A program made the position numbers and the translations under genes. The notes beneath the pieces were generated by a model that worked only from the letters and a program-made list of their open reading frames with translations, was not told the origin of the DNA and ran no database searches. From the NCBI RefSeq assembly GCF_000720765.1, contig NZ_JODC01000007.1, positions 496,001-560,000 on the forward strand: a stretch of DNA of 64,000 bases. Reading direction: 5' to 3'. Positions 1 to 64,000 of this stretch are shown here, one piece after another; position 1 is the first letter of the stretch, and each line of letters starts with the position of its first letter. Origin of the DNA: Streptomyces sp. NRRL S-646 (GTDB lineage Bacteria > Actinomycetota > Actinomycetes > Streptomycetales > Streptomycetaceae).

Positions 1-1256
1 ACGGCACGACCGACGACTCGGCATTCAGCCAGGTCGTCGGATACAACTTCCTCAACCGTTTCGCCGGCCTCGGCATCAGCGCCAAGTCCACCGGCAGCGT
101 CGCCGCCACGATCATGGCCGGCGCCGCACCGGCACACTCCGGCGCAGACGGCCGGTCCGCCGCCCTGTGGGCCAAGATGTTCGGCCCGTCGCTCGCCTCC
201 CAGGTCGGCTGGCTCTACCCGGTGGCCGCGCTCTCCGTGGTGTGCGGCCTGGTCTGGCTGCGCGGCAGGCACCGTACGGATCCGCTGCGGGCGGGCTTCC
301 TGCTGTGGGGCGGGTGGCTGACCACGTATTTCCTGGTCTTCAGTGCAGGCGCGGTCGGCGCCCACACGTACTACATGGGAGTGGTGGCGGTCCCGCTCGC
401 CGCGCTGTTCGGCGGCGGCATCGTGCAGTTCTGGCGGGCGTGGCAGCGCGGCGACCGGACCCGCTCGTGGGCGCTGCCTACGGCGGTTGTCAGCACCGTG
501 GCATGGTCGGCGTTCATCGCGACGCGGTACTCGTTCCTGCCCTGGCTGGCACCCGCTTCGATCGTTGCGGGGACCGGAGGGCTGCTGCTGCTCGCACTGT
601 CACGCACCACCGGCCGACGGGCGCCCTCCCGGATCGCGGTACTGGGCATCGGTGCGGTCATCGTGGGCATGCTGCTGCCGTCCGCCGCCTGGGCGTCAAC
701 GGTCCTGGACCCGAAGTACGGCCACTCGGGCATGGGCGCGGCCGGACCGGTCTCCACCTGGCACCACCACCGGCACGACCGGGCCAGGACCCGCGCCACG
801 ACGCACGAGCCGTACACGCACACAGTGAGGTACGGCTACCGGACGGCACTCACCCGCGAACAGCAGCGCTTCCTTGCCTTCATGAAGGCCCACCAGGGCC
901 ATGCCACGTTCGTCTTCGCCACGACCAGTTGGCGCTCGGCCTCCCCCTACATCCTCTTCGCGGGCGCCAAGGTGCTCCCCATGGGCGGCTTCACCGGCGC
1001 CGCACCGACGCCCACCAACGCCGAGTTCCGCAACCTGATCGCCACCGGCCGGCTGCGCTACGTCGTCCTCGGCGGCGTACCGACCGCCCCGGGCCGCGCC
1101 GCCGCGCACTGGGTACACGGCCACTGCACACGTGTGCCCCACCAGACGTTCCGTGTCTACGACTGCGCGCCGGCATCCGCCACGTCAAGCGAGGGCACCT
1201 CGGTGACGTTGCGAAGTCCGGTGTCCGTAAGGGTTTCACAGGAAAATCTCAGCTAA
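1..1256 (+). CDS. Membrane glycosyltransferase, PMT/ArnT-like (YkcA/B type), C-terminal part
   Basis: The frame is open to the left window edge, so the N-terminus with the catalytic loop lies outside; 417 residues are visible. Several hydrophobic helices are followed by a soluble tail. The tail contains the block ILFAGAKVLPMGGFTGAAPTP and a following LRYVVLGG strand, which resemble the C-terminal domain of actinobacterial YkcA/B-type mannosyltransferases. Members of this family sit in the cytoplasmic membrane and move a sugar from a polyprenyl-phosphate carrier to an extracytoplasmic acceptor. Donor and acceptor cannot be read from this fragment. The gene is followed after 43 bp by the protease gene. 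Confidence 0.8.
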   Translation, partial: GTTDDSAFSQVVGYNFLNRFAGLGISAKSTGSVAATIMAGAAPAHSGADGRSAALWAKMFGPSLASQVGWLYPVAALSVVCGLVWLRGRHRTDPLRAGFLLWGGWLTTYFLVFSAGAVGAHTYYMGVVAVPLAALFGGGIVQFWRAWQRGDRTRSWALPTAVVSTVAWSAFIATRYSFLPWLAPASIVAGTGGLLLLALSRTTGRRAPSRIAVLGIGAVIVGMLLPSAAWASTVLDPKYGHSGMGAAGPVSTWHHHRHDRARTRATTHEPYTHTVRYGYRTALTREQQRFLAFMKAHQGHATFVFATTSWRSASPYILFAGAKVLPMGGFTGAAPTPTNAEFRNLIATGRLRYVVLGGVPTAPGRAAAHWVHGHCTRVPHQTFRVYDCAPASATSSEGTSVTLRSPVSVRVSQENLS

Positions 1257-1299
1257 GTCGAGCGCTTGCCCTCACCTTCGTGAGACAGAGTGATCACCG

Positions 1300-2145
1300 A
1301 TGGAGCGCATCTCACGCATCTTGGTCACCTCGCGTCACGCGTTGCTCGGCGTCGTGATGATGTTCACCCTGGCCTCGTCCGTGGCGGCCGCGGAGATCGG
1401 GCACAGGCCCTCGGGGCCTGCGTCGGAAGTCCCGTCGTCCGCCGGGAAAGCGGGCCCCGCGGGGCAGGCGCGACCGCCGACACAGGCCCTGGGGGCCACC
1501 GTCGACGTCGTCGCCACTCGTCAGACGGCGCGGATCGGCGCACTGTTCGACGCGGACCGGGCCGACGACCTGGCCGGCGGACACCTCTGCACGGCCTCGG
1601 TCGTGCACAGCCCTCAGCGCGACCTCGTGGTCACCGCCGCGCACTGCGTGAGCGACACCGATACCGACCTGGTGTTCGTGCCGGGCTACCGGGACGGGCA
1701 CGCGCCGTACGGAGTTTGGAAGCTGGGGCACCGCTATCTGCCCGACGGATGGACCGAGGACCAGGACGAGGACAGTGATCTGGCCTTCGCCACCGTCGAC
1801 GAGCAGGACGGCAGGGCGATCGAGGACGTCGTCGGGGCAAACCGGTTCACGCCCGGCACGGCCACGGGCGCCACCGCCGTGACCGTCGTCGGCTACCCCG
1901 ACTCCCGCGAGGCGCCCATCAGCTGCACCAACAAGCCGACCTCATACGGCAGCACCCAGCAGCGCATCGACTGCCCCGCCTTCACCCAGGGCACCAGCGG
2001 CAGCCCCTGGATCAACGACGACGGCCAGGTCGTCGGCATCCTCGGCGGCTACGACCAGGGCGGCGACACCGACGACGTGTCCTACAGCGTGACGCTGGGC
2101 AGCCAGGCGGCCGACCTGTACAAGGCCGCCACCAGCGATCCGTGA
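1300..2145 (+). CDS. Secreted trypsin-like/V8-type serine protease
   Basis: The 281-residue product starts with a basic stretch and a hydrophobic segment ending SVAAA, a plausible Sec signal peptide cleaved near residue 30. The chymotrypsin-fold triad can be placed: His in TAAHC (about residue 113), Asp in DSDLAF (about 159) and Ser in GTSGSPW (about 234). A short Pro/Gly/Ala-rich propeptide-like stretch lies between signal and protease domain. It is an extracellular endopeptidase; substrate specificity is not deducible. No strong ribosome site precedes the ATG. It could be monocistronic or read through from the glycosyltransferase gene. Confidence 0.85.
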   Translation: MERISRILVTSRHALLGVVMMFTLASSVAAAEIGHRPSGPASEVPSSAGKAGPAGQARPPTQALGATVDVVATRQTARIGALFDADRADDLAGGHLCTASVVHSPQRDLVVTAAHCVSDTDTDLVFVPGYRDGHAPYGVWKLGHRYLPDGWTEDQDEDSDLAFATVDEQDGRAIEDVVGANRFTPGTATGATAVTVVGYPDSREAPISCTNKPTSYGSTQQRIDCPAFTQGTSGSPWINDDGQVVGILGGYDQGGDTDDVSYSVTLGSQAADLYKAATSDP

Positions 2146-2314
2146 TCCTTCCGGCGCCGCACCGCGACCGTCCGGCGTGGTGGCTTCACCAGCCACGACG
2201 GCGCCGAGACGCGCTGCGGACGTTCCTGGCGGGCGAAGCAGGAGGGTTCAACGCCGACCGGCCCGGCCGAAGCAGCTGCGCTCACCACGCGACCACCAGC
2301 CCTCCAGGAACACG

Positions 2315-2346
2315 AAAAGCCGCCCTCCCGCAAACGAGAGAACGGC
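2315..2346 (-). terminator. Rho-independent terminator of tRNA-Pro
   Basis: On the minus strand, directly after the tRNA, a 12-bp stem (2319-2330 with 2335-2346, including G-U pairs) with a TTTG loop is followed by four T residues at 2318-2315. Orientation and the 20-nt distance from the mature tRNA end fit a terminator for the tRNA transcript. Confidence 0.75.
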
Positions 2347-2365
2347 CTCCGACCTGCATCAAAGC

Positions 2366-2442
<77 letters not shown>

Positions 2443-2596
2443 GTGCCCGTCTGACCTGGGGTTTCCCCCGGCCGAACGTGCATGGAAACCATACCGCACT
2501 CGGGTCGATGGTCGCGCATGGCTTTTGTGCGCGGCCGACGAGGAGCAGTCGACGACGCTTGACCTGAAGTTCGGTTGAGGTTGCACGATCGTCCGC

Positions 2597-3304
2597 ATGA
2601 CGATCACCGAGGAACAGCGGCGTACGTACGCGTACGAGGACCTGCCCAGGCTCATGGGGCTGATGACGGGCGACGAGAAGCACGGCCCGGCGGCGACGTC
2701 CACGCTCGACGTGCTGTGGGTGCTGTACGACCGGGTGCTGGCGGTGGGGCCGGAGCGGGTGGGCGACCCGGGGCGGGACCGTTTCCTGCTGTCGAAGGGG
2801 CACGGCCCGATGGCGTACTACGCGGTGCTCGCCGCCAAGGGCTTTGTGCCCGTGGACTGGCTGCCGGGGTTCGGCTCGTACGACTCTCCGCTGGGGCACC
2901 ACCCGGACCGTGTGCTGGTACCGGGGGCGGAGATCGGCAGTGGGTCGTTGGGGCACGGGCTGCCGATGGGCGTGGGTACGGCGCTGGGGCTGCGTGCCCA
3001 GGGGTTGCGCGAGCCGCGGGTCTGGGTGCTGATCGGGGACGCCGAGCTGGACGAGGGCAGCAATCACGAGGCGATCGCCTTCGCGGGGCCCGCCGGGCTC
3101 GAGCAACTGCACACCGTCGTGGTCGACAACTCCTCCGCCAGCCATGCCCGGCCCGGCGGCATCGTCGCGCGGTTCCAGGCGGCGGGCTGGTCCGCGGTCA
3201 CGGTCGACGGCCGCGATCACGAAGCACTCCACGCTGCCTTCACCGCTCCGCATCCGGGCCGCCCGCATGTCGTCGTGGCCCGGGTGGAGCCGAAGAGCGC
3301 CTGA
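2597..3304 (+). CDS. Transketolase, N-terminal (TPP-binding) subunit
   Basis: This 235-residue protein matches only the first half of a transketolase. The central part carries SKGHGPMAYYAVLAAKG, the loop GSLGHGLPMGVGTALG, and the thiamine diphosphate/metal motif GDAELDEGSNHEA followed by VVVDNSS. The usual GDG is GDA here. The pyrimidine-binding half is encoded by the next gene, 53 bp downstream, so the two products probably form a heterotetrameric enzyme that moves two-carbon ketol units between sugar phosphates. Whether it serves the pentose phosphate pathway or a special sugar pathway is not shown. No clear Shine-Dalgarno sequence precedes the ATG. Confidence 0.88.
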   Translation: MTITEEQRRTYAYEDLPRLMGLMTGDEKHGPAATSTLDVLWVLYDRVLAVGPERVGDPGRDRFLLSKGHGPMAYYAVLAAKGFVPVDWLPGFGSYDSPLGHHPDRVLVPGAEIGSGSLGHGLPMGVGTALGLRAQGLREPRVWVLIGDAELDEGSNHEAIAFAGPAGLEQLHTVVVDNSSASHARPGGIVARFQAAGWSAVTVDGRDHEALHAAFTAPHPGRPHVVVARVEPKSA

Positions 3305-3357
3305 GACCCGCTGCCTCCTGCGGTACTTCCTCCACCACGAGAAAGGCCAGACCTTCC

Positions 3358-4281
3358 ATGGACACCATGCGTGACCGTTTCGCCCCCGTCGTCTCACGGC
3401 TGCTCGACGAGAACCCCCGGGTCGCGGTCGTCCTCGCCGAGATCGGCAAGGACGGTTTCGCCGAGGCACGGCGGCGACATCCGGACCGGGTCCTCAACGT
3501 CGGCATCCGCGAGCAGCTGCTGATCGGGGCCGGTGCGGGGCTGGCGCTGACCGGGCTGCGACCCGTCGTCCACACCTTCGCCGGCTTCCTCGTCGAGCGG
3601 CCCTTCGAGCAGGTCAAGCTGGACCTCGGGCATCAGGACGTGGGCGCGGTGCTGGTCAGTGCCGCCGGGTCCTTCGACTGGCCGGCCGGTGGATACACGC
3701 ACATGGCTCCCGGCGACGTAGCTCTCCTCGACACCCTGGACGGCTGGACCGTGCACGTGCCCGGGCATCCCGACGAGGCCGAGACGCTGCTACGGCATGC
3801 GGTCGCAGCGGGCGACGACAAGGTGTACGTGCGGCTGTCCGTGCAGGCGAACACGGAGGGGCTTCCGGTCGACGGCGGGCGTTTCCTCACCGTCCGCGAA
3901 GGTCGCTCCGGTGTTGTCGTCGCCGTCGGACCGATGCTGGACGCCGTGCTCGCCGCGACGGAGGGGCTCGATATGACCGTGCTGTACGCGACGACCGTAC
4001 GGCCCTTTGACTCAACCGCACTGCGCCGGGCAACGGAGACGGCCGGGACTGATGTCGTCCTCGTGGAGCCCTGTCTGGCGGGCACGTCGACGACCGCCGC
4101 GAACGACGCGCTCTCCGACCTGCCCCACCGCGTACTCGGACTCGGCGTGGGCCGCCGTGAGCTTCGCCGGTACGGCCGCATCGAGGAGCATGTGGCCGCA
4201 CACGGCCTGGACGCCCGGTCACTGCGGGAGCGGATCGGCGGGTTTGTATCTGGCGGGCGGGTGGCGGCGCAGGTCGGGTGA
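3358..4281 (+). CDS. Transketolase, C-terminal (pyrimidine-binding) subunit
   Basis: The 307-residue product carries the second half of a split transketolase. It contains RVLNVGIREQLLIGAGAGLAL, whose Glu normally activates TPP, then the HTFAGFLVERPFEQVKLDL block and a C-terminal transketolase domain from about residue 190 (VVVAVGPMLDAVL, then LVEPCLAG). The ATG at 3358 is chosen because GAAAGG lies at a good distance upstream and the homology begins at once. An in-frame extension back to 2575 overlaps the partner gene and is not credible. It forms an operon with the N-terminal subunit gene. Confidence 0.88.
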   Translation: MDTMRDRFAPVVSRLLDENPRVAVVLAEIGKDGFAEARRRHPDRVLNVGIREQLLIGAGAGLALTGLRPVVHTFAGFLVERPFEQVKLDLGHQDVGAVLVSAAGSFDWPAGGYTHMAPGDVALLDTLDGWTVHVPGHPDEAETLLRHAVAAGDDKVYVRLSVQANTEGLPVDGGRFLTVREGRSGVVVAVGPMLDAVLAATEGLDMTVLYATTVRPFDSTALRRATETAGTDVVLVEPCLAGTSTTAANDALSDLPHRVLGLGVGRRELRRYGRIEEHVAAHGLDARSLRERIGGFVSGGRVAAQVG

Positions 4282-4350
4282 GGCGGGGCGCCGGCGGGTG
4301 AGCCAGGAGCGATGGCGGTGAGCCAGGGCCTTTGGCGCGTGGCGGCTTGG

Positions 4351-4582
4351 CGTGTCGCGTGTAGGAGAGAGCGAGCCCAGTAGGTGGATGTCCACCGTCA
4401 GCCCGTCATCTCCGGGCGCGACCGCCCGTCTGCCGCACCCGTGCCGGCGCCGGTGCGTCGGCGCGTATCCGGAGAAAGCGAGCCAAGCAGGGGGAGTCCG
4501 CAGTCAGCCCCTCGCCTTCGAGCGCGGCCGCCGGTCTGTCGCTTCCGTGCCCGAACGCCCCGTCAGTGCGTCGGCGCGTATC
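4351..4582. repeat. Degenerate tandem duplication of the MFS gene 3' end
   Basis: Two neighbouring copies of about 110 bp share blocks in the same order: GGAGARAGCGAGCC, GTCAGCCC, a GCGCGRCCGCC-like stretch, CCGTGCC, and GTGCGTCGGCGCGTATC. The right copy contains the last about 26 codons and stop of the MFS gene. The left copy lies wholly downstream. A weaker third copy may extend left of 4351. Divergence between the copies suggests an old duplication. Confidence 0.55.
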
Positions 4583-5958
4583 AGGTTGCGTATCGCCGGT
4601 ACCGACAGGAGGGAGATCGGGATGGCGAAGCTCATCGCTCCGGCGGCGAGGAGGACGTGGTCGGCGCCGACGGCCGTGGCGGCGGGGCCGGCGAGGGCCT
4701 GGCCGACCGGCATCATCGCGAGGGAGCCGGCGACGTCGTACGCGTGGATGCGGTTGAGGACGTCGGGCGGGACCTGGGTCTGGACGCTGGTCGCCCACAT
4801 CACGCCCCAGAAGGACATCCCGGCCCCGGCGGCAGCCGCTCCCGCCGCCATGGCGGGTACGCCGAAGCCGGCACCGACGGTCGCCGGGAAGCCCGCGAAG
4901 GCGAACAGGGAGATGGCGCCGGCGCGCAGCATGCGGCGGGGGCGCAGGCGCAGGGCGAGGAGGCCCCCGATGACGGTGCCGGCGCCGAGGGCGGAGTTGA
5001 CCAGGCCGTAGGCGCGCGGACCGTGCTGCTGCACGACCTCCGCTGCGACCAGCGGGACGGAAGGGCCCCAGACGGCGATCATGTACACGCACCAGACGGC
5101 GATCACGGCCCACAGCCAGGTCCGGGCTCTGAACTCCCGCCATCCTTCGATCAGATCGGCCCGGAAGGCGCTGCCGCCGCCGTGCCCCGTCGCGCTGGTG
5201 CCGGGAGCGAGCGGGGGCAGACGGAGCAGGAGGAGGCACAGGGCGCTGACCGCGTATGTGGCCGCATGGGCCGCGAAGACACCGCCGGGTGAGGCGAAGC
5301 CCACCAGGACGCCTGCGAGCGCGGGGCCCGCGAGCTGGGCCGCGGACTCGGCGATGCGTATGGCGCCGTTCGCGCCCTGGATGTCGGAGGCTAGCCGGGG
5401 CACCGTGCTGGCGACGCCGGGCTGGAACACGGCGCCCGCGACGCCGTTGACGAAGCCGATGGCGCAGATTTCCCAGAGCACCACGTGACCGGAGTAGAAC
5501 AGCACCGCGGCCAGGGACTGTGTGCCGAGGCGTACGAGGTCGGCGCCGATCATCAGCTTCTGCGTACTGATGCGGTCGGCGATCACCCCGCCGAAGACCA
5601 CGAGGCCGGCGAAGGCGACGGAGGTCGCGGCCATTGCGAGGCCGACCGCGCCCGCTCCGTACCCGTGCTGCAGGAGGCCCGCGGCGAGGGCGACGGGCAG
5701 CATGGTGTCACCGAGCCGGGCGATGGCACGCGCGACGAAGAACAGCGCGAAGTCCCGCGACCACACTGGCCGCACATCCCTCTGCCGTCCCTGTCGTCCC
5801 TGTCGTCGTCCTTTGCCGCCCGCCGCCTTGCCGCCCGCAACCCGGGCTTCGGCAACGATGTCACGCGGTCCGCGGACCGCTCCTTCCGAGCCGCCCTGTT
5901 GACCGCCTGCGCCCGCCCCGGCCTCCGGGTCCGATGGCTGTGATGGCGTCCCGGTCAC
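4504..5958 (-). CDS. MFS transporter
   Basis: The product is a major facilitator with about 12 hydrophobic helices. The first begins after RDFALFFVARAIARLGD, a typical N-terminal signature of MFS drug or macrolide-efflux-like permeases. The cytoplasmic loop 2-3 motif appears as GGVIADRIST. The N-terminus before the first helix is about 70 residues of Gly/Ala/Arg-rich low complexity. The start is uncertain: the GTG at 5958 has GGAG upstream, while a TTG at 5997 has none. Substrate is unknown; export of a small molecule is likely. Its 3' end is part of a tandem duplication. Confidence 0.8.
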   Translation of the reverse strand: MTGTPSQPSDPEAGAGAGGQQGGSEGAVRGPRDIVAEARVAGGKAAGGKGRRQGRQGRQRDVRPVWSRDFALFFVARAIARLGDTMLPVALAAGLLQHGYGAGAVGLAMAATSVAFAGLVVFGGVIADRISTQKLMIGADLVRLGTQSLAAVLFYSGHVVLWEICAIGFVNGVAGAVFQPGVASTVPRLASDIQGANGAIRIAESAAQLAGPALAGVLVGFASPGGVFAAHAATYAVSALCLLLLRLPPLAPGTSATGHGGGSAFRADLIEGWREFRARTWLWAVIAVWCVYMIAVWGPSVPLVAAEVVQQHGPRAYGLVNSALGAGTVIGGLLALRLRPRRMLRAGAISLFAFAGFPATVGAGFGVPAMAAGAAAAGAGMSFWGVMWATSVQTQVPPDVLNRIHAYDVAGSLAMMPVGQALAGPAATAVGADHVLLAAGAMSFAIPISLLSVPAIRNLIRADALTGRSGTEATDRRPRSKARG

Positions 5959-6102
5959 CCCGTCCAACTCCCCTCCCCGCTGCCCGATCCCCCACAAGCC
6001 CCGCGCCCCGACCGCTCGGTGGTAGCCGAAGCCCCCTCCGCCCCGGCTCCCACACCCGCCTTCGGATCATGCCACGCACCACTGACAACGCTCGAAGCGT
6101 TT

Positions 6103-6462
6103 TCAGTCCGCTTCCGGCAGCCCCAACTCCGGGTAGGCGTCCAGCAGTCGGGGCGGGGCCGCCTGGCGCCAGGAGTCGGCGAGGATGTCGCGCAGTTCGC
6201 CCTCGTCCTCGATCGCGGCGAGGCGGGCTCTCACCCAGGCGAACTGCGCCTCGTGGTCGGCGATCCAGAACTTGCCCGGCTCGGCCAGCACCAGTTCGTC
6301 GCGCTCCTCCTTGGGGCAGCGCACGGCGATGGAGGTCTCGTCCTCGGGCAGCGTGGCGAACATCTTCCCCGCCACCCGGAACGTGGGCATGCTCCAGGCG
6401 ATCTTCTCCGTCGTGTCCGGCAGGGCAAGGCAGATACGGCGTACGTCTTCGGCATCCGGCAT
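6103..6462 (-). CDS. MmcQ/YjbR family protein
   Basis: The compact 119-residue protein has the family pattern: DVRRICLALPDTTEK near the N-terminus, then WSMPTFRVAGKMFATL, AVRCPKEERDELV, and WVRARLAAIEDEGELRDILADSWR near the end. YjbR-type proteins have a double-wing fold and have been suggested to bind DNA, but their role is unsettled. The start is placed at the ATG right before the conserved region; a TTG ten codons earlier is possible. It is flanked by an MFS gene downstream and a GNAT gene upstream, all on the same strand. Confidence 0.8.
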   Translation of the reverse strand: MPDAEDVRRICLALPDTTEKIAWSMPTFRVAGKMFATLPEDETSIAVRCPKEERDELVLAEPGKFWIADHEAQFAWVRARLAAIEDEGELRDILADSWRQAAPPRLLDAYPELGLPEAD

Positions 6463-6540
6463 GCTCCGCACCGTAGCGGCTGCCACTGACAATCACCTGG
6501 TGAGGGCATGGGGCAACCGTTTGGCGAGAGCGTCGGGCGA

Positions 6541-7074
6541 TTACGTCACGAGGTCGGTGGGCGCCAGCTTCTTGAAGTAGATCGATGTCGGCCGCAGCAC
6601 GCCGTCCGGCGCTGCCGCGTAGTCCGGTATCGCGCCGATCCGGGTCCAACCTGCCGCACGGTAGAGGTGCTCGGCGAGGCTGTCGGTCTCGGTGTCCAGG
6701 TGCAGCAGGGTGAGACCGGCCGCGGCGGCCGCCTCCTCGGCGGTGGTCAGGAGTGTGCGGCCGAGTCCTTGTCCCCGGGCGTCCCGGTGCACCATCAGTT
6801 TGACCAGTTCGGCGCGGTGGCGGCTGTTGGGCTTGTCCGGGAAGGCCAGGCTGACGGTGCCCACCACTCGCTCCCCGTCGCGCGCCGCCCACACGGCGAG
6901 CTGCCCGGCGGCGACGGCCGCAGCGCGCTCCTTCCACCAGGCGAGCGCCGCCGCTCGGTCGAGCGGTGCGAGAAAGCCGATGGAGGCGCCGCCGTCCACG
7001 GTGTCGACGAGGAGGTCCGCCAACGCGTCCACACGCGCGTGCAGTTCATCGCAGTCCAGTCGGTTCACGATCAC
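6541..7074 (-). CDS. GNAT family N-acetyltransferase
   Basis: The 177-residue product shows a standard GNAT fold: a beta strand GTVSLAF at about 80, then VKLMVHRDARGQGLGRTLLTTAEEAA with the acetyl-CoA pyrophosphate loop (R/Q-x-x-G-x-G), and LLHLDTET. The C-terminal LYRAAGWTRIGAIPDYA block is typical of enzymes acting on small amines or amino acids. The GTG start overlaps the stop of the upstream XRE gene as GTGA, so the two are translationally coupled. The regulator probably controls this acetyltransferase. Confidence 0.85.
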   Translation of the reverse strand: MIVNRLDCDELHARVDALADLLVDTVDGGASIGFLAPLDRAAALAWWKERAAAVAAGQLAVWAARDGERVVGTVSLAFPDKPNSRHRAELVKLMVHRDARGQGLGRTLLTTAEEAAAAAGLTLLHLDTETDSLAEHLYRAAGWTRIGAIPDYAAAPDGVLRPTSIYFKKLAPTDLVT

Positions 7075-7655
7075 GGCAGCACCACCGCCAGGACGTACCG
7101 CACATCGTCCGGTCCCGTGCACCGGAACCGCGTCGGCCCCCATACCCGAAGCCGCAGACAGTCCCCGGTGCCGAGGTGGTGCTCCATCTCCTGTGCCGTC
7201 ACCTTGAGTGCTCCTTCCAGCACCCAGATGTGCTGTTCGAGACCCGGCACGGGCGGCCGGTCGTACGCGATGTCCGCGCCCGCGGTCAGCCGTCCCTCGA
7301 CGAGTTCGCCGCGCAGCCCCGCGTGCGGCGGCGACACGGATCGTCGTACGAACCCGGAGGCCCGGTCCTCCCAGACCTGCTGCTCGGCGGCCGGTACCAG
7401 CAGCGCGGGCTCTGCCTCCACCTCGCTGAGCAGCTGGGACATGGTCCGCCCGTACACACCGCACAGTCGGTTCAGAAGCGAGGCGGTGGGGCTGATCTCG
7501 GCCCGTTCGGCACGGGAGAGAGTCGACCGGCTGACCCCGCTGCGCTCCGCCAACTCCCCCAGCGACCAGCCCCGTTCGGCCCGCAGCTCGGCCAGCCGGG
7601 TACCGAGCCGGGCGTCGACCGGGTCGGGCCCGGTCTGAGCAACGTCCTGTTTCAT
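7071..7655 (-). CDS. XRE-family regulator with C-terminal cupin
   Basis: Residues about 15-70 form a Cro/CI helix-turn-helix (WSLGELAERSGVSRSTLSRAERAE). Residues about 110-190 form a small cupin barrel (LEQHIWVLEGALKVTAQ, then HLGTGDCLRLR). This architecture is common in regulators of detoxification or amine metabolism, with the cupin as ligand sensor. The coding region ends in GTGA overlap with a GNAT gene, its probable target. A perfect 9-bp inverted repeat touches the start codon, pointing to autoregulation. No Shine-Dalgarno sequence is visible, so the message may be leaderless. Confidence 0.87.
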   Translation of the reverse strand: MKQDVAQTGPDPVDARLGTRLAELRAERGWSLGELAERSGVSRSTLSRAERAEISPTASLLNRLCGVYGRTMSQLLSEVEAEPALLVPAAEQQVWEDRASGFVRRSVSPPHAGLRGELVEGRLTAGADIAYDRPPVPGLEQHIWVLEGALKVTAQEMEHHLGTGDCLRLRVWGPTRFRCTGPDDVRYVLAVVLP

Positions 7656-7676
7656 ATTCGGGATGCTATCCCGAAT
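7656..7676 (-). promoter_or_regulatory. Probable operator of the XRE-cupin/GNAT operon
   Basis: The perfect inverted repeat ATTCGGGAT-GCT-ATCCCGAAT (9-bp arms, 3-nt spacer) ends directly next to the ATG of the XRE gene. Read on the minus strand it contains TAGCAT 8-13 nt before the ATG, a plausible -10 box for a leaderless transcript. Repressor binding here would cover promoter and start. Confidence 0.6.
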
Positions 7677-7776
7677 CAGAGACGATCGGCGCCGTGGCTT
7701 CTGTCACTCCATCCACTGAAAAAAACACTGCCGCATGCATGACAATCCAGACCGGATGCGGCCGGCGGCCGAGTCT

Positions 7777-8679
7777 CTATATCCGCGCCGCCTCGTCGAG
7801 TGCCTCCAGCACCGGCCGGATCAGCGGGTGCTCCTCGGCACCCCGGCGTACTGCCGCGAAGACCCGGCGAGTGGGTGCGACCCCGTCCACCGGCCGCACG
7901 ACCACGCCCGTGAGGTCCATCCCGCGCAGCGCAGAGCGTGGTACGAGGGCCACGCCCGCGTCCGCCGAGGCAAGCGCGACGACGGCCCGGAAGTCGTCCG
8001 AGGAGTGTTCCAGGCGCGGCTGGAATCCGGCGCTCTCGCAGGCCAGCACGACCACTTCGTGGCAGGGGTTGCCGGGGTACGGGCCGATCCACGAGTCCTT
8101 GGCCAGGTCGGCCAGCGGGATCTCGGCGGCCTCGGCCAGCCGGTGACTCACCGGGACGACCGCATCGAAGGGTTCGGCGTACAGCGGTACGTGCGTCAGG
8201 CGCGGGTCGTCGGCCGACGGCGCCCCTCGGTACTCGACCGCCACCGCGACGTCGACCTGACGGTCCAGGACCATCGGCAGGCTGGCGTCACCCTCGGCGT
8301 CCTGGACGCGGATGCGGATGCCGGGCGCGGAGGAGGCGAGGCGCGCCACGGCCGGCGCCACGACCAAGGCGATGCCGGTCGCGAAGGAGGCGACGGTGAC
8401 CGTGCCGGCAGCGCCTGAGCCGTATGCGGCGAGCTCGGCCTCCGCCCGCTCCAGCTGGGCGAGAACCGCGTTGGTGTGGCTGAGCAGGATCTCGCCGGCC
8501 GGCGTGAGCCGTACGCCCTTGGCGCTGCGCTCGACCAGGCGGTGTCCCGTCTCCTGTTCCAGCGCCGTCAGCTGCTGGGAGACGGCGGAGGGGGTGAGGT
8601 ACAGCGCGGCGGCAGCCGCCGTCACCGTGCGGTGGTCTGCCACCGCACGGAGGATGTGGAGCCGCCGCGCTTCGATCAT
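7777..8679 (-). CDS. LysR-family transcriptional regulator
   Basis: The 300-residue protein has the LysR layout. An N-terminal winged helix-turn-helix (residues about 1-60: RRLHILRAVADHRTVTAAAA, then TPSAVSQQLTALEQETG) is followed by a linker helix and a periplasmic-binding-protein-like effector domain from about residue 90. It lies 36 bp downstream of the kbl stop on the same strand, so it may be co-transcribed with tdh-kbl. LysR regulators more often face their targets divergently, and nothing divergent is found here. Its effector is unknown. Confidence 0.88.
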   Translation of the reverse strand: MIEARRLHILRAVADHRTVTAAAAALYLTPSAVSQQLTALEQETGHRLVERSAKGVRLTPAGEILLSHTNAVLAQLERAEAELAAYGSGAAGTVTVASFATGIALVVAPAVARLASSAPGIRIRVQDAEGDASLPMVLDRQVDVAVAVEYRGAPSADDPRLTHVPLYAEPFDAVVPVSHRLAEAAEIPLADLAKDSWIGPYPGNPCHEVVVLACESAGFQPRLEHSSDDFRAVVALASADAGVALVPRSALRGMDLTGVVVRPVDGVAPTRRVFAAVRRGAEEHPLIRPVLEALDEAARI

Positions 8680-8715
8680 GAGATCGATTATCTCAATATG
8701 TCCGGGACGGCCGGA

Positions 8716-9909
8716 TCAGGCCTCCAGTTCCGCCCGTGCCGCCACGAAGGCGTCCACGGCCCGGTTGACGTCGTCCGTCGAGTGCGCGGCGGAGAGCTGC
8801 ACGCGGATGCGGGCCTGGCCCTGCGGCACCACGGGGTACGAGAAGCCGATCACGTACACGCCCCGCTCCAGCAGCAGCTCCGCCAGGCGGCCCGCCCTGG
8901 TCGCGTCGCCGATCATCACGGGTGCGATGGCGTGGTCGCCGGGGAGGATCTCGAAGCCCTCCTCGGTCATCCGCCGGCGGAACAGCGCGGTGTTCTCGGT
9001 GAGGCGGATGCGCAGGTCGTCGGCCGACTCGAGGAGGTCGAGGACCTTCAGGGAGGCTGCGGCGATCACAGGGGCGAGGGTGTTGGAGAAGAGGTACGGC
9101 CGCGAGCGCTGGCGCAGGAGCGCGACGATCTCGGCGCGGGCCGCGACGTAGCCGCCGGACGCGCCGCCGAGCGCCTTGCCGAGGGTGCCCGTGATGATGT
9201 CGACGCGGTCCATGACGCCGTGCAGTTCGGGGGTGCCGCGGCCGCCGGGGCCGACGAAGCCGACGGCATGGGAGTCGTCGACCATGACCATGGCGTCATA
9301 GCGGTCGGCGAGGTCGCAGATCTCGCGCAGCGGTGCCACATAGCCGTCCATGGAGAAGACGCCGTCGGTGACGATCAGGCGGCGCCGGGCGTCGGACGCA
9401 TCCTTCAACTGCCGTTCCAGGTCGGCCAGATCACGGTTGGCGTAACGGAAGCGGCGGGCCTTGGACAGGCGGATGCCGTCGATGATCGACGCGTGGTTCA
9501 GGGCGTCGGAGATGACGGCGTCCTCGGGGCCCAGCAGCGTCTCGAAGACACCGCCGTTGGCGTCGAAGCAGGAGGAGTACAGGATCGTGTCCTCCTGGCC
9601 GAGAAACGCGGACAACCGCGCTTCCAGCTCCTTGTGCACCTCCTGGGTGCCGCAGATGAAGCGGACCGACGCCATGCCGTAGCCCCAGCGGTCCAGGGCC
9701 TGGTGCGCGGCCTCGACGACCTCGGGGTGGTCGGCGAGGCCGAGGTAGTTGTTGGCGCAGAAGTTGAGGACCTCGCCGGGGCGGCCGCCCGCGGTGACGT
9801 TCACGGTCGCGGACTGCGGGGTGCCGATCACGCGCTCGGGCTTGTGCAGGCCGGCGGCGCGGATCTCGTCCAGGGTGGCGCGCAGGTCGTCGCGCACGGA
9901 GTCGAACAT
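8716..9909 (-). CDS. kbl: Glycine C-acetyltransferase (2-amino-3-ketobutyrate CoA ligase)
   Basis: The 397-residue length and motifs match Kbl: [16 protein letters not shown] near residue 50, [38 protein letters not shown], and the pyridoxal-phosphate lysine in [14 protein letters not shown] at about residue 243. It cleaves 2-amino-3-oxobutyrate with CoA to glycine and acetyl-CoA, the second step of threonine degradation. The gene lies 36 bp after tdh on the same strand, forming the classical tdh-kbl operon. The cytosolic enzyme is a fold-type I PLP protein of the alpha-oxoamine synthase group. Confidence 0.95.
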
Positions 9910-9945
9910 GGGGAAGCTCCTGAAAGTGCTGACGGGTGAAGGGAG

Positions 9946-10974
9946 TTACACGGTCCAGTCGAGGATGACCTTGCCGCCACGGCCGCTCGCCGCGTCGGCG
10001 AACGCCGCCTCGAAGTCGCCGTGGCCGTACCGGCCGGTGATCACGGGTGACAGGTCGAGGCCGGCTTCCAGCAGCACGGACATCGCGTACCAGGTCTCGA
10101 ACATCTCCCGGCCGTAGATGCCCTTGACGGTGATCATCGAGGTGACGATGCGGGCCCAGTCGACCGGGAACTCCTGGGCGGGCAGGCCGAGCATGGCGAT
10201 ACGGCCGCCGTGCGTCATGTTTGCGATCATGTCGCGCATGGCCTCGGGGCGGCCGGACATCTCCAAGCCGATGTCGAAGCCCTCGCGCAGCCCCAACTCC
10301 CGCTGTCCGTCAGCGATTTCCGACTCCGCCACGTTCAGCGCGAGGCTCACACCGATCTTCCTCGCCAGCTCCAGCCGCTCCTCGCTGACGTCGGTGATCA
10401 CGACGTTGCGGGCGCCCGCGTGCCGTGCCACCGCGGCGGCCATCAGGCCGATCGGGCCGGCCCCCGTGATGAGCACGTCCTCGCCGACCAGCGGAAAGGA
10501 GAGGGCCGTGTGCACGGCGTTCCCGAACGGGTCGAAGATCGCGGCGACGTCGAGGTCCACCGGCGCCCGGTGCACCCACACATTGGCGGCGGGCAGCGTG
10601 ACGTACTCCGCGAAGGCCCCGTCCCGCCCGACGCCGAGCCCGACCGTGGCCCGGCACAGGTGCCGCCGCCCGGCCAGGCAGTTGCGGCACTTGCCGCAGA
10701 CCAGGTGCCCCTCGCCGCTCACCCGGTCACCGGCACTGACGTCCGCGACATCGCGCCCGGTCTCCACGACCTCGCCGACGAACTCGTGCCCGACCACCAG
10801 CGGCGTACGGATGGCCTGCTGCGCCCAGCCGTCCCAGGCCCGGATGTGCAGATCGGTGCCGCAGATGCCGGTGCGCAGCACCTTGATCAGTACGTCGCCG
10901 GGTCCGACGGCCGGCTCCGGCACGTCCGCGAGCCACAGCCCGGGCTCAGCCTTCTCCTTGACCAGCGCCTTCAA
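9946..10974 (-). CDS. tdh: L-threonine 3-dehydrogenase
   Basis: This medium-chain, zinc-dependent dehydrogenase oxidises L-threonine to 2-amino-3-oxobutyrate for Kbl. Visible motifs are CGTDLH and [12 protein letters not shown] (catalytic zinc), [15 protein letters not shown] (structural zinc) and the Rossmann loop [20 protein letters not shown] at about residue 170. The TTG at 10974 is chosen because AGGAG lies 5 nt upstream and the length becomes 342 residues, as usual for Tdh. An ATG 37 codons earlier would add a tail unlike the family. It is first gene of the tdh-kbl operon. Confidence 0.93.
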
Positions 10975-11156
10975 CGCGGCTCCTGTGGGTGCGCCCCCGG
11001 GTCCGGGCACGCCGAAGGCGCCCGTATCCGGGGAGAGGGGTGGAATCGCGTAGCAATCTGCCGTACGACGCCACCCGCGGTCCATCGAGGTTTTCTTAAC
11101 CCGCGCCGCAGCTCCGCTTCACACCCGCCCCGCCCGCCGCACACCTGCCCCTCGAC

Positions 11157-11460
11157 ATGCTCATCGCGATGCGGAACACCCGGCCGTTCCCGGCGCCGGC
11201 CCTGGACGAGCTGCCCGCCTCCCTGCGCGAGCAGCTGCACGCGTACTCCCGCCTGATCGACGGACGCCTGCCGCCCGAGGCGGTGTACGTGTACGTGATC
11301 AGCCGACCAGGCCCTACGGACTGCTACTGCTGTGCCTGGAAGTCCTCCACCAGATGGACTTCGCCCTGACCGACATGGAACCGAGCGCGTGGTTTTGTCC
11401 CGGGTGCGGCGCCCTGCCGGGTATTGGCCGGGGCCTCCGCCGCCCAGCCAAGGAACCGAG
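11157..11460 (+). pseudogene. Possible frameshifted hypothetical gene
   Basis: A short frame beginning at 11157 encodes a plausible segment (LDELPASLREQLHAYSRLIDG, then PPEAVYVYVISRPGP) and then turns into Cys/Trp-rich nonsense before a stop at 11369. Codon-like sequence continues in another frame from about 11315 (YGLLLLCLEVLHQMDFALTD). A single frameshift could restore one longer protein. No family was recognised. The roughly 400-bp stretch between tdh and the RidA-like gene holds nothing else I can support. Confidence 0.25.
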
Positions 11461-11498
11461 TGCAGCGGCTGGTTGCTTCGGTGCTCAGTGGTACATGC

Positions 11499-11906
11499 TC
11501 AGTCGAGGACTGCGGTGGCTTCGATCTCGACCAGGTGCTCGGGGATGTCCAGCGCCGCGACGCCGATCAGCGTGGTCGGCGGCACCGGAGTGATCCCCAG
11601 CTTCGCAGCCGCCCGGGTAATTCCCTCCAGGAGCGGGGGCAGCTTGTCGGCGGTCCAGTCGACGACATGGAAGGTCAGCTTCGCGACGTCGTCGAAGGAA
11701 CCGCCGGCCTCCGCCAGGGCGGTGGCGATGTTGAGGTAGCACTGCTCGACCTGCGCGGCGAGGTCGCCCTCGCCGACGGTGGCCCCTTCCGCGTCCCAGG
11801 CGACCTGCCCGGCGACGAAGACCAATTTCGAACCGGAAGCGATCGCCACCTGCCGGTAGACGTCGATCTTCGGCAGTCCGTCGGGGTCCTTCAGCACGAT
11901 TGCCAT
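11499..11906 (-). CDS. RidA/YjgF-family protein
   Basis: The 135-residue protein has the Rid fold: GSKLVFVAGQVAWDAEG near residue 27, LAAQVEQCYLNIATALAEAGG, VAKLTFHVVDW and the C-terminal VPPTTLIGVAALDIPEHLVEIEATA. In canonical RidA an arginine in the PxRxxV position binds the imine carboxylate; here the position reads PPTTLIGV, without arginine. It therefore may not be a 2-iminobutanoate deaminase and may belong to another Rid subgroup. It is divergent from an HxlR regulator across a 137-bp gap, which suggests control by that regulator. Confidence 0.88.
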   Translation of the reverse strand: MAIVLKDPDGLPKIDVYRQVAIASGSKLVFVAGQVAWDAEGATVGEGDLAAQVEQCYLNIATALAEAGGSFDDVAKLTFHVVDWTADKLPPLLEGITRAAAKLGITPVPPTTLIGVAALDIPEHLVEIEATAVLD

Positions 11907-12043
11907 GGTGTCCGTCTCCTTGCGCGGGCTCCTGTGAGCCGCTGTTCGTCAAACCGGCTCGCGGTCTCTTGTGGTTACTCAGGAACGGTAGGAGAGTCTG
12001 TATTGACATGGAAGAACGCACTTTTCAGTGACTGGGGAACCGG

Positions 12044-12424
12044 ATGGTGACCAAGCAGTTCAGCGGCTCGGCCGAGGACGCCGACCTACGGCGCGCCGAC
12101 TCCCTGGGGCGGGAGATCTTCTCCGACGTCGCCAACAAGTGGGCGCTGTTGATCATCGAAATGCTGGGAGAGGGCACGCTGCGCTTCAGCGAGCTGCGCG
12201 GCCGGGTCGAGGGCATCAGCCACAAGATGCTCACCCAGAATCTGCGGATGCTGGAGCGCAACGGCCTGCTCGTGCGGACCGTCCACCCCACCGTCCCGCC
12301 CCGCGTCGAGTACACCCTCACCGAAGCGGGCCACGGCCTGCGGGCGACGGTCGACGGGATGTGCGAGTGGACCTACCGGTACTTCCAGCACATCGAGTCC
12401 GCCCGGCGGCAATTTGAAGCTTGA
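12044..12424 (+). CDS. HxlR-family transcriptional regulator
   Basis: The 126-residue winged helix-turn-helix protein fits HxlR: FSDVANKWALLIIEMLGEGTLRFSELRGRVEGISHKMLTQ with the recognition helix at about residues 55-70, followed by the wing LVRTVHPTVPPRVEYTLTEAG. It has no N-terminal cysteine-rich sensor. GGGGA precedes the ATG at a suitable distance, and a TTGACA element lies about 35 bp upstream at 12003. It is transcribed away from the RidA-like gene and likely controls the shared promoter region. Confidence 0.9.
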   Translation: MVTKQFSGSAEDADLRRADSLGREIFSDVANKWALLIIEMLGEGTLRFSELRGRVEGISHKMLTQNLRMLERNGLLVRTVHPTVPPRVEYTLTEAGHGLRATVDGMCEWTYRYFQHIESARRQFEA

Positions 12425-12534
12425 CTTGACGCGGCGCAGAGCTGATCGGAAATCTTCTGCGGCCACTGCGAACCCACAGGACCAATGGCATGAATTGGAA
12501 CCGATGGCGCGAATACATGAGCTCCGCTCCTCGA

Positions 12535-12636
12535 TCTGTGGTAACGTGCCAGATGTTGCAGTTTTGGTTACCAGAGACATCAGAAATCCCGGGTGCTCTT
12601 ACGACTTTGCGTCGATGAGCACCCTTTCTTGTTTCC
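12535..12636 (+). ncRNA. Candidate structured small RNA with terminator
   Basis: The 593-bp gap after the HxlR gene is unusually A/T-rich for this genome. It holds two consecutive hairpins. One has arms TGGTAAC and GTTACCA around a 21-nt loop; the second, at 12591-12624, has 8-bp arms GGGTGCTC/GAGCACCC enclosing a CGAC/GTCG inner stem. The latter is followed by TTTCTTGTTT, like an intrinsic terminator. It is too far (about 165 nt) from the HxlR stop to be the obvious terminator of that gene. An independent small RNA or a long 3' UTR are both possible. Confidence 0.3.
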
Positions 12637-13005
12637 GAAGCTTTCCGGTTCTTTTCGGAGGGGCGATCATCGCGGCAACTCCAGATCGGCAAGGGTTCCG
12701 GATTCCGCTAATCCATTGGGACAAAACGGGGAGCCGAAGCCCCTTCCCGTCCATCTGAGGTCGGACCGAATGTTCGCAAGAACCATTCCGCCGTATTCCG
12801 CAAGAAACTCACGCTGCCGAAAGCCGTCGCCCCGCCGCTGTCGGCTGTTGACACTTTCGACGACCTCGATCTGCCCCGCCGGACCTGGCCGGGCGGGCCG
12901 TCCCGCGCCCCAGGTTCCCGCCGAGCACGGACGCACAACGCCCATCGGCGTTCGGATGAACCATCCGGTCGTCATGACCGCCCGCCCCGACGGAAACCCG
13001 TCGTA
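12637..13005. other. Intergenic region without recognised gene
   Basis: I see no convincing reading frame here; frames present lack codon bias and homology. A TTGACA hexamer at 12849 lies upstream of the CBS-domain gene and could be a -35 element, but no good -10 box follows it at normal spacing. Confidence 0.4.
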
Positions 13006-13017
13006 GAGGAGAAGCCA

Positions 13018-13422
13018 TTGACGCCGGATCGAACTCGTTGGCCCCGTAGGGATGCTGAGACCGCCGACACCGGCCTGACGGCCCGGGACGCCATGGATGT
13101 CCCCGGACCCCAGGTCGACGAGCACATGACGGTCGACGTGGCCCTCTCCGTCCTCATCGGCGCCCGCGTCCCGCACCTGCGGGACGCGGACGGCCGGTGC
13201 GCAGGTCTGGTCACCAGGGCTCAGCTCTCCGGCCACCGCGGCGACGCGTGCTACCACGACCGCACCCGACTGCGGGACATCCCGTACGACCGGGGGCCGT
13301 TCACCTCGTCCGCCGCCGCCCTCGGCGCCGAGGAGGCCGCCATGCAGGTGCGCACGCTGCGCGCCTCACCCGTGGTCGGCGAACACGGCTACGCCCTGGG
13401 CGTCCTCGCTCTCATCCCCTGA
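13018..13422 (+). CDS. CBS-domain protein
   Basis: The 134-residue product contains LTARDAMDVPGPQVDEHMTVDVALSVL and VPHLRDADGRCAGLVTRAQLS, the two halves of a CBS motif, then a second weaker one ending ASPVVGEHGYALGVLALI. Such stand-alone CBS pairs bind adenine nucleotides and sense energy state. The TTG start is supported by GAGGAG 6 nt upstream. The next gene lies 62 bp downstream on the same strand, and similar pairs are familiar from Streptomyces. The partner it regulates is unknown. Confidence 0.75.
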   Translation: MTPDRTRWPRRDAETADTGLTARDAMDVPGPQVDEHMTVDVALSVLIGARVPHLRDADGRCAGLVTRAQLSGHRGDACYHDRTRLRDIPYDRGPFTSSAAALGAEEAAMQVRTLRASPVVGEHGYALGVLALIP

Positions 13423-13484
13423 CCTACCGCACGGCGTCGGGCCGGGCTGGTCCGGCATCTCCCTCTCAACCCTGTGGAGGCATC

Positions 13485-13778
13485 ATGCGCTGCGTCATCG
13501 CCCGTTTTCCCTTCGACTTCACCAAGTTCGAGGTGGAGCAGTCGATGCAGGGCATCAAGCCGGAACCCGTCACCGGGGTGTCCGTGACCATCGGCCGTCG
13601 CGTCTACCCGGTCATGCAGGTCGGGGAAGTGATCACCAGACAGAACCGCCGCGACTTCACCGTGGGCGAGGTCCGCAGGGCGCTGACCCAGCTCGGCTTC
13701 ACCTGCCACGACGCCCCGCCCGCCCCGCCCGTGCAGCGGCCGGCGCCCTGGCAGGCAACGGCCGCAGAGTGGGACTGA
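13485..13778 (+). CDS. Small conserved Streptomyces protein (SCO5918-like)
   Basis: The 97-residue protein begins MRCVIARFPFDFTKFEVEQS and continues with KPEPVTGVSVTIGRRVYPVMQVG and NRRDFTVGEVRRALTQLGFTC. I recognise this from memory as the SCO5918-like family of short uncharacterised Streptomyces proteins. GGAGG lies just upstream of the ATG. The helical segment GEVRRALTQLGF could bind a partner or nucleic acid, but no function is established. It probably shares a transcript with the CBS protein and ends six bases before the convergent GNAT-like gene. Confidence 0.75.
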   Translation: MRCVIARFPFDFTKFEVEQSMQGIKPEPVTGVSVTIGRRVYPVMQVGEVITRQNRRDFTVGEVRRALTQLGFTCHDAPPAPPVQRPAPWQATAAEWD

Positions 13779-13784
13779 CCGGCG

Positions 13785-14381
13785 TCATGGGCTGAGCACC
13801 AGGGCCCTGCGCGAGGCTGGCGGGTGCACCCCGAACCCACCCGGGAGGCACCGCCAGCCCCAGGAACGCAGGGCCTCCAGCGTCGCGGTGTCCCCACGGC
13901 ACACGAGCGTGACACCGAGGGCCGCGCCGTGGTCGCGGAGCAGCTGCTTCTGGAGGCGCCGGGCGAGGTTCCAGTCGCGGCCCTGGTACTGCCGGCACAC
14001 CTCGGGCGGGACGACGATCTCGGGGATGGCGAAGAGCCGCCCCGCGGCGGCGAGGCGGAACAGGCCCATCGGCAGGTACGCGCCGAGTCCCTCCCCCGGG
14101 GTGCCCTCGCCCCGTACGGGGAATCCGTAGGCCAGTCCCGTCGGGTGGGTGTTCCCGGCGAGCACCAGGGCGAAGCCGGGCCGTTGTACGGCGGTCGCCA
14201 GCCGTCGCAGGAAGCGGGCGCGGGCCGCCTCGCCACCGTCCGAGGTGTGCGTGTACACGTCGCCCAGCTCCTGCAGACGGTCGTCGACCTGGCATCGGGT
14301 CAGCGGGCGGAGCACTGCACCTTCCCAGGGGGACGAGCCCCGTTCCCTGCCCGGCGTCGGCTCCGGCGCGTGCGCGGCCAT
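13785..14381 (-). CDS. GNAT-like acetyltransferase (uncharacterised)
   Basis: The 198-residue product has features of an actinobacterial GNAT-like group. LATAVQRPGFALVLAG and GLAYGFPVRGEG form the strands, FAIPEIVVPPEVCRQYQGRDW precedes a helix NLARRLQKQLLRDHG, and LGVTLVCRGDTATLEALRSWGW is a typical C-terminal half. The acetyl-CoA loop is degenerate, so activity is uncertain. An open frame continues upstream to 15200 but reads through repeat-rich sequence with no homology. The ATG at 14381 has AGGGA upstream and is preferred. Confidence 0.6.
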   Translation of the reverse strand: MAAHAPEPTPGRERGSSPWEGAVLRPLTRCQVDDRLQELGDVYTHTSDGGEAARARFLRRLATAVQRPGFALVLAGNTHPTGLAYGFPVRGEGTPGEGLGAYLPMGLFRLAAAGRLFAIPEIVVPPEVCRQYQGRDWNLARRLQKQLLRDHGAALGVTLVCRGDTATLEALRSWGWRCLPGGFGVHPPASRRALVLSP

Positions 14382-14777
14382 GACGCGGTCCCTGCTCCGG
14401 GGCCGGACGCATCCACCCCGGCATCGTCGCTCGCCGGGGACGGCACCGGCGACGGAGCCGATGCGCGTGACATCCTCGGTTCCTCCACCGTACTCCCGGG
14501 ATGCGCGACACCCCGCGCGTGCCGGAGCGGGCGCCTTCAGGCGCCGCGCTCCACCGCCCGGACCATGAGCCGGTCGCCTCCACCTCCCAACGGTCCTGAT
14601 TCCTTCGCAGGTACAAGTCAACCCGCCCGAAAGGGGGCGGCAGTTCGGCCGCCAGGTCGTACGAGCGTGGCCACCAGGCACCGCCGATACGGCGGGCCGG
14701 CGGGCGCGCCCGGGCGTTGACACCGGCCGCAGCCGGTCGGCGCCGAGGGGAGGGAGTGGGCCGGGGCTCGTGTTGCC
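14382..14777. other. Intergenic region without recognised gene
   Basis: No frame with homology or a usable ribosome site was found on either strand. Several short G/C-rich palindromes occur, none with a T-tract. Confidence 0.4.
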
Positions 14778-15060
14778 GTGTCTATGAGAGTTCCTGACGA
14801 GCGGGCCCACCTGCGCTTCCCCCGCTCGGTCGCCCTGATGACCGCCGGATACTCCGTCGGCCCGATCCCGGCCCGCTCGCCGTCGCCCCGCTGCTGCACC
14901 ACGGCTACCACCGGGCACTGCTCCTGGCCACCCTCGTGGTCCGCGCCGCGGCCGCGGCCGCCGCCGTGCTGCGGATCGGCTTCCCGCACCACATGGTCGT
15001 AGTACGACACACAGCGCCGCCGCGACAGCGAGAATCGACCGAGGACGCCCGGCTTGCTCA
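14778..15060 (+). pseudogene. Probable decayed membrane-protein gene
   Basis: A frame starting near 14784 gives MRVPDERAHLRFPRSVALMTA followed by GYSVGPIP, then loses sense. One base shift later, from about 14875, another frame reads LAVAPLLHHGYHRALLLATLV, then VRAAAAAAAVLRIGFPHHMVV, a hydrophobic continuation. The two together look like one small membrane protein broken by a single frameshift. The family was not recognised. It ends against a MITE-like element, which may have removed its 3' part. Confidence 0.3.
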
Positions 15061-15062
15061 GT

Positions 15063-15241
15063 GCCTGTCCGGCGGATCAGGGCGGCTGTAGGTAACCTCG
15101 CTTTGCAGCCGTCCAAGCGGGGTTCGGTGCGTGCAGCTGCAAGGCGGAGGAGGGCGGCGACGCGGAGCGTCGGCAACCGACGACAACGCCCCAGATGCAC
15201 GCACCCAACCCCGCGACGTCGGCATGATCCGCCGGACAGGC
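15063..15241. mobile_element. MITE-like palindromic element
   Basis: The element is bounded by perfect 17-bp inverted repeats, GCCTGTCCGGCGGATCA and its complement. Inside, a second imperfect inverted pair (GGGGTTCGGTGCGTGCAGCTG near 15118 against CAGATGCACGCACCCAACCCC near 15192) makes the whole 179 bp nearly self-complementary. It has no coding capacity. Size, termini and symmetry fit a miniature inverted-repeat transposable element; such GTCCGGCGGATCA-ended repeats are familiar from Streptomyces genomes. No clear target-site duplication is seen. It ends 59 bp before the GOLPH3-like gene. Confidence 0.7.
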
Positions 15242-15299
15242 CTTGAGGCCGGCCCCGACGCTTTCGCCCCGCACTCGGTCAACTGACGTGGAGCAGCCG

Positions 15300-15905
15300 A
15301 TGAACACCGCACGGGACCTCGCGATCGTCGCCCTGGATGCGGCGCCAAGCCGTCAGGTCCAGCAGGGCGAGTTGTCGCTCGCGCTCGCGGGAGCCGAGGT
15401 GCTCGACCTCGTCGAGGCCCTGGCGCTCGCCCTGGACGGCGACCGCATCCTCCCCAGCGCCCCGTCACCCACCGGCGACCGCCTGCTGGACGAGGCCGTC
15501 TCCTCCCTCGTACGGCAGGAGCCGTACGAGTCGGTCGAGGAGTGGCTGTGGCGCCGGGGCCGCGGGCTGTCCTCGGCCTATGTCGACGACCTGGAGCGGG
15601 TGGGGCTGACCGCCCGGCCGCGCGGGCGCCGGATTCCGCTGCGGACCGTGCGGGCGGAGCTGGTCGACTCGCCGGCCCGGCGGCAGGCCGAGGAGCGCTG
15701 GGCTTCGGGCGAGCCGGTCCTCGCCGCCCTTGCTGCTGCCGCGGGGATCCACGAAGAACAGGCCGAGGACCAGGACGACCTCTCCGGTGAGGCGGTCACG
15801 ACCGTGCTGGCCGCCGTCGGCGACGCGGTGATGGAGCTGGAGGCCGTACGGCAGCGGAAGGCGATCGAGGACTCCGCGTTCGACAACGTGTGGCGCGGCT
15901 ACTAG
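15300..15905 (+). CDS. GOLPH3/VPS74-like (GPP34) protein
   Basis: The 201-residue protein resembles bacterial members of the GPP34 family. It opens MNTARDLAIVALDAAPSRQVQ and continues GELSLALAGAEVLDLVEALAL, then DRLLDEAVSSLVRQEPYESV with the hairpin-forming W-L-W-R-R-G-R-G stretch, GRRIPLRTVRAEL, and a helical C-terminus. Eukaryotic GOLPH3 binds phosphatidylinositol-4-phosphate at the Golgi; the bacterial role is unknown, although membrane-lipid binding is possible. GTGGAG precedes the ATG. The promoter region is largely a MITE-like element, so its expression may depend on that insertion. Confidence 0.82.
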   Translation: MNTARDLAIVALDAAPSRQVQQGELSLALAGAEVLDLVEALALALDGDRILPSAPSPTGDRLLDEAVSSLVRQEPYESVEEWLWRRGRGLSSAYVDDLERVGLTARPRGRRIPLRTVRAELVDSPARRQAEERWASGEPVLAALAAAAGIHEEQAEDQDDLSGEAVTTVLAAVGDAVMELEAVRQRKAIEDSAFDNVWRGY

Positions 15906-16018
15906 TCGCTCCGCGGGTTGCGCCGATATTGGCCGTAGATCGTCTGCGGGCACGTTGTGGCTGGTCGCGCAGTTCCCCGCGCCCCTCGGGGGCGCTGCCG
16001 TACCGTCGGACTTCGCCC

Positions 16019-16262
16019 GCCGCGGACGGCCTCGGCCCGGTTGCTCAGCTCCAGGGTGAGTTTGCCGAACAGACAGCCCGACACGGTGCCGCAGCCGCTG
16101 CAGGGGTTCCGCGTCGCCGCCCACAGCGCGCGCCCAGTCGCGCTGTTGGGCCGTCCCCAGTGCTGCCCTTCGGCACCCGGCCGCCTTGCAGATCTCGGCC
16201 ACTCCCAGCGCCGTGTAGCCGCGACCCTCGATGAGCGGGCGTGCGGCACCGAGGATCTGGAC
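16019..16262 (-). pseudogene. Frameshifted TetR-family regulator remnant
   Basis: Three frames together spell a TetR protein. One reads ILGAARPLIEGRGYTALGV and AEICKAAG (helix-turn-helix), the next frame continues VPKGS, as in the usual KAAGVPKGSFYHYF, and the third frame gives GCLFGKLTLELSNRAEAVR, typical of a TetR C-terminal domain. The middle of the protein is missing. At least two frameshifts and a deletion have inactivated it. It follows the GAF gene on the same strand. Confidence 0.6.
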
Positions 16263-16292
16263 CGGTCGGCCGGCGACTGACCGTGCCCGCCG

Positions 16293-16874
16293 TCACAGCA
16301 GCGGGAGCCCGTCCGCCTCCCGTCGCTCCAGGCGGGCGACCAGGTCGGCCGCCATCGCCTTGATGGTGTCCAGGCCGGGCCTGCCCCAGGGCCGTGGCTC
16401 CACGTCGACGACACACACGGTGCCGAGCACCATTCCCGTACTGTCGATCAGCGGTGCGCCCAGGTAGGAGCGGATGCCGAACTCGTCGACCACCGGATTG
16501 CCCGCGAACCGCGGGTAGTCGCAGACGTCCTCCAGGACCAGCGCCTTGCGCCGGACCACCACATGCGGGCAGAAGCCGTGGTCGCGGGCCAGTTCGCGGC
16601 CCAGGACGGGAGTGGTGCCGTCCGCCTTCACCACGGGCCGGGGGACGTCCGAGAGATGCAGGCCCGCGAAGAACTGCCGGTTCTCGTCGATGAAGTTGAC
16701 CATGGCGTACGGCGCCCCGGTGAGCTCGGCGAGGTGGTCCGCGTAGGCGTCGAGGGCGGGGTCCGGGTGTTCTGCGAGGCCCAGTTGACCGAGGCGCCGG
16801 GCCCGGGCGGGGGCCTCCTTGTCCTCGGGGGTGAGCAGCAGACGACCGGCCGGGCGCGACGGGTCGTACCTCAT
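16293..16874 (-). CDS. GAF-domain protein linked to the conservon
   Basis: The 193-residue protein is essentially one GAF domain: LDAYADHLAELTGAPYAMVNF, then IDENRQFFAGLHL, HGFCPHVVVRRKALVLEDV, FGIRSYLGAPLIDSTGMVLGT and VCVVDVEPRPW. GAF domains bind small ligands or cofactors. It lies 60 bp downstream of cvnD on the same strand, at the place where many conservons have a cytochrome P450, so it is probably part of the same signalling operon. No catalytic output domain is attached. Confidence 0.85.
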   Translation of the reverse strand: MRYDPSRPAGRLLLTPEDKEAPARARRLGQLGLAEHPDPALDAYADHLAELTGAPYAMVNFIDENRQFFAGLHLSDVPRPVVKADGTTPVLGRELARDHGFCPHVVVRRKALVLEDVCDYPRFAGNPVVDEFGIRSYLGAPLIDSTGMVLGTVCVVDVEPRPWGRPGLDTIKAMAADLVARLERREADGLPLL

Positions 16875-16934
16875 GGGCGGGCTCCGTCACTGTGGACGCA
16901 GGGCATATACGGGCTCCGTGGCGGTGTGCGGGGA

Positions 16935-17534
16935 TCACATGTGGGCGCCGTGGCTCGGCGCGTGCGCCGGCGCGTGGGCGATGAGGTGCCGTACGAGGGT
17001 GAGCAGGGTCTGCACTCCTGAGCTGGAGATCCGGGCGTCGCAGCGCACGACGGGGATCGCCGGGTCGAGGTCGATGGCGGCGCGGACCTCCTCGGGGTCA
17101 TAGCGGTACGAGCCGTCGAACTCGTTGATCGCGACGATGAAGCCGAGGCCGCGCTGCTCGAAGAAGTCGACCGCTGCGAAGCACTCCTCCAGACGGCGGG
17201 TGTCGGCGAGGATGACCGCGCCGAGCGCGCCCTCGGAGAGCTCGTCCCACATGAACCAGAACCGCTGCTGCCCGGGCGTGCCGAACAGATACAGCACATG
17301 TTCCGGGTCGAGCGTTATCCGGCCGAAGTCCATGGCCACCGTCGTCTCGACCTTGTTCTCGATCCCTTCGAGAGAGTCGGTCGCGGCGCTGACCGTGGTG
17401 AGCAGTTCCTCCGTGCTGAGCGGCGCGATCTCGCTGACCGCGCCCACGAAGGTCGTCTTGCCTACTCCGAACCCGCCCGCCACCAGGATCTTCAGTGCGG
17501 TGGGGAAGGGGTCAGAGCTGTCGTCGTAGTCCAT
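16935..17534 (-). CDS. cvnD: Conservon GTPase-like protein CvnD
   Basis: The 199-residue Ras-like protein has a P-loop GGFGVGKTTF at about residues 20-29, switch-region TTVAMDFGRI, FGTPGQQRFWFMWDEL in place of DxxGQ, and NEFDG in place of NKxD. These substitutions are characteristic of the conservon GTPase family, which resembles MglA-like proteins. In Streptomyces CvnA-D act as a membrane-associated complex reminiscent of eukaryotic G-protein systems. The ATG overlaps cvnC by 23 bp. Confidence 0.92.
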   Translation of the reverse strand: MDYDDSSDPFPTALKILVAGGFGVGKTTFVGAVSEIAPLSTEELLTTVSAATDSLEGIENKVETTVAMDFGRITLDPEHVLYLFGTPGQQRFWFMWDELSEGALGAVILADTRRLEECFAAVDFFEQRGLGFIVAINEFDGSYRYDPEEVRAAIDLDPAIPVVRCDARISSSGVQTLLTLVRHLIAHAPAHAPSHGAHM

Positions 17535-17889
17535 CGAGCACTGCCTCCAGAAGGGCCCGGTCAGTCGGGTTGTGGTGGAACTCGGGTGGCTTGGTGGTGA
17601 GCGCCCCGCAGTCGACGAGGTCCGACAGCAGCACCTTGGTGACCACCGCCGGCAGCTTCAGCTGGGCGGCGACCTCGGCGACCGAGACGGGCGCCCGGCA
17701 CAGGTCGAGCGCCTGCGCGTGTTCAGGGCCGAGGTAGCCGAGGGGGGTGGCTCCGGTGGCCATCACATGCGACAGGAGGTCGAGCGCGATGGTGGGCCGG
17801 GTGCGTCCGTTGCTGACCGTGAAGGGGCGCACCAGCCGACCGGCCGCGTCGTCGAGCCAGGGCCCGTCGCCGACCGCCGCCACGCTCAA
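17512..17889 (-). CDS. cvnC: Conservon DUF742 protein CvnC
   Basis: The 125-residue protein matches DUF742: WLDDAAGRLVRPFTVSNGRTR, then a predicted winged-helix part with LCRAPVSVAEVAAQLKLPAVV and TKVLLSDLVDCGALTTKPP. DUF742 members accompany CvnB and CvnD and may link sensor and GTPase. Its start overlaps the stop of cvnB (GTGA) and its end overlaps cvnD, which indicates tight translational coupling. Confidence 0.92.
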   Translation of the reverse strand: MSVAAVGDGPWLDDAAGRLVRPFTVSNGRTRPTIALDLLSHVMATGATPLGYLGPEHAQALDLCRAPVSVAEVAAQLKLPAVVTKVLLSDLVDCGALTTKPPEFHHNPTDRALLEAVLDGLRRQL

Positions 17890-18320
17890 GGCCTCATCGC
17901 CGTGGGTTCGACGGCGTGCTGCCGGGGCGCGGTGACGAGGTAGGGACGGACGCTCTTGACCAGCATCGCCATCTCGTAGCCGAGCACCGCCGCGTCGGCC
18001 TCGCGGCCGGCCAGTACGGCGAGACAGGTGCCGGAGCCGGCGGTGGTCACGAACAGCAGGGTCGAGTCGAGTTCGACGACGACCTGGCGGACGTCGCCGC
18101 CGTCGCCGAAGCGGACCCCGGCGCTGCGGCCGAGGGAGTACAGGCCGGAGGCCAGGGCGGCCATGTGGTCGGCGCTGTCCGGGTCGAGGCCGTGGACCGA
18201 CTTCACAAGCCCGTCGCAGGAGAGGAGTACCGCACTGGTCGTGTGGGGTACGCGCTGCACGAGGCCGCTCATCAGCCAGTCGAGATCGGATACATGGCCG
18301 GTCGGCGCATCGCTCGCCAT
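17886..18320 (-). CDS. cvnB: Roadblock/LC7-domain protein CvnB
   Basis: The protein carries a Roadblock/LC7 domain, DLDWLMSGLVQRVPHTTSAVL, then LSCDGLVKSVHGLD, VVVELDSTLLFVTTAGSGTCL and MLVKSVRPYL. Such proteins regulate small GTPases, here probably CvnD. The ATG at 18320 (MASDAPTGHVSD) is chosen because AAGGAG lies 10 nt upstream and homology begins there. An ATG 26 codons earlier forms an ATGA overlap with cvnA and cannot be excluded; it would add a Pro/Thr-rich tail. Confidence 0.9.
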   Translation of the reverse strand: MASDAPTGHVSDLDWLMSGLVQRVPHTTSAVLLSCDGLVKSVHGLDPDSADHMAALASGLYSLGRSAGVRFGDGGDVRQVVVELDSTLLFVTTAGSGTCLAVLAGREADAAVLGYEMAMLVKSVRPYLVTAPRQHAVEPTAMRP

Positions 18321-18394
18321 GGTGGATCGACTCCTTGGGGTACGAAGGTCTGCGGGAGCGGTGGGGGCGGTAACGGGGGTGGGGACAGGGGTGG

Positions 18395-20533
18395 TCATCC
18401 GGCTGGTGCGCTCCCGTCGTGCCGGGTGGGATGGTCGGTGCCGCGCGCGGACACGGGGCGTGCCTCGGCTATGTGGGCCGGGTCCATGTGCGATACGTCC
18501 ACGGACGGCGGCGGAGTGGTGGCGGTGACGTCCGTGCGGAGAACGTCCAGGGGCGAGCTCGGGAGGATGGACGCGGCCTCTGTGTGAGCCGGGTCGGTGA
18601 GCGGACGCGACTCGATGCGCGGCGCCTGCTCCATGGGCTCGGCGGCCATGTAGGCAGACTCCATGTGTGCCGAAGCCATGTGCGCCGACTCCATGTGTGC
18701 CGAAGCCATGTGGTCCGGCTCCAGGTGCGCGGTCGACGCTGTGTGTGCGGCCCCCGTGTAGTCCGAGTGTTCCGCGTACTCGGCGCGCTCCGACTCGAGG
18801 TTCTGCTGGGCCTCCGCCAGGCCGATGCCGCGCTGGAAGGCGGCCATCAGGCCCGGGTCGTGGCCGGCAACGTACTCGGACTCCAGGCGTGGCGCCGGGC
18901 CGTCCCGCAGCTGGGGTGCGATGTGCTCCTGGGCGCGGCGGCGCGGCAGTTGGGGCTTGCCCATGGTGCCGCGGACGGTGCCGGTGCGGGGCGTGGGCGG
19001 CGTGGCCGCGTTCTCCGCGACCAGCCGCCGGTCGTCGGGCCGGATGCCGGGCAGAGCCTCCGCGGGATTGGCCCGCTCCTCATGGGCGCCGCGCACCGGG
19101 AGCGGTCCGGGTCCGCTGCCGCTCTGCGTGCTGTCGTTGAGCGGGCCGGCGTTCGCCGCGGCGGCCGTGGACTGCGCGGGCGGCGGGGGCGCGACGCGAG
19201 GCCCGACGGTCTCGGGTCGGGGCCCGGGCGGCGCCTGCGGCTGGGACCGCGGCGGTACGGACGGCTCGGGCATCCCCATCACGCCTGTGGCACCGTGCGG
19301 CTGCGCTGCACCCCCGGGCACACCCGGCGTCGAACCCAGCAGCCCCTGCGGTACGACGAGAACGGCCTGCACTCCGCCGTAGATGTTGGTCTGCAGCCGG
19401 ACGTTGATGCCGTGCCGCCGCGCGAGCTGCGAGACGACGAACAGTCCGATGCGGCCGTCCGCGAGCAGGCTCGCCACATTGACCTGGTCCGGGTCGGCGA
19501 GCAGGGCGTTCATCTTCTTCTGCTCGGCGACCGGCATGCCGAGGCCACGGTCCTCCACCTCGACGGCGAGTCCCGAGGTGACGAGGTTGGCGCGCAGCAG
19601 GACCTGCGTGTGCGGTGCGGAGAACACCGTGGCGTTCTCGACGAGTTCGGCCAGCAGGTGGATGACGTCGGCGACGGCGTGGCCGCGCAGGGTGCCGTCG
19701 ATGGGGGGCACCAGCTTGACCCGGGAGTACTGCTCGACCTCGGCGATGGCGGAGCGCAGCACCTCGGTCATGGAGACGGGGTTGCTCCACTGCCGGCGGG
19801 AGACGGCGCCGCCGAGGACGGCGAGGTTCTCGGCGTGCCGGCGGATCCGGGTGGCGAGGTGGTCGACGTGGAAGAGGCCCTTGAGCAGGTCGGGGTCCTC
19901 GATCTCGTTCTCCAGCTCGTCGAGGATCGAGATCTCCCGGTGCACCAGCGACTGCAGGCGCCGGGCGAGGTTGACGAAGACCTCGAGCTTCTGTTCGCTG
20001 CCCGCCTGGCTGGAGAGCTGGGCGGCCTGCACGACGGCGGTGACGGCGCCGTCGTGCGCGCGGGTCAGGTCGGCGGCGAGCAGCTCGAAGTCGTCGGCAT
20101 CGTCCGCGGGAGAGCTGCGCGGCTTGCGCGGGGGCGGGGTGTCGCCGCGGCGCAGCGACTCGACGAGGCCGCGCAGATCGGCCTCGCCGCGGCCGCTGAT
20201 GCGGCGCAGGGCGCCGAGGCGGTCGGTCACCGACCGGGCGGCACGGTCGGCGGCCACGGAGGCGATCAGGATCCCCGCGAGGGCCACCGCGGCGGCGCCG
20301 GCCAGCACGCCCCACAGGGTGAGGCTGGGCCGTGCTCCGGTGGTGCGGACGGTGAACAGGACGGCCGCGCTCGCGCTCAGGGCGACCGCGATCGGCGGCA
20401 GCACGGCGAGCCGCAGCAGCTGGGGCCGTATGTGCGTCTCGGGCAGCGAGGGTACGGGACGGGCAACCGGCCGTCCGTGCCGCCCGCCCTCGCGGCGGTC
20501 TGCGCGGGCGGCCGGTGCGCGAAGGTGAGACAT
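18395..20533 (-). CDS. cvnA: Conservon sensor-kinase-like protein CvnA
   Basis: The product has two transmembrane helices (about residues 40-100) and a helical dimerisation region (VFVNLARRLQSLVHREISILD, about 190). A histidine-kinase-type ATPase domain follows: LLAELVENATVFSAPHTQVLL (N box), VEDRGLGMPVAEQKKMN (G1) and GRIGLFVVSQLARRHGINVRL (G2). The C-terminal 300 residues are Pro/Ala-rich and include an HMxSA repeat. The large extracellular nitrate-type sensor of many CvnA proteins is absent. The ATG at 20533 has GAGGA upstream; a GTG at 20611 lacks one. Genes B, C and D follow with overlaps. Confidence 0.92.
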   Translation of the reverse strand: MSHLRAPAARADRREGGRHGRPVARPVPSLPETHIRPQLLRLAVLPPIAVALSASAAVLFTVRTTGARPSLTLWGVLAGAAAVALAGILIASVAADRAARSVTDRLGALRRISGRGEADLRGLVESLRRGDTPPPRKPRSSPADDADDFELLAADLTRAHDGAVTAVVQAAQLSSQAGSEQKLEVFVNLARRLQSLVHREISILDELENEIEDPDLLKGLFHVDHLATRIRRHAENLAVLGGAVSRRQWSNPVSMTEVLRSAIAEVEQYSRVKLVPPIDGTLRGHAVADVIHLLAELVENATVFSAPHTQVLLRANLVTSGLAVEVEDRGLGMPVAEQKKMNALLADPDQVNVASLLADGRIGLFVVSQLARRHGINVRLQTNIYGGVQAVLVVPQGLLGSTPGVPGGAAQPHGATGVMGMPEPSVPPRSQPQAPPGPRPETVGPRVAPPPPAQSTAAAANAGPLNDSTQSGSGPGPLPVRGAHEERANPAEALPGIRPDDRRLVAENAATPPTPRTGTVRGTMGKPQLPRRRAQEHIAPQLRDGPAPRLESEYVAGHDPGLMAAFQRGIGLAEAQQNLESERAEYAEHSDYTGAAHTASTAHLEPDHMASAHMESAHMASAHMESAYMAAEPMEQAPRIESRPLTDPAHTEAASILPSSPLDVLRTDVTATTPPPSVDVSHMDPAHIAEARPVSARGTDHPTRHDGSAPAG
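18657..18716 (-). repeat. 30-bp tandem repeat inside cvnA
   Basis: Two near-perfect 30-bp units (starting at 18657 and 18687) encode repeated H-M-A-S-A-H-M-E-S-A decapeptides in the C-terminal tail of CvnA. Related but diverged copies occur on both sides, for example DHMASAHMES and SHMDPAHIAE. The unit length is a multiple of three, so copy-number changes keep the frame. Confidence 0.8.
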
Positions 20534-20780
20534 CGGTGTCCTCGTCGTACTGATCCGTCGGTGCCTGGGGCGCGTGCTGCGCGGTTCGGGCATGCGTTGC
20601 CCGATGGACACTCACAGTAGTCGCCAACGCATCATGTGCGGTGGGCAGTTGACAAAGTCCCCCGGCGAGCGTCCCGCTCTGGTATGAGACTTCGTACGAC
20701 AGACCGATAAACCCAGCGGGCACATGATCCTGATCAATAAAGAATCGATCAGAGCTGGTCAGAAGCAGTCGCCAGGAAAC

Positions 20781-20818
20781 GGTGAGGGCCGGGGAGCGAC
20801 TGCTCCCCGGCCCTCACC
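20781..20818 (-). terminator. Strong hairpin terminator after the VOC gene
   Basis: A perfect 17-bp stem (GGTGAGGGCCGGGGAGC and its complement) closes a 4-nt loop. It lies 100 bp beyond the stop of the VOC gene and before the conservon promoter. No T-tract follows on the minus strand, as is common for Streptomyces terminators. The remaining 250 bp up to cvnA show no gene and should hold the conservon promoter. Confidence 0.8.
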
Positions 20819-20917
20819 GAATGCCCTTTTCTGTCCGCCCGACAACCCGCCGGGACCGTTTCGGGACGCTCACACGCCTCCAGAAGTCATCCCCCGAACG
20901 TCACTCAGTGTATTGAA

Positions 20918-21334
20918 CTAAGCCTTCGGCTGGGTGAACCTGATGCTGTTGCCGAACGGGTCCCTCAGACCGCAGTCGATTCCGTACGGCCGCTCGGTGG
21001 GCTCCTCCGTGAACTCGACGCCCTTGGCCTTGAGGGTCTCGTAGGTCTTGCGGCAGTCCTCGGTCCGGAAGATGAGGAAGCCGCCCGTCGCGCCCTTGGT
21101 CAGCAGCTCGCGGACCTGTTCCGCGGTCTCCTCGGACAGCCGCGGCGGGCCGGGCCGCTCCAGCAGGACCTCGCGGTCCGGCTGGCCGGGGACGTTGACG
21201 GTGAGCCAGCGCATGAAGCCGAGGTCGGCGTCGGTGTTGACCTCCAGGCCGAGCTTGCCGACGTAGAAGTCGAGGGCCTCGTCCTGGTCGAGGACGTAGA
21301 TCTGCGAGTGCGTGATTGCTGTGAACATGTGCAT
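20918..21334 (-). CDS. VOC-family (glyoxalase-like) protein
   Basis: The 138-residue protein has the paired beta-alpha-beta modules of the vicinal oxygen chelate fold: ITHSQIYVLDQDEALDFYVGK, LGLEVNTDADLG, then FRTEDCRKTYETLKAKGVEF and RPYGIDCGLRDPFGNSIRF. Metal-ligand positions His, Glu, and Asp/Asn look only partly kept, so it may be a binding protein or an isomerase-type enzyme. The start is set at the ATG just before the first strand; an 17-codon extension is not conserved-looking. An AraC gene lies 93 bp upstream on the same strand. Confidence 0.87.
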   Translation of the reverse strand: MHMFTAITHSQIYVLDQDEALDFYVGKLGLEVNTDADLGFMRWLTVNVPGQPDREVLLERPGPPRLSEETAEQVRELLTKGATGGFLIFRTEDCRKTYETLKAKGVEFTEEPTERPYGIDCGLRDPFGNSIRFTQPKA

Positions 21335-21427
21335 CACGCTACGAGCCCGGCACCGCGAAAACTTATCCAAAACTGCTCTGTCCACCGAAGAACGAGCACA
21401 AGGACGAGCACAAGGAGGACGGGGCCG

Positions 21428-21820
21428 TCAGGCGCTCGGCCGCATCCACGCCATCGTGAAACAGGTGGGGACGTCCAGGGCGACGGCCTGTTTGCGGTAC
21501 TCCCTGGGCGAGCGGCCGACGACGTCGCGGAAGGTGCGGCTGAAGGTGCCCGGGCTGCCGAAGCCGACCTCGAAGCAGATGTCCGTGACGCTGCGGTCCG
21601 TCTCCCGCAGCAGGAACATCGCGCGCTCGACGCGGCGGCGCTGCAGATAGCGGTGCGGTGTCTCGCCGAACGTGGCGCGGAAGGTGCGGGCGAAATGCGC
21701 CGGGGAGACATGGGCGATCCGGGCCAGGGCGGGCACGTCCAGCGGCTGGGCGTAGGCGCGGTCCATCGCGTCCCGGGCCCGCAGCATGCGGCGGTTCGTT
21801 TCTTCTGCGGCGCGGCTCAC
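21428..21820 (-). CDS. AraC-family regulator (DNA-binding domain only)
   Basis: The 130-residue product consists of an AraC/XylS double helix-turn-helix: AQPLDVPALARIAHVSPAHFA, RTFRATFGETPHRYLQRRRVE, then SVTDICFEVGFGSPGTFSRTF and RDVVGRSPREYR. There is no separate ligand domain unless translation starts farther upstream, where sequence is low quality and would run into the divergent cupin gene. The GTG at 21820 is preferred for that reason. It probably controls the downstream VOC gene and perhaps the divergent cupin gene. Confidence 0.87.
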   Translation of the reverse strand: MSRAAEETNRRMLRARDAMDRAYAQPLDVPALARIAHVSPAHFARTFRATFGETPHRYLQRRRVERAMFLLRETDRSVTDICFEVGFGSPGTFSRTFRDVVGRSPREYRKQAVALDVPTCFTMAWMRPSA

Positions 21821-21932
21821 GGCGCCATCACACCATGGTTCGCCGAAGGGTTCCGCTCTGGTGGTGGGGCGCCTGGCTAGCCTGGGTGAGGAGACAGGCC
21901 GCCGTTCGACGGCCCGAGCCGAAGGAGCCTTC

Positions 21933-22319
21933 ATGGAGCTTCCACGCGACGAGGTGGCCGTCGCCCGTCCCGGCGACCGACGGCCCGGGCCCGCAACAGC
22001 GGGAATGGACCGGCAGGAGGCGTTCGCCACCGACGGAATGTGGTCGGGATTCGTCCGCACCGAACCCGGGACGGTCTCCGGCTGGCATCACCACGGCGAG
22101 CACGAGTCGGTGATCTACGTCCTCACCGGGGCCCTCAGGATGGAGTTCGGCCCGGACGGCTCGCGCACGGTCGATGCCGGTCCCGGCGACTTCGTCCACG
22201 TACCGAAGGGCGTCGTGCACCGGGAGAGCAACCCCTCGGCGGAGCCTGCCGACATCATTGTCACGAGGGCGGGGACGGGGCAGTCCACGTTCAACGTGGA
22301 CGGGCCCGCACAGGGCTGA
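21933..22319 (+). CDS. Single-domain cupin protein
   Basis: The 128-residue cupin has the two metal motifs: GWHHHGEHESVIYVLTGALRMEFG (G-x-H-x-H-x-E) and GDFVHVPKGVVHRESN (motif 2 with PxGxxH). Metal-binding His and Glu are all present, so it may bind Fe, Mn or Zn. AAGGAG lies upstream of the ATG. Its substrate is not known; it could be a small dioxygenase, isomerase or ligand-binding protein. It faces the AraC gene across a 112-bp gap. Confidence 0.88.
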   Translation: MELPRDEVAVARPGDRRPGPATAGMDRQEAFATDGMWSGFVRTEPGTVSGWHHHGEHESVIYVLTGALRMEFGPDGSRTVDAGPGDFVHVPKGVVHRESNPSAEPADIIVTRAGTGQSTFNVDGPAQG

Positions 22320-22354
22320 GACGCCGGCTCCGCCCACTCCGGTCGGCGGTGTCT

Positions 22355-23143
22355 TCAGCGAAGGGCGGCCAGGTCCCCGCCCGGCAGGTGGATCCAGCCC
22401 TCCTGCCGGGCGGCGGCACGCTCGTCCGCGGTGCGCGGCCACCGGGTGTCCCCGACCAGGACGGCCCTCGCGACCAGAGCGCAGAGCAGGGCGTCGAGAT
22501 GGTCGTGGCTGTCGGCGCACATGGAACGCACGGGCTCGGGCAGGGCCAGTTCCAGGCCTTCCTCGACCGCGAGAAGAATGTGCTCGCGGACCTCGCGCGC
22601 TTCGGGCGTGGCGCTCTTGTAGCTGCGGGCCGGGCGGATGCCCCACCGCCGCAGCGCGGCGGCCGGGTACACCTCGGCGACCTGGCCCGACCCGTCCCGG
22701 GGCACAGGGGTGCCCGTCGTCGCGAGCGCGTCCAGGAGACGGGCCGCACGCAACGCCACGACGCCCAGCAGATCGGTGGACACCGACAGCGGAGGGCGCA
22801 TCGAGGTCGCCTTCCAGGTGAGGTCGTCGGTCAGCCGGAACCGCAGCGCGTCCAGGCCGGGGCGGCCGTCCGTGCGCTCCTGGAACCGGGCCTGCGGCGG
22901 CAGCCGTAGGCCCTGGTGGTGGGCGAGGACCGTGGCCACGAAGCTCGACGGCCAGCCGAGCGGACAGTCGAGGCCGGTCTTGTCGGCGGCCCGGACCAGC
23001 GCCAGCAGGTCCTCGTCCCCTTCCGGTACGACGAACTCGGTCGTCACGGCGCCGTCGGCTGCCCACAGCACGCGGCACACGGCGGTACGCCGTGCACTCG
23101 CCGCCAGGTCGACCCCGACCGTCACCGTCTGCTGATGACTCAT
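22355..23143 (-). CDS. DUF429 protein (predicted RNase H-like nuclease)
   Basis: The 262-residue protein fits DUF429: VTVGVDLAASARRTAVCRVLW at the N-terminus (an RNase H-like first strand with Asp), LDCPLGWPSSFVATVLAHH, FRLTDDLTWKATSMRPPLSVS, VAEVYPAAALRRWGI and ADSHDHLDALLCALVARAVL near the C-terminus with acidic residues. The family is predicted to be a nuclease, unproven. The ATG at 23143 is preferred because GAGGA lies just upstream, in the loop of a hairpin that also pairs the start codon. Confidence 0.8.
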   Translation of the reverse strand: MSHQQTVTVGVDLAASARRTAVCRVLWAADGAVTTEFVVPEGDEDLLALVRAADKTGLDCPLGWPSSFVATVLAHHQGLRLPPQARFQERTDGRPGLDALRFRLTDDLTWKATSMRPPLSVSTDLLGVVALRAARLLDALATTGTPVPRDGSGQVAEVYPAAALRRWGIRPARSYKSATPEAREVREHILLAVEEGLELALPEPVRSMCADSHDHLDALLCALVARAVLVGDTRWPRTADERAAARQEGWIHLPGGDLAALR

Positions 23144-23165
23144 GCCGGGATCCTCTCCCGGCATG
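23141..23165 (-). promoter_or_regulatory. Hairpin covering the DUF429 gene start
   Basis: In the mRNA, CATGCCGGGA and TCCCGGCATG form a perfect 10-bp stem with the loop GAGGA. The Shine-Dalgarno sequence is the loop and the start codon is in the 3' arm. The structure should strongly lower initiation unless opened, for example by a protein, temperature or a coupling ribosome. Confidence 0.55.
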
Positions 23166-23195
23166 CCGGGTCGGGTCACGGCCGCCCCGTCGAGG

Positions 23196-24449
23196 TCAGC
23201 CCGCCGATACCGGCTCGGGCTCCCCTGTGCCCTCCGCGGACTTGCCGTCGGCTTCGGCCTGGGTCTCGGCGCCGGAGTCGGCGGTCGTCTTGATCGCCGC
23301 CTTCGTCAGCACGTCCGCCGTCGGCCAGCCGCCGGCCGGGGCCTGGGCGACAGCCCGCCACCACGGTTCGGACGGAACCGTCTCCGCGGTGGGCTCGAAG
23401 GGCTCTCCCGGGCGGGGCAGGGCGATGCGGGAGCCCGTGGCGCGGGCGGCCGCGACCGTGCCCTCGCCGGGCTCCGCCCAGGGGTGCGTGGCCAGGTTGA
23501 AGGTGGCCCAGTGGATCGGCATCATCACGCCGTGCGGCTCGCCGCCCTGCAGGTCGAGGTGGGCGCGCATGCCCTCTTCGGGCGTCATGTGGATGTCCGG
23601 CCAGAAGTCGGAGTAGGCGCCGATCTGGATCATCGTGGCGTCGAAGGGTCCGTGCTCGGCGCCGATGTCCTTGAAGCCCTCGAAATAGCCGGTGTCGCCG
23701 CTGTGGAAGATCCGGTGCTCGTCCCCGGCGATGGACCAGGAGGCCCACAGGGTGTGCTGGGTGTTGCGCAGACCGCGGCCGCAGAAGTGGCGGGCCGGGG
23801 TGGCGGTCAGGGTGAGGCCGCCGACCTTGGTCGCCTCGTGCCAGTCCAGCTCGCGCAGCCGGTCGGCGGAGACGCCCCAGTGTTCGAGGTGGGCGCCGAC
23901 GCCGAGGGGGACGGCGAACAGCGTGTCCGTGTCGGCCAGTGCCTTGATGGTGGGCAGGTCAAGGTGGTCGTAGTGGTCGTGCGAGATGACGACGACGTCG
24001 ACCGGGCCGAGCGCGGCGATCGGCAGCGGCACCGGGTGCAGCCGCTTGGGTCCGACGAAGGAGAACGGGGAGCAGCGCTCGCCCCACACGGGGTCGAAGA
24101 GCACCCGCTGTCCGTCGATCTCGGCGAGCACGCTGGAGTGCCCCATCCAGGTCAGCCGCAGTCCGGTGGCCGGCGGCTTCGCGATGTCGGCGAGCGTGGT
24201 GGGATGCACGGGCACCGTGCCCTTGGGGGCGCGCCGGGGCCGCTCGTCCTTGTCGAAGAAGACCTTCGCGAAGTCCATCGTGGAGCCGGAGGGCCGGGTC
24301 CGGGCGGTGCCTCCGGGATTCTGGAAGACCCCGTCCTTGAAGTGCGGTGATCTGCGGATGCGCGCGAGACGCTCACCGCTCGGGTCCGCGCCGAAGCCCG
24401 CGGGCTGCAGCGCACGGAGCCCGGAGCTCAGGGAACGGAAACCGGACAC
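23196..24449 (-). CDS. MBL-fold metallo-hydrolase (UlaG/NAPE-PLD-like)
   Basis: The 417-residue protein has the metallo-beta-lactamase fold of the lipolytic/UlaG-like group. It shows LTWMGHSSVLAEIDGQRVLFD, the zinc motif SHDHYDHLDLPT (HxHxDH), ATPARHFCGRGL, IFHSGDTGYFEGF and PIHWATFNLATHPW. A 90-residue N-terminal stretch and an acidic C-terminal tail flank the domain. Its substrate is unknown; relatives hydrolyse phosphodiesters, including N-acyl-phosphatidylethanolamines, or lactones. It lies 52 bp downstream of a divergent promoter gap and next to the DUF429 gene. Confidence 0.88.
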   Translation of the reverse strand: MSGFRSLSSGLRALQPAGFGADPSGERLARIRRSPHFKDGVFQNPGGTARTRPSGSTMDFAKVFFDKDERPRRAPKGTVPVHPTTLADIAKPPATGLRLTWMGHSSVLAEIDGQRVLFDPVWGERCSPFSFVGPKRLHPVPLPIAALGPVDVVVISHDHYDHLDLPTIKALADTDTLFAVPLGVGAHLEHWGVSADRLRELDWHEATKVGGLTLTATPARHFCGRGLRNTQHTLWASWSIAGDEHRIFHSGDTGYFEGFKDIGAEHGPFDATMIQIGAYSDFWPDIHMTPEEGMRAHLDLQGGEPHGVMMPIHWATFNLATHPWAEPGEGTVAAARATGSRIALPRPGEPFEPTAETVPSEPWWRAVAQAPAGGWPTADVLTKAAIKTTADSGAETQAEADGKSAEGTGEPEPVSAG

Positions 24450-24635
24450 GGTACCTCCAGGTGGAGTCGACGAGGCATTCCATTATGGTCGGCTCCTCCG
24501 ACAACACCTGCGCCGTCCGGGTCGCTGCGGGCTCATTCCAAGCAAAGCCCAAAGATTGCCGACAGCTTGGTGAACCGCGGACCGCCGGCGTCCATTCCCG
24601 TCCTCCTGCCGGCGCCGCGGTGATCGATCCGCCCG

Positions 24636-24681
24636 TTGACAGAGGGTCCTGCCGATTCCGATACTGACTGTCGATTCAGTA
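24636..24681 (+). promoter_or_regulatory. Probable promoter and operator of the dehydrogenase gene
   Basis: TTGACA (24636-24641) and GATACT (24660-24665) are separated by 18 bp, close to the housekeeping consensus. The inverted repeat TACTGA-8 nt-TCAGTA (24662-24681) overlaps the -10 box and likely start point, so it is a candidate repressor site. Confidence 0.55.
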
Positions 24682-24739
24682 ATCGAGGGACCTTCGTCCC
24701 TCCGCCGCCGCCTCTGGTCACCATCCGCGAGGAGATCGC

Positions 24740-25918
24740 ATGACCGCCCCCCTGATGTCGGTCACCTGGACCGACCACCTCACCGGCCGCCAGGGCTTCC
24801 TGGTCGTCGACCGGCTGGTGCGCGGCGTCTCCAGCGGCGGACTGCGCATGCGCGCGGGCTGCACCCTGGACGAGGTCGCCGGGCTCGCGCGCGGGATGAC
24901 CATGAAGGAGGCGCTGCACTACAACCCCGAGGGCCGCTACGTCCCCCTGGGCGGCGCCAAGGGCGGCATCGACTGCGATCCCCAGGACCCGCGGGCGTAC
25001 GCCCTCCTGGTGCGCTACCTGCGGGCCATGAAGCCGTACGTCGAAAGCTTCTGGACCACCGGGGAGGACCTCGGTCTCAGCCAGGACGTGGTGGACCGGG
25101 CGGTGGCCGAGGCGGGGCTCGTGTCGTCCGTCCAGGCCGTGTATCCGCTGCTCGACGACGAGGCGGCGGCGCGCCGGCGGCTCGCGGACGCGTTCGCGAT
25201 CGAGGTGGACGGCATCGGGCTGGACGAGCTGGTCGGCGGGTGCGGGGTCGCCGAGTCGGCGCTGGCCGCCCTGGACCGGGCGGGCGTGCCGTACACGGGA
25301 ACGCGGGTCGCCGTGCAGGGTCTGGGCACGATGGGCGGGGCGACGGCGCGTTTCCTCGCGCGGGCGGGGCTCACCGTCGTCGCCGTCGCCGACATCAAGG
25401 GCACCATTGCCAACCCGGCGGGCCTCGACGTCGAGGCGCTGCTCGCCGCGCGGGACGCGTACGGCACCGTGGACCGTGCGGCCCTGCGCCCCGGCGACCG
25501 TGAACTGCCCGGCGACGCCTGGCTGTCGGCGGAGGCGGAGGTGCTCGTACCCGCGGCGGTCTCGTACGCGATCGACACCGCCGACCAGGAGCGGATCACC
25601 GCCCGCTGGATCGTCGAGGCGGCCAACATGCCCGTTCTGCCCGAGGCGGAGGAACTGCTGGCCGCGCGCGGGGTGACGGTGCTGCCGGACGTGATCGTCA
25701 ACTCCGGGACGAACGCCTGGTGGTGGTGGACCCTGTTCGGCGACATCGGCCCGGACGCGGAGGAGGCGTTCGCCCACACCCGCCGCTCGATGCGGGCCCT
25801 GACCGAGCAGATGCTGGCCCGCGCGGAGGCCGAAGGGACGACCCCGCGCGCCGCCGCGCACGCCATTGTCGCGGACCGGCTGCCGGTGATAGCGGAACGG
25901 TTCGGCTGGTACCGGTGA
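24740..25918 (+). CDS. Glu/Leu/Phe/Val-type amino acid dehydrogenase
   Basis: The 392-residue enzyme belongs to the GLFV dehydrogenase family, which oxidatively deaminates amino acids to 2-oxoacids with NAD(P). The substrate domain has GGLRMRAGCTLDEVAGLARGM, TMKEAL and VPLGGAKGGIDCDP with the catalytic lysine; FWTTGEDLGLSQDVVDRAV follows. The Rossmann domain has VAVQGLGTMGGATARFLARAG at about residue 190 and EAANMPVLPEAEELL. The NSGTNAWWWWTLFG segment is unusual. Exact substrate is uncertain (valine/leucine/glutamate types all possible). It is followed by a TetR gene 141 bp downstream. Confidence 0.85.
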   Translation: MTAPLMSVTWTDHLTGRQGFLVVDRLVRGVSSGGLRMRAGCTLDEVAGLARGMTMKEALHYNPEGRYVPLGGAKGGIDCDPQDPRAYALLVRYLRAMKPYVESFWTTGEDLGLSQDVVDRAVAEAGLVSSVQAVYPLLDDEAAARRRLADAFAIEVDGIGLDELVGGCGVAESALAALDRAGVPYTGTRVAVQGLGTMGGATARFLARAGLTVVAVADIKGTIANPAGLDVEALLAARDAYGTVDRAALRPGDRELPGDAWLSAEAEVLVPAAVSYAIDTADQERITARWIVEAANMPVLPEAEELLAARGVTVLPDVIVNSGTNAWWWWTLFGDIGPDAEEAFAHTRRSMRALTEQMLARAEAEGTTPRAAAHAIVADRLPVIAERFGWYR

Positions 25919-26059
25919 CGACGGTCCGGGCATCCGTGCCGGACATCCGGCCGCCTCGGAGAGTACAAGCAGCTGTACGGCCGCACCGCGCACCCGCTCG
26001 AACCCGCCAACTGCTGACCTCGCCCGGCGTCACCAGCGGCGACGGAATAGGGTGACCGC

Positions 26060-26680
26060 GTGGCGAGAGTGCGGTTGAGCGTGGCCGAGCGGCGCGAGGA
26101 GTTGCTGCGGGCCGCCATCGGGCAGATCCAGGCGCGGGGCGTGGCGGCGGTCAGGATCGCCGACGTGGCCTCGGCACTCGGCGTGAGCAACGCGCTGGTG
26201 CTGTACCACTTCTCGACGAAGGAGAAGCTGGTCGCCGCCGCGTTCACCTTCGCGGCCGAGGACGACCTCGGGCATCTGCGCAAGCTTCTCGGCCGCCGTA
26301 CGACGGCGCTGCGGCGGTTGCGGTCGGCGGTGCGCTGGTACGCGCCGACGGGCCAGGCCAAGGGCTGGCGGCTGTGGATCGAGGGCTGGGCGGCGGCGCT
26401 GCGCGAGCCCGCGCTGCGGGAGGTCACGCGCGACCTCGACAAGCAGTGGAAGGCGGCCATCGCCGAGGTCATCGCGGAGGGTGTGGCCGCGGGCGAGTTC
26501 CGCTGCCCGGACCCGCACGGCGCGGCCCTGCGGCTGACCGCCCTGCTGGACGGGCTCGCTGTGCAGCTGACCTCGTACGCCGGTGCGGTGTCGCGGGCGC
26601 GGGCGCAGGAGTGGGTGGACGAGGCACTGGCCCGGGAACTGGGACTGGAGCGGGCCGCGTTGACGGCTTCGGAGCACTGA
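26060..26680 (+). CDS. TetR-family regulator (BetI-like C-terminal domain)
   Basis: The 206-residue protein has an N-terminal TetR helix-turn-helix (RREELLRAAIGQIQARGVAAV, then RIADVASALGVSNALVLYHFSTKEKL). The C-terminal domain resembles the BetI-like/TetR_C_6 group (WRLWIEGWAAALREPALREVT; LRLTALLDGLAVQLTSYAG). The start is GTG. It is downstream of the GLFV dehydrogenase on the same strand and may control that gene or itself. A strong terminator overlaps its stop codon. Confidence 0.88.
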   Translation: MARVRLSVAERREELLRAAIGQIQARGVAAVRIADVASALGVSNALVLYHFSTKEKLVAAAFTFAAEDDLGHLRKLLGRRTTALRRLRSAVRWYAPTGQAKGWRLWIEGWAAALREPALREVTRDLDKQWKAAIAEVIAEGVAAGEFRCPDPHGAALRLTALLDGLAVQLTSYAGAVSRARAQEWVDEALARELGLERAALTASEH

Positions 26681-26708
26681 GCCCCCGCACTCGGCGGGGG
26701 CTCAGTGC
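26674..26708 (+). terminator. Terminator after the TetR gene
   Basis: A perfect 15-bp stem (GCACTGAGCCCCCGC and its complement) with a 5-nt loop includes the TGA stop codon of the TetR gene in its 5' arm. The structure is symmetric and can also act for the convergent SGNH gene, which ends 84 bp to the right. Confidence 0.8.
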
Positions 26709-26791
26709 CACCGGGCCGCTGTTCCGCCCCCCAGCGAGGGCCCTTCTCAAGCCATTTCGAGGGCTCGGCCCAGGACGGTCTCAGGCGGCTG

Positions 26792-27619
26792 TCAGGCCAC
26801 CGAAGCGATCCGCATCTTGATGTCGTCCGGCGACAGTGCACCCTTGGCCGTGACGTGGTCCCCGGACGACTCGCCGCGCAGCCGGCGGCCGATCCACGGC
26901 ACCAGGTACTCGCGCGCCCAGTGCACGTCGTCCCGTCGCACGTCGAGGGTGCCGCGCGGCGGGAGCGGCGGCCAGGGCTGGTCGGGGTCGGCCGGCACCT
27001 CGAGGCCGAGGACCTGCCCGGCGCGCAGCGCCACGCGCGTGTGCCCCTCGGGCGAGAGGTGGAGGCGGTCGCCGTCCCACGCCCTGCGGTCCTGAACGGT
27101 CCTCAGGGACCACAGGTCGAGCACGGGACAGCCGTACCGGTCGGCGATGGCCCGCACATGGCCGTTGTAGGTGGCGATCTTGCCGCGCAGGTGCTTGAGC
27201 ACGGGGACGCCACGGGTGTCGAAGCCGGTGGTCACCATGACTGTGCCGGCGACTTCGGTGAGCCGGGCCACCGCCCGCTCGAAGCGCTCGGCGACCTCGT
27301 CGGGGTCGGTGCCGGGACGGATGATGTCGTTGCCGCCCGCGCAGAAGGAGACGAGGTCCGGCGCCAGTTCGACGGCCTGCGGGACCTGGTCCTCCACGAT
27401 CTGGTCGAGCAGTTTGCCGCGCACGGCGAGGTTGGTGTAGCCGAAGTCGCCCTCGGGTCGCCGGTCCGCGAGAAGCACCGCGAACCGGTCGGCCCAGCCG
27501 ACGAATGCCCCGTCGGGGCCGGGGTCGCCGACGCCCTCGGTGAAGCTGTCCCCCACCGCAACGTACGACCCGATCACTGATCTGCTGTCACTCTTCGAAT
27601 CGTCTGTCACATCGACCAT
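26792..27619 (-). CDS. SGNH/GDSL hydrolase
   Basis: The 275-residue enzyme carries all four SGNH blocks: AVGDSFTEGVGD (nucleophile Ser, block I) at about residue 22, NLAVRGKLLDQIV (block II), FCAGGNDII (block III) and DRLHLSPEGHTRVA (block V with Asp and His). There is no signal peptide, so it acts in the cytoplasm on an ester, probably of a lipid or acylated sugar. The upstream gap contains the 13-bp palindrome CACTT-CTA-AAGTG at 27682. Confidence 0.9.
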   Translation of the reverse strand: MVDVTDDSKSDSRSVIGSYVAVGDSFTEGVGDPGPDGAFVGWADRFAVLLADRRPEGDFGYTNLAVRGKLLDQIVEDQVPQAVELAPDLVSFCAGGNDIIRPGTDPDEVAERFERAVARLTEVAGTVMVTTGFDTRGVPVLKHLRGKIATYNGHVRAIADRYGCPVLDLWSLRTVQDRRAWDGDRLHLSPEGHTRVALRAGQVLGLEVPADPDQPWPPLPPRGTLDVRRDDVHWAREYLVPWIGRRLRGESSGDHVTAKGALSPDDIKMRIASVA

Positions 27620-27681
27620 GATTCACCTTCGAATGTGACCTACGCGACCGTAGGAAAGGGTTGACGTGCGGTGAGATAAGC

Positions 27682-27694
27682 CACTTCTAAAGTG
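27682..27694 (-). promoter_or_regulatory. Inverted repeat upstream of the SGNH gene
   Basis: CACTT-CTA-AAGTG lies 63 bp before the SGNH start, with TTGACG nearby on the opposite strand. It may be an operator; the protein binding it is unknown. Confidence 0.3.
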
Positions 27695-27749
27695 TTCGCC
27701 AAGCCCGGAATACCCCGCCCATCAGCGACGTTGAAGCGTCGTCAAGGCA

Positions 27750-28463
27750 TCAGAGACGGTGCGGGGCGAGCCGGCGGACCTTGAAGTCGGCGATCCGGAA
27801 GTGGCTCCAGGTGGTCCGGAAGGCGAAGTGCCCCCTTGTGTACGGCTGCTGGTCGGTGTAGTCGAAGACGAGCCGCCCGTTGTTCCACCAGCGGACCGCC
27901 GAGCCTTCGGAGACGATGCGGACGCGGTTGGGTTCGTTCGCGACGAGGAGCGGCTCCGTGTAGTCGTGGATCAGCGGGCGGACCCCGGGCTCCCCGACGT
28001 AACGGCGCAGGCGGGTCGTGGTGTTCGTGTTGGCGCCGTAGCCCACGTAGTACGTCTTGAGGTAGTCGTACTCGGCCAGTGCCCCGTTGCGGCGGGTGGC
28101 GAAGAGGTCGTCCGGGGAGCGGACGTCGGTGGCGTTCCAGAAGTTGTTGAGGTCGGACACGCGGTCGTTCGCGCCGCCTTGCGACACGGGCGTCGCCGTG
28201 TACTCGATGACGTAGGGCCCTTCGAGCCGCTGTCTGAACCAGACCGTCGCCCCGGCGGGTACGTCGACCTCCAGCACCCCTCGGGAGGCGGTCACGGTGC
28301 CGCCCTGCTCCAGTTCGACCGCCCACTTGCCGAGGCCGTGGCGGAAGTCGTCGCGGGCGATGAGGCGGCCACGGGGCGAGGCACTGGCGGCCGGTGCGGG
28401 GGCGAGGGCTGCCAGGGCGGCGCCGGCAGCCAGGGCTCCGAATGCTCTACGGGTGCTCGTCAC
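27750..28463 (-). CDS. Secreted DUF6250-like protein
   Basis: The 237-residue product starts TSTRRAFGALAAGAALAALAP, a probable twin-arginine-like signal peptide (RR with hydrophobic core, cleavage near ASAS). The mature part is a jelly-roll-like domain: RDDFRHGLGKWAVELEQGGTV, VWFRQRLEGPYVIEYTATPVS, NDRVSDLNNFWNATDV and RWWNNGRLVFDYTDQQPYTRG, which I recognise as DUF6250-like. Such proteins often accompany polysaccharide lyases or esterases, so carbohydrate binding or cleavage outside the cell is likely. The GTG start forms a GTGA overlap with an upstream frame that is now a pseudogene. The SD is 12 nt away because of a C9 tract. Confidence 0.75.
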   Translation of the reverse strand: MTSTRRAFGALAAGAALAALAPAPAASASPRGRLIARDDFRHGLGKWAVELEQGGTVTASRGVLEVDVPAGATVWFRQRLEGPYVIEYTATPVSQGGANDRVSDLNNFWNATDVRSPDDLFATRRNGALAEYDYLKTYYVGYGANTNTTTRLRRYVGEPGVRPLIHDYTEPLLVANEPNRVRIVSEGSAVRWWNNGRLVFDYTDQQPYTRGHFAFRTTWSHFRIADFKVRRLAPHRL

Positions 28464-28735
28464 GGGGGGGGGTGGCTCCTTCGGGTGGAGTGAGGGGTGG
28501 ATCCGAGAAGGGTGAGCAGGTGGTCGGCCGCATTGCGGTGGCCCTGAACGCCGGGTGGACGGTGCCGTTGAAGTCCACGTCCGCCAGGGAAGCCAGTCGG
28601 TGGTGTCGACGAACTCGGTGTGCGGGTCGGCCAGTTCACGGGCGTGCCGCGCGGCTTCCCGCAGCCGGAGGAGGCAGGCGCGGTAGGCGGCCGGGAACTC
28701 GGCCGAGCAGCAGGCCGTGCCGCTGGCGGCGAGAA
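28460..28735 (-). pseudogene. Frameshifted SGNH-type esterase remnant
   Basis: Three frames give the C-terminal end of an SGNH hydrolase. The first reads EFPAAYRACLLRLREAARHAR and ELADPHTEFVDTTDWLP; the next ADVDFNGTVHPAF (the DxxH block); the third QGHRNAADHLLTLLG. The last frame ends in TGA overlapping the GTG of the DUF6250-like gene. This suggests a former two-gene esterase/DUF6250 operon. The N-terminal part with the nucleophile serine is missing. Confidence 0.5.
28464..28472 (-). repeat. C9 homopolymer between SD and start of the DUF6250-like gene
   Basis: Nine C residues on the coding strand lie between GGAG and the GTG start. Slippage here would alter the SD-start distance and so translation level. 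Confidence 0.6.
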
Positions 28736-29015
28736 GACGTCCCTGACGGCCAGAAGCGATGCCTCCTGGCGGTGCGTCGACCGACGCCGGGCACGGGAAC
28801 CTCCGCAGGCCTGGGAAGACAGAGACGGGGAAAGCGCTTTCATCGCTACGGAGTTCACTGTGCCCCCGCCTCCCGCCGCTGTCGACACCCGTGCAGCCCC
28901 CGCCACAAGAACGCAATACGGCAAACATGAGCGCAGCCGGACACACCGAAGGCCGGACCCGGGGATCGGGGTCCGGCCTTCGGCAGCGTGTCAGGCAGGT
29001 GGTTCCAAGGGGATG

Positions 29016-29918
29016 TCAGCCGACGCCGACGCCCTTCGAGCGGAGGTAGGCGACCGGGTCCACGTCGGAGCCGTAGTCGGGCGTGGTGCGGATCTCGAAG
29101 TGCAGGTGCGGGCCGGTCACGTTGCCGGTCGCGCCGGAGAGGCCGAGCTGCTGCCCCTCGGTCACGGTCTGACCGGCCGAGACGGAGATCTGGGACATGT
29201 GGCCGTACTGGGCGTAGTAGCCGTCGGCCAGCCTGATGACGACCTGGTTGCCGTAGGCGCCACCCCAGCCGGCGGAGACGACCGTGCCCGCACCGACGGC
29301 CTTGAGGGCGGTGCCGGTCGGGACGACGAAGTCGACACCCGTGTGGTAGCCGCTGGACCACATACCCCCGGGCACGTGGTAGCCGGTACCGACGGTGCCG
29401 CCGGCCACTGGGAGGGTGAAGCCGGTGGGGGCGGACTCGGAGGCCTTGGTGGCAGTCGCCCTGCCGGCGGACGAGGCCGTCTTCGAGGCGGACGAGGAGG
29501 ACGAGGACTTGGTGGTGTCCGTGGCGGCCTTCCGGCCGATCGTCAGCTTCAGGCCCGGATGGATCAGCGACGGGTCGTCGCCGACGGCCCGGCGGTTGTC
29601 CGAGTACAGCTTGTGCCAGCCGCCGGAGACATGCTGCTCGTCGGCGATCTTCGAGAGGTAGTCGCCGGCCCGCACCGAATAGGTCCGCACGCCCGCATTG
29701 CCGGCGGCGCTCTTCTGGGCCGCCTTCTTCTCGGAGACCGGAAGGGACTGGACGGCCTTTTCCGAAACCGCCTGGGAAGCGGAATGGGTTGTGGCGGCAT
29801 GGGCGCCGGTGGCCCCCATGAGCGGGAGAGCGAGTGCGGCGCCACCGGTTCCGGCGACGGCGATGGAGCGAGTGAAGCGCTGGGGCTTCGGACGGCGGTG
29901 TTTACCCTTCGCGGGCAT
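29016..29918 (-). CDS. LysM + M23 cell-wall endopeptidase
   Basis: The 300-residue secreted protein has a signal peptide (RSIAVAGTGGAALALPLMGAT, cleavage near AHA at about residue 41), a LysM domain at about 78-127 (TYSVRAGDYLSKIADEQHVSG through IHPGLKLTIG) and a Ser/Ala-rich linker. The C-terminal M23 peptidase shows zinc motifs SGYHTGVDF (HxxxD) and GPHLHFEIRT (HxH). It cuts peptidoglycan cross-bridges or stems after LysM binding to glycan. A c-di-AMP riboswitch precedes it, as for other Streptomyces cell-wall hydrolase genes, which links growth and germination to the second messenger. Confidence 0.93.
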   Translation of the reverse strand: MPAKGKHRRPKPQRFTRSIAVAGTGGAALALPLMGATGAHAATTHSASQAVSEKAVQSLPVSEKKAAQKSAAGNAGVRTYSVRAGDYLSKIADEQHVSGGWHKLYSDNRRAVGDDPSLIHPGLKLTIGRKAATDTTKSSSSSSASKTASSAGRATATKASESAPTGFTLPVAGGTVGTGYHVPGGMWSSGYHTGVDFVVPTGTALKAVGAGTVVSAGWGGAYGNQVVIRLADGYYAQYGHMSQISVSAGQTVTEGQQLGLSGATGNVTGPHLHFEIRTTPDYGSDVDPVAYLRSKGVGVG

Positions 29919-29936
29919 GACGAATTCCTCTCCGGC

Positions 29937-30105
29937 GCCTGCGAGGTGAGCTGTCGGGTTCGGGCTGGAGATGCCCGGCCGCGCATGCGACGCGGCTTTA
30001 CCCCTAGCCGTTCCGGAGACCGGAACAGGCAGTTGTACCTGTGGGTCCCCCGCTCCTGCCGTTCACGGGTGAGTTCTGCGGGCACCGGGCGGCGGCAGGA
30101 TTGGG
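29937..30105 (-). ncRNA. c-di-AMP riboswitch (ydaO/yuaA type)
   Basis: The leader contains the conserved landmarks in order: CGGCAGGAGCGGGGGACCCACAGGTAC (split over 30034-30060), GGGGTAAAGCCGCG, and near the gene CCGAACCCGACAGCTCACC followed by TCGCAGGCG. Distances and the ACCCGACAGCT-ACC core fit the ydaO class, which in actinobacteria precedes cell-wall hydrolases. Binding of c-di-AMP normally turns expression off. The riboswitch ends about 15 nt before the M23 start; GAGAGGAA is the ribosome site. Confidence 0.85.
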
Positions 30106-30397
30106 CGTCCGTCCGGATTGGTGGCGAACGTAAGCGACCAAGACGCAAAGCAACAAGTGCCGGTTCCCCGTGAATGCTTTTCTATTGATCCCTTGAGAGA
30201 AAACCCGGTGACCCTGCGTTGATTCCGGAGTGATCGTCTCGACCAAAAGCCCTTGTAAAGCACGCTAATTACGTGGACATGACGCGCCACGCACCGTCAT
30301 GGATATGACGCTCCTCACGTGCCGCTGCTCCAGGATCCCCCATTCGGGAGCGAGTTGGAATGAAGAGGCAGAAGGAGCGCCAATCCGGACAGAAGGC

Positions 30398-32467
30398 TCA
30401 GATGCGCCGCAGACGGAACACTGCCGCGTCGAGGTCACCACGCAATCCGGTGCGCAGTCCGTGATGCAGCAATACGGCACCGCTGTGGATTTCACCCGTT
30501 TCGGGGCATTCATACGAGGCTGTCGGGTCGAGGCCCCGCAGTCGCAGCGCCGGCACGGGCTCGCCGTGGCTCTGCGCCTGGAGCCAGGCGAGGACGACCG
30601 CCTCGTCCCCGCGCACGTACTGCACCGCACTCAGTCCGCCCCGCGGAGGCCGCAGCCGGTAGAGGTCCCCGTGCTGCACCAGCGGCCGGATCTCCTTGTA
30701 GAGCCCCACCCACTCGCCGGCCTCGGCGAGCTCCTCCTCGGTCCACCGGGTGAGGTCCCCGCCGACCCCGAGCACGCCGGCCATGGAGCTCACGAACCGG
30801 AAGCGCAGCGAGCTCACCCGGCCGTTGAGCTGGGTGTTCGGGCTGTCGGTGACCCAGGCGGCCATCACGCGCGCGGGGTGGACCTGACTGAAGCCATGCT
30901 GGATGGCGAGCCGGTCGAGCGGGTCGGTGTTGTCGGAGGTCCACACCTGGTCCGTACGGCTCATGATCCCGAGGTCGATCCGTCCCCCGCCGCCCGAGCA
31001 GGACTCGAAGGCGACATTCGGATGGGCCGCCCGCAGCCGGTCCAACAGGGCGTACAGGGCGCGGACATGATCGACCCAGAGCCGCTGCGGATAGGACTCG
31101 CCGGGCCAGCCCGCGTCGGTGAAGCAGCGGTTGAAGTCCCACTTCACATAGTCGACGGGAGCGCTGGAGAGGAGCGCGTCGAGCTGCTCCCAGAGGTATT
31201 CCTGGACGTCCTCCCGTGCCAGGTTCAGTACGAGCTGATTGCGGAATTCCGTCCGCTTTCGTCCCGGCTGGAACTGCACCCAGTCGGGGTGGGCGCGATA
31301 GAGCTCGCTGTCCGGGTTGACCATCTCGGGCTCGACCCAGATGCCGAACTGCATGCCGAGGGCGTGCACGTAGTCCGCGAGAGGCTTGAGGCCGTTCGGG
31401 AATCGGTCCCGGTTGACCGTCCAGTCGCCGAGTCCGGCGCGGTCGCTGGTGCGCTTGCCGAACCAGCCGTCGTCGACCACGAACAGCTCGACGCCGATCG
31501 CCGCGGCCCGTCGCGCCAGGGTTCCCTGCTGCTCCTCGGAGATGTCGAACTCCGTGGCCTCCCAGGAGTTGAACAGCACCGGCCGGTCCTGCTCGGCGTC
31601 CGGGATGACGTACGCACGCTGGTAGGCGTGCCAGGCGCGGCTCGCGCCGCCGAAGCCGCCGTCGCTCCACAGCCCGGCGAAGACGGGGGTCGTGTACGAC
31701 TCGCCCGCCTCCAGGCGCAGCAGCCCGGAGTCGTCGTAACCGGCGCCGCCGGTGATCTGCACGCGCGCGTCCGGGAGTTGCGCCACCGCGATCCGCCAGG
31801 AACCCGACCAGCCCAGAGCGCAGCCGTAGACCTCGCCGCGTTCCTCGGTGGCGTCGGTGTCGAGGGCGACCCAGGGCAGGTGCTGGTGTCCGGTGTGGCC
31901 GCGGCGGCTGCCGATGATCTTCTCACCGTAGGTGAGAGGCGCGGCGGTCAGCCGGGACTCGGCGGCCCAGCGGCCGTGCAACTGGGACAGCCGCCACTCC
32001 TCGCGCTCGGGCAGCGTCCAGGTGGCGGAGTCGGCGCGCAGCAGCTCCAGGGCGGGCCCCTCGTTGTCGAGGGTCACCCAGCGTTCCACGACGTCGTGCC
32101 GCATCCGGTAGTGCAGCGTGATCGCGAGACCACCGTCCCGGAAGGCCAGCCGGAGGTGATCGCCGTCCACCTCGTACGTCTCGAAGCGCCACTCGGTGCC
32201 GCGCCGCTCGTCGCTGCGCACGGACAGGGCGGGCCGCACGAAGCGGGGGCCGCCCTCCACCGGGTACTCCTCGCGTCCGTCGAGCGGGGACTCGAAGGGC
32301 CAGTAGTCCGGCAGCGGGCGGACGGCGAGCGCCTCGGCGTCGGCGAGCGCGATCCGGGGGCCCCAGTGCAGGTGCAGCAGTTCGTCGTCCTCGGTGAGGT
32401 GCACGGCGTAACTGCTGGCCGGCCCCGAGAGGAGCCACGTACGGCCGTTGTCTGCGATCTCCAGCAT
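30398..32467 (-). CDS. Alpha-galactosidase, GH36
   Basis: The 689-residue enzyme fits GH36 with N-terminal beta-sandwich, central barrel and C-terminal domain. The nucleophile is the Asp in VDYVKWDFNRCF (about residue 438), and the acid/base Asp follows RIDLGIMSRTDQVWTSDNTDP (about 505). Other motifs: VDDGWFG and WVEPEMVNPDSELY. It hydrolyses alpha-1,6-galactosides such as melibiose or raffinose; no signal peptide is present, so it acts in the cytosol on imported sugars. The ATG at 32467 has GAGGG 5 nt upstream; an upstream GTG/ATG is less likely. No transporter lies beside it. Confidence 0.93.
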   Translation of the reverse strand: MLEIADNGRTWLLSGPASSYAVHLTEDDELLHLHWGPRIALADAEALAVRPLPDYWPFESPLDGREEYPVEGGPRFVRPALSVRSDERRGTEWRFETYEVDGDHLRLAFRDGGLAITLHYRMRHDVVERWVTLDNEGPALELLRADSATWTLPEREEWRLSQLHGRWAAESRLTAAPLTYGEKIIGSRRGHTGHQHLPWVALDTDATEERGEVYGCALGWSGSWRIAVAQLPDARVQITGGAGYDDSGLLRLEAGESYTTPVFAGLWSDGGFGGASRAWHAYQRAYVIPDAEQDRPVLFNSWEATEFDISEEQQGTLARRAAAIGVELFVVDDGWFGKRTSDRAGLGDWTVNRDRFPNGLKPLADYVHALGMQFGIWVEPEMVNPDSELYRAHPDWVQFQPGRKRTEFRNQLVLNLAREDVQEYLWEQLDALLSSAPVDYVKWDFNRCFTDAGWPGESYPQRLWVDHVRALYALLDRLRAAHPNVAFESCSGGGGRIDLGIMSRTDQVWTSDNTDPLDRLAIQHGFSQVHPARVMAAWVTDSPNTQLNGRVSSLRFRFVSSMAGVLGVGGDLTRWTEEELAEAGEWVGLYKEIRPLVQHGDLYRLRPPRGGLSAVQYVRGDEAVVLAWLQAQSHGEPVPALRLRGLDPTASYECPETGEIHSGAVLLHHGLRTGLRGDLDAAVFRLRRI

Positions 32468-32637
32468 CAAGCCCTCACACATCTGAACAGGTGCGACCAA
32501 TCCCCAACATCATCAAGCCACGTGTGCCCTGGTCGCAACGCCTGTGGACAACTCATTGCCTCAGGAATCCATGTCGTATCGTCGGGAGGGTGCCCGTCGA
32601 CGAGCCGCGCCGGCCGGGCGGACTGGGAGGAGCCCCC

Positions 32638-33435
32638 GTGACGCAGCAGATCCCGTCGACCGAGCCCGAGCTGGCCGGAGTCCGCAACTTCCGTGATGTG
32701 GGTGGACTTCCGACCGTGGACGGACGGCGGGTGCGCTACGGGGTGCTGTTCCGCAGCGGTCACCTCGCGCACGCGACCGAGGAGGACGCCGAGTTCCTGT
32801 CCTCCCTGGGGCTGCACACGATCTTCGACTTCCGCAACGCGGCGGACCAGAAGCTGGAGGGCCCGGACGTCGAGCTGCCGGGCGTGCGCAATGTGAACCT
32901 GCCGCTGTCGGACCCGGCGGACGGCTCCGGGTTCTGGAAGATGGTCCGCGACGGTGAGATCGACCAGCTGCGCGAGCTCCTCGGCGACGGCAAGGCGGCG
33001 AACCGCATGATCGTCTCCTACCGCACGATCATCAAGGAGCGCACCGCCGAGCACGCGCGCGTGCTGCGCTCGCTCGCCGACGACAGTGTGCCCGCCCTGA
33101 TGCACTGCGCGGCGGGCAAGGACCGCGCGGGCCTGTCCATAGCCGTGACACTGCTCGCCCTGGGCGTCGAGCGCGAGGCGATCGTCGCGGACTACCTGGA
33201 GTCGAACGCCAAGCACCGCCGCTACAAGGTGCACCGCAGCGGCAGCTCCGCCTCGGCCTACTCCCCCGAGGTGATGGAGCTGCTCAGCCCCCTCTTCGAG
33301 GCGCGGGCCGAGTATCTGACGGCGGCCTTCGAGACGATCGAGGAGACGTGGGGCGACGTCGACACCTACCTGGAGCAGGGCCTCGGGCTCACCCCCGAAC
33401 TCCGCGGGCTGCTGCGCGAACGGCTGCTGGACTGA
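32638..33435 (+). CDS. Tyrosine-protein phosphatase (PtpB-like)
   Basis: The 265-residue protein contains the CX5R signature HCAAGKDRAG at about residue 158 and the characteristic opening LAGVRNFRDVGGLPT and VLFRSGHL. This matches the actinobacterial PtpB/Tyr-phosphatase 3 family. Acting on phosphotyrosine or phosphoinositides is possible. The GTG at 32638 is preceded by GGAGGA at good distance. It is divergent from the alpha-galactosidase gene across a 170-bp gap. Confidence 0.92.
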   Translation: MTQQIPSTEPELAGVRNFRDVGGLPTVDGRRVRYGVLFRSGHLAHATEEDAEFLSSLGLHTIFDFRNAADQKLEGPDVELPGVRNVNLPLSDPADGSGFWKMVRDGEIDQLRELLGDGKAANRMIVSYRTIIKERTAEHARVLRSLADDSVPALMHCAAGKDRAGLSIAVTLLALGVEREAIVADYLESNAKHRRYKVHRSGSSASAYSPEVMELLSPLFEARAEYLTAAFETIEETWGDVDTYLEQGLGLTPELRGLLRERLLD

Positions 33436-33469
33436 GCCGGGCCGTTTCTCTCTCGACCGAGTCGGGCGG

Positions 33470-33595
33470 CTATTTCGCCCCGATCTCGAACAGCAGGTAG
33501 ATGAAGGCCGCGAAGAGGTGCCCCACGGCGATGTAGATGATCAGGCGCACCCACAGGGCGCGGGGGAACTTCTCCTCCATGTTGCTGTTGCTCAT
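33470..33595 (-). CDS. DUF6126-like small membrane protein
   Basis: The 41-residue product has one hydrophobic helix (LWVRLIIYIAVGHLFAAFIYL) with a short charged N-terminus. The ATG overlaps the stop of the XRE-cupin gene as ATGA, so it is translationally coupled to it. I recognise the arrangement from other Streptomyces XRE regulators (DUF6126). Function unknown; a membrane partner of the regulator is conceivable. Confidence 0.75.
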   Translation of the reverse strand: MSNSNMEEKFPRALWVRLIIYIAVGHLFAAFIYLLFEIGAK

Positions 33596-34230
33596 GGCAT
33601 CTCTCCGGTGATCGGGCCCAGGCACAGCGTGGCCGTCGGGCTCTGCAGCAGGGTGTGGACGAACAGGAGCTCCACGCCGTCGGGATCCTGCGCGGCGATC
33701 CGGTGCGGGGTCAGCGAGTCGAAGTGCGCGCTGTCGCCGGGGGCGAGCCGGTGCGTGGTGTCCCCAAGGCGCAGCCGCATCCGCCCCTTGAGGACGTACA
33801 GCCACTCCTCACCGGGGTGCACCCGCACGATGTCGCCCTGGGAGCCGTGCGGTACGTGGACGCGCAGGGCCTGCATGCCGCGGCCGGCCGCGCCGGCCTG
33901 CCAGTAGGTCCAGCCGCCGGCGGCGGTCGGTTCCATGTCGGCGGCGCGCACGACTGCGTCCCGTTCGGCGACCGTCTCGCCCAGAAGCTCCGAGACGGTC
34001 GTACCGTAGATACGGGCGAGGGCGAGCAGCACCGGCAGCGAAGGCTGGCGTTGCCCGGTCTCCAGCCGGGAGAGATGGGCGGCCGACAGTCCCGCGGTGC
34101 GCGCCGCGGCCTCCAGGGTGAGGGAAGCGCGGCGGCGCAGGGCGCGGAGCTGGGGTGCGACCACGGGCAGGATCTCGTCCGGCCCGGCCGACGCGTCCGC
34201 CGAGGCGGGCCCGGTCTCGGGAGAGCTCAT
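33592..34230 (-). CDS. XRE-family regulator with cupin domain
   Basis: The 212-residue protein has an N-terminal helix-turn-helix (RALRRRASLTLEAAARTAGLS, then AAHLSRLETGQRQPSLPVLLA) and a C-terminal cupin (VHPGEEWLYVLKGRMRLRLGD; LAPGDSAHFDSLTPHRI). It is a ligand-sensing repressor or activator. Its start is uncertain between ATG 34230, with GGAG close by, and ATG 34239. A tandem operator GGCAA-TTGCC-GGCAA lies 23-47 bp upstream of 34239. The coding region is coupled to the small membrane protein. Confidence 0.88.
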   Translation of the reverse strand: MSSPETGPASADASAGPDEILPVVAPQLRALRRRASLTLEAAARTAGLSAAHLSRLETGQRQPSLPVLLALARIYGTTVSELLGETVAERDAVVRAADMEPTAAGGWTYWQAGAAGRGMQALRVHVPHGSQGDIVRVHPGEEWLYVLKGRMRLRLGDTTHRLAPGDSAHFDSLTPHRIAAQDPDGVELLFVHTLLQSPTATLCLGPITGEMP

Positions 34231-34261
34231 GCTCTCCATTCAGCCAAAGCATTACCCCTGC

Positions 34262-34286
34262 GGCAAATTTCTTGCCTCAGAGGCAA
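34262..34286 (-). promoter_or_regulatory. Three-half-site operator of the XRE-cupin gene
   Basis: GGCAA, TTGCC and GGCAA half-sites start at 34262, 34272 and 34282, exactly 10 bp apart, so two overlapping palindromes are formed. The right one, TTGCCTCAGAGGCAA, is a perfect 15-bp palindrome with a single central base. Half-sites on one helix face suggest cooperative binding of two regulator dimers. Confidence 0.6.
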
Positions 34287-34293
34287 AAAGGCT

Positions 34294-34333
34294 GCCTCAC
34301 GTGCGCGCTGTCGCGCCTCACGTGCGCGCTGTC
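34294..34333. repeat. Direct repeat of 19 bp
   Basis: GCCTCACGTGCGCGCTGTC occurs twice with a 21-bp period; the second copy reaches the TGA stop of the HEAT-like gene. Both copies contain CACGTG. Confidence 0.75.
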
Positions 34334-37300
34334 ACTCCGACGCCGTCACCGTCTGATGTGCCTGGTGCCGTACATCGGGGTCCTGATGTGTGCGCAGCTG
34401 CCGCAGCAGCGTCCGCCACTCCTTCGGCCAGCCGAGGGCGCCGGCCGTCCCGACCACCAGCTGCACCGCGAGCAGACCGGTGACGGTGCCACCGTCTCCG
34501 GCGAGCCGCTCGGCCGCCGCCAGCAGAGCCGCGACGCGCTCCGGCTGCGCCCGGTGCGCCCCGCCCGTCGACAGGCGCCCCGCAACCTGGAGGGCGACCG
34601 CTCTTCCGGCGCCCTCCAGCGCCTGCGCCAGATCCAGCAGCCGCCCGAGCAGCCGGTCCGGCTCCTCGGTCCGTTCGACCAACCGCCCCAGCAGCGCGGC
34701 GCGTTCGGCCACCAACAGCGGTTCCGGCGCCAGCAGTGCGGCGATCGTCGCCAGCCCCTCGGGCCGCCCGGCCACGTTGAAGGACGGTGACACCAGGGTC
34801 CGCAGCCGTTGCAGCGCCGGCAGGTCCCGGTCCGCCAGCGCCTCGCCCCCTCCTTCGGGCGTGTGCATCGCGGCCAGGAGGCCGGTCACCGCACCGTGGA
34901 AGGCGCTGCCGGCCTCCGTGCCGCCCACCGGGTGCGGGAGGTCGGAGAACGCCAGGTCGCGCAGCACCCAGGTCGCGTACTGCCAGTGCGCGCGGCTGCC
35001 GAGGTCGGACACGGTGCCGGAGATCCGGCCGGCCAGCCCGGGCGCGTACCGGGCCCAGGGGGCCAGCCCCTGCAGGAAGCCGTATCCGGTGAAGCCCTCG
35101 CACGAGGCCAGCCCGGCGTCGTAGACCGCGTCGACCACCGCCGCGTATCTGGCGCGGTGCGCCTCGGCCAGTTCCCACGGCCTCACCTCCACGACGGCCT
35201 GGAGCACGCCCGGGGAGTCGTCCTGTGCGGCGGTGTCGAGCAGGCTCCAGGCCTCCGGTACGCCCAGCAGCGGCGGCAGCGTACGGATCACGACGGACCG
35301 TACATCGGGGTGCGAGTCGGGGGCGAAGCCGCCGGCCAACAGCGCCACCGCCTGCCTCGGCGGCAGGAACCGGGCCGCGAGGCGTACGGCCTCCTTGCGG
35401 GAGGTCACCTTCACGGGCCGCTCCCCGTTCAGCAACGCGCCGAGCGCCGAGGCGAGTTCGGAGGGGCTGCTGAAGCAGGCGGCGCGCGTCGCCGCGTACA
35501 CGGCGACGCGGGCCCGGTCGCCGCCCGCCTCCTCCAGGAGCACCGGCAGCGCGTCCTGCGGGCGGTCGGTCCAGGGCAGCGCGGCGAGCGCGGCCTCGGC
35601 GACGACCACCTCCTCGTCGTCCCGGTGCCGCGTCGCCAGAGCCCAACCCAGCTCCGGCACCGGCGCGACGGCGCGGATCGCGGCGGCCCGGTCGTCCAGC
35701 GGCAGCGAGCGGTCCGCCGCCACCTGCTCGGCGAGGTGTGCCGCCGCCCGCTGCTGGCGGGGCAGCCAGCGGTCGGCGGAACTGAGGTCCGGCAGCGGCC
35801 GGGCGGCGCCGGGGACCAGGAAACGCCCGTACGGCGGGGTGTCGGCCAGCAGCGTGTCCAGCAGGTCCGTCCGGCTGCGGGACAGCACGCGGCGCACCGG
35901 CGCGAGGACGACGGCGGACGGCTCCTGCCCGACGATCACCGCCGCGCGTTCCTGACGGGTGGCCGGGGCGGCCAGCCACAGCTTCGCTGCCACCTCGAAC
36001 GTCATGTCGTCGCCGCGCTCCAGCGCCGTGGCCAGCATGTCCTGGAGCGCGGGCATCCGCCGGGCCCGCGGACCGAACGCGGCGGCCAGGCCGAGCAGCA
36101 GCCGGAAGTCGGATCTGGCCGCCGCGGCTTCCAGCCAGGGGCGCAGCGCCTCGAACACTTCGTGTTCCTGGCCGCGCCGCAGGACCCGGTGCAGCGGCCC
36201 GAAGTCCGGTACGCCGACCCGGCCCGTCATCCGCTCCAGGGTGTTCAACGCCCAGGTCCGCAGGGCCGTTTCACCGTCCCTGGCGTGCTCGACCAGCACG
36301 CGCTCGGCGAGGGTGCGCAGCGACGTCAGACTCGCGGCCGAGCAGTCCCGGGCTTCGAGGGCGTCGACGGCGATGCGGTCCAGCGGCTCGGCGTCCTCGG
36401 GGGCGAACAGCCGCGGGTGCACCTCGGCGAGTGCCTCCAACGCGGCGGCGCGGACGGGGTCCTGGTCGTTGCGCAGGCGGGCAGCCGTGCCGAGCACCTC
36501 GGTGACGGACTCCCGGCCGCCGTCCCGTGCTGCGCAGGCCACCAGCAGCGGCCAGGCGGCGGCGCGGTCGTCCGCGTCGGACCGCCGGATCGCGGCGAGC
36601 AGCGCGGAGCGGGCCTCGTCGTACGGACCGTGAGCGAGCGTGTCGAGGTCGTCCCACCAGTCGCTCCGGTCGCCGAAGTCGGCCGCCGCGCGCCGCACCG
36701 TCGCCCAGCGACGTTCGCGCGGCAGCAGGTCCAGTACGGCCAGCGCCGGGTCCCAGCCGGTCCCGTCGGCGGTCACCGCGTCGAGGAAAGCCGCCCGCCT
36801 GCCCGGGGCCATGGCCTTCAGCAGCGCGGCGAAGTGACGGTCGCGGTGCAGCCAGTGGCGGCCCAGCAGCGGCAACGACTGCGGCTCGGCCCGCGCCAGC
36901 CGACGCAGCACACCGGGCGGCGGGGTGGCCGGGTTGCGCGGGGTGTGGCGGTCGGGGGAGATGATCCAGCGCACTACACGCTCGGCCTCGGCGTCGACCA
37001 GCGCGCCGAGGGCTCCGAAGAGACCGGGCGGCATGCCGGGCGGCCCGTACCGCTCCAGCAGTGCCAGGACAGCCGAGGGACGGTGCGGGGTGAGGGCCGC
37101 GACCGTCGTGGCGTTCAGGCGCCACCAGTCCTCCCGCTCCCGTCCGTCGGAGCGCTCGGACAGGGCGCGTTCGGCGTGGTCCAGGACGGGCCCGGGGTGG
37201 CGCCGGGCAAGCCGGGTCCAGCCGTCGACGGCGTGCGCGAGCCGCGGCAGTTCCTGGGCGACGAACGGGGTGGAGCAGGCGGCCAGCAGCCGGGCGGCCT

Positions 37301-37718
37301 CGGCCTCGCCCCACTCCGAGCCGAGCCGGGCCACCAGCCGCTCGGCGAGCGCCGTACGGCCACCGGAGGCGAGAAGGCGGGCCAGCCGCCGGCGCAGTGC
37401 GGCCGATGCGTTGTCATATGCCGCCTCGACCGCCTCGTCCGGCACGGGCAGGATCCGGGCGCCGCGCTGCGCGTAACCGGCGACGACCGTGTCGGGGTCG
37501 GCGAGCCGCTCGGCGAGGAAGCCGGCGTCCCGGCCGACGAGGGCGGCCAGCGCGGCGAGGCGCCGCTCGTAGGGGCCGCGCGCGTCGAGGTCGGTGAGCA
37601 GAGGAGCGAGTCGGCCTTCCGCGACGAGCCGGCGTGCGGTCGTGGCGGTGAGGGCGAGGCGGGCCGGGAACGGCAGTGGTTCAAGTGCGGAGAGCAGTTG
37701 CTCCGCGGTGGTCGGCAT
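34332..37718 (-). CDS. Large HEAT-repeat-like protein
   Basis: The 1,128-residue protein is almost wholly alpha-helical with repeated L-x-x-L-L and A-x-x-x-L patterns of about 35-40 residues, typical of HEAT/ARM solenoids. Examples are AALEALAEVHPRLF, ALNTLERMTGRVG, and VVIRTLPPLLGVPEAWSLL. No enzyme motif, signal peptide or membrane segment was seen. Such solenoids serve as protein scaffolds; partners are unknown. The ATG at 37718 is preferred to a GTG 6 codons earlier. It lies downstream of the hopanoid operon, separated by a hairpin, and may form its own transcript. Confidence 0.8.
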   Translation of the reverse strand: MPTTAEQLLSALEPLPFPARLALTATTARRLVAEGRLAPLLTDLDARGPYERRLAALAALVGRDAGFLAERLADPDTVVAGYAQRGARILPVPDEAVEAAYDNASAALRRRLARLLASGGRTALAERLVARLGSEWGEAEAARLLAACSTPFVAQELPRLAHAVDGWTRLARRHPGPVLDHAERALSERSDGREREDWWRLNATTVAALTPHRPSAVLALLERYGPPGMPPGLFGALGALVDAEAERVVRWIISPDRHTPRNPATPPPGVLRRLARAEPQSLPLLGRHWLHRDRHFAALLKAMAPGRRAAFLDAVTADGTGWDPALAVLDLLPRERRWATVRRAAADFGDRSDWWDDLDTLAHGPYDEARSALLAAIRRSDADDRAAAWPLLVACAARDGGRESVTEVLGTAARLRNDQDPVRAAALEALAEVHPRLFAPEDAEPLDRIAVDALEARDCSAASLTSLRTLAERVLVEHARDGETALRTWALNTLERMTGRVGVPDFGPLHRVLRRGQEHEVFEALRPWLEAAAARSDFRLLLGLAAAFGPRARRMPALQDMLATALERGDDMTFEVAAKLWLAAPATRQERAAVIVGQEPSAVVLAPVRRVLSRSRTDLLDTLLADTPPYGRFLVPGAARPLPDLSSADRWLPRQQRAAAHLAEQVAADRSLPLDDRAAAIRAVAPVPELGWALATRHRDDEEVVVAEAALAALPWTDRPQDALPVLLEEAGGDRARVAVYAATRAACFSSPSELASALGALLNGERPVKVTSRKEAVRLAARFLPPRQAVALLAGGFAPDSHPDVRSVVIRTLPPLLGVPEAWSLLDTAAQDDSPGVLQAVVEVRPWELAEAHRARYAAVVDAVYDAGLASCEGFTGYGFLQGLAPWARYAPGLAGRISGTVSDLGSRAHWQYATWVLRDLAFSDLPHPVGGTEAGSAFHGAVTGLLAAMHTPEGGGEALADRDLPALQRLRTLVSPSFNVAGRPEGLATIAALLAPEPLLVAERAALLGRLVERTEEPDRLLGRLLDLAQALEGAGRAVALQVAGRLSTGGAHRAQPERVAALLAAAERLAGDGGTVTGLLAVQLVVGTAGALGWPKEWRTLLRQLRTHQDPDVRHQAHQTVTASE

Positions 37719-37773
37719 CCGGCGATTGTGCCCCACGGTGATCGTTCATGCGATCGATTATTCGAGTGGGGAG

Positions 37774-37810
37774 CCTGCAGGCCGGGGCCGGTGGAGCCCC
37801 GTCCTGCAGG
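37774..37810 (-). terminator. Terminator of the hopanoid operon
   Basis: CCTGCAGG and GGGGC pair with GCCCC and CCTGCAGG in an imperfect stem (one 2-nt internal mismatch), closing a 7-nt loop, 5 bp after the aminotransferase stop. It probably ends the hopanoid transcript before the HEAT-like gene. Confidence 0.65.
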
Positions 37811-37815
37811 GCGGC

Positions 37816-39201
37816 CTACCGGTTGGCGACCGCCTGCTTCACCAGCGTCTTGCCGAAGTCCCACATGAGGCCGCCGCCGCTGTGCGCGTCGTCCATGACG
37901 TCGGTGAAGGCGTCGATGAACCGGTCGACGTCCTGCTCCCCGATGGTCAGCGGCGGGATCAGCTTGATCACCTCCAGATGGTCGCCGGAGACCTGGGTGA
38001 GGATCCGGTGCCGCTCCAGGAGCGGCACCACGACCATCTGCGCGAACAGGCCCTTCCGCGCGGCCTGCAGCATCGTCCAACGGCTGCGCAGCTTCAGCGA
38101 CTTGGGCCTGCCGAACTCGATGCCGATCATCAGGCCGCGGCCGCGTACGTCGGCGAGCAGCTCGTACTTGTCGATCAGCGCCGCCAGCCGGGACTTCAAC
38201 TGCTCGCCCACGACACGGGCATGGGCGACGATCTGCTCGTTCTCCATGACGGACAGCACGGCGAGGCCCGCCGTCATGGCCTGGGCGTTGGACCCGAAGC
38301 TCGCCGAGTGGACCAGCACCCGGTCCATCGACGAGTAGACCTTCTTGAAGATCCAGTCCTTGCCGAGGGTGGCGCCGACGGGCACATAACCGCCGGAGAG
38401 CGCCTTGGCCACGCACACCAGGTCCGGCTCGACGTCCTCCTCGTGCTGGTAGGCGTAGAAGTCGCCGGTCCTGCCCAGGCCCGTCTGCACCTCGTCGGCG
38501 ATGAGCAGCGCCTTGTGCTTGCGCAGCAGGTCCTGCGCGGCGCGCAGATAGCCGGGCGGCGCCTCGTGCACGCCCTTGCCCTGGATCGGTTCCACGATCA
38601 GGGCGGCGACGTCGCCCTTCTTCAACTCCCGTGCCAGGGCGTCGAGATCGCCGAGCGGTACGGCCGTGTCGGGCAGCAGCGGGGCGAAGCCGTCGCGGAA
38701 GCCGTCCTCGCCGTTGACCGACAGCGACCCGGTGGTCAGGCCGTGGAAGGCGTGGTCGCAGTACAGGATCCGCGGCTTCCCGGTGACGTACCGGGCGAAC
38801 TTCAGCGCGGTCTCCACCGCCTCCGTACCGCTGTTGCCGAAGAACACGCGGTCCAGGTGCGGGCTGTGCGTGAGCAGTTTCTCCGCCAGCAGTCCGGGCA
38901 GCGGCTGGCAGTCGAAGCGGGTGAGGTCGGCGAGAGAGGCGTCGAGGACGTCGTGCAGTGCCTTGCGGACGACGGGGTGGTGGCGGCCCAGGCCCATCAC
39001 CCCGAACCCGGCGAGCATGTCCAGGTAGTCGTTGCCGTCCGCGTCCCAGAAGTGGGCGCCCTCGGCGCGCTCGTAGACCTTGTCGAAGCCGATGGTGTGC
39101 AGCATGCGCGGGAGCTGGTGGTTCAGGTACTTCCCGTGCAGCTCGTAGCGCTCGGCTCCGCGCTCGGCCAGGAGTGCGCCGAGGTCGAACTCCTTGGTCA
39201 T
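37816..39201 (-). CDS. hpnO: Class III aminotransferase of hopanoid side-chain synthesis (HpnO-like)
   Basis: The 461-residue fold-type I PLP enzyme shows [64 protein letters not shown] and [15 protein letters not shown] with the Schiff-base lysine (about residue 267). Position in the hopanoid operon, following dxs with an ATGA overlap, indicates that it aminates the ribosylhopane-derived side chain to give aminobacteriohopanetriol, as proposed for HpnO. Sequence alone would equally allow other omega-amino acid substrates. It is the last gene of the operon. Confidence 0.85.
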
Positions 39202-41132
39202 TCAGCCTTCTCCTTGACTGTGCCGTCCAGCTGTTCCTTGACGGCCAGGGTGTCCTCGGCCTCCTTGACGGCGAGGCTCGCGCTGATCCGTCCGGCCACC
39301 TCGACCGGAGTGAGGCCGATGTCGGCGAGCAGCTCCCCGCGCTTGGCGTGCGCGAGGAACTGCTCCGGGATGCCGAAGCGTCGTACGGGGACGTCGACGT
39401 CGGCATCACCGAGCGCCAGCGCGACCGCGGCTCCCACCCCGCTCGCACGGCTGTTGTCCTCGACCACGGCCACCAGCCGGTGTTCGGCGGCGAGGCCCGG
39501 GAGCGACGGGTCGACGGGCTTGACCCAGCGCGGGTCGACGACGGTGCATGAGATGCCGCGCGCCTCCAGCAGCTCGGCGGCCTGCAGGCACACGGGCGCC
39601 ATCACGCCGACGGCGACCAGCAGCACATCGGGGGTGTCCGGGCCGCGGTGCAAAACGTCGAGGCCGCCCACCCGGTCGATCGCCGGGATCTGCGGGCCGA
39701 CCGACTCCTTCGGGAAGCGGACCAGCGTCGGCGCGTCGTCGACGGCGACGGCCTCGCGCAGCTGCGCCCGCAGCTGGTCGGCGTCGCGCGGCGCGGCGAT
39801 CCTGAGCCCCGGCACGACCTGGAGGATCGACATGTCCCACATGCCGTTGTGGGACGGCCCGTCGACGCCGGTGACGCCGGCCCGGTCCAGCACGAACGTC
39901 ACCCCGCAGCGGTGCAGCGCCACGTCCATCAGCAGCTGGTCGAAGGCACGGTTGAGGAAGGTGGCGTAGACGGCGACCACCGGGTGCAGCCCGCCGGTCG
40001 CCAGACCGGCCGCGGACACGGCCGCATGCTGCTCGGCGATGCCGACGTCCCACACGCGGTCCGGGAAGCGGGCGGCGAACTTGCCGAGCCCCACCGGGTG
40101 CAGCATGGCCGCAGTGATCGCCACGACGTCCTCCCGCTCCTCCCCGATCGCGACGATCTCGTCCCCGAACACCGAGGTCCAGGAAGGCCCGTTGGAGGGG
40201 GCGAGAGGCTCACAGGTGAGCGGATCCATCACGCCGACGGTGTGGAAGTGGTCCTCCTCGTGGGCGATCGCGGGCTCGTAGCCGCGGCCCTTCTCCGTCA
40301 GGCAGTGGACGAGGACCGGTCCGTGGAAGCGCTTGGCGCGCCGCAGCGCCGACTCGACGGCCCCGATGTCGTGTCCGTCGATCGGGCCCACGTACTTCAG
40401 GCCCAGGTCCTCGAACATGCCCTGCGGGGCGAAGGCGTCCTTGAAGCCCTTCTTCGCGCCGTGCAGGGACTCGTAGATGGTGTTGCCGACGACCGGCGTG
40501 CGCAGCAGCACGTCCTTGCCCCAGGCGAGCACCTTCTCGTAGCTGTCGGTGGTGCGCAGGGTGGCCAGGTGGTTGGCGAGCCCCCCGATGGTCGGCGCAT
40601 ACGAACGCTCGTTGTCGTTGACGACGATGATCAGCGGGCGGTCCTTGGCGGCCGCGATGTTGTTCAGCGCCTCCCAGGCCATGCCACCGGTCAGCGCGCC
40701 GTCGCCGATGACCGCGACGACGTGTCCCTTCTCGCCCTGCACCTGGCGGGCCTTGGCGAGTCCGTCGGCCCAGCCGAGCGCCGTGGAGGCGTGGCTGTTC
40801 TCGACGATGTCGTGCTCGGACTCCTCGCGCGAGGGATAGCCGGACAGGCCGCCCTTTCCGCGCAGCTTGGAGAAGTCCTTACGGCCCGTCAGGATCTTGT
40901 GCACATAGCTCTGATGGCCGGTGTCCCACACGATGCGGTCGACGGGTGACTCGAAGACCCGGTGGAGCGCGATGGAGAGTTCCACCACCCCCAGGTTGGG
41001 CCCGAGGTGTCCGCCGGTCCTGGCCACCGCGTGCACCAGGAACTCCCTGATTTCTTCGGACAGTTCGCGAAGCTCCGTCTCGGACAGCGCCTTCAGGTCG
41101 CGTGGTCCCCGGATGTTCTCCAGAATGGTCAC
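39198..41132 (-). CDS. dxs: 1-Deoxy-D-xylulose-5-phosphate synthase
   Basis: The 644-residue TPP enzyme condenses pyruvate and glyceraldehyde-3-phosphate, the first step of the MEP isoprenoid route. Motifs: [15 protein letters not shown] near residue 70, TPP/metal motif [17 protein letters not shown] at about 150, [18 protein letters not shown], and in the second half [21 protein letters not shown] plus [15 protein letters not shown]. It starts with GTG. Location inside the hopanoid operon suggests a dedicated precursor supply; whether another dxs exists elsewhere cannot be seen here. It overlaps the aminotransferase gene by 4 bp. Confidence 0.95.
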
Positions 41133-41159
41133 GCTCGGGCCCCCTTCGGTCCGTGCTGT

Positions 41160-42314
41160 TCAACTCACGGTGACGGCCGGCTCCCCCGACGCGCCGTCCT
41201 GTTCCATCTGTTCGGCGATCTTCATCGCCTCCTCGATGAGGGTCTCCACGATCTTCGACTCGGGTACGGTCTTGATGACCTCGCCCTTGACGAAGATCTG
41301 CCCCTTGCCGTTGCCGGAGGCGACCCCCAGGTCCGCCTCCCGCGCCTCACCCGGGCCGTTGACCACACAACCCATCACGGCCACCCGCAACGGGACTTCC
41401 ATGCCGGTGAGGCCCGCCGTGACCTCGTCGGCCAGCTTGTAGACGTCGACCTGCGCGCGGCCGCAGGACGGGCAGGAGACGATCTCAAGGCGCCGCTGCT
41501 TGAGGTTCAGGGACTCCAGGATCTGCAGGCCGACCTTGACCTCCTCGGCGGGCGGGGCACTGAGCGAGACCCTGATGGTGTCGCCGATGCCCTGCGAGAG
41601 CAGCGCGCCGAAGGCGACCGCCGACTTGATCGTGCCCTGGAAGGCGGGCCCGGCCTCGGTCACGCCGAGGTGGAGCGGGTAGTCGCACTGCGCGGCGAGC
41701 TGCTTGTACGCCTCGATCATCACGACCGGGTCGTTGTGCTTGACCGAGATCTTGATGTCCCGGAAGCCGTGTTCCTCGAAGAGCGAGGCCTCCCACAGGG
41801 CGCTCTCGACGAGCGCCTCCGGAGTCGCCCTGCCGTACTTCTGCAGCAGCCGCCTGTCCAGCGACCCGGCGTTGACGCCGATCCTGATCGGCGTGCCGTG
41901 GTCCTTCGCGGCCCGCGCGATCTCCTTGACCTTGTCGTCGAACTGCTTGATGTTGCCCGGGTTCACCCGCACCGCGGCGCACCCGGCCTCGATCGCCGCG
42001 AACACGTACTTCGGCTGGAAGTGGATGTCCGCGATCACCGGGATCTGCGACTTGCGGGCGATGGTCGCGAGGGCGTCCGCGTCGTCCTGCGTGGGACAGG
42101 CGACCCGCACGATCTGGCAGCCGGACGCGGTGAGTTCCGCGATCTGCTGCAGGGTGGCGCCGATGTCCGAGGTACGGGTCGTCGTCATCGACTGCACCGA
42201 CACCGGGGCCCCGCCCCCGACCGCCACCGGCCCGACATGGATCTGCCGCGACACGCGCCGCTCGGCGATCGGCCGGGCCGGTACCTCGGGGACGCCCAAG
42301 GAGATGGCGGTCAT
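41160..42314 (-). CDS. ispG: 4-Hydroxy-3-methylbut-2-enyl diphosphate synthase (flavodoxin/ferredoxin)
   Basis: The 384-residue protein carries the IspG barrel ([21 protein letters not shown] near residue 32; [19 protein letters not shown]) and the [4Fe-4S] ligands in [12 protein letters not shown] and [10 protein letters not shown] near the C-terminus. It reduces cyclic methylerythritol diphosphate to HMBPP in the MEP pathway. It sits between hpnH (4 bp away) and dxs (27 bp). Together these supply extra isoprenoid precursor for hopanoids. Confidence 0.95.
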
Positions 42315-42318
42315 CGTG

Positions 42319-43341
42319 TCACTCCCGGTTTCCGGAGACCGTCTCGCGCATCGCGCGCAGGGACTCCTTCAGGGATCCCATGGTGGCGAGGACGGCGGTG
42401 GGCTCGTAGCCGCAGTGCGCCATGCAGTTGGCGCAGCGCGGGTCCTTGCCGCGGCCGTACTTGTCCCAGTCGGTCTCCTCGATGAGTTCGCGGTACGTCG
42501 GCACGTACCCGTCGCTCATCAGATAGCAGGGGCGCTGCCAGCCGAAGAGCGAGTAGTTCGGGATCGCCCAGGCGGTGCACGGGAAGTCGACCTTGCCCTC
42601 GAGGAAGTCGAGGAACAGGGGCGAGTGGTTCAGCCGCCACTTCCTGCGGTTGCCGCCCGCGAAGGCCTTCTTGAACAGTTCGCGGGTCTGCTCCACGCCC
42701 AGGAAGTGCTCCTGGTCGGGGGCCTTCTCGTAGGCGTAGGCGGGCGAGATCATCATCTCGTCGACCTTGAGGTCGTCGTTGAGGAAGTTGAGCACCTCGA
42801 TGATGGTCTGCGGGGTGTCCGTGTTGAAGAAGGTCGAGTTGGTGGTGACCCGGAAGCCGCGCCGCTTGGCCTCCTTGATCGCCTCCACGGCCTCGTCGAA
42901 CACACCCTCCTTCGCCACCGACTCGTCGTGCCGCTCGCGCAGCCCGTCGATGTGCACGGCGAAGGCGAAATAGGGAGACGGCTTGAACTTGTCCATCTTC
43001 TTGCGCAGCAACATCGCGTTGGTGCAGAGGAAGACGTACTTCTTCCTCGCCACCAGCTGCCGCACGATCTCATCGATCTGAGGGTGCATCAGGGGCTCGC
43101 CGCCCGCGATGGACACCATGGGGGCACCGGATTCAAGGACCGCCCCGACGGCCTGCGCGACCGGCATGCGCTGCTTGAGCACACCCGCCGGATGCTGGAT
43201 CTTGCCGCAGCCCTCGCACTTCAGATTGCACGCGAAGAGCGGTTCCAGCTCCACGATCAGCGGAAACTTGTCCCGCTTGCGGAGCTTCTGTTCAGCCAAG
43301 TACGTAGCGACCTTGATGGACTGACGCAGCGGCATGGCCAT
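42319..43341 (-). CDS. hpnH: Adenosylhopane synthase HpnH (radical SAM)
   Basis: The 340-residue radical SAM enzyme has the [4Fe-4S] motif CNLKCEGC in [13 protein letters not shown] at about residue 41, [27 protein letters not shown] and later [14 protein letters not shown]. It joins a 5'-deoxyadenosyl radical to diploptene, giving adenosylhopane. The ATG at 43341 is chosen because GGAGG lies 8 nt upstream; an in-frame extension to 43380 lacks family similarity. It starts 5 bp after hpnG ends. Confidence 0.93.
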
Positions 43342-43346
43342 CTGGC

Positions 43347-43988
43347 TCACCTCCTGGGGAGCAGCAAGGAACGGTGCCATTCAAAGAAAGCTGGAAGTAC
43401 GGCACGAAGGACACGGAAAGCTGATATTCCACCGCGGACCGTGCCGATTCGAACAAGTTCATGTTCAGGAGCGTCCACGACCACCCGCACGGCCGCAACC
43501 GGGCGCGCGCCGGTGCGCACGGCGCTCAGAAGCGTCGCCGCGGACTCCATGTCGACCGCGATCGCGCCGGTCGCGAGCAGATCCGACCGCTCGTGACCAC
43601 GTACGACATGATCGGAGCCGGTGACGGGGCCGGTGTGGACGGTGCGCCCGGGCACCGCGCGCCCGAGCTCCTTGACGAGCAGGTCGGTCCCCACGCACGG
43701 AACGGTTCCGTCCGGATCCCGGGTCTCCTCGGCGACGACCAGGTCCCCGGGGTGCATACCGGGGGCGAGCCCCGCACAGAAGCCGGTGGCCAGCACGGCC
43801 GCCCCGCTCCAGTCCGGGTCCGCGAGCATCCGGGTGACGGAGCGCTCGGCCGCCCTGGGCCCCATGCCTGTACGGAGCAGGGTGACGGGCCCGCCGGCCC
43901 CGCCCCGGTCCCCGGCGCGCAGGGCGAGGTGCTCGATGCCGAGCGCGCAGGCGATCAGCAGCGGGGCCGGGGCGGGCTGGGTGCTCAT
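43347..43988 (-). CDS. hpnG: Adenosylhopane nucleosidase HpnG
   Basis: The 213-residue protein belongs to the MTA/SAH nucleosidase-phosphorylase fold: LLIACALGIEHLALRAG, then VTLLRTGMGPRAAERSVTRML, GFCAGLAPGMHPGDLVVAEET and AVDMESAATLLSAV with the Glu that binds ribose. HpnG removes adenine from adenosylhopane, yielding ribosylhopane (or phosphoribohopane). Its ATG shares one base with the shc stop (TGATG). The methylthioadenosine-type loop is kept. Confidence 0.9.
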   Translation of the reverse strand: MSTQPAPAPLLIACALGIEHLALRAGDRGGAGGPVTLLRTGMGPRAAERSVTRMLADPDWSGAAVLATGFCAGLAPGMHPGDLVVAEETRDPDGTVPCVGTDLLVKELGRAVPGRTVHTGPVTGSDHVVRGHERSDLLATGAIAVDMESAATLLSAVRTGARPVAAVRVVVDAPEHELVRIGTVRGGISAFRVLRAVLPAFFEWHRSLLLPRR

Positions 43989-45994
43989 CAGCCCCCCTCG
44001 GCCTCGGCGAGAGGCTTCTTGGTGAAGGGCTCCCCGTTGACGTACCTGCCGAGTGCGGTCAGCGGGAAGACCTGCCGGTAGAGGTGGTAGTTGATCGAGA
44101 AGTCCCAGGGGAAGCCGGTCCCGGTGAAGTACGGCTCGTCCCAGGAACCGTCGTCCCGCTGGGTGGCCGCGAGCCATTCGACACCGCGCTCGACGGCCTT
44201 GGAGTCCTGCTCCCCCGCGGCCAGCAGGGCCATCAGCGCCCAGGCCGTCTGCGAGGCGGTGGAGGCACCCCTGCCGCTCCATTCCTTGACGTACTTGTAG
44301 GACCGCAGGTCCTCGCCCCAGCCGCCGTCGTCGTTCTGCACCGACTCCAGCCAGGCCACCGCCCGCCGGATCGCCGGGTGCGAGCCGGGGAAGCCGGCCG
44401 CGACGAGGGCGGGTACGACCGATCCGGTGCCGTAGACGTAGTTGACGCCCCAGCGCCCGAACCAGGAGCCGTCCGGTTCCTGCTCGGCGAGCAGCCACTC
44501 GATGCCGCGCCGGGTGCGCGGGTCGTGCGAGAGGCCCTCGACGGCCAGCATCTCCACCACGTGCGCGGTCACGTCCGCGGACGGCGGGTCGATGACCTCG
44601 CCGAAGTCGCAGAACGGCAGCCGGTTGGGGAAGGGGCTGGTGTTGTCGACGTCGAAGGCGCCCCACGCCCCGTTCTTCGACTGCATCCCGAGGTTCCAGC
44701 GCACCCCGCGCCCGATCGCCTTCTCCACCCGTTCCGGGTCGTGGTGCTTGACCCGGCGCAGCGCGAGGACCACCTCGGCGGTGTCGTCGATGTCGGGATA
44801 GTTGTCGTTGTGGAACTCGAACGCCCAGCCGCCGGGCGGCAGCCCGGGCCGTCTGACGGCCCAGTCGCCGGGCCGGACGATCTCCTCGCCGAGCATCCAG
44901 TCCGCCGCCTTGACGAGCTGCGGATGGTCGGCCGGCACGCCCGCGTCGACAAGCGCGATGGTGGCAAGGCAGGTGTCCCACACCGGCGACTGACAGGCTT
45001 CGATCATCCGGGCCCCGTCCTCGCGCCACACGGCGAAACGGTCCAGCGACGCCAGCCCCTCGCGCAGCACCGGATGTTCGAGGTCGTAGCCCAGCAGATA
45101 CAGGGCGATCACCGAGTACACGGCCGGCGGCTGGATACCGCCCCAGCAGCCGTCGTTCTCCTGCCGCTCGATGATCCAGCGGGCGGCCGAGTTCATGGCC
45201 GCCTTGCGCAGCCTGCGCGGGATGACCTTGCGCGCCTGGTGCAGCACCTTGTCCAGGCGCTGGAAGGCTCCGTCCCAACTCGCCGCCGGGGCAAGGGGCT
45301 TGCGCGGGTTCGGGTCGGCCGGGTCGGTGTGCAGCTCGTCGAGCGGGAAGGGCGCGGGCCGCACCGGCCGCTTCGCGGAGACGACCGTCAGCGGGACGAT
45401 CGTCTGCCGGGCCCAGCACCCGAAGTCGTAGATGTTGAGCGGTACCCACGTGGGGAAGTAGATGAGCTCCGGCGGGAGTTCGGGCAGGTCCTCCCACTTC
45501 CACCAGCCGAACAGGGCGAGCCAGATCCGGGTGAAGACCCGGGCCGCGGCGATGCCGCCCTGCTCGCGGATCCAGGCGGAGGCCTGTGCCATGTGCGGGG
45601 CGTCCGGCGTGTCGCCCGCCAGCCGCAGGGCGACGTATGCCTCGATGGTGGTGGAGAGTTCGCCCGGTCCGCCGTAGAAGGTGGCCCAGGTGCCGTCCTC
45701 GCGCTGCTCACCGCGGATGAACAGGGCGGCGGCGCGCGCGGTGTCCTCGTCCAGGATGCCCAGGAACTGCCGTAGGAGCAGGTCCTCGGCGTCCATGGTC
45801 ACGTTGGTCTCGAGGTCGCCCTTCCACCAGCCCTGGGCGTCCTGCCGGGACAGCAGGAAGTCGGTGGAGCGTTGTACGGCGCGTACGGCGGCATCGCGCA
45901 CCCCCGCCGCCACGGGGCTCGTGCTGTCGCTTTCGCTGGCCGAGGCTGCCCGGGGCGGCAGGGCCCCGGTGCTTCCGTCGGTCGTCGCTGTCAT
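43988..45994 (-). CDS. shc: Squalene-hopene cyclase
   Basis: The 668-residue cyclase turns squalene into hopene/hopanol at the membrane. It has many QW repeats (QDAQGWWKGDL, QREDGTWATFYGG, QENDGCWGG, QSKNGAWGAF, QEPDGSWFGRW, QNDDGGWGEDL, QRDDGSWDEPY) that brace the alpha-barrels. The protonating DXDD motif is DIDD in NDNYPDIDDTAEVVLAL (about residue 410). The C-terminus GFPWDFSINYHLYRQVFPL is typical. It ends in a TGATG junction with hpnG. The 116-bp gap upstream holds a stable hairpin; the ATG is preceded by GAAGGGGAAG. Confidence 0.97.
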   Translation of the reverse strand: MTATTDGSTGALPPRAASASESDSTSPVAAGVRDAAVRAVQRSTDFLLSRQDAQGWWKGDLETNVTMDAEDLLLRQFLGILDEDTARAAALFIRGEQREDGTWATFYGGPGELSTTIEAYVALRLAGDTPDAPHMAQASAWIREQGGIAAARVFTRIWLALFGWWKWEDLPELPPELIYFPTWVPLNIYDFGCWARQTIVPLTVVSAKRPVRPAPFPLDELHTDPADPNPRKPLAPAASWDGAFQRLDKVLHQARKVIPRRLRKAAMNSAARWIIERQENDGCWGGIQPPAVYSVIALYLLGYDLEHPVLREGLASLDRFAVWREDGARMIEACQSPVWDTCLATIALVDAGVPADHPQLVKAADWMLGEEIVRPGDWAVRRPGLPPGGWAFEFHNDNYPDIDDTAEVVLALRRVKHHDPERVEKAIGRGVRWNLGMQSKNGAWGAFDVDNTSPFPNRLPFCDFGEVIDPPSADVTAHVVEMLAVEGLSHDPRTRRGIEWLLAEQEPDGSWFGRWGVNYVYGTGSVVPALVAAGFPGSHPAIRRAVAWLESVQNDDGGWGEDLRSYKYVKEWSGRGASTASQTAWALMALLAAGEQDSKAVERGVEWLAATQRDDGSWDEPYFTGTGFPWDFSINYHLYRQVFPLTALGRYVNGEPFTKKPLAEAEGG

Positions 45995-46041
45995 GGCTTC
46001 CCCTTCGTGCAGTCGTACAGATCGTGCTGCTGTGGGTCCGC

Positions 46042-46080
46042 CGTCGGCCGGTGCTCGTGTTCCCGCGACACCGGCCGGCG
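46042..46080 (-). promoter_or_regulatory. Intra-operonic hairpin upstream of shc
   Basis: A 12-bp stem (CGTCGGCCGGTG with CACCGGCCGGCG, one G-U pair) closes a 15-nt loop in the 116-bp gap between the prenyl synthase gene and shc. No T-tract follows. It may be an attenuator or an RNA processing/stability element that sets shc output. Confidence 0.45.
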
Positions 46081-46110
46081 ACTACGCGAGGGCTATTCGA
46101 CCGATAGTGA

Positions 46111-47184
46111 TCATCTCTTTCGTACGACGACGAAGTCGGCGAGCGCCGTGAACTGTGCCCGCACCCGGTCGGGCATGTCGATGGCGTGCAGGGCCTGGAT
46201 GGCGGTGTTGTGCTGACGGCGCGCCTCTTCGGCGGTCCACTCGCGGCCGCCCGCCTCCTCGATGAGCGCGGCGCGGGAGGCGAACTCCTCCTCGGAGAAG
46301 TTCTCGAAGTCGCTGCTCTTGGCGTCGGCGGCGAGGATCTCGCCGAGCCGCTCGGAGGCGGATCCGCCCGCCGCGAGCGCGGCCACGACCGGCAGGGACT
46401 TCTTGCGCTGGCGCAGGTCGCTCCAGGTCTGCTTGCCGGTGGAGACCGGGTCGCCCCAGATGCCGAGCAGGTCGTCGACGGCCTGGAAGGCGAGGCCGAG
46501 GTGGTAGCCGTACTTCTCCAGGGTGTCGGCGGTTCGGTCGTCCGCGCCGCCGAGGACCGCGCCGATGGAGGAGGCGCAGGCGAGCAGGGCGCCGGTCTTG
46601 TTGCCCTCCATCTCCAGGCACTCCTCGACGCTGACGCGGTCGCGGTGCTCGTAGGAGATGTCCTGCGCCTGGCCGTCGATCAGGGCGCGGGTGGCGGTGG
46701 TCAGGCGGCGGGTGGCGCGACCCGCCTCGACGGTGCCGAGCTCCAGCAGGATCTCGTTGGCGAGGGCGAACAGGGCGTCGCCGACGAGGATCGCCTGGGC
46801 GGGGCCGTGCACCTTCCAGACGGTGTCACGGTGGCGGCGCTGTTCGTCGCCGTCCATCAGGTCGTCGTGCAGGAGGGAGAAGTTGTGGACGAGTTCGACG
46901 GCGACGGCGCCGGGGATGCCGATCTCGGGTGCGGCGCCGGTGACCTCGGCGGAGAGCACCGCGAGGGCGGGGCGCACGGCCTTGCCGCCGTCGCCGTCGG
47001 CGGGGTTGCCCTCGGCGTCGATCCAGCCGAAGTGGTAGGCGGAAACGGTGTCCATGGGAGGGGCCAGGCGGTCGACGGCCGCCCGCAGTACCGGTGTGGC
47101 AAGGGTCCGGCCGCGCTCCAGGAGCGCGGTCACGTCCACCGCGGTCCTCTCAGCGGCCGCTTCGGCCGGGGGCACAGTGGGCAC
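46111..47184 (-). CDS. Polyprenyl (farnesyl-type) diphosphate synthase
   Basis: The 357-residue all-helical isoprenyl synthase has the first aspartate-rich motif in HNFSLLHDDLMDGDEQRR (about residue 105) and the second in GLAFQAVDDLLGIWGDP, together with GKAVRPAL and DLRQRKKSLPV. It elongates DMAPP with IPP; in this operon the product is presumably farnesyl diphosphate for squalene. The GTG at 47184 has AAGGAG 6 nt upstream and is preferred; an ATG at 47244 forming TGATG with the hpnE stop would add 20 residues. Confidence 0.9.
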   Translation of the reverse strand: MPTVPPAEAAAERTAVDVTALLERGRTLATPVLRAAVDRLAPPMDTVSAYHFGWIDAEGNPADGDGGKAVRPALAVLSAEVTGAAPEIGIPGAVAVELVHNFSLLHDDLMDGDEQRRHRDTVWKVHGPAQAILVGDALFALANEILLELGTVEAGRATRRLTTATRALIDGQAQDISYEHRDRVSVEECLEMEGNKTGALLACASSIGAVLGGADDRTADTLEKYGYHLGLAFQAVDDLLGIWGDPVSTGKQTWSDLRQRKKSLPVVAALAAGGSASERLGEILAADAKSSDFENFSEEEFASRAALIEEAGGREWTAEEARRQHNTAIQALHAIDMPDRVRAQFTALADFVVVRKR

Positions 47185-47243
47185 AGTTTCTCCTTTTTCT
47201 GCGGTACCGGGGGTGCGGGGGCCTGCCGGATGCTGATCGAGCA

Positions 47244-48674
47244 TCACGCCGCCTCCTCGAGCTCGAAGAGGCGACTCGGACGGGGCCGGCCCAGGGCGGC
47301 GAGGGCGGCGTCCGCCGCACTCACTCCACTGCGGACCGCACTCTCCATGGTCGCGGGCCACCCTGTGGCGGTCCACGCTCCGGCCAGGTAGAGGCCGGGG
47401 GCTTTGGTACGGGCGCCGGGCCGCAGCCGTCCGACGCCGGGGGTGGGAGCGAAGGTGGCCGTGCGCTCCCTGGTCACGAAGAAATCCTTCACCTCGGCGC
47501 CGCGCGTACCCGGAAGCAGCCGTTCCAACTCGGGCAGATAGCGCTCGCGCAGCACGGCGACCGGCTCGTCGATCTCGTCCTGCGCCGCCGACTGGGACAG
47601 GGCGAGGTACTGGCCCTCGCGCAGCCCGGAGGCGTCGGTGCGGTCGAAGACCCACTGCACGGGGGTGCCGAGGGCCGCGAAGAACGGCTTCTCGAGCACC
47701 TTGCGGTCGTAGACGACATGCACGTTGAGGATCGGCACGGTGCCGATCTCCAGAAGATTTTCGGGGGCGTCCAGCGCCCCCTGAGGCAGCAGGTCGTGGG
47801 CCTCGCGCTGGGGTACGGCGAGCACGACGGCGTCCGCGGCGAGGATCTCGCCGGGAACCTGAACGCTCCAGCGCCCGTTTTCGTCAGTGGAGATGGAGGT
47901 GACGCGTGTACGGACCTCGGTACGGACGCCCGCGGAGTCGAGCGCCTTGCGGGCGAGCCGGTCATGCAGTTCGCCCAGCGGGACGTGCGCCCATCCGATG
48001 TCGGCCGCGCCCGGGTCGGACAGCAGACCGGTCTTGAACACCATCGCGGCGAGCCCCAGCGAGGCGTCGCCCGCGACCGCGTTGAGGGTGGCGACCCCGA
48101 CCAGGTCCCACAGGGCCTCGACGGCACGCGCCGACTGACCGTGCGCGGTCAGCCAGCTGCCGAAGTCCTGCGTGTCCAGGTCCGGATCGGCGAGGTCGAG
48201 CCCCTTGAGCGCGAGCGCGGCCCGGCCCACCTTGGCCCGTTCGGCGAGCGAGAGATGCGGATACGTGGCGAGGCTGCGCCCCAGGTGCAGCGGCACCGGC
48301 AGGGCGTCGCGCCGCAGTCTGCCGAGCCTCCGCCCCTCGGGCTTGTCGACGTCGAGTACGGGCACGTCGAGACGATCCTGCAGCGGCGCCAGCGCCGTCC
48401 CCTCGATGCGGTCGAGGAACCAGCGGTAGGCGGTGCAGCAGCGCAGGTAGACGTGCTGTCCGTTGTCGACGGTCAGGTCGCCGCGCTGGAAGGAGAAGGC
48501 GAGGCCGCCGAGGCGGGGCCTGCCCTCGATCAGGGTGACGCGGACTCCCGCGTCGGCGAGTGCGAGTGCGGCGGTGATTCCGGCCAGCCCGCCGCCGACC
48601 ACGACGGCGTCCCTTGCGGAACGCCCCGCCGGATCCGCGAGCGGCTCGTCCGCCCGCGTGCCGTCGTCGCTCAT
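47244..48674 (-). CDS. hpnE: Hydroxysqualene dehydroxylase HpnE
   Basis: The 476-residue FAD protein opens with a Rossmann motif VVVGGGLAGITAALALADAGV and ends each domain like phytoene-desaturase-type oxidoreductases (VDNGQHVYLRCCTAYRWFLDR; VVLAVPQREAHDLL; GLYLAGAWTATGWPATMESAV). HpnE reduces hydroxysqualene to squalene, the last of the three HpnD-HpnC-HpnE steps. Its ATG overlaps the stop of the small upstream ORF (ATGA). The cofactor-binding GRPRLGG follows the first strand. Confidence 0.93.
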   Translation of the reverse strand: MSDDGTRADEPLADPAGRSARDAVVVGGGLAGITAALALADAGVRVTLIEGRPRLGGLAFSFQRGDLTVDNGQHVYLRCCTAYRWFLDRIEGTALAPLQDRLDVPVLDVDKPEGRRLGRLRRDALPVPLHLGRSLATYPHLSLAERAKVGRAALALKGLDLADPDLDTQDFGSWLTAHGQSARAVEALWDLVGVATLNAVAGDASLGLAAMVFKTGLLSDPGAADIGWAHVPLGELHDRLARKALDSAGVRTEVRTRVTSISTDENGRWSVQVPGEILAADAVVLAVPQREAHDLLPQGALDAPENLLEIGTVPILNVHVVYDRKVLEKPFFAALGTPVQWVFDRTDASGLREGQYLALSQSAAQDEIDEPVAVLRERYLPELERLLPGTRGAEVKDFFVTRERTATFAPTPGVGRLRPGARTKAPGLYLAGAWTATGWPATMESAVRSGVSAADAALAALGRPRPSRLFELEEAA

Positions 48675-48808
48675 CGTGCACCCTCCCCTGCGCGACCGCC
48701 GTGGTTGAACGGTGCACGGCAGACCGCTGCAGTCAGGGACGCCGTCCCCGCCCGGAGGGTTGCGTGCCGCTTTTCATCGGTGACATCACCTTGGCCCTGT
48801 TTGTCCAT
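48671..48808 (-). CDS. 45-aa conserved ORF between hpnD and hpnE (DUF6380-like)
   Basis: The product MDKQGQGDVTDEKRHATLRAG continues TASLTAAVCRAPFNHGGRAGE to the stop. It starts within a TGATG junction with hpnD and ends in an ATGA overlap with hpnE, so it fills the space exactly. It resembles the small DUF6380 proteins of Streptomyces from memory. No membrane helix or known motif is present; one cysteine occurs at about residue 29. The precise double overlap argues that it is translated. It could assist HpnD/HpnE or only act as a coupling cistron. Confidence 0.65.
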   Translation of the reverse strand: MDKQGQGDVTDEKRHATLRAGTASLTAAVCRAPFNHGGRAGEGAR

Positions 48809-49758
48809 CAGGCGCGCCTCCTGACGGTCCTCCGCGTCACATGCCGGGCATCCAGTCCGGACAGGCCGCGTACGGCGACGTAGGCCTTCTCCCGGCCGGG
48901 CAGCGAGACCCGGCCGCGCAGCACGGCCTCCGGGTCGCGCTCGATGCGGTCGAGCAGCCGGCGGTAGATGCCGGCCATCGCGGCGACACAGGCGCCGCTG
49001 CGCCGGTCCAGCATGGGCAGCAACCGGTAGCCCTCGGCGAAAAGGGCGCGGGCCCGTCGCACTTCGAAGTGCACGAGGCCCGCGAAGTCGGAGCCCTCCG
49101 GTGGGGTCGGCCCGCTGAACCCGGCCGAGCACCCGAATTTCGCGAGGTCGTCGGAGGGCAGATAGGTGCGGCCGCCCTCGGCGTCCTCGCGGACGTCTCT
49201 GAGGATGTTGGTGAGCTGCAGCGCGAGGCCCAGGGTGTCGGCGTACTCCGGGGCACGATCGGCGCCGCGCGCCCCGGGTTCCGTGCCGAACACGCCGAGC
49301 GAGAGCCGTCCGATGGCGCCCGCGACGCAGCGGCAGTAGACCTTCAGGTCGTCCCAGGTCTCGTAGGTCTCGCCGCGTACGTCCATCAGCACGCCGTCGA
49401 TCAGCTCGTCCAGGCCGTCGAGCGGGATCGGGAAGGTCTCGGCGGAATGGGCGAGGGCGACAGCGACCGGGTCGATGTCGTCCTCGGCGACCGATCCGTC
49501 ACGCACCCGGGCCAGCAGCGCCCGGGTGTCCTCGAGTCTTGCCGCCTTGACCTCGCCGGCCAGCGCGCCGTCGCCGATGTCGTCGACGCGCCGGGAAAAC
49601 GCGTAGAGCGCCGACATCGCGCGGCGCTTGGGCGTCGGCAGCAGCCTGATGCCGTAGGCGAAGTTACGGGCCTGCTGTCCGGTGACGGCCTCGCAGTAGC
49701 TGTAGGCGGCGAGTACCGGTGCGGACGCGTGTTGTTCCGACTCCACGGTCCGGATCAC
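48808..49758 (-). CDS. hpnD: Presqualene diphosphate synthase HpnD
   Basis: The 316-residue squalene/phytoene synthase family protein has both aspartate motifs: SRRVDDIGDGAL (about residue 57) and TNILRDVREDAEGGRTYLP (about 185), plus YCRCVAGAIGRLSLGVFG. It joins two farnesyl diphosphates into presqualene diphosphate, which HpnC then turns into hydroxysqualene. GTG start, overlapping hpnC stop (GTGA). Confidence 0.93.
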   Translation of the reverse strand: MIRTVESEQHASAPVLAAYSYCEAVTGQQARNFAYGIRLLPTPKRRAMSALYAFSRRVDDIGDGALAGEVKAARLEDTRALLARVRDGSVAEDDIDPVAVALAHSAETFPIPLDGLDELIDGVLMDVRGETYETWDDLKVYCRCVAGAIGRLSLGVFGTEPGARGADRAPEYADTLGLALQLTNILRDVREDAEGGRTYLPSDDLAKFGCSAGFSGPTPPEGSDFAGLVHFEVRRARALFAEGYRLLPMLDRRSGACVAAMAGIYRRLLDRIERDPEAVLRGRVSLPGREKAYVAVRGLSGLDARHVTRRTVRRRA

Positions 49759-50642
49759 CCCTCTCCTCGCAGAGTCACGCCCACCTCGCGCAGCAACTGG
49801 ACCTTGCCGGGCTTGGGCGGGCCGGGAAGTACGTCGTATTCCACGGCGGCGATCGCCTTGATCGCCGCCCTTCCCCCCGCCACGAATCCCGCAAGCAGCA
49901 GCTTCAACCTGCCGTGGACGCTACCCACGAGGGGGGCGCCTTCATTCAGGAGATCGCGGGCGCGTTGCGCTTCGTATGCAACCAGTGCGCGCAACGATGC
50001 GCCCGCGGTGGAGGTGGCGAGATCCGCCTCTTGAACATGGAACTGCTTCATGTCCTCTGCGGGCAGATAGATGCGGTCGCGGCCGAGGTCCTCGGCGACG
50101 TCCTGCAGGTGTTCGACGATCTGGAGGGCCGTGCAGATCGCGTCCGAGAGGCGGATGCGTTCGGGGGTCGAGGTGCCGGTGACGGACAGGACCAGGCGGC
50201 CGACGGGATTGGCCGACAGTTCGCAGTACGCGAGCAGGTCGTCGTAGGTCTCGTAGCGGCTGACGAGCTGGTCCTGGCGGTTGGCGGCGATCAGGCCGAG
50301 GAACGGCTCGGGGGTGAGCGCGCAGCGGCGGACCGTGTGCTGGAGGCGGCGCAGGAGGGGGTGGCGCGGGGTCGAGTCGAAGACCCGGTTCAGGTCGGCC
50401 TCGAAGGCGTCCAGGAGCAGCAGCCGGTCCTCGGCGTCCTCGGGCGACACGCCGAGCAGACGGGCGTCGGTGCCGCCGGGGGCCAGATCGCCGTCGCCGA
50501 TGTCGTCGACGAGGCGGGCGAATCCGTACACGGCCATGAGGTCGGCGCGCCAGGCCCTGGGCAGGAAGAAAGGTGCCACGGGGAAGTTCTCGCCCGCGGC
50601 CTTGTCGAGCGTGTCGCGCTCCGGATCAACGGCGTGCGACAT
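49755..50642 (-). CDS. hpnC: Hydroxysqualene synthase HpnC
   Basis: The 295-residue protein is the second squalene-synthase-like enzyme. It has FARLVDDIGDGDLAPGG (about residue 45), YCELSANPVGRLVLSVTG and EHLQDVAEDLGRDRIYLPAED. The ATG at 50642 gives the usual length; a frame opening 15 codons earlier lacks similarity. It converts presqualene diphosphate to hydroxysqualene. It is first gene of the hopanoid operon; the 400-bp upstream region holds the operon promoter, a palindrome and the terminator of the next operon. Confidence 0.92.
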   Translation of the reverse strand: MSHAVDPERDTLDKAAGENFPVAPFFLPRAWRADLMAVYGFARLVDDIGDGDLAPGGTDARLLGVSPEDAEDRLLLLDAFEADLNRVFDSTPRHPLLRRLQHTVRRCALTPEPFLGLIAANRQDQLVSRYETYDDLLAYCELSANPVGRLVLSVTGTSTPERIRLSDAICTALQIVEHLQDVAEDLGRDRIYLPAEDMKQFHVQEADLATSTAGASLRALVAYEAQRARDLLNEGAPLVGSVHGRLKLLLAGFVAGGRAAIKAIAAVEYDVLPGPPKPGKVQLLREVGVTLRGEG

Positions 50643-50862
50643 GCCGGTTCCCGTCACCGGTGACTGCCCGGGGCGGGGACGGCACATGCTGCGTTCAGCT
50701 GGGGAGTTTCCGTAGCCATTGCCGTCACATCTCCCGTTCTACACTGCCGACCCAATGCATACTATTTCGGACACGCCGCCCGGCCGTCCGCGCGGCTGTC
50801 CCGCTTGAGGCTGTCGCGCATTATCGCCCCAGTTTGCCGCGTTTCGGGACCGGTACAGCTTA

Positions 50863-50874
50863 CGTTGTACAACG
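50863..50874. promoter_or_regulatory. Palindrome upstream of the hopanoid operon
   Basis: CGTTGTACAACG is a perfect 12-bp palindrome about 220 bp before hpnC. The region to hpnC is A/T-richer than its surroundings; TAGTAT (50764-50759 on the minus strand) could be a -10 box. The binding protein is unknown. Confidence 0.35.
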
Positions 50875-50970
50875 CAGCCGGGATCCCTGGGGTGTCCTGC
50901 ACATCACAACAACACACCGATTGGCGTCAAGATTCCTTGGGCGAAACCGAGTTGACGTTTCCTTTGCAGA

Positions 50971-51009
50971 CGCGGGGCCCCGCCGCAGAGGTTGCGGCGG
51001 GGCCCCGCG
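50971..51009 (-). terminator. Terminator of the ABC/envelope operon
   Basis: A perfect 17-bp stem (CGCGGGGCCCCGCCGCA and its complement) with loop GAGGT lies 36 bp past the ABC ATPase stop. It separates the envelope operon from the hopanoid operon, which is read in the same direction. Confidence 0.85.
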
Positions 51010-51044
51010 ATCCCTCCTGGCCGGTGTGTCCAGGCCGGGGTGGA

Positions 51045-51833
51045 CTACTTGCCGGTGAACTTCTCGTACTCCTTGAGGACCTCTTCGGTCGGCCCGTCCA
51101 TGCGCAGCTCCCCGCGTTCCAGCCACAGGACGCGGTCGCAGGTGTCGCGGATCGACTTGTTGTTGTGGCTGACGAGAAACACCGTGCCGGCCTCCTTGCG
51201 CAGCTCACGGATGCGTTCCTCGGAGCGCTTCTGGAACTTGCGGTCGCCGGTGGCCAGCGCCTCGTCGATCATCAGGACGTCGTGGTCCTTGGCGGCGGCG
51301 ATGGAAAAGCGCAGGCGGGCCGCCATGCCGGAGGAGTAGGTGCGCATCGGCAGGGTGATGAAGTCACCCTTCTCGTTGATGCCCGAGAAGTCGACGATCG
51401 ACTGGTAGCGCTCCCTGATCTGCTCGCGGGTCATCCCCATGGCGAGCCCGCCCAATATGACGTTGCGCTCGCCTGTCAGGTCGTTCATCAGGGCCGCGTT
51501 CACGCCCAGCAGCGAGGGCTGGCCGTTGGTGTAGACGCGGCCCTTCTCCGCCGGGAGCAGGCCGGCGATGGCGCGCAGCAGCGTCGACTTGCCGGAGCCG
51601 TTGGAGCCGATGAGGCCGACGGCCTCACCGCGGTAGGCGACGAAGGAGACGCCCTTGACGGCGTGCACCTTGCGCACCCCGCGCTCCTCGCCGCGCTTGA
51701 CGATGCGGCTGAGGGCGGCGGTGGCGCTGCCCTTGCCGGTCTTGGCGCCGTGCACGCGGTAGACGATGTGGAGCTCGTCGGCGATGACGGTGGGGATCCG
51801 CTCCCCGGTCTGCTGGTCGGTCTGCTCAGCCAC
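51045..51833 (-). CDS. ABC transporter ATP-binding protein, TagH-like (polysaccharide export)
   Basis: The 262-residue ATPase has Walker A GLIGSNGSGKSTLLRAIAG (about residue 75), an ABC signature region YSSGMAARLRFSIAAAKDHDV and Walker B LMIDEALATGD with H-loop VSHN. The TGERNVILGGLAMGMTREQI block is typical of TagH/Wzt-like exporters of O-antigen or teichoic acid. It energises the permease, which is encoded just upstream with an 8-bp overlap. It is the last gene of the envelope operon. Confidence 0.93.
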   Translation of the reverse strand: MAEQTDQQTGERIPTVIADELHIVYRVHGAKTGKGSATAALSRIVKRGEERGVRKVHAVKGVSFVAYRGEAVGLIGSNGSGKSTLLRAIAGLLPAEKGRVYTNGQPSLLGVNAALMNDLTGERNVILGGLAMGMTREQIRERYQSIVDFSGINEKGDFITLPMRTYSSGMAARLRFSIAAAKDHDVLMIDEALATGDRKFQKRSEERIRELRKEAGTVFLVSHNNKSIRDTCDRVLWLERGELRMDGPTEEVLKEYEKFTGK

Positions 51834-52755
51834 GGCCGTACCTCTCCTCCGCCTTCCAGAAGTACACGAACCCGCCGAGGGCGATCAGGGCGGCCCAGCC
51901 GCCCGCGACCACCCAGACATGGTCGGGCAGGTTCTCCGAGCCGTAGCCGTCGATGAGCGCGAAGCGCATCAGGTCCATGTAGATGGCGGCCGGGTTCCAC
52001 TGCAGGACGTTCGCCAGCCACTGCGGCTTGTCGGCCAGCATGATCGGGATGGAGAACATCACGCCCGACGCGTACATCCACGTCCGCATCACGAACGGCA
52101 TCAGCTGGGCGAGGTCCGGGGTCTTGGCCCCCGCGCGGGCCATGATCAGCGCGAGGCCGGTGTTGAACAGGAACTGCAGGGCCAGCACCGGGACGATCAG
52201 CAGCCAGGACAGGTCCGGGTAGCTGCCGAAGGCGGCCGCCACGGCGAACAGCACGATCATCGAGAACAGCAGCTGCTGCAGCTGCTGCAGTGCGAAGGAG
52301 ATCGGCAGGGAGGCGCGCGGGAAGTGCAGCGCGCGGACCAGGCCGAGGTTGCCGGAGATCGCACGCACGCCCGCCATCACCGAGCTCTGCGTGAAGGTGA
52401 ACACGAACACACCGGTGACCAGGAACGGGATGTATACCTCGCGGGGCAGTCCGCGGTTGGCCTTGAGGATCATGCCGAAGATGAAGAAGTACACGGCCGC
52501 GTTCAGCAGCGGCGTGGCCACCTGCCACAGCTGGCCGAGCTTGGCCTGGCTGTACTGGGCGGTCAGCTTCGCCCGGGAGAAGGCGAGGATGAAGTGACGC
52601 CGGTCCCAGAGCTGGCGGACGTACTCGACAAGGGAGGGCCGGGCGCCGCTCACGGTCAGCCCGTACTTCTCGGCCAGCCGGCTCGCCGGGAGGCCCTCGT
52701 CGGGCGGCATGGCCGCGCCCAGGGCGACCGTGCCGTCGTGCGTTGTCTCACTCAC
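51826..52755 (-). CDS. ABC transporter permease, TagG-like
   Basis: The 309-residue permease has six hydrophobic helices of the ABC-2 type. It shows RHFILAFSRAKLTAQYSQAKL, LGQLWQVATPLLNAAVYFFIF, NLGLVRALHFPRASLPISFAL and VLQWNPAAIYMDLMRFALIDG, typical of Wzm/TagG exporters of lipid-linked polysaccharides. GTG start. It exports a polymer across the cytoplasmic membrane with its ATPase. It overlaps the ATPase gene by 8 bp and follows the GT2 gene by 96 bp. Confidence 0.93.
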   Translation of the reverse strand: MSETTHDGTVALGAAMPPDEGLPASRLAEKYGLTVSGARPSLVEYVRQLWDRRHFILAFSRAKLTAQYSQAKLGQLWQVATPLLNAAVYFFIFGMILKANRGLPREVYIPFLVTGVFVFTFTQSSVMAGVRAISGNLGLVRALHFPRASLPISFALQQLQQLLFSMIVLFAVAAAFGSYPDLSWLLIVPVLALQFLFNTGLALIMARAGAKTPDLAQLMPFVMRTWMYASGVMFSIPIMLADKPQWLANVLQWNPAAIYMDLMRFALIDGYGSENLPDHVWVVAGGWAALIALGGFVYFWKAEERYGRG

Positions 52756-52851
52756 TGGTGGAAACTTTCGTCTTCGGGATGCGCAGCCTGTGCGGGCATG
52801 GGCAAGAGCCTGGGGCCCGGGTGGGGCCGATTGCTCACAGGAACGAGCTTG

Positions 52852-53733
52852 TCAGATCACCGGAGGTCGGCCCAGCCGGGTCAGCCGCCACACCGTACGC
52901 CACTTCATCGGCCTGCGTGGCCCGCACGGAGTGGTCCAGCCTTCCCGGAACCCGCCGAACCACGCCTTCAGGGCGGGCCGCGAGGGGCGGCGGACAAGGG
53001 TGAGCAGCAGCCAGACCCCGAGGTAGACCGGGACCAGCAGGGCCGGAAGGTTGCGGCGGGCCAGCCAGACCCGGTTGCGGGCGACCATGCGGTGGTAGAC
53101 CGCATGCCGCGAGGGCGCGGTCGTCGGGTGGTACAGCACCATGTCGGACCGGTAGTCGATCATCCAGCCCGCGTCGAGGGCCCGCCATGCCAGGTCGGTT
53201 TCCTCGTGGGCGTAGAAGAATTCGTCCGGGAGCCCGCCGACTTCGGCGAAGACCTTCGTGCGGACGGCGTTGGCGCCGCCGAGGAAGGTGGTGACCCGGG
53301 AGGAGCGCATCGGGTCGGCGGCGCGCAGGCGCGGCACGTGGCGGCGCTGGGTGACCCCGGTGTCGGGGTCGGCGATGCGGAAGCTGATGATGCCGAGCTT
53401 CGGGTCGGCCTCGAAGGCCTGGCGGCACAGCTCGGCGGTGTCGTGCTGGGCGAGGAGTCCGTCGTCGTCGAGGAACATCAATATGTCGACGTCGCGGCCG
53501 CTGGGGCCGAAGGCCTCTATGCCGACGTTACGGCCGCCGGGGATACCGAGGTTCTCGGGCAGCTCGATCGTACGGACGCCCTCGGGGACGTCCGGGACGG
53601 GCGAGCCGTTGCCGACCACGACCACCTCGACCCCGTCGCCGTCCTGCTTGGCGACCGAGTCGAGCAGGGCGCGGAGCTCGTCGGGGCGGTTGCCCATGGT
53701 GATGATCACCGCGCCGACTCGCATGCCGCTCAC
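52852..53733 (-). CDS. Glycosyltransferase family 2
   Basis: The 293-residue GT-A protein shows AVIITMGNRPDELRALLDSVA near the N-terminus, LPENLGIPGGRNVGIEAF, the DXD-like motif MFLDDDGLL (about residue 90), TTFLGGANAVRTKVFAEVGGL and EETDLAWRALDAGW. C-terminal hydrophobic stretch VPVYLGVWLLLTLV suggests membrane attachment. It likely adds a sugar to the exported polymer. The GTG start makes a GTGA overlap with the CDP-alcohol transferase gene; an ATG three codons later is possible. Confidence 0.9.
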   Translation of the reverse strand: MSGMRVGAVIITMGNRPDELRALLDSVAKQDGDGVEVVVVGNGSPVPDVPEGVRTIELPENLGIPGGRNVGIEAFGPSGRDVDILMFLDDDGLLAQHDTAELCRQAFEADPKLGIISFRIADPDTGVTQRRHVPRLRAADPMRSSRVTTFLGGANAVRTKVFAEVGGLPDEFFYAHEETDLAWRALDAGWMIDYRSDMVLYHPTTAPSRHAVYHRMVARNRVWLARRNLPALLVPVYLGVWLLLTLVRRPSRPALKAWFGGFREGWTTPCGPRRPMKWRTVWRLTRLGRPPVI

Positions 53734-54509
53734 TTCAGCCTGCTGGAGGCGAGGATGGACACGAGGTGCAGCAGGGTCTGCAGCAGGGCGATGCCGGCCA
53801 GCACCGCGACGCCCAGCCGGGAGAAGAACAGGTCGCCGTGCATCTGGTCGACGATCGCCAGCACCAGGATGAGCAGGGATGCCTCGATGCCGAGGATCAG
53901 CCGGTGGAACTTGAACGCGGCGGCGGCCCGGCGGGCCAGCGCCATGCCGGAGGAGCGCATCTCGGCGGCGGCCTCCTGCACCGGCGGCTTGCCCGTCTGG
54001 TGGCGGGCGACGCCGACCAGGTCGGTCTCGGCCTTGATCAGGATGGCGCCGAGCGCGGCCAGGGTGCCGAGAAAGGCCCACAGCCAGTCGATACGGCCGC
54101 TGCCCCACAGGTCGGCGGCGCGCAGCCCGAAGCCGACGAGGACGGCGGCGTCGGTGAGGTAGGCGCCGACCCGGTCGAGGTAGACGCCGTTCAGCGAGTA
54201 CTGCTTCTTCCAGCGGGCGATCTCGCCGTCGACGCAGTCCAGCAGCAGGTACATCTGCACGCAGACCACGCCGAGCACGGCGCCCGTGATCCCCGGCACC
54301 AGCAGGGCCGGGGCGGCGAGCACGCCGAAGACGGTCATCAGATACGTGAGCTGGTTGGGCGTGACCCTGGTGTTCACCAGGTAGCGGTCGACCCGCAGGG
54401 ACACCTCACGCATGTAGAGGCGTCCCATCCAGTGCTCACCGCTGCGCCGGTCCTTGACCCCTGCGGGGTGGACGACCGGGCGGAGTTCAGCTACCGATGG
54501 CCTTGACAT
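53730..54509 (-). CDS. CDP-alcohol phosphotransferase with altered motif
   Basis: The 259-residue membrane protein has about six helices and the CDP-alcohol phosphatidyltransferase signature at about residue 90. It reads D-x2-DG-x2-AR-x8-G-x3-D-x3-A in DCVDGEIARWKKQYSLNGVYL followed by DRVGAYLTD. The last aspartate of the usual motif, a candidate catalytic base, is alanine. An Asp lies four residues farther on. The enzyme presumably transfers a phospho-alcohol from its CDP derivative to a membrane acceptor, but may be altered in mechanism. It overlaps the dehydrogenase gene by 23 bp and GT2 by 4. Confidence 0.85.
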   Translation of the reverse strand: MSRPSVAELRPVVHPAGVKDRRSGEHWMGRLYMREVSLRVDRYLVNTRVTPNQLTYLMTVFGVLAAPALLVPGITGAVLGVVCVQMYLLLDCVDGEIARWKKQYSLNGVYLDRVGAYLTDAAVLVGFGLRAADLWGSGRIDWLWAFLGTLAALGAILIKAETDLVGVARHQTGKPPVQEAAAEMRSSGMALARRAAAAFKFHRLILGIEASLLILVLAIVDQMHGDLFFSRLGVAVLAGIALLQTLLHLVSILASSRLK

Positions 54510-55548
54510 AGTCGGCGTAAATGTCCTTGATCTGGTCGGTTGTGAGGTCGAGGTGTTCGAGGATCGTGTAGCGGCCGGGCCGGGTCTCCGGAGCGAACTC
54601 GACGGCACGGACGAACTCGTCCACCGTGAAGCCGATCTCCTCCGGGAGCACCGGAAGCCCGTGCCGGCGCAGCACCTCGGCCGTGTACGCCGACTCCTCG
54701 TGCGCGCCGCGCAGGTACATCGCGAAGGCGGCGCCGAGGCCGCACTGCTCGCCGTGGCTGGCGGCGCGCTTGGGGTAGAGCAGGTCGAAGGCGTGGTTGA
54801 TCTCGTGGCAGGAGCCCGAGGCGGGGCGCGAGTCGCCGGAGATCGACATCGCGATGCCGGTGAGAACCAGCGCCTCCGCGAGCACCTGGAGGAAGTCGTT
54901 GTCCCCGATGCCGCCGGGGTGGCGGAGCACCGCCTCGCCCGCCTGGCGGGCCATGGCGGCGGCAAGGCCGTCGATCTTCTCGCCGTTGACGCGGTTGGAC
55001 AGCTCCCAGTCCGCGATGGAGTTGATGTTGGAGATCGCGTCGCCGATGCCCGCGCGCACGAAGCGCGCCGGAGCCTGGCGGATGACGTCGAGGTCGATGA
55101 CGGCCGCGATCGGGTTCGGCACACCGTACGAGCCGCGGCCGGCGTCGTTGTCGAGGGTGGCGACCGGCGAGCACAGCCCGTCGTGCGCGAGGTTCGTCGG
55201 CACGGCCACCAGGGGCAGGCCGACCCGGGCCGCGGCGAACTTGGCACAGTCGATGATCTTGCCGCCGCCGAGGCCGACGACCGCGTCGTAACGGCCGGCC
55301 TTTATCTCGCCGGCCAGCCGCACCGCGTCGTCGAGGGTGCCGCCGCCGACCTCGTACCAGGTGGCACCGGGCAGGGTCGGGGCGATGCGCTCGCGCAGCC
55401 GGGCGCCGGAACCGCCGCTGACGGCGACGGCGAGCCTGCCCGAAGTCGAGATGCGTTCGTCGGCCAGCACGCAGGCCAGATCGTCGAGGGCACCCGGGCG
55501 GATGTCCACGACGAGCGGCGAGGGGATGAGCCGGGTCAGTACTGGCAC
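54487..55548 (-). CDS. Glycerol-1-phosphate-dehydrogenase-like enzyme (iron-ADH fold)
   Basis: The 353-residue protein belongs to the iron/zinc-dependent dehydroquinate-synthase-like group: VVGLGGGKIIDCAKFAA (NAD loop, about residue 95), VPTNLAHDGLCSPVATL, then metal ligands in CHEINHAFDLL and ASHGEQCGLGAAFAM. It is close in pattern to archaeal EgsA and Bacillus AraM, which reduce dihydroxyacetone phosphate to sn-glycerol-1-phosphate. Here a polyol phosphate made in this way would feed the nucleotidyltransferase and CDP-alcohol enzymes. The GTG start has GGGAG upstream and overlaps the previous stop by 13 bp. Confidence 0.85.
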   Translation of the reverse strand: MPVLTRLIPSPLVVDIRPGALDDLACVLADERISTSGRLAVAVSGGSGARLRERIAPTLPGATWYEVGGGTLDDAVRLAGEIKAGRYDAVVGLGGGKIIDCAKFAAARVGLPLVAVPTNLAHDGLCSPVATLDNDAGRGSYGVPNPIAAVIDLDVIRQAPARFVRAGIGDAISNINSIADWELSNRVNGEKIDGLAAAMARQAGEAVLRHPGGIGDNDFLQVLAEALVLTGIAMSISGDSRPASGSCHEINHAFDLLYPKRAASHGEQCGLGAAFAMYLRGAHEESAYTAEVLRRHGLPVLPEEIGFTVDEFVRAVEFAPETRPGRYTILEHLDLTTDQIKDIYADYVKAIGS

Positions 55549-56288
55549 GCGATCTCCCGTCCGCGGGCGAGATCGTCGTGGTTGTCGATCTCGACCCACT
55601 TGACGTCGCCGATCGGCGCCGCGTCGATGGTGAAGCCGACGTTGATGAGCTCCTGGTAGCCGTGCTCGTAGAACTGCTGCGGGTCCTTCTCCCAGACGGT
55701 CTTCAGCGCCTCACCGAGTTCCTCGGCGGCCGAGCCCTCAATCAGGGTGACGCCGATGTACTCACCGGTGGCCTCGGCCGGGTCCATCAGCTTGGTGATC
55801 CGCTGGACGCCCAGGCCGGGGTCCACGACGACCTTCATCTCCTCGTCGGCGAGGGGCTTCACGGTGTCCACGGCCAGGATGATCTGCTTGAACTCGTCCC
55901 GCGCCGCGAGCAGCGTCTTCTCGACGGAGACCGGGTGCACGGTGTCGCCGTTGGCGAGGATCACCCCGTCCTTGAGGGCGTCACGGCCGCACCACAGGGA
56001 GTAGGCGTTGTTCCACTCCTCGGCCTTGTCGTTGTCGATGAGGGTGAGCTTGAGGCCGTACTTCGCCTCCAGCGCGGCCTTGCGCTCGTACACGGCTTCC
56101 TTGCGGTAGCCGACGATGATCGCGACCTCGGTCAGACCGATCTCGGCGAAGTTGCCGAGTGTCAGGTCGAGAACCGTGGGTTCGCCCTCTATGCCCGCGG
56201 GCCCCACCGGCACCAGAGCCTTGGGAAGGCTGTCGGTGTAGGGGCGCAGACGGCGTCCGGCGCCGGCCGCCAGCACGAGGCCGATCAT
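55536..56288 (-). CDS. Sugar/alcohol-phosphate nucleotidyltransferase
   Basis: The 250-residue Rossmann-like enzyme starts LVLAAGAGRRLRPYTDSLPKA, the NTP-binding G-x-G-x-R loop of nucleotidyltransferases, with DNDKAEEWNNAYSLWCGRDAL and LANGDTVHPVSVEKTL (metal Asp). The C-terminal part has INVGFTIDAAPIGDVKWVEID. It activates a phosphorylated polyol as its CDP (or other NDP) derivative. Context with the dehydrogenase and two CDP-alcohol transferases suggests CDP-glycerol or CDP-inositol-like products. It overlaps the DUF5941-type gene by 4 bp. Confidence 0.88.
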   Translation of the reverse strand: MIGLVLAAGAGRRLRPYTDSLPKALVPVGPAGIEGEPTVLDLTLGNFAEIGLTEVAIIVGYRKEAVYERKAALEAKYGLKLTLIDNDKAEEWNNAYSLWCGRDALKDGVILANGDTVHPVSVEKTLLAARDEFKQIILAVDTVKPLADEEMKVVVDPGLGVQRITKLMDPAEATGEYIGVTLIEGSAAEELGEALKTVWEKDPQQFYEHGYQELINVGFTIDAAPIGDVKWVEIDNHDDLARGREIACQY

Positions 56289-58072
56289 GCGGGTTCTCCT
56301 TCATCGTGTACGGCGGGGGCCCCGGAGGACACCCAGAAGCGGATGCTCTCGACGAGCACCACCAGGGCGACGGCCACGGCAACCACCGCGAGCGCAACCT
56401 TGAACTGCGAGGCGGTGAGCACCGCGGCCAGGACGGTGACGAGCAGCGTCCGCCCTTCGTGCCCCCCGATGGCGCGCACCAGCCAGGCCGGGGACGCTCC
56501 GGCGTTGCCGCGGATGCGATACACCGTGTCGTAGTGATGGTAGGCGACGGCCGCCACCAAGCCGAAAGCCGCAGGAAGGGCTCCGTTCACGTCCGCTTTG
56601 GCCGCGAGGATCAGGACGGTGCCGTATTCGGCGAACCTGAACAGCGGGGGGACCAGCCAGTCGAGGGCGCCCTTGAGGGGCCGGTACAGGGCCTGACCGG
56701 CGGCGTTCGCGTACACGAGGGCTCCGACGACGGGTGCCCAGGTCACGTCGGAGAAGAGGGAGACGGCGAGGACCGCCGTCCCGGCAGCCGCGACCAGCAG
56801 CGGGGCGCCGAGGCGGGCCCGTGTGGCACGCGCCACGAGGGAGGCGAGCGGTCCGTTGTCCGCGAGGTCCGCGAGCGCCTGCGCGGCACGGTCGGTGCGC
56901 TGTGCCTTGCGGGTCAGCGAGCGCAGCACCCGGCCCGCAGTGGTGTACGTCGCGGCGAAGGCGCAGCCGATGAGCAGGACGTAGAAGGTGATGCGGGGGG
57001 TCGTGACCGCCGTCAGGACCGCGATCATCGCCCAGCGCTCGCCGATCGGCAGCACGATCATGCGGCGCACCCACACCGTCCAGCCGACGCTGTCCAGTTT
57101 GTCCGAAAGGGCCGCCGTGGGGCTGGTGTTGGCGGTCGCGTCGTGGTTGGCCTCGTTGAAGGAGAAGTCGACGACGTGCCGGCAGGTCTGAAGGATCATC
57201 GCGCCGAGCGCCAACGCCCAGACGTCGTCGCCGCCTCGGGCCGCTCCCAGCGCCAACCCCGCGTAATAGGCGTACTCCTTGGCCCGGTCGAAGGTGGCGT
57301 CCAGCCAGGCGCCGAGCGTGGAGTACTGCAGGGAGTAGCGAGCCAGCTGGCCGTCGGTGCAGTCCAGTACGAAGGACGCGATCAGCAGGACGCCCGCCGC
57401 GACGAAGCCGAGCCGGGTGCCGGTGGCCGCGCAGCCCGCCGCGATCAGCGCGGTGAGCAGGGAGGCGGTGGTGACCTGGTTCGGAGTCAGCCCGCGGCGG
57501 GCGCACCAGCGGGCGATGTAGCGGGAGTACGGGCTGATGAAGAACGTGGTGAAGAAACCGTCGCGGGACTTCACGGCCGACTTCAGACGTACGGCCTCGT
57601 CGTCGACGTTCGCGACCGCCTGCCGTGCCTCGTTGCGGGACTGCGGGTCGGCGGGGACGGCGGCGACCAGACTGCCGAGTTCCGGGTGGTGCACGTCGGC
57701 GCCGTCGCTGTCGAGGGCGGTGACGATGCGGTCGGCGAGGCTGTCGACCGCGAGTGCCGTGCCGCCGCCGGCCGAGTTCTCGCGGGCCATCGCACGGGTC
57801 AGGGCCTGGCGGCCGGCCGGCTGGGCGGTCACGGCGCCGGGGACCGCGGCGAGCGGGAAGCGGGGGTCGGTGAGGCCGAGGCGCAGTGCGTGCAGGTGGC
57901 CCACGAAGCGGGCGTCCACCACGGCGACCCGCTGGTCACCGGGTACCTGGGCCAGCAGCGTCTCGGCGTCGGCGGTGTCGGCTGCGATCCGTACGTCGAA
58001 ACCGAGGGACCGCAGATCGCCCTCGATCGACGATCCGGGGACCGGCTGACCGGTGAGGATGGCGGTCGACAA
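56285..58072 (-). CDS. CDP-alcohol phosphotransferase with N-terminal NTP-transferase-like part (DUF5941 type)
   Basis: This 595-residue protein has a 160-residue soluble N-terminal part (VVDARFVGHLHALRLGLTDPR). A CDP-alcohol transferase domain follows with the full motif DCTDGQLARYSLQYSTLGAWL then DATFDRAKEY. After that come many hydrophobic helices to the C-terminus (VRAIGGHEGRTLL region), as in DUF5941. Fused nucleotidyl-/CDP-alcohol enzymes make di-myo-inositol phosphate in hyperthermophiles; the analogy is mine. Start is TTG with GGGAG upstream. It is first gene of the envelope operon. Confidence 0.85.
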   Translation of the reverse strand: MSTAILTGQPVPGSSIEGDLRSLGFDVRIAADTADAETLLAQVPGDQRVAVVDARFVGHLHALRLGLTDPRFPLAAVPGAVTAQPAGRQALTRAMARENSAGGGTALAVDSLADRIVTALDSDGADVHHPELGSLVAAVPADPQSRNEARQAVANVDDEAVRLKSAVKSRDGFFTTFFISPYSRYIARWCARRGLTPNQVTTASLLTALIAAGCAATGTRLGFVAAGVLLIASFVLDCTDGQLARYSLQYSTLGAWLDATFDRAKEYAYYAGLALGAARGGDDVWALALGAMILQTCRHVVDFSFNEANHDATANTSPTAALSDKLDSVGWTVWVRRMIVLPIGERWAMIAVLTAVTTPRITFYVLLIGCAFAATYTTAGRVLRSLTRKAQRTDRAAQALADLADNGPLASLVARATRARLGAPLLVAAAGTAVLAVSLFSDVTWAPVVGALVYANAAGQALYRPLKGALDWLVPPLFRFAEYGTVLILAAKADVNGALPAAFGLVAAVAYHHYDTVYRIRGNAGASPAWLVRAIGGHEGRTLLVTVLAAVLTASQFKVALAVVAVAVALVVLVESIRFWVSSGAPAVHDEGEPA

Positions 58073-58349
58073 CCGAACTCACTCCCTGGGTGCCGGCGCG
58101 CCGGCGCCGGTCATGTGCATGGTGGGCGCCCCTTGGCTGCACCAGGCGGGCGGCATGTCGGCAGAGGCTATCGGATGCCCGGAGAGCGGAGTTCACCGCC
58201 CGTTCACGGGCCGATCAACGCCATCTCCACTGGCCTTTGCCGCGATCATCATCGGTGATCCGGGGTCCCGCCGACAAACCGCGCTGCCCAGATCAGACAT
58301 CCCGGGACATTGGGGATCGCCGGGTTGCGTCGGCATAAGGTGGGCGACC

Positions 58350-59315
58350 ATGACATGGCTGATCACAGGCGGAGCGGGATACATAGGGGCCCATGTGGTG
58401 CGGGCCATGACCGGCGCCGGGGAGCACGTCGTCGCGCTGGACGACCTCTCGGCCGGGTTCCCCGAGCGGCTGCCGGCGAACGTGCCGCTCGTCGAGGGCT
58501 CGACGCTCGACGGCGATCTGCTGAAGAGGGTCTTCGCTGAGTACGGGGTGACCGGCGTCATCCACCTCGCCGCGCGCAAGCAGGTCGCCGAGTCCGTGGC
58601 GCAGCCCACCCGCTACTACCGGGAGAACGTCGGCGGTCTCGCGACGCTCCTGGAGGCGGTCGCCGAGGCCGGGGTCGGGAAGTTCCTGTTCTCCTCGTCC
58701 GCGGCCGTCTACGGCAACCCCGATGTGGACCTCATCACCGAGGACACCCCGTGCGCGCCGGTGAACCCGTACGGCGAGACCAAGCTCACCGGCGAGTGGC
58801 TGGTCCGGGCGGCGGGCCGCGCACACGACATCTCCACGGTCTGTCTGCGCTATTTCAACGTGGCGGGCGCTGCCGCACCCGAGCTGGCCGACACGGGCGT
58901 CTTCAACATCGCCCCCATGGTCTTCGACCGGCTCACCCGTGACGAGGCCCCGCGGATCTTCGGCGACGACTATCCGACACCGGACGGCACCTGCATCCGC
59001 GACTACATCCACGTCGCCGACCTGGCCGAGGCGCATCTGGCCGCAGCACTGCGGCTCGCCGGCCGCGGCGGTGACCTCACGGTGAACATCGGCCGCGGCG
59101 AGGGTGTCTCCGTCCGTGAGCTGATCACCGTCATCGGCGACGTGACCGGCGACCGCCGCCCGGCCCTCGTCGAGGGCCGCCGCCCCGGGGACGCGCCCCG
59201 CGCGGTCGCCTCCGCCGCCCGGGCCGCCGAGGAACTGGGCTGGACGGCCCGGCGCGGGGTGCCCGAGATGGTCGGGTCGGCGTGGCGGGGCTGGCTGCTG
59301 CACCACGGCAGGTGA
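58350..59315 (+). CDS. galE: UDP-glucose 4-epimerase
   Basis: The 321-residue short-chain dehydrogenase-like enzyme shows WLITGGAGYIGAHVVRAMTGA (NAD loop), GVIHLAARKQVAESV, the catalytic SSSAAVYGNP with Tyr/Lys in NPYGETKLTGEWL, and LRYFNVAGAA. It interconverts UDP-glucose and UDP-galactose (or N-acetyl forms). The ATG at 58350 with AAGGTG upstream is preferred; a frame opening far upstream at 58053 reads across the divergent promoter. It faces the envelope operon and could supply its nucleotide sugars; an alpha-galactosidase is also nearby. Confidence 0.93.
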   Translation: MTWLITGGAGYIGAHVVRAMTGAGEHVVALDDLSAGFPERLPANVPLVEGSTLDGDLLKRVFAEYGVTGVIHLAARKQVAESVAQPTRYYRENVGGLATLLEAVAEAGVGKFLFSSSAAVYGNPDVDLITEDTPCAPVNPYGETKLTGEWLVRAAGRAHDISTVCLRYFNVAGAAAPELADTGVFNIAPMVFDRLTRDEAPRIFGDDYPTPDGTCIRDYIHVADLAEAHLAAALRLAGRGGDLTVNIGRGEGVSVRELITVIGDVTGDRRPALVEGRRPGDAPRAVASAARAAEELGWTARRGVPEMVGSAWRGWLLHHGR

Positions 59316-59339
59316 CAGCACCGCAAGGGAACTGAGGCT

Positions 59340-59374
59340 GCCCTGACCTGCATATCGTTTCCGCAGGTCAGGGC
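59340..59374 (+). terminator. Terminator after galE
   Basis: GCCCTGACCTGC and its complement form a perfect 12-bp stem with an 11-nt loop, 25 bp after the galE stop. Confidence 0.75.
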
Positions 59375-59464
59375 ACATGACAACGGTGTTCAGTGCCGCG
59401 TTGCCGGATACCCCCCGCCCGTAGTTCACTGTCATCCCGGGCGCAACACAGGAAGGCGGCTGCC

Positions 59465-60406
59465 ATGGGGGCTGGGCACGATCACGGGCACGGGCACTCG
59501 CATGCCCCGCCCACCGGTACGGCCGCGGCGGCGTACCGCGGGCGGCTGCGCGTCGCGCTGTCGATCACGCTCACCGTCATGGTGGTCGAGATCGTCGGCG
59601 GTCTGCTCGCGGACTCCCTCGCTCTCATCGCGGACGCCGCCCACATGGCGACCGACGCCCTCGGACTGGGCATGGCCTTGTTCGCGATCCACTTCGCCAA
59701 CCGGCCGCCGAGCGGCAACCGCACCTTCGGCTACGCCCGCGCCGAGATCCTCGCGGCGCTCGCCAACTGTCTGCTGCTGCTCGGCGTCGGCAGCTACGTC
59801 CTGTACGAGGCGATCCAGCGGTTCGTCACACCGGCCGACACCGCGGGCGGCCTGACCATCGTGTTCGGCACGATCGGTCTCGTCGCGAACATGATCTCGC
59901 TGACGCTGCTGGTGCGCGGCCAGGCGGAGAGCCTGAACGTGCGCGGCGCGTTCCTGGAGGTGGCTGCGGACGCGCTCGGGTCCCTCGCCGTGATCATCTC
60001 TGCGCTGGTGATCCTGGCAACGGGCTGGCAGGCCGCCGACCCGATCGCCTCGCTCGTGATCGGCCTGATGATCGTGCCGCGCACCTGGAAGCTGCTGCGC
60101 GAAACCCTGGACGTCCTGCTGGAGGCGGCCCCCAGGGACGTCGACATGGCGGACGTACGGACCCACATCCTGGACCTGGACGGGGTCGAGGACGTCCACG
60201 ACCTGCACGCCTGGACGATCACGTCCGGGATGCCGGTGCTGTCCGCGCACGTGGTCGTGCGTTCCGACGTGCTCAGCGCGATCGGCCACGAGAAGATGCT
60301 CCACGAGCTCCAGGAGTGCCTCGGCGACCACTTCGACGTGGCGCACTGCACCTTCCAGCTGGAACCGGGCGGGCATGCGGAACACGAGGCGAGGGTGTGC
60401 CATTGA
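59465..60406 (+). CDS. Cation diffusion facilitator (CDF) metal transporter
   Basis: The 313-residue protein has a His-rich start (HDHGHGHSHAPP), six helices and the CDF pattern: SLALIADAAHMATDALGLGMA (metal Asp/His), NRTFGYARAEILAALANCLLL, and ADALGSLAVIISALVILATG. The C-terminal soluble domain has DVRTHILDLDGVEDVHDLHAW and LECLGDHFDVAHCTFQLE. It exports Zn2+ or a similar divalent cation in exchange for protons. AGGAAGG precedes the ATG. It is not clearly co-transcribed with galE because a terminator lies between. Confidence 0.93.
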   Translation: MGAGHDHGHGHSHAPPTGTAAAAYRGRLRVALSITLTVMVVEIVGGLLADSLALIADAAHMATDALGLGMALFAIHFANRPPSGNRTFGYARAEILAALANCLLLLGVGSYVLYEAIQRFVTPADTAGGLTIVFGTIGLVANMISLTLLVRGQAESLNVRGAFLEVAADALGSLAVIISALVILATGWQAADPIASLVIGLMIVPRTWKLLRETLDVLLEAAPRDVDMADVRTHILDLDGVEDVHDLHAWTITSGMPVLSAHVVVRSDVLSAIGHEKMLHELQECLGDHFDVAHCTFQLEPGGHAEHEARVCH

Positions 60407-60662
60407 GGCAGGTGGGACACATCTTGGCCGGAATGCAGCCGTCCGGCGCGACCCGGCGTCGTTAAGCCTCACAGCGATGCCCTGGAACGGTTCCCTGCCG
60501 GGCGCCACGGGCACGATCAACTACCGGGCCCCTCTTCCGGTCTTCCACCGGTGACGGCCGTGCCCGCGCTGCGCGCGGGACATGCGGGCGCGCCGCGAAG
60601 TGCCGGGAGTGCCGGATTCGTACGGCAGACTTGGGGCGCGAAGACCGATGTGAAGGATGGGT

Positions 60663-61256
60663 ATGCCGATCACACCTGCCACCGCGACGCACACCTCGTC
60701 GAACGGCGCCGCAGACGCGATTTTGCTGGAACTGGTCGACGAGAACGGCGTCACGATCGGCACCGCGGAGAAGCTCGCCGCCCATCAGCCGCCGGGGCAG
60801 CTGCACCGCGCCTTCTCCGTCTTCCTCTTCGACGAGCGCGGCCGGCTGCTGCTGCAGCAGCGGGCGCTGGGCAAGTACCACTCCCCCGGTGTGTGGTCCA
60901 ACACCTGCTGCGGCCACCCCTACCCCGGCGAGGCGCCCTTCGCGGCGGCGGCCCGGCGCACGTACGAGGAATTGGGTGTGTCCCCCTCGCTGCTCGCCGA
61001 GGCGGGCACGGTCCGCTACAACCACCCGGACCCCGACTCGGGCCTGGTCGAGCAGGAGTACAACCACCTGTTCGTCGGCATGGTGCAGTCGCCGCTGCGG
61101 CCGGACCCCGAGGAGGTCGGCGCGACGGCCTTCGTGACGCCCGCCGAGCTCGCGGAGCGGCACGCCAAGGACACCTTCTCGTCCTGGTTCATGACCGTGC
61201 TGGACGCGGCCCGCCCGGCCGTCAGGGAGCTGACCGGCCCGTCGGCCGGCTGGTGA
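60663..61256 (+). CDS. idi: Isopentenyl-diphosphate delta-isomerase, type 1
   Basis: The 197-residue Nudix-like enzyme has LHRAFSVFLFDERGRLLLQQR, SPGVWSNTCCGHPYPGEAPF (catalytic Cys in TCCGH) and ARRTYEELGVSPSLLAEAG plus EQEYNHLFVGMV (metal Glu). It balances IPP and DMAPP and supports the polyprenyl synthase of the hopanoid operon. The ATG at 60663 has GAAGG at good distance; an ATG two codons earlier sits inside that ribosome site. Confidence 0.95.
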   Translation: MPITPATATHTSSNGAADAILLELVDENGVTIGTAEKLAAHQPPGQLHRAFSVFLFDERGRLLLQQRALGKYHSPGVWSNTCCGHPYPGEAPFAAAARRTYEELGVSPSLLAEAGTVRYNHPDPDSGLVEQEYNHLFVGMVQSPLRPDPEEVGATAFVTPAELAERHAKDTFSSWFMTVLDAARPAVRELTGPSAGW

Positions 61257-61262
61257 CCTCCG

Positions 61263-61841
61263 TCAGAGCACCCTCAGGGGTTTGAGCGGCAGGGCGGCCC
61301 AGATCACCTTGCCGCCGCTCGACGTGTGCTCGACGTCGCACACCCCGCCCGCCTCCCGGGCGACCTCGCTGACCAGGAGCAGCCCCCGGCCGCCCTCGCC
61401 GCTGTGATCCGTCTCCAGAGCGGTCGGGCGGTAGGGGTGGTTGTCCTCCACGGACACCCGCACCCACTCGGCGCCGACGGCGACTTCCACGGCGAGCATC
61501 GGGGACAGCAGCGCCGCGTGCCGGACGGCGTTCGTGACCAGCTCCGAGACGATCAGCAGCAGGCCGTACACCAGGTCTTCGGAGACGGGCACCCCCTGGC
61601 GGTAGAGCAGGTCCCGTACGGCGTGCCGCGCCTGCGGGACCGAGGCCTCGATGGCGGGCGCGGTGAACCGCCAGACGCCTTCGTACGGCAGCGGCACCGC
61701 AGGCGGCCCCGGGGCGCGGGGCTCGTCGGCGCCGCCTTCTGGGCGTGGGCCGGACCCGCGCCCATGGTTGTCCATCGTCCGGTCGCCACCCTTGCGCTCG
61801 ATTGTCACCACACGTCGAGTGTTGGGAACGACCCGCAACAC
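61263..61841 (-). CDS. Anti-sigma-factor-like ATP-binding protein (HATPase_c_2)
   Basis: The 192-residue protein is a serine-kinase-type ATPase as in RsbW/SpoIIAB relatives: LLIVSELVTNAVRHAA (N box, about residue 100), RVSVEDNHPYRPTALE and GGRGLLLVSEVAREAGG (G boxes). The N-terminal 45 residues are Gly/Pro-rich. It may bind a sigma factor or anti-anti-sigma factor. Start GTG at 61841 lacks a good spacing; a later start near residue 23 is possible. A TGACT-AGTCA inverted repeat lies just upstream (61848). Confidence 0.87.
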   Translation of the reverse strand: MLRVVPNTRRVVTIERKGGDRTMDNHGRGSGPRPEGGADEPRAPGPPAVPLPYEGVWRFTAPAIEASVPQARHAVRDLLYRQGVPVSEDLVYGLLLIVSELVTNAVRHAALLSPMLAVEVAVGAEWVRVSVEDNHPYRPTALETDHSGEGGRGLLLVSEVAREAGGVCDVEHTSSGGKVIWAALPLKPLRVL

Positions 61842-62020
61842 TCCGGATGACTGAACACAAGTCAGCAGGTATCGAGCACTTATGACCGTTGGCGTATGAC
61901 ACGGTCAGTTGTGGGACTGGTCTTTTCACCCTTCAGCCGACTTCGCGAACTCTTCGGGTTGTACGGGTTAGGGCGCCCCCTTCTTGATCACGTGCCCGGC
62001 GCGGCGGCTAGCATCCGGCC

Positions 62021-62770
62021 ATGGAGCCCCAGCTGCTGCACAGCGTCACCGACTCGGTCGCCACCGTCGTCATCCACCACCCGGCGAAGCGCAACGCCAT
62101 GACGGCCGCGATGTGGGCCGCCCTGCCGCCGCTGCTCGACGCCCTCGCGACCGACCCGGCCGTACGGGCGCTGGTGCTGACCGGCGAGGGCGGGACGTTC
62201 TGCGCGGGGGCCGACATCTCCACGCTGCAGGGGTCTCCGGAGGAGGCGCAGTCGCTCGCGGTGCGGGCCGAGGAGGCCCTGGCCGCCTTTCCGAAACCGA
62301 CGCTGGCCGCGGTCCGCGGGCACTGCGTGGGCGGCGGGTCGCAGCTGGCGGCGGCATGTGATCTGCGGTTCGCCATGGAGGGGGCGCTGTTCGGGGTGAC
62401 GCCGGCGAAGCTCGGCATCGTGTATCCGGCCTCCTCCACCCGCCGGCTGGTGTCGCTGGTGGGTCCGGCCGCCGCCAAGTACCTGCTGTTCTCCGGCGAG
62501 TTGATCGACGCGGAGCGGGCGCTGCGCACCGGCCTGGTGGACGAGGTGCTGCCGCAGGGCGAACTCGCCAAGCGGGTCGCGGAGTTCACCCGGATCCTGG
62601 TGTCGCGTTCGCAGCTCACCCAGGCCGCGGCGAAGGAGTTCGCGAACGGGCGTACCGACCGGGACGCGTACTGGACGGAGCAGGCGCGCGGCAGCGGCGA
62701 CACCGTGGAAGGCGTCGCCGCGTTCCTGGAGCGCAGGCAGCCGCGCTTCACCTGGACTACGTCAGGATGA
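62021..62770 (+). CDS. Enoyl-CoA hydratase/isomerase family protein
   Basis: The 249-residue crotonase-fold protein shows VIHHPAKRNAMTAAMWAALPP, LVLTGEGGTFCAGADISTLQG (oxyanion hole), AAVRGHCVGGGSQLAAACDLR and FGVTPAKLGIVYPASSTRRLV. It acts on an acyl-CoA in fatty acid or polyketide metabolism. The glutamates of classical hydratases are only partly evident, so isomerase or thioesterase activity remains possible. Its 3' end overlaps the convergent PfpI gene by 14 bp. Confidence 0.9.
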   Translation: MEPQLLHSVTDSVATVVIHHPAKRNAMTAAMWAALPPLLDALATDPAVRALVLTGEGGTFCAGADISTLQGSPEEAQSLAVRAEEALAAFPKPTLAAVRGHCVGGGSQLAAACDLRFAMEGALFGVTPAKLGIVYPASSTRRLVSLVGPAAAKYLLFSGELIDAERALRTGLVDEVLPQGELAKRVAEFTRILVSRSQLTQAAAKEFANGRTDRDAYWTEQARGSGDTVEGVAAFLERRQPRFTWTTSG

Positions 62771-63392
62771 AGCGGCTCTTGGAGCGGAACTCCTCGACGA
62801 GGTGCGCGGGCGCCTTCTCGGGCGACCCCGCGTCGTAGGGCGGCTGCGGGTCGTACTCGGTCAACAGCTGCACGGCCTGGGCGTGTTCGTCGCCGGCGAT
62901 CCTGCCGAGCAGGGTCAGGCCCATGTCGATGCCGGAGGAGACACCGGCCGCGGTGACGTACTTGCCGTCGAGGACCACCCGCTCCCCCGTGGGCTCGGCG
63001 CCGAACTGCTTCAGGAAGTCCAGGGCCAGCCAGTGGGAGGTGGCGCGGCGGCCGCGGAGCAGCCCGGCCGCGGCGAGGAGCAGGGAGCCGGTGCACACCG
63101 ATGTCGTCCAGGTGCTGGTGGCGTCGGCGGTGCGCAGCCAGTCCAGGAGGGTCTCGTTCTCCATCTGCGGGGTCTGTCCCGGGCCACCCGGGACGATCAC
63201 GATGTCGGGGTGCTCCACCTCGGCCAGGGTCCGGTCGGCGACGATCGCGAGGTTCCCGGTGTCGGTGCGGACGGGGCCGGTCCGCTCGGCGACGAAGACG
63301 GTCTCCGCGTCCGGGAGGCGCCCCAGGGTCTCGTACGGGCCCACGGCGTCCAGGGCGGTGAAGCGGTCGAAGAGCACGATGGCGATCTGCAT
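62757..63392 (-). CDS. DJ-1/PfpI family protein
   Basis: The 211-residue protein has the ThiJ/PfpI fold: IAIVLFDRFTALDAVGPYETL at the N-terminus, IVIVPGGPGQTPQ, and the nucleophile cysteine in TTSVCTGSLLLAAAGLLRG (about residue 105), then ATSHWLALDFLKQFGAE with His. It may be an isocyanide-hydratase- or glyoxalase-like enzyme. It lies 10 bp downstream of the GlxA-type regulator gene on the same strand, so both are probably one operon. Confidence 0.9.
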   Translation of the reverse strand: MQIAIVLFDRFTALDAVGPYETLGRLPDAETVFVAERTGPVRTDTGNLAIVADRTLAEVEHPDIVIVPGGPGQTPQMENETLLDWLRTADATSTWTTSVCTGSLLLAAAGLLRGRRATSHWLALDFLKQFGAEPTGERVVLDGKYVTAAGVSSGIDMGLTLLGRIAGDEHAQAVQLLTEYDPQPPYDAGSPEKAPAHLVEEFRSKSRFILT

Positions 63393-63402
63393 CGGGTTCC
63401 TT

Positions 63403-64000
63403 TCAGCGGGTGGATACGGGGCGGAAGCGGCGGCGGTACTCGGCCGGGGCCGTACCGAGGGTCCTGACGAAGGCGCGGCGCATGGCCTCGGGGGTGCCGT
63501 AGCCGCTGGCTCGGGAGATCTCCTCGATGCCGTCGGCCGTGTCCTCCAGCAGGCGGCGGGCGTGTTCGAGGCGCACACGGTCGACATAGCGGCCCGGTGT
63601 CATGCCGGTCTCCGCCTGGAAGGCGCGGGCGAAGTGGCGGGGCGAGAGGGCGGCGCGGGTGGCGAGGGACTCGACGTCCAGGTCGCCCGCCGGATGCTCA
63701 GTGATCCACTGCTGAACCTCGCGCAGCGGCTCACGCCGGGCGGTCTGGGCGGCGAGCTGGGCGCTGAACTGGGCCTGGTTGCCGGGCCGGCGCAGGAAGA
63801 CGACCAGGTGGCGCGCAATGGTCAGCGCGGCCTCCCGGCCCAGGTCCTCCTCGACCAGGGCGAGCGCGAGGTCGATGCCGGAGGTGACGCCCGCCGAGGT
63901 GAAGACGTGTCCGTCGCGCACGTAGATGGGGTCGGGGTCGACCTCGACGGAGGGGTGGTCGCGGGCGAGCTTGTCGCAGTACGCCCAGTGGGTCGTGGCG
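63403..64000 (-). CDS. GlxA-type AraC regulator with PfpI domain, 5' part missing
   Basis: The coding frame is open to the right window edge. Visible are the end of a DJ-1/PfpI-like domain (VFTSAGVTSGIDLALALVEED) and a C-terminal AraC helix-turn-helix (DVESLATRAALSPRHFARAFQ, then GIEEISRASGYGTPEAMRRAF). The type is named after GlxA. It likely activates the downstream PfpI gene in response to a small molecule. Confidence 0.9.
   Translation of the reverse strand, partial: ATTHWAYCDKLARDHPSVEVDPDPIYVRDGHVFTSAGVTSGIDLALALVEEDLGREAALTIARHLVVFLRRPGNQAQFSAQLAAQTARREPLREVQQWITEHPAGDLDVESLATRAALSPRHFARAFQAETGMTPGRYVDRVRLEHARRLLEDTADGIEEISRASGYGTPEAMRRAFVRTLGTAPAEYRRRFRPVSTR

Follow-up and report, generated by a model that had tools for sequence, protein, structure and literature searches.

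A conserved seven-gene operon of Streptomyces as a candidate envelope pathway using CDP-activated glycerol phosphate

What would a bacterium make with an enzyme resembling archaeal glycerol-1-phosphate dehydrogenase when the gene for it lies among genes for a nucleotidyltransferase, CDP-alcohol transferases and an exporter? The question is raised by an operon in a 64,000-nucleotide stretch of Streptomyces sp. NRRL S-646, referred to here as the window. A preliminary description had read the locus as seven close or overlapping genes, running in one direction, for making, activating and exporting a polyol phosphate by a possibly undescribed route. The observations reported below concern which genes are present, their order and conservation, their co-occurrence and their motifs; a pathway that would account for them is then proposed.

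Layout and conservation of the operon

The seven genes, named A to G, occupy exactly 51045-58072 and are read without interruption on the minus strand, from 58072 downwards. Their junctions measure, in order, -4, -13, -23, 5, 96 and -8 bases, with an overlap or a distance of at most 5 bases at five of the six, which bears out the arrangement first described. Pfam and NCBIfam assignments likewise agree with the gene classes originally listed. The start of C was set from relatives of 353 aa. The features are:

A: 56285..58072, minus strand, 595 aa; cytidylyltransferase-like N-terminal domain, CDP-alcohol phosphotransferase domain and DUF5941
B: 55536..56288, minus strand, 250 aa; nucleotidyltransferase of the LicC kind (PF00483/PF12804), presumed CTP:glycerol-1-phosphate cytidylyltransferase
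C: 54487..55548, minus strand, 353 aa; glycerol-1-phosphate dehydrogenase-like (PF13685)
D: 53730..54509, minus strand, 259 aa; CDP-alcohol phosphotransferase lacking the fourth signature aspartate (PF01066)
E: 52852..53724, minus strand, 290 aa; GT2 glycosyltransferase (PF00535)
F: 51826..52755, minus strand, 309 aa; ABC-2 permease, TagG/Wzm-like (PF01061)
G: 51045..51833, minus strand, 262 aa; ABC ATPase, TagH/Wzt-like (PF00005)
Intergenic gap from the start of A to the divergent galE-like gene: 58073..58349, 277 bases; presumed promoter region
galE-like gene: 58350-59315, plus strand, divergent from A; epimerase domain, start inferred

Genes A and C were found in all 20 sampled Streptomyces. 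Across a larger set of Streptomyces loci the order A-G was intact in 76 of 80, with protein identities of 76-98% in the ordered loci, and the remaining four run off a contig end; the order is therefore not due to chance. This comparison of genome neighbourhoods, which the preliminary description had proposed, also recovered related cassettes in distant actinobacteria. One distant locus (L120, from genome G278) carries all seven genes in identical order, and its genome has no PF04464 match. Among the seven distant loci with a relative of D, E adjoins D in six and A sits between them in the seventh. The synteny itself is already in print: the available part of a 2026 publication places it under teichoic acid biosynthesis (PMC13118837), and the label "undescribed" can thus be kept only in part. 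Our literature search for glycerol-1-phosphate together with CDP-glycerol, cytidylyltransferase, dehydrogenase and Streptomyces found nothing, and a search with the presumed locus tags SCO6752-6757 returned nothing related as judged by title.

Genes resembling hpnC/D/E come after the operon in 74 of the 80 Streptomyces loci. A hopanoid link was rejected and these neighbours were treated as local order rather than function, because they gave no blastp match among the called genes of 8 distant loci and no tblastn match (E <= 1e-6) in 21 loci from other genomes.

The dehydrogenase, its partner and the two transferases

The best NCBIfam match of C is PRK00843, the archaeal glycerol-1-phosphate dehydrogenase, at 241 bits, below the curated cut-off of 413. 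Other dehydrogenase profiles reach at most 85 bits, the score of the glycerol dehydrogenase model, and relatives of C in three other loci (L158, L164 and L120) score 204-252 bits to PRK00843. Among solved structures, the glycerol-1-phosphate dehydrogenase 4rgq (E 2.1e-42) is closely followed by 3ce9, named a glycerol dehydrogenase (1.5e-41), with the next glycerol dehydrogenase structure, 1kq3, at 8.8e-18. Motif positions were taken from the alignment to 4rgq, and all five motifs, which we take to form the metal and substrate sites, are present in 120/120 Streptomyces relatives (the best 120 of 3480 matches). A further set of 16 C proteins (14 from other genera and two second copies in Streptomyces, with C of L166 left out) has GGGxxxD, the DG motif and SGxxHxxxH throughout, GxGD in 14 and a clear last HG in 14.

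The partner of C appears to be B, whose nucleotide loop pattern is present in the protein itself and was found in 10 of the 12 relatives examined. C occurs in 17 of 21 loci fetched from other genomes, and in 14 of these 17 a same-strand B is found no more than 300 bases away, in several different surroundings. TagF-type enzymes use CDP-polyols, and in two loci (L166 and L169) the B-C pair adjoins a TagF-like gene. The substrate of C may possibly differ from dihydroxyacetone phosphate, since C falls under its cut-off and 3ce9 scores almost equal to glycerol-1-phosphate dehydrogenases. The unit would then be some other CDP-activated polyol or phospho-sugar, with C reducing a different keto compound and B specific for it. 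The closest solved relative of B, LicC (1jyk, E 7.6e-12), acts on phosphocholine, and the mixed specificity of the B family would suit such a reading; the wide gap between the glycerol-1-phosphate dehydrogenase profile and all other dehydrogenase profiles, together with the TagF-like neighbours of B-C, speaks against it, and we consider it improbable.

Pfam recognizes CDP-OH_P_transf together with DUF5941 in A. Modelling suggests a cytidylyltransferase-like fold without the nucleotide loop at the N-terminus, followed by one CDP-alcohol transferase domain and DUF5941, a domain for which a literature search found no paper. Of the "two-domain CDP-alcohol transferase" first proposed, the CDP-alcohol domain therefore stands and a second such domain does not. 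The nucleotide loop pattern was found in 0/120 Streptomyces and 0/8 distant A proteins, so that A is not an IPCT-DIPPS in the sense of an active cytidylyltransferase domain fused to a transferase. The signature D1xxD2GxxAR...GxxxD3xxxD4 is complete in A, with Asp at D4 in 120/120 of its best relatives.

D departs from this signature, and the departure is a new detail of the operon. PF01066 still matches and D1-D3 are present; the fourth aspartate is gone, replaced by Ala in 120/120 relatives (the best 120 of 1643 matches) and by His in 7/7 distant relatives. The predicted structure of D (mean pLDDT 56.9; Foldseek top match AF2299, E 2.9e-4) was left out of the active-site analysis. An acid four residues beyond D4, Asp in 120/120 Streptomyces D proteins, was considered as a substitute base and rejected as a special compensation, because A and AF2299, in which D4 is intact, are acidic at this position too. 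Loss of D4 could mean that D is a non-working transferase. The protein is a naturally occurring case in which to ask whether CDP-alcohol transfer requires the fourth aspartate.

Teichoic acid and lipid enzymes in Streptomyces and across the phylum

The claim that the operon departs from the standard pathways for teichoic acids and phospholipids holds, since parts that define them were looked for and not found. No protein in 61 Streptomyces exceeded the TagD cut-off (TIGR01518, 165.4 bits); matches to the model below it (E <= 0.001, at most 70.2 bits) occur in 43 of the 61, and the host genome has no match at E <= 0.001. TagF-like proteins are present in 57/61, weakly in one of these (G425). 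PF04464, the TagB/TagF-type family, has no match in A-G and three elsewhere in the host genome, and the TagO and TagA families have no Pfam match among the seven proteins. As for lipids, the highest scores to the phosphatidylinositol and archaetidylinositol phosphate synthase models are 64 bits for A and 44 bits for D. The idea of A and D as synthases of a familiar phospholipid, for example phosphatidylinositol, draws on these weak matches, yet 40-64 bits stand against cut-offs of 170-180, and PgsA, ClsA, PIPS and PssA of the host are separate genes over their cut-offs (at L001, L002, L003 and L005). We regard that idea as largely refuted and scarcely credible.

Archaeal-type ether lipids are a second lipid product to consider. 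Streptomyces is listed, in the available part of one survey, among bacteria with species holding all three archaeal genes, and lineages with all three may make archaeal-like lipids (PMC6431249). PcrB/GGGPS was nevertheless detected in 0/61 Streptomyces, a result confined to these 61, beyond which others may have it; the control matched in 7 of 14 genomes, over cut-off in 5. The operon moreover has an exporter and a glycosyltransferase and is without a prenyltransferase. The ether-lipid reading is already weakened, and we think it very improbable.

A sample of 396 genomes from the phylum bears on donor supply. A strong TagF-like protein (E <= 1e-40) is encoded in 45 of them, among which 28 have C (counted at >= 156 bits), 5 have TagD (E <= 1e-25; 4 of the 5 over the curated cut-off), none has both and 12 have neither. 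Counted by genus, this exclusion gives a one-sided P of 0.04 over 19 genera, with one genus (g95) entered under both TagD and neither, and is modest. Over all 396 genomes the overlap between the 48 with C and the 18 with TagD is 0, about 2 being expected, which is not significant alone. For each genome, only the few best candidates were scored in these searches. Weak matches were dropped before counting for C (11 of 59, including that of G352, a genome with a TagD-like match as well) and for PF04464 (24 of 69 genomes), and 7 of the 18 TagD genomes pass the curated cut-off. In one genome (G311) a TagF-like gene occurs together with A, D, E, F and G, with no C at E <= 1e-20; the transferases therefore need not depend on B-C.

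A link to ordinary teichoic acid lies on another contig of the host, where three TagF-like genes stand with paralogues of F (68%), G (79%) and the galE-like gene (67%). The operon might provide the priming or linkage unit and the exporter of the usual Streptomyces teichoic acid, its chain being made by the TagF-like cluster and B-C feeding both. The lack of a TagD match would fit, as would one locus (L123) in which A lies beside relatives of TagF and TagGH. The available part of a study of S. roseosporus reports that normal sporulation depends on a tagG controlled by the regulator TagR and that the tagG of B. subtilis complements it (PMC10269677). The counterpart of the TagR-controlled tagGH is probably the exporter pair of the TagF cluster (L184), and that of F-G is probably orf659/orf658, paralogues of the controlled pair at 60.5/73.4%. 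That the TagF cluster already has its own exporter pair argues against such a division of labour, as do G278, with the entire operon and no PF04464, and four Streptomyces that retain C without a PF04464 match (G416, G417, G428 and G444, the last at 82% completeness; searched for C alone). We judge it rather unlikely. A further source describes a Streptomyces whose lipoteichoic acid is of the glycerol-phosphate type and resembles the wall teichoic acid of the strain, and reports no clear LtaS orthologues in genomes of the genus (PMC3196553).

A proposed pathway and its relation to known systems

On balance we lean towards the operon encoding a self-contained envelope pathway that leads from C through B and A/D/E to export by F-G. 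The flow originally suggested, from synthesis through CTP activation and transfer to export, agrees with the pairing of B and C, with the results for TagD and PcrB/GGGPS and with the location of the phospholipid synthases elsewhere. C would reduce dihydroxyacetone phosphate to sn-glycerol-1-phosphate, probably giving the mirror-image form used in archaeal lipids, and B would convert this with CTP to CDP-glycerol of the opposite hand to the TagD product. The membrane transferases A and D would load phospho-glycerol onto a lipid or a lipid-linked glycan, E would add a sugar, and the F-G exporter would carry the lipid-linked product outside. D would probably use a different acceptor than A, since its usual catalytic base is missing. 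In many strains, CDP-glycerol from B-C may also supply TagF-like polymerases encoded elsewhere. We infer each substrate, stereochemistry, acceptor and product in this scheme, including the polymeric nature of the product and the identity of its unit as sn-glycerol-1-phosphate.

More speculatively, and with considerable doubt, Streptomyces and distant actinobacteria may make an sn-glycerol-1-phosphate envelope glycopolymer or lipid-linked glycan through TagD-independent CDP-glycerol, with D founding a subfamily of transferases that work without D4. This might be possible if, for example, the acceptor of D were polyprenyl phosphate, which is already ionised; D would then start chains as TagO does, but from a CDP-alcohol. 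The operon is a specific candidate answer to how Streptomyces without TagD over cut-off supply the donor, and it gives a bacterial glycerol-1-phosphate dehydrogenase a candidate use other than archaeal-like lipids. If this is true, the glycerol of some actinobacterial polymers would be of the other hand than the glycerol in wall teichoic acid of Bacillus.

Compared with the wall teichoic acid pathway (TagO-A-B-D-F-G-H), the operon has in common the logic of a CDP-polyol donor and a TagGH-like exporter, although its exporter proteins score below cut-off (G, 180 bits to the TagH model with a cut-off of 320; F, 51 bits to the galactan export permease model with a cut-off of 380), and TagF-like genes are found in the host too, outside the operon. 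It differs in having no TagD over cut-off, its donor apparently coming from B-C, and in having CDP-alcohol membrane transferases instead of TagB/TagF-type enzymes. The exporter type is also related to the TagR-controlled tagGH of S. roseosporus, as far as the available part of that report describes it (PMC10269677). A resembles IPCT-DIPPS and Archaeoglobus AF2299 in joining a cytidylyltransferase-like fold to a CDP-alcohol transferase; unlike in these proteins, the nucleotide loop was not found in A, the cytidylyltransferase is apparently separate (B), and DUF5941 and the exporter are additional. AF2299 is the closest solved relative of D, from which D differs by its missing D4. Finally, C has the fold family, metal-site motifs and substrate motifs of EgsA/AraM in common with those enzymes, but its gene is associated with those of a nucleotidyltransferase and of envelope functions rather than with that of the prenyltransferase PcrB/GGGPS.

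Conservation of the seven-gene operon

The operon is real, as the preliminary description had proposed, and it is conserved. The order of its genes is intact in 76 out of 80 Streptomyces loci, the remaining 4 running off the contig edge inside the operon, and much of the cassette recurs in distant relatives.

Features of the window
51045-58072, minus: the operon, comprising A (cytidylyltransferase-like N-domain, CDP-alcohol transferase and DUF5941), B (nucleotidyltransferase), C (glycerol-1-phosphate (G1P) dehydrogenase-like), D (CDP-alcohol transferase lacking the fourth signature aspartate, D4), E (GT2), F (TagG-like permease) and G (TagH-like ATPase)
37816-50687, minus: apparent hopanoid cluster directly downstream of the operon, with two squalene/phytoene synthase family proteins, polyprenyl synthase, squalene-hopene cyclase, amine oxidase, radical SAM protein with DUF3463, GcpE, DXS and class III aminotransferase
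27750-28946, minus: DUF6250 protein

Operon genes in distant loci
L120: all seven, order unchanged
L119: B, C, D, A, E, then F and G further along
L117: A-E in order, F at contig edge
L121: A-E in order
L161: F, G and B-E

D adjoins E in 6 of the 7 distant loci having D; in the exception, L119, A lies between them. Two LytR-CpsA-Psr-like genes upstream in L121 are consistent with an envelope polymer. Among 396 genomes of the phylum sample, DUF5941 was present in 28 (27 above cut-off) and a relative of C (E <= 1e-20) in 59, both sets including 20/20 Streptomyces. The operon had been called possibly undescribed, which does not fully hold in view of a 2026 paper (PMC13118837) that reports its synteny in Streptomyces genomes (crtB, tagH, tagG, araM, CDP-alcohol transferase, GT2 and nucleotidyltransferase) under teichoic acid biosynthesis; its passage on synteny gives no experiment. 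No experimental study of the operon was found in the literature searched, most subscription journals being outside its reach.

Gene C, its partner B and the proposed supply of CDP-glycerol

Sequence comparison suggests that C is likely a G1P dehydrogenase. It scored 241 bits against the G1P dehydrogenase profile versus 85 bits against that of glycerol dehydrogenase, and the expected site motifs are retained. Among solved structures, G1P dehydrogenases ranked top (2.1e-42), followed by 3ce9, named a glycerol dehydrogenase (1.5e-41), with further glycerol dehydrogenases from 8.8e-18. We grade the identity no higher because 241 bits falls short of the curated cut-off of 413.

C was held by 17 of the 21 loci taken from other genomes, including two Streptomyces second copies (L167, L168) and two loci from a single genus (L158, L170). 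In 14 of these 17, B lies less than 300 bases away on the same strand; the exceptions are L159 (contig of only 4.3 kb), L160 (B about 15 kb off on the same contig, visible in L122) and L168 (B not found at the locus).

Surroundings of the B-C pair
L158 and L170: short CDP-alcohol transferase
L164 and L165: sugar transferase
L166 and L169: TagF-like gene

This recurrent pairing in varied surroundings suggests that B and C jointly produce a predicted CDP-activated alcohol consumed by differing enzymes. In L164 and L165, from other actinobacteria, a DUF4012 protein accompanies the pair, as does a type I phosphodiesterase in L165; these loci perhaps serve another envelope polymer drawing on the same donor. 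The extra Streptomyces C copies adjoin RNase E/G and Obg genes, with B present in L167 and TagF-like genes close by in L168.

In Bacillus, CDP-glycerol is made by TagD. No TagD scored above cut-off in 61 Streptomyces (weak, sub-cut-off matches in 43), and the genome of the window had no match at E <= 0.001; TagF-like proteins occurred in 57/61, one of them weak. In the phylum sample (C >= 156 bits, strong TagF-like E <= 1e-40, TagD E <= 1e-25), a strong TagF-like gene marked 45 genomes, of which 28 held C, 5 TagD, none both and 12 neither. Within this set the exclusion between C and TagD had P 0.005 when counted over genomes and 0.04 over genera, uncorrected for shared ancestry. Among the 376 non-Streptomyces genomes, C was found in 28, a strong TagF-like gene in 25 and both in 8 (Fisher P 1.6e-4, likewise uncorrected). 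Overall, the operon is best explained as a predicted TagD-independent, probably G1P-based envelope pathway.

Lipid synthesis and the altered transferase D

G1P could instead be turned towards ether lipids, the enzyme for which would be PcrB/GGGPS. Archaeal-like lipids have been held possible for the genus (PMC6431249), a reading weakened and disfavoured here since PcrB/GGGPS was found in 0/61 Streptomyces. A and D are ruled out as PgsA, ClsA, PIPS or PssA, as the window's genome encodes these elsewhere, all above cut-offs. A further CDP-alcohol transferase (contig C7, 740877-741296) had no NCBIfam match at E <= 1e-8.

The CDP-alcohol transferase signature has been described as eight absolutely conserved residues, among which D4 is the likely catalytic base, D4N nearly abolishing activity (PMC4634129); a second paper likewise presumes D4 to be base and metal ligand (PMC6506517). 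Of 1643 matches to D, the best 120, all from Streptomycetaceae, have Ala at this position (120/120), whereas 7/7 distant relatives have His; Asp is kept by the five other CDP-alcohol transferases of the window's genome and by 120/120 A proteins among the matches listed. Two readings fit: D is inactive, the less likely case in view of its conservation, or it employs a different acceptor or base; speculatively, an ionised phosphate acceptor would remove the need for a base.

Relation to teichoic acid clusters

TagF is probably dispensable for the operon's function, since C is retained in four Streptomyces without a match to the TagF-like family PF04464 (G416, G417, G428, G444) and the complete operon occurs in G278, where PF04464 is absent. 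Genome G311, with A, D, E, F and G and no C at E <= 1e-20, counts against strict dependence on B-C. S. hygroscopicus LTA is glycerol-phosphate, described in a paper whose text lacks the terms sn-glycerol and stereo (PMC3196553).

Elsewhere in the window's genome (contig C15, 26000-45900) lies a second tagGH pair, paralogous to F and G. It is accompanied by three genes of the GT2-TagF-like type, a paralogue of galE and, next to tagG, a 212-aa ORF. In S. roseosporus, a TagR-controlled tagG, complemented by that of B. subtilis, is required for normal sporulation, and a second, apparently constitutive pair shows 60.5 and 73.4% identity (PMC10269677). From this account we infer that the second S. 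roseosporus pair is the putative counterpart of F and G.
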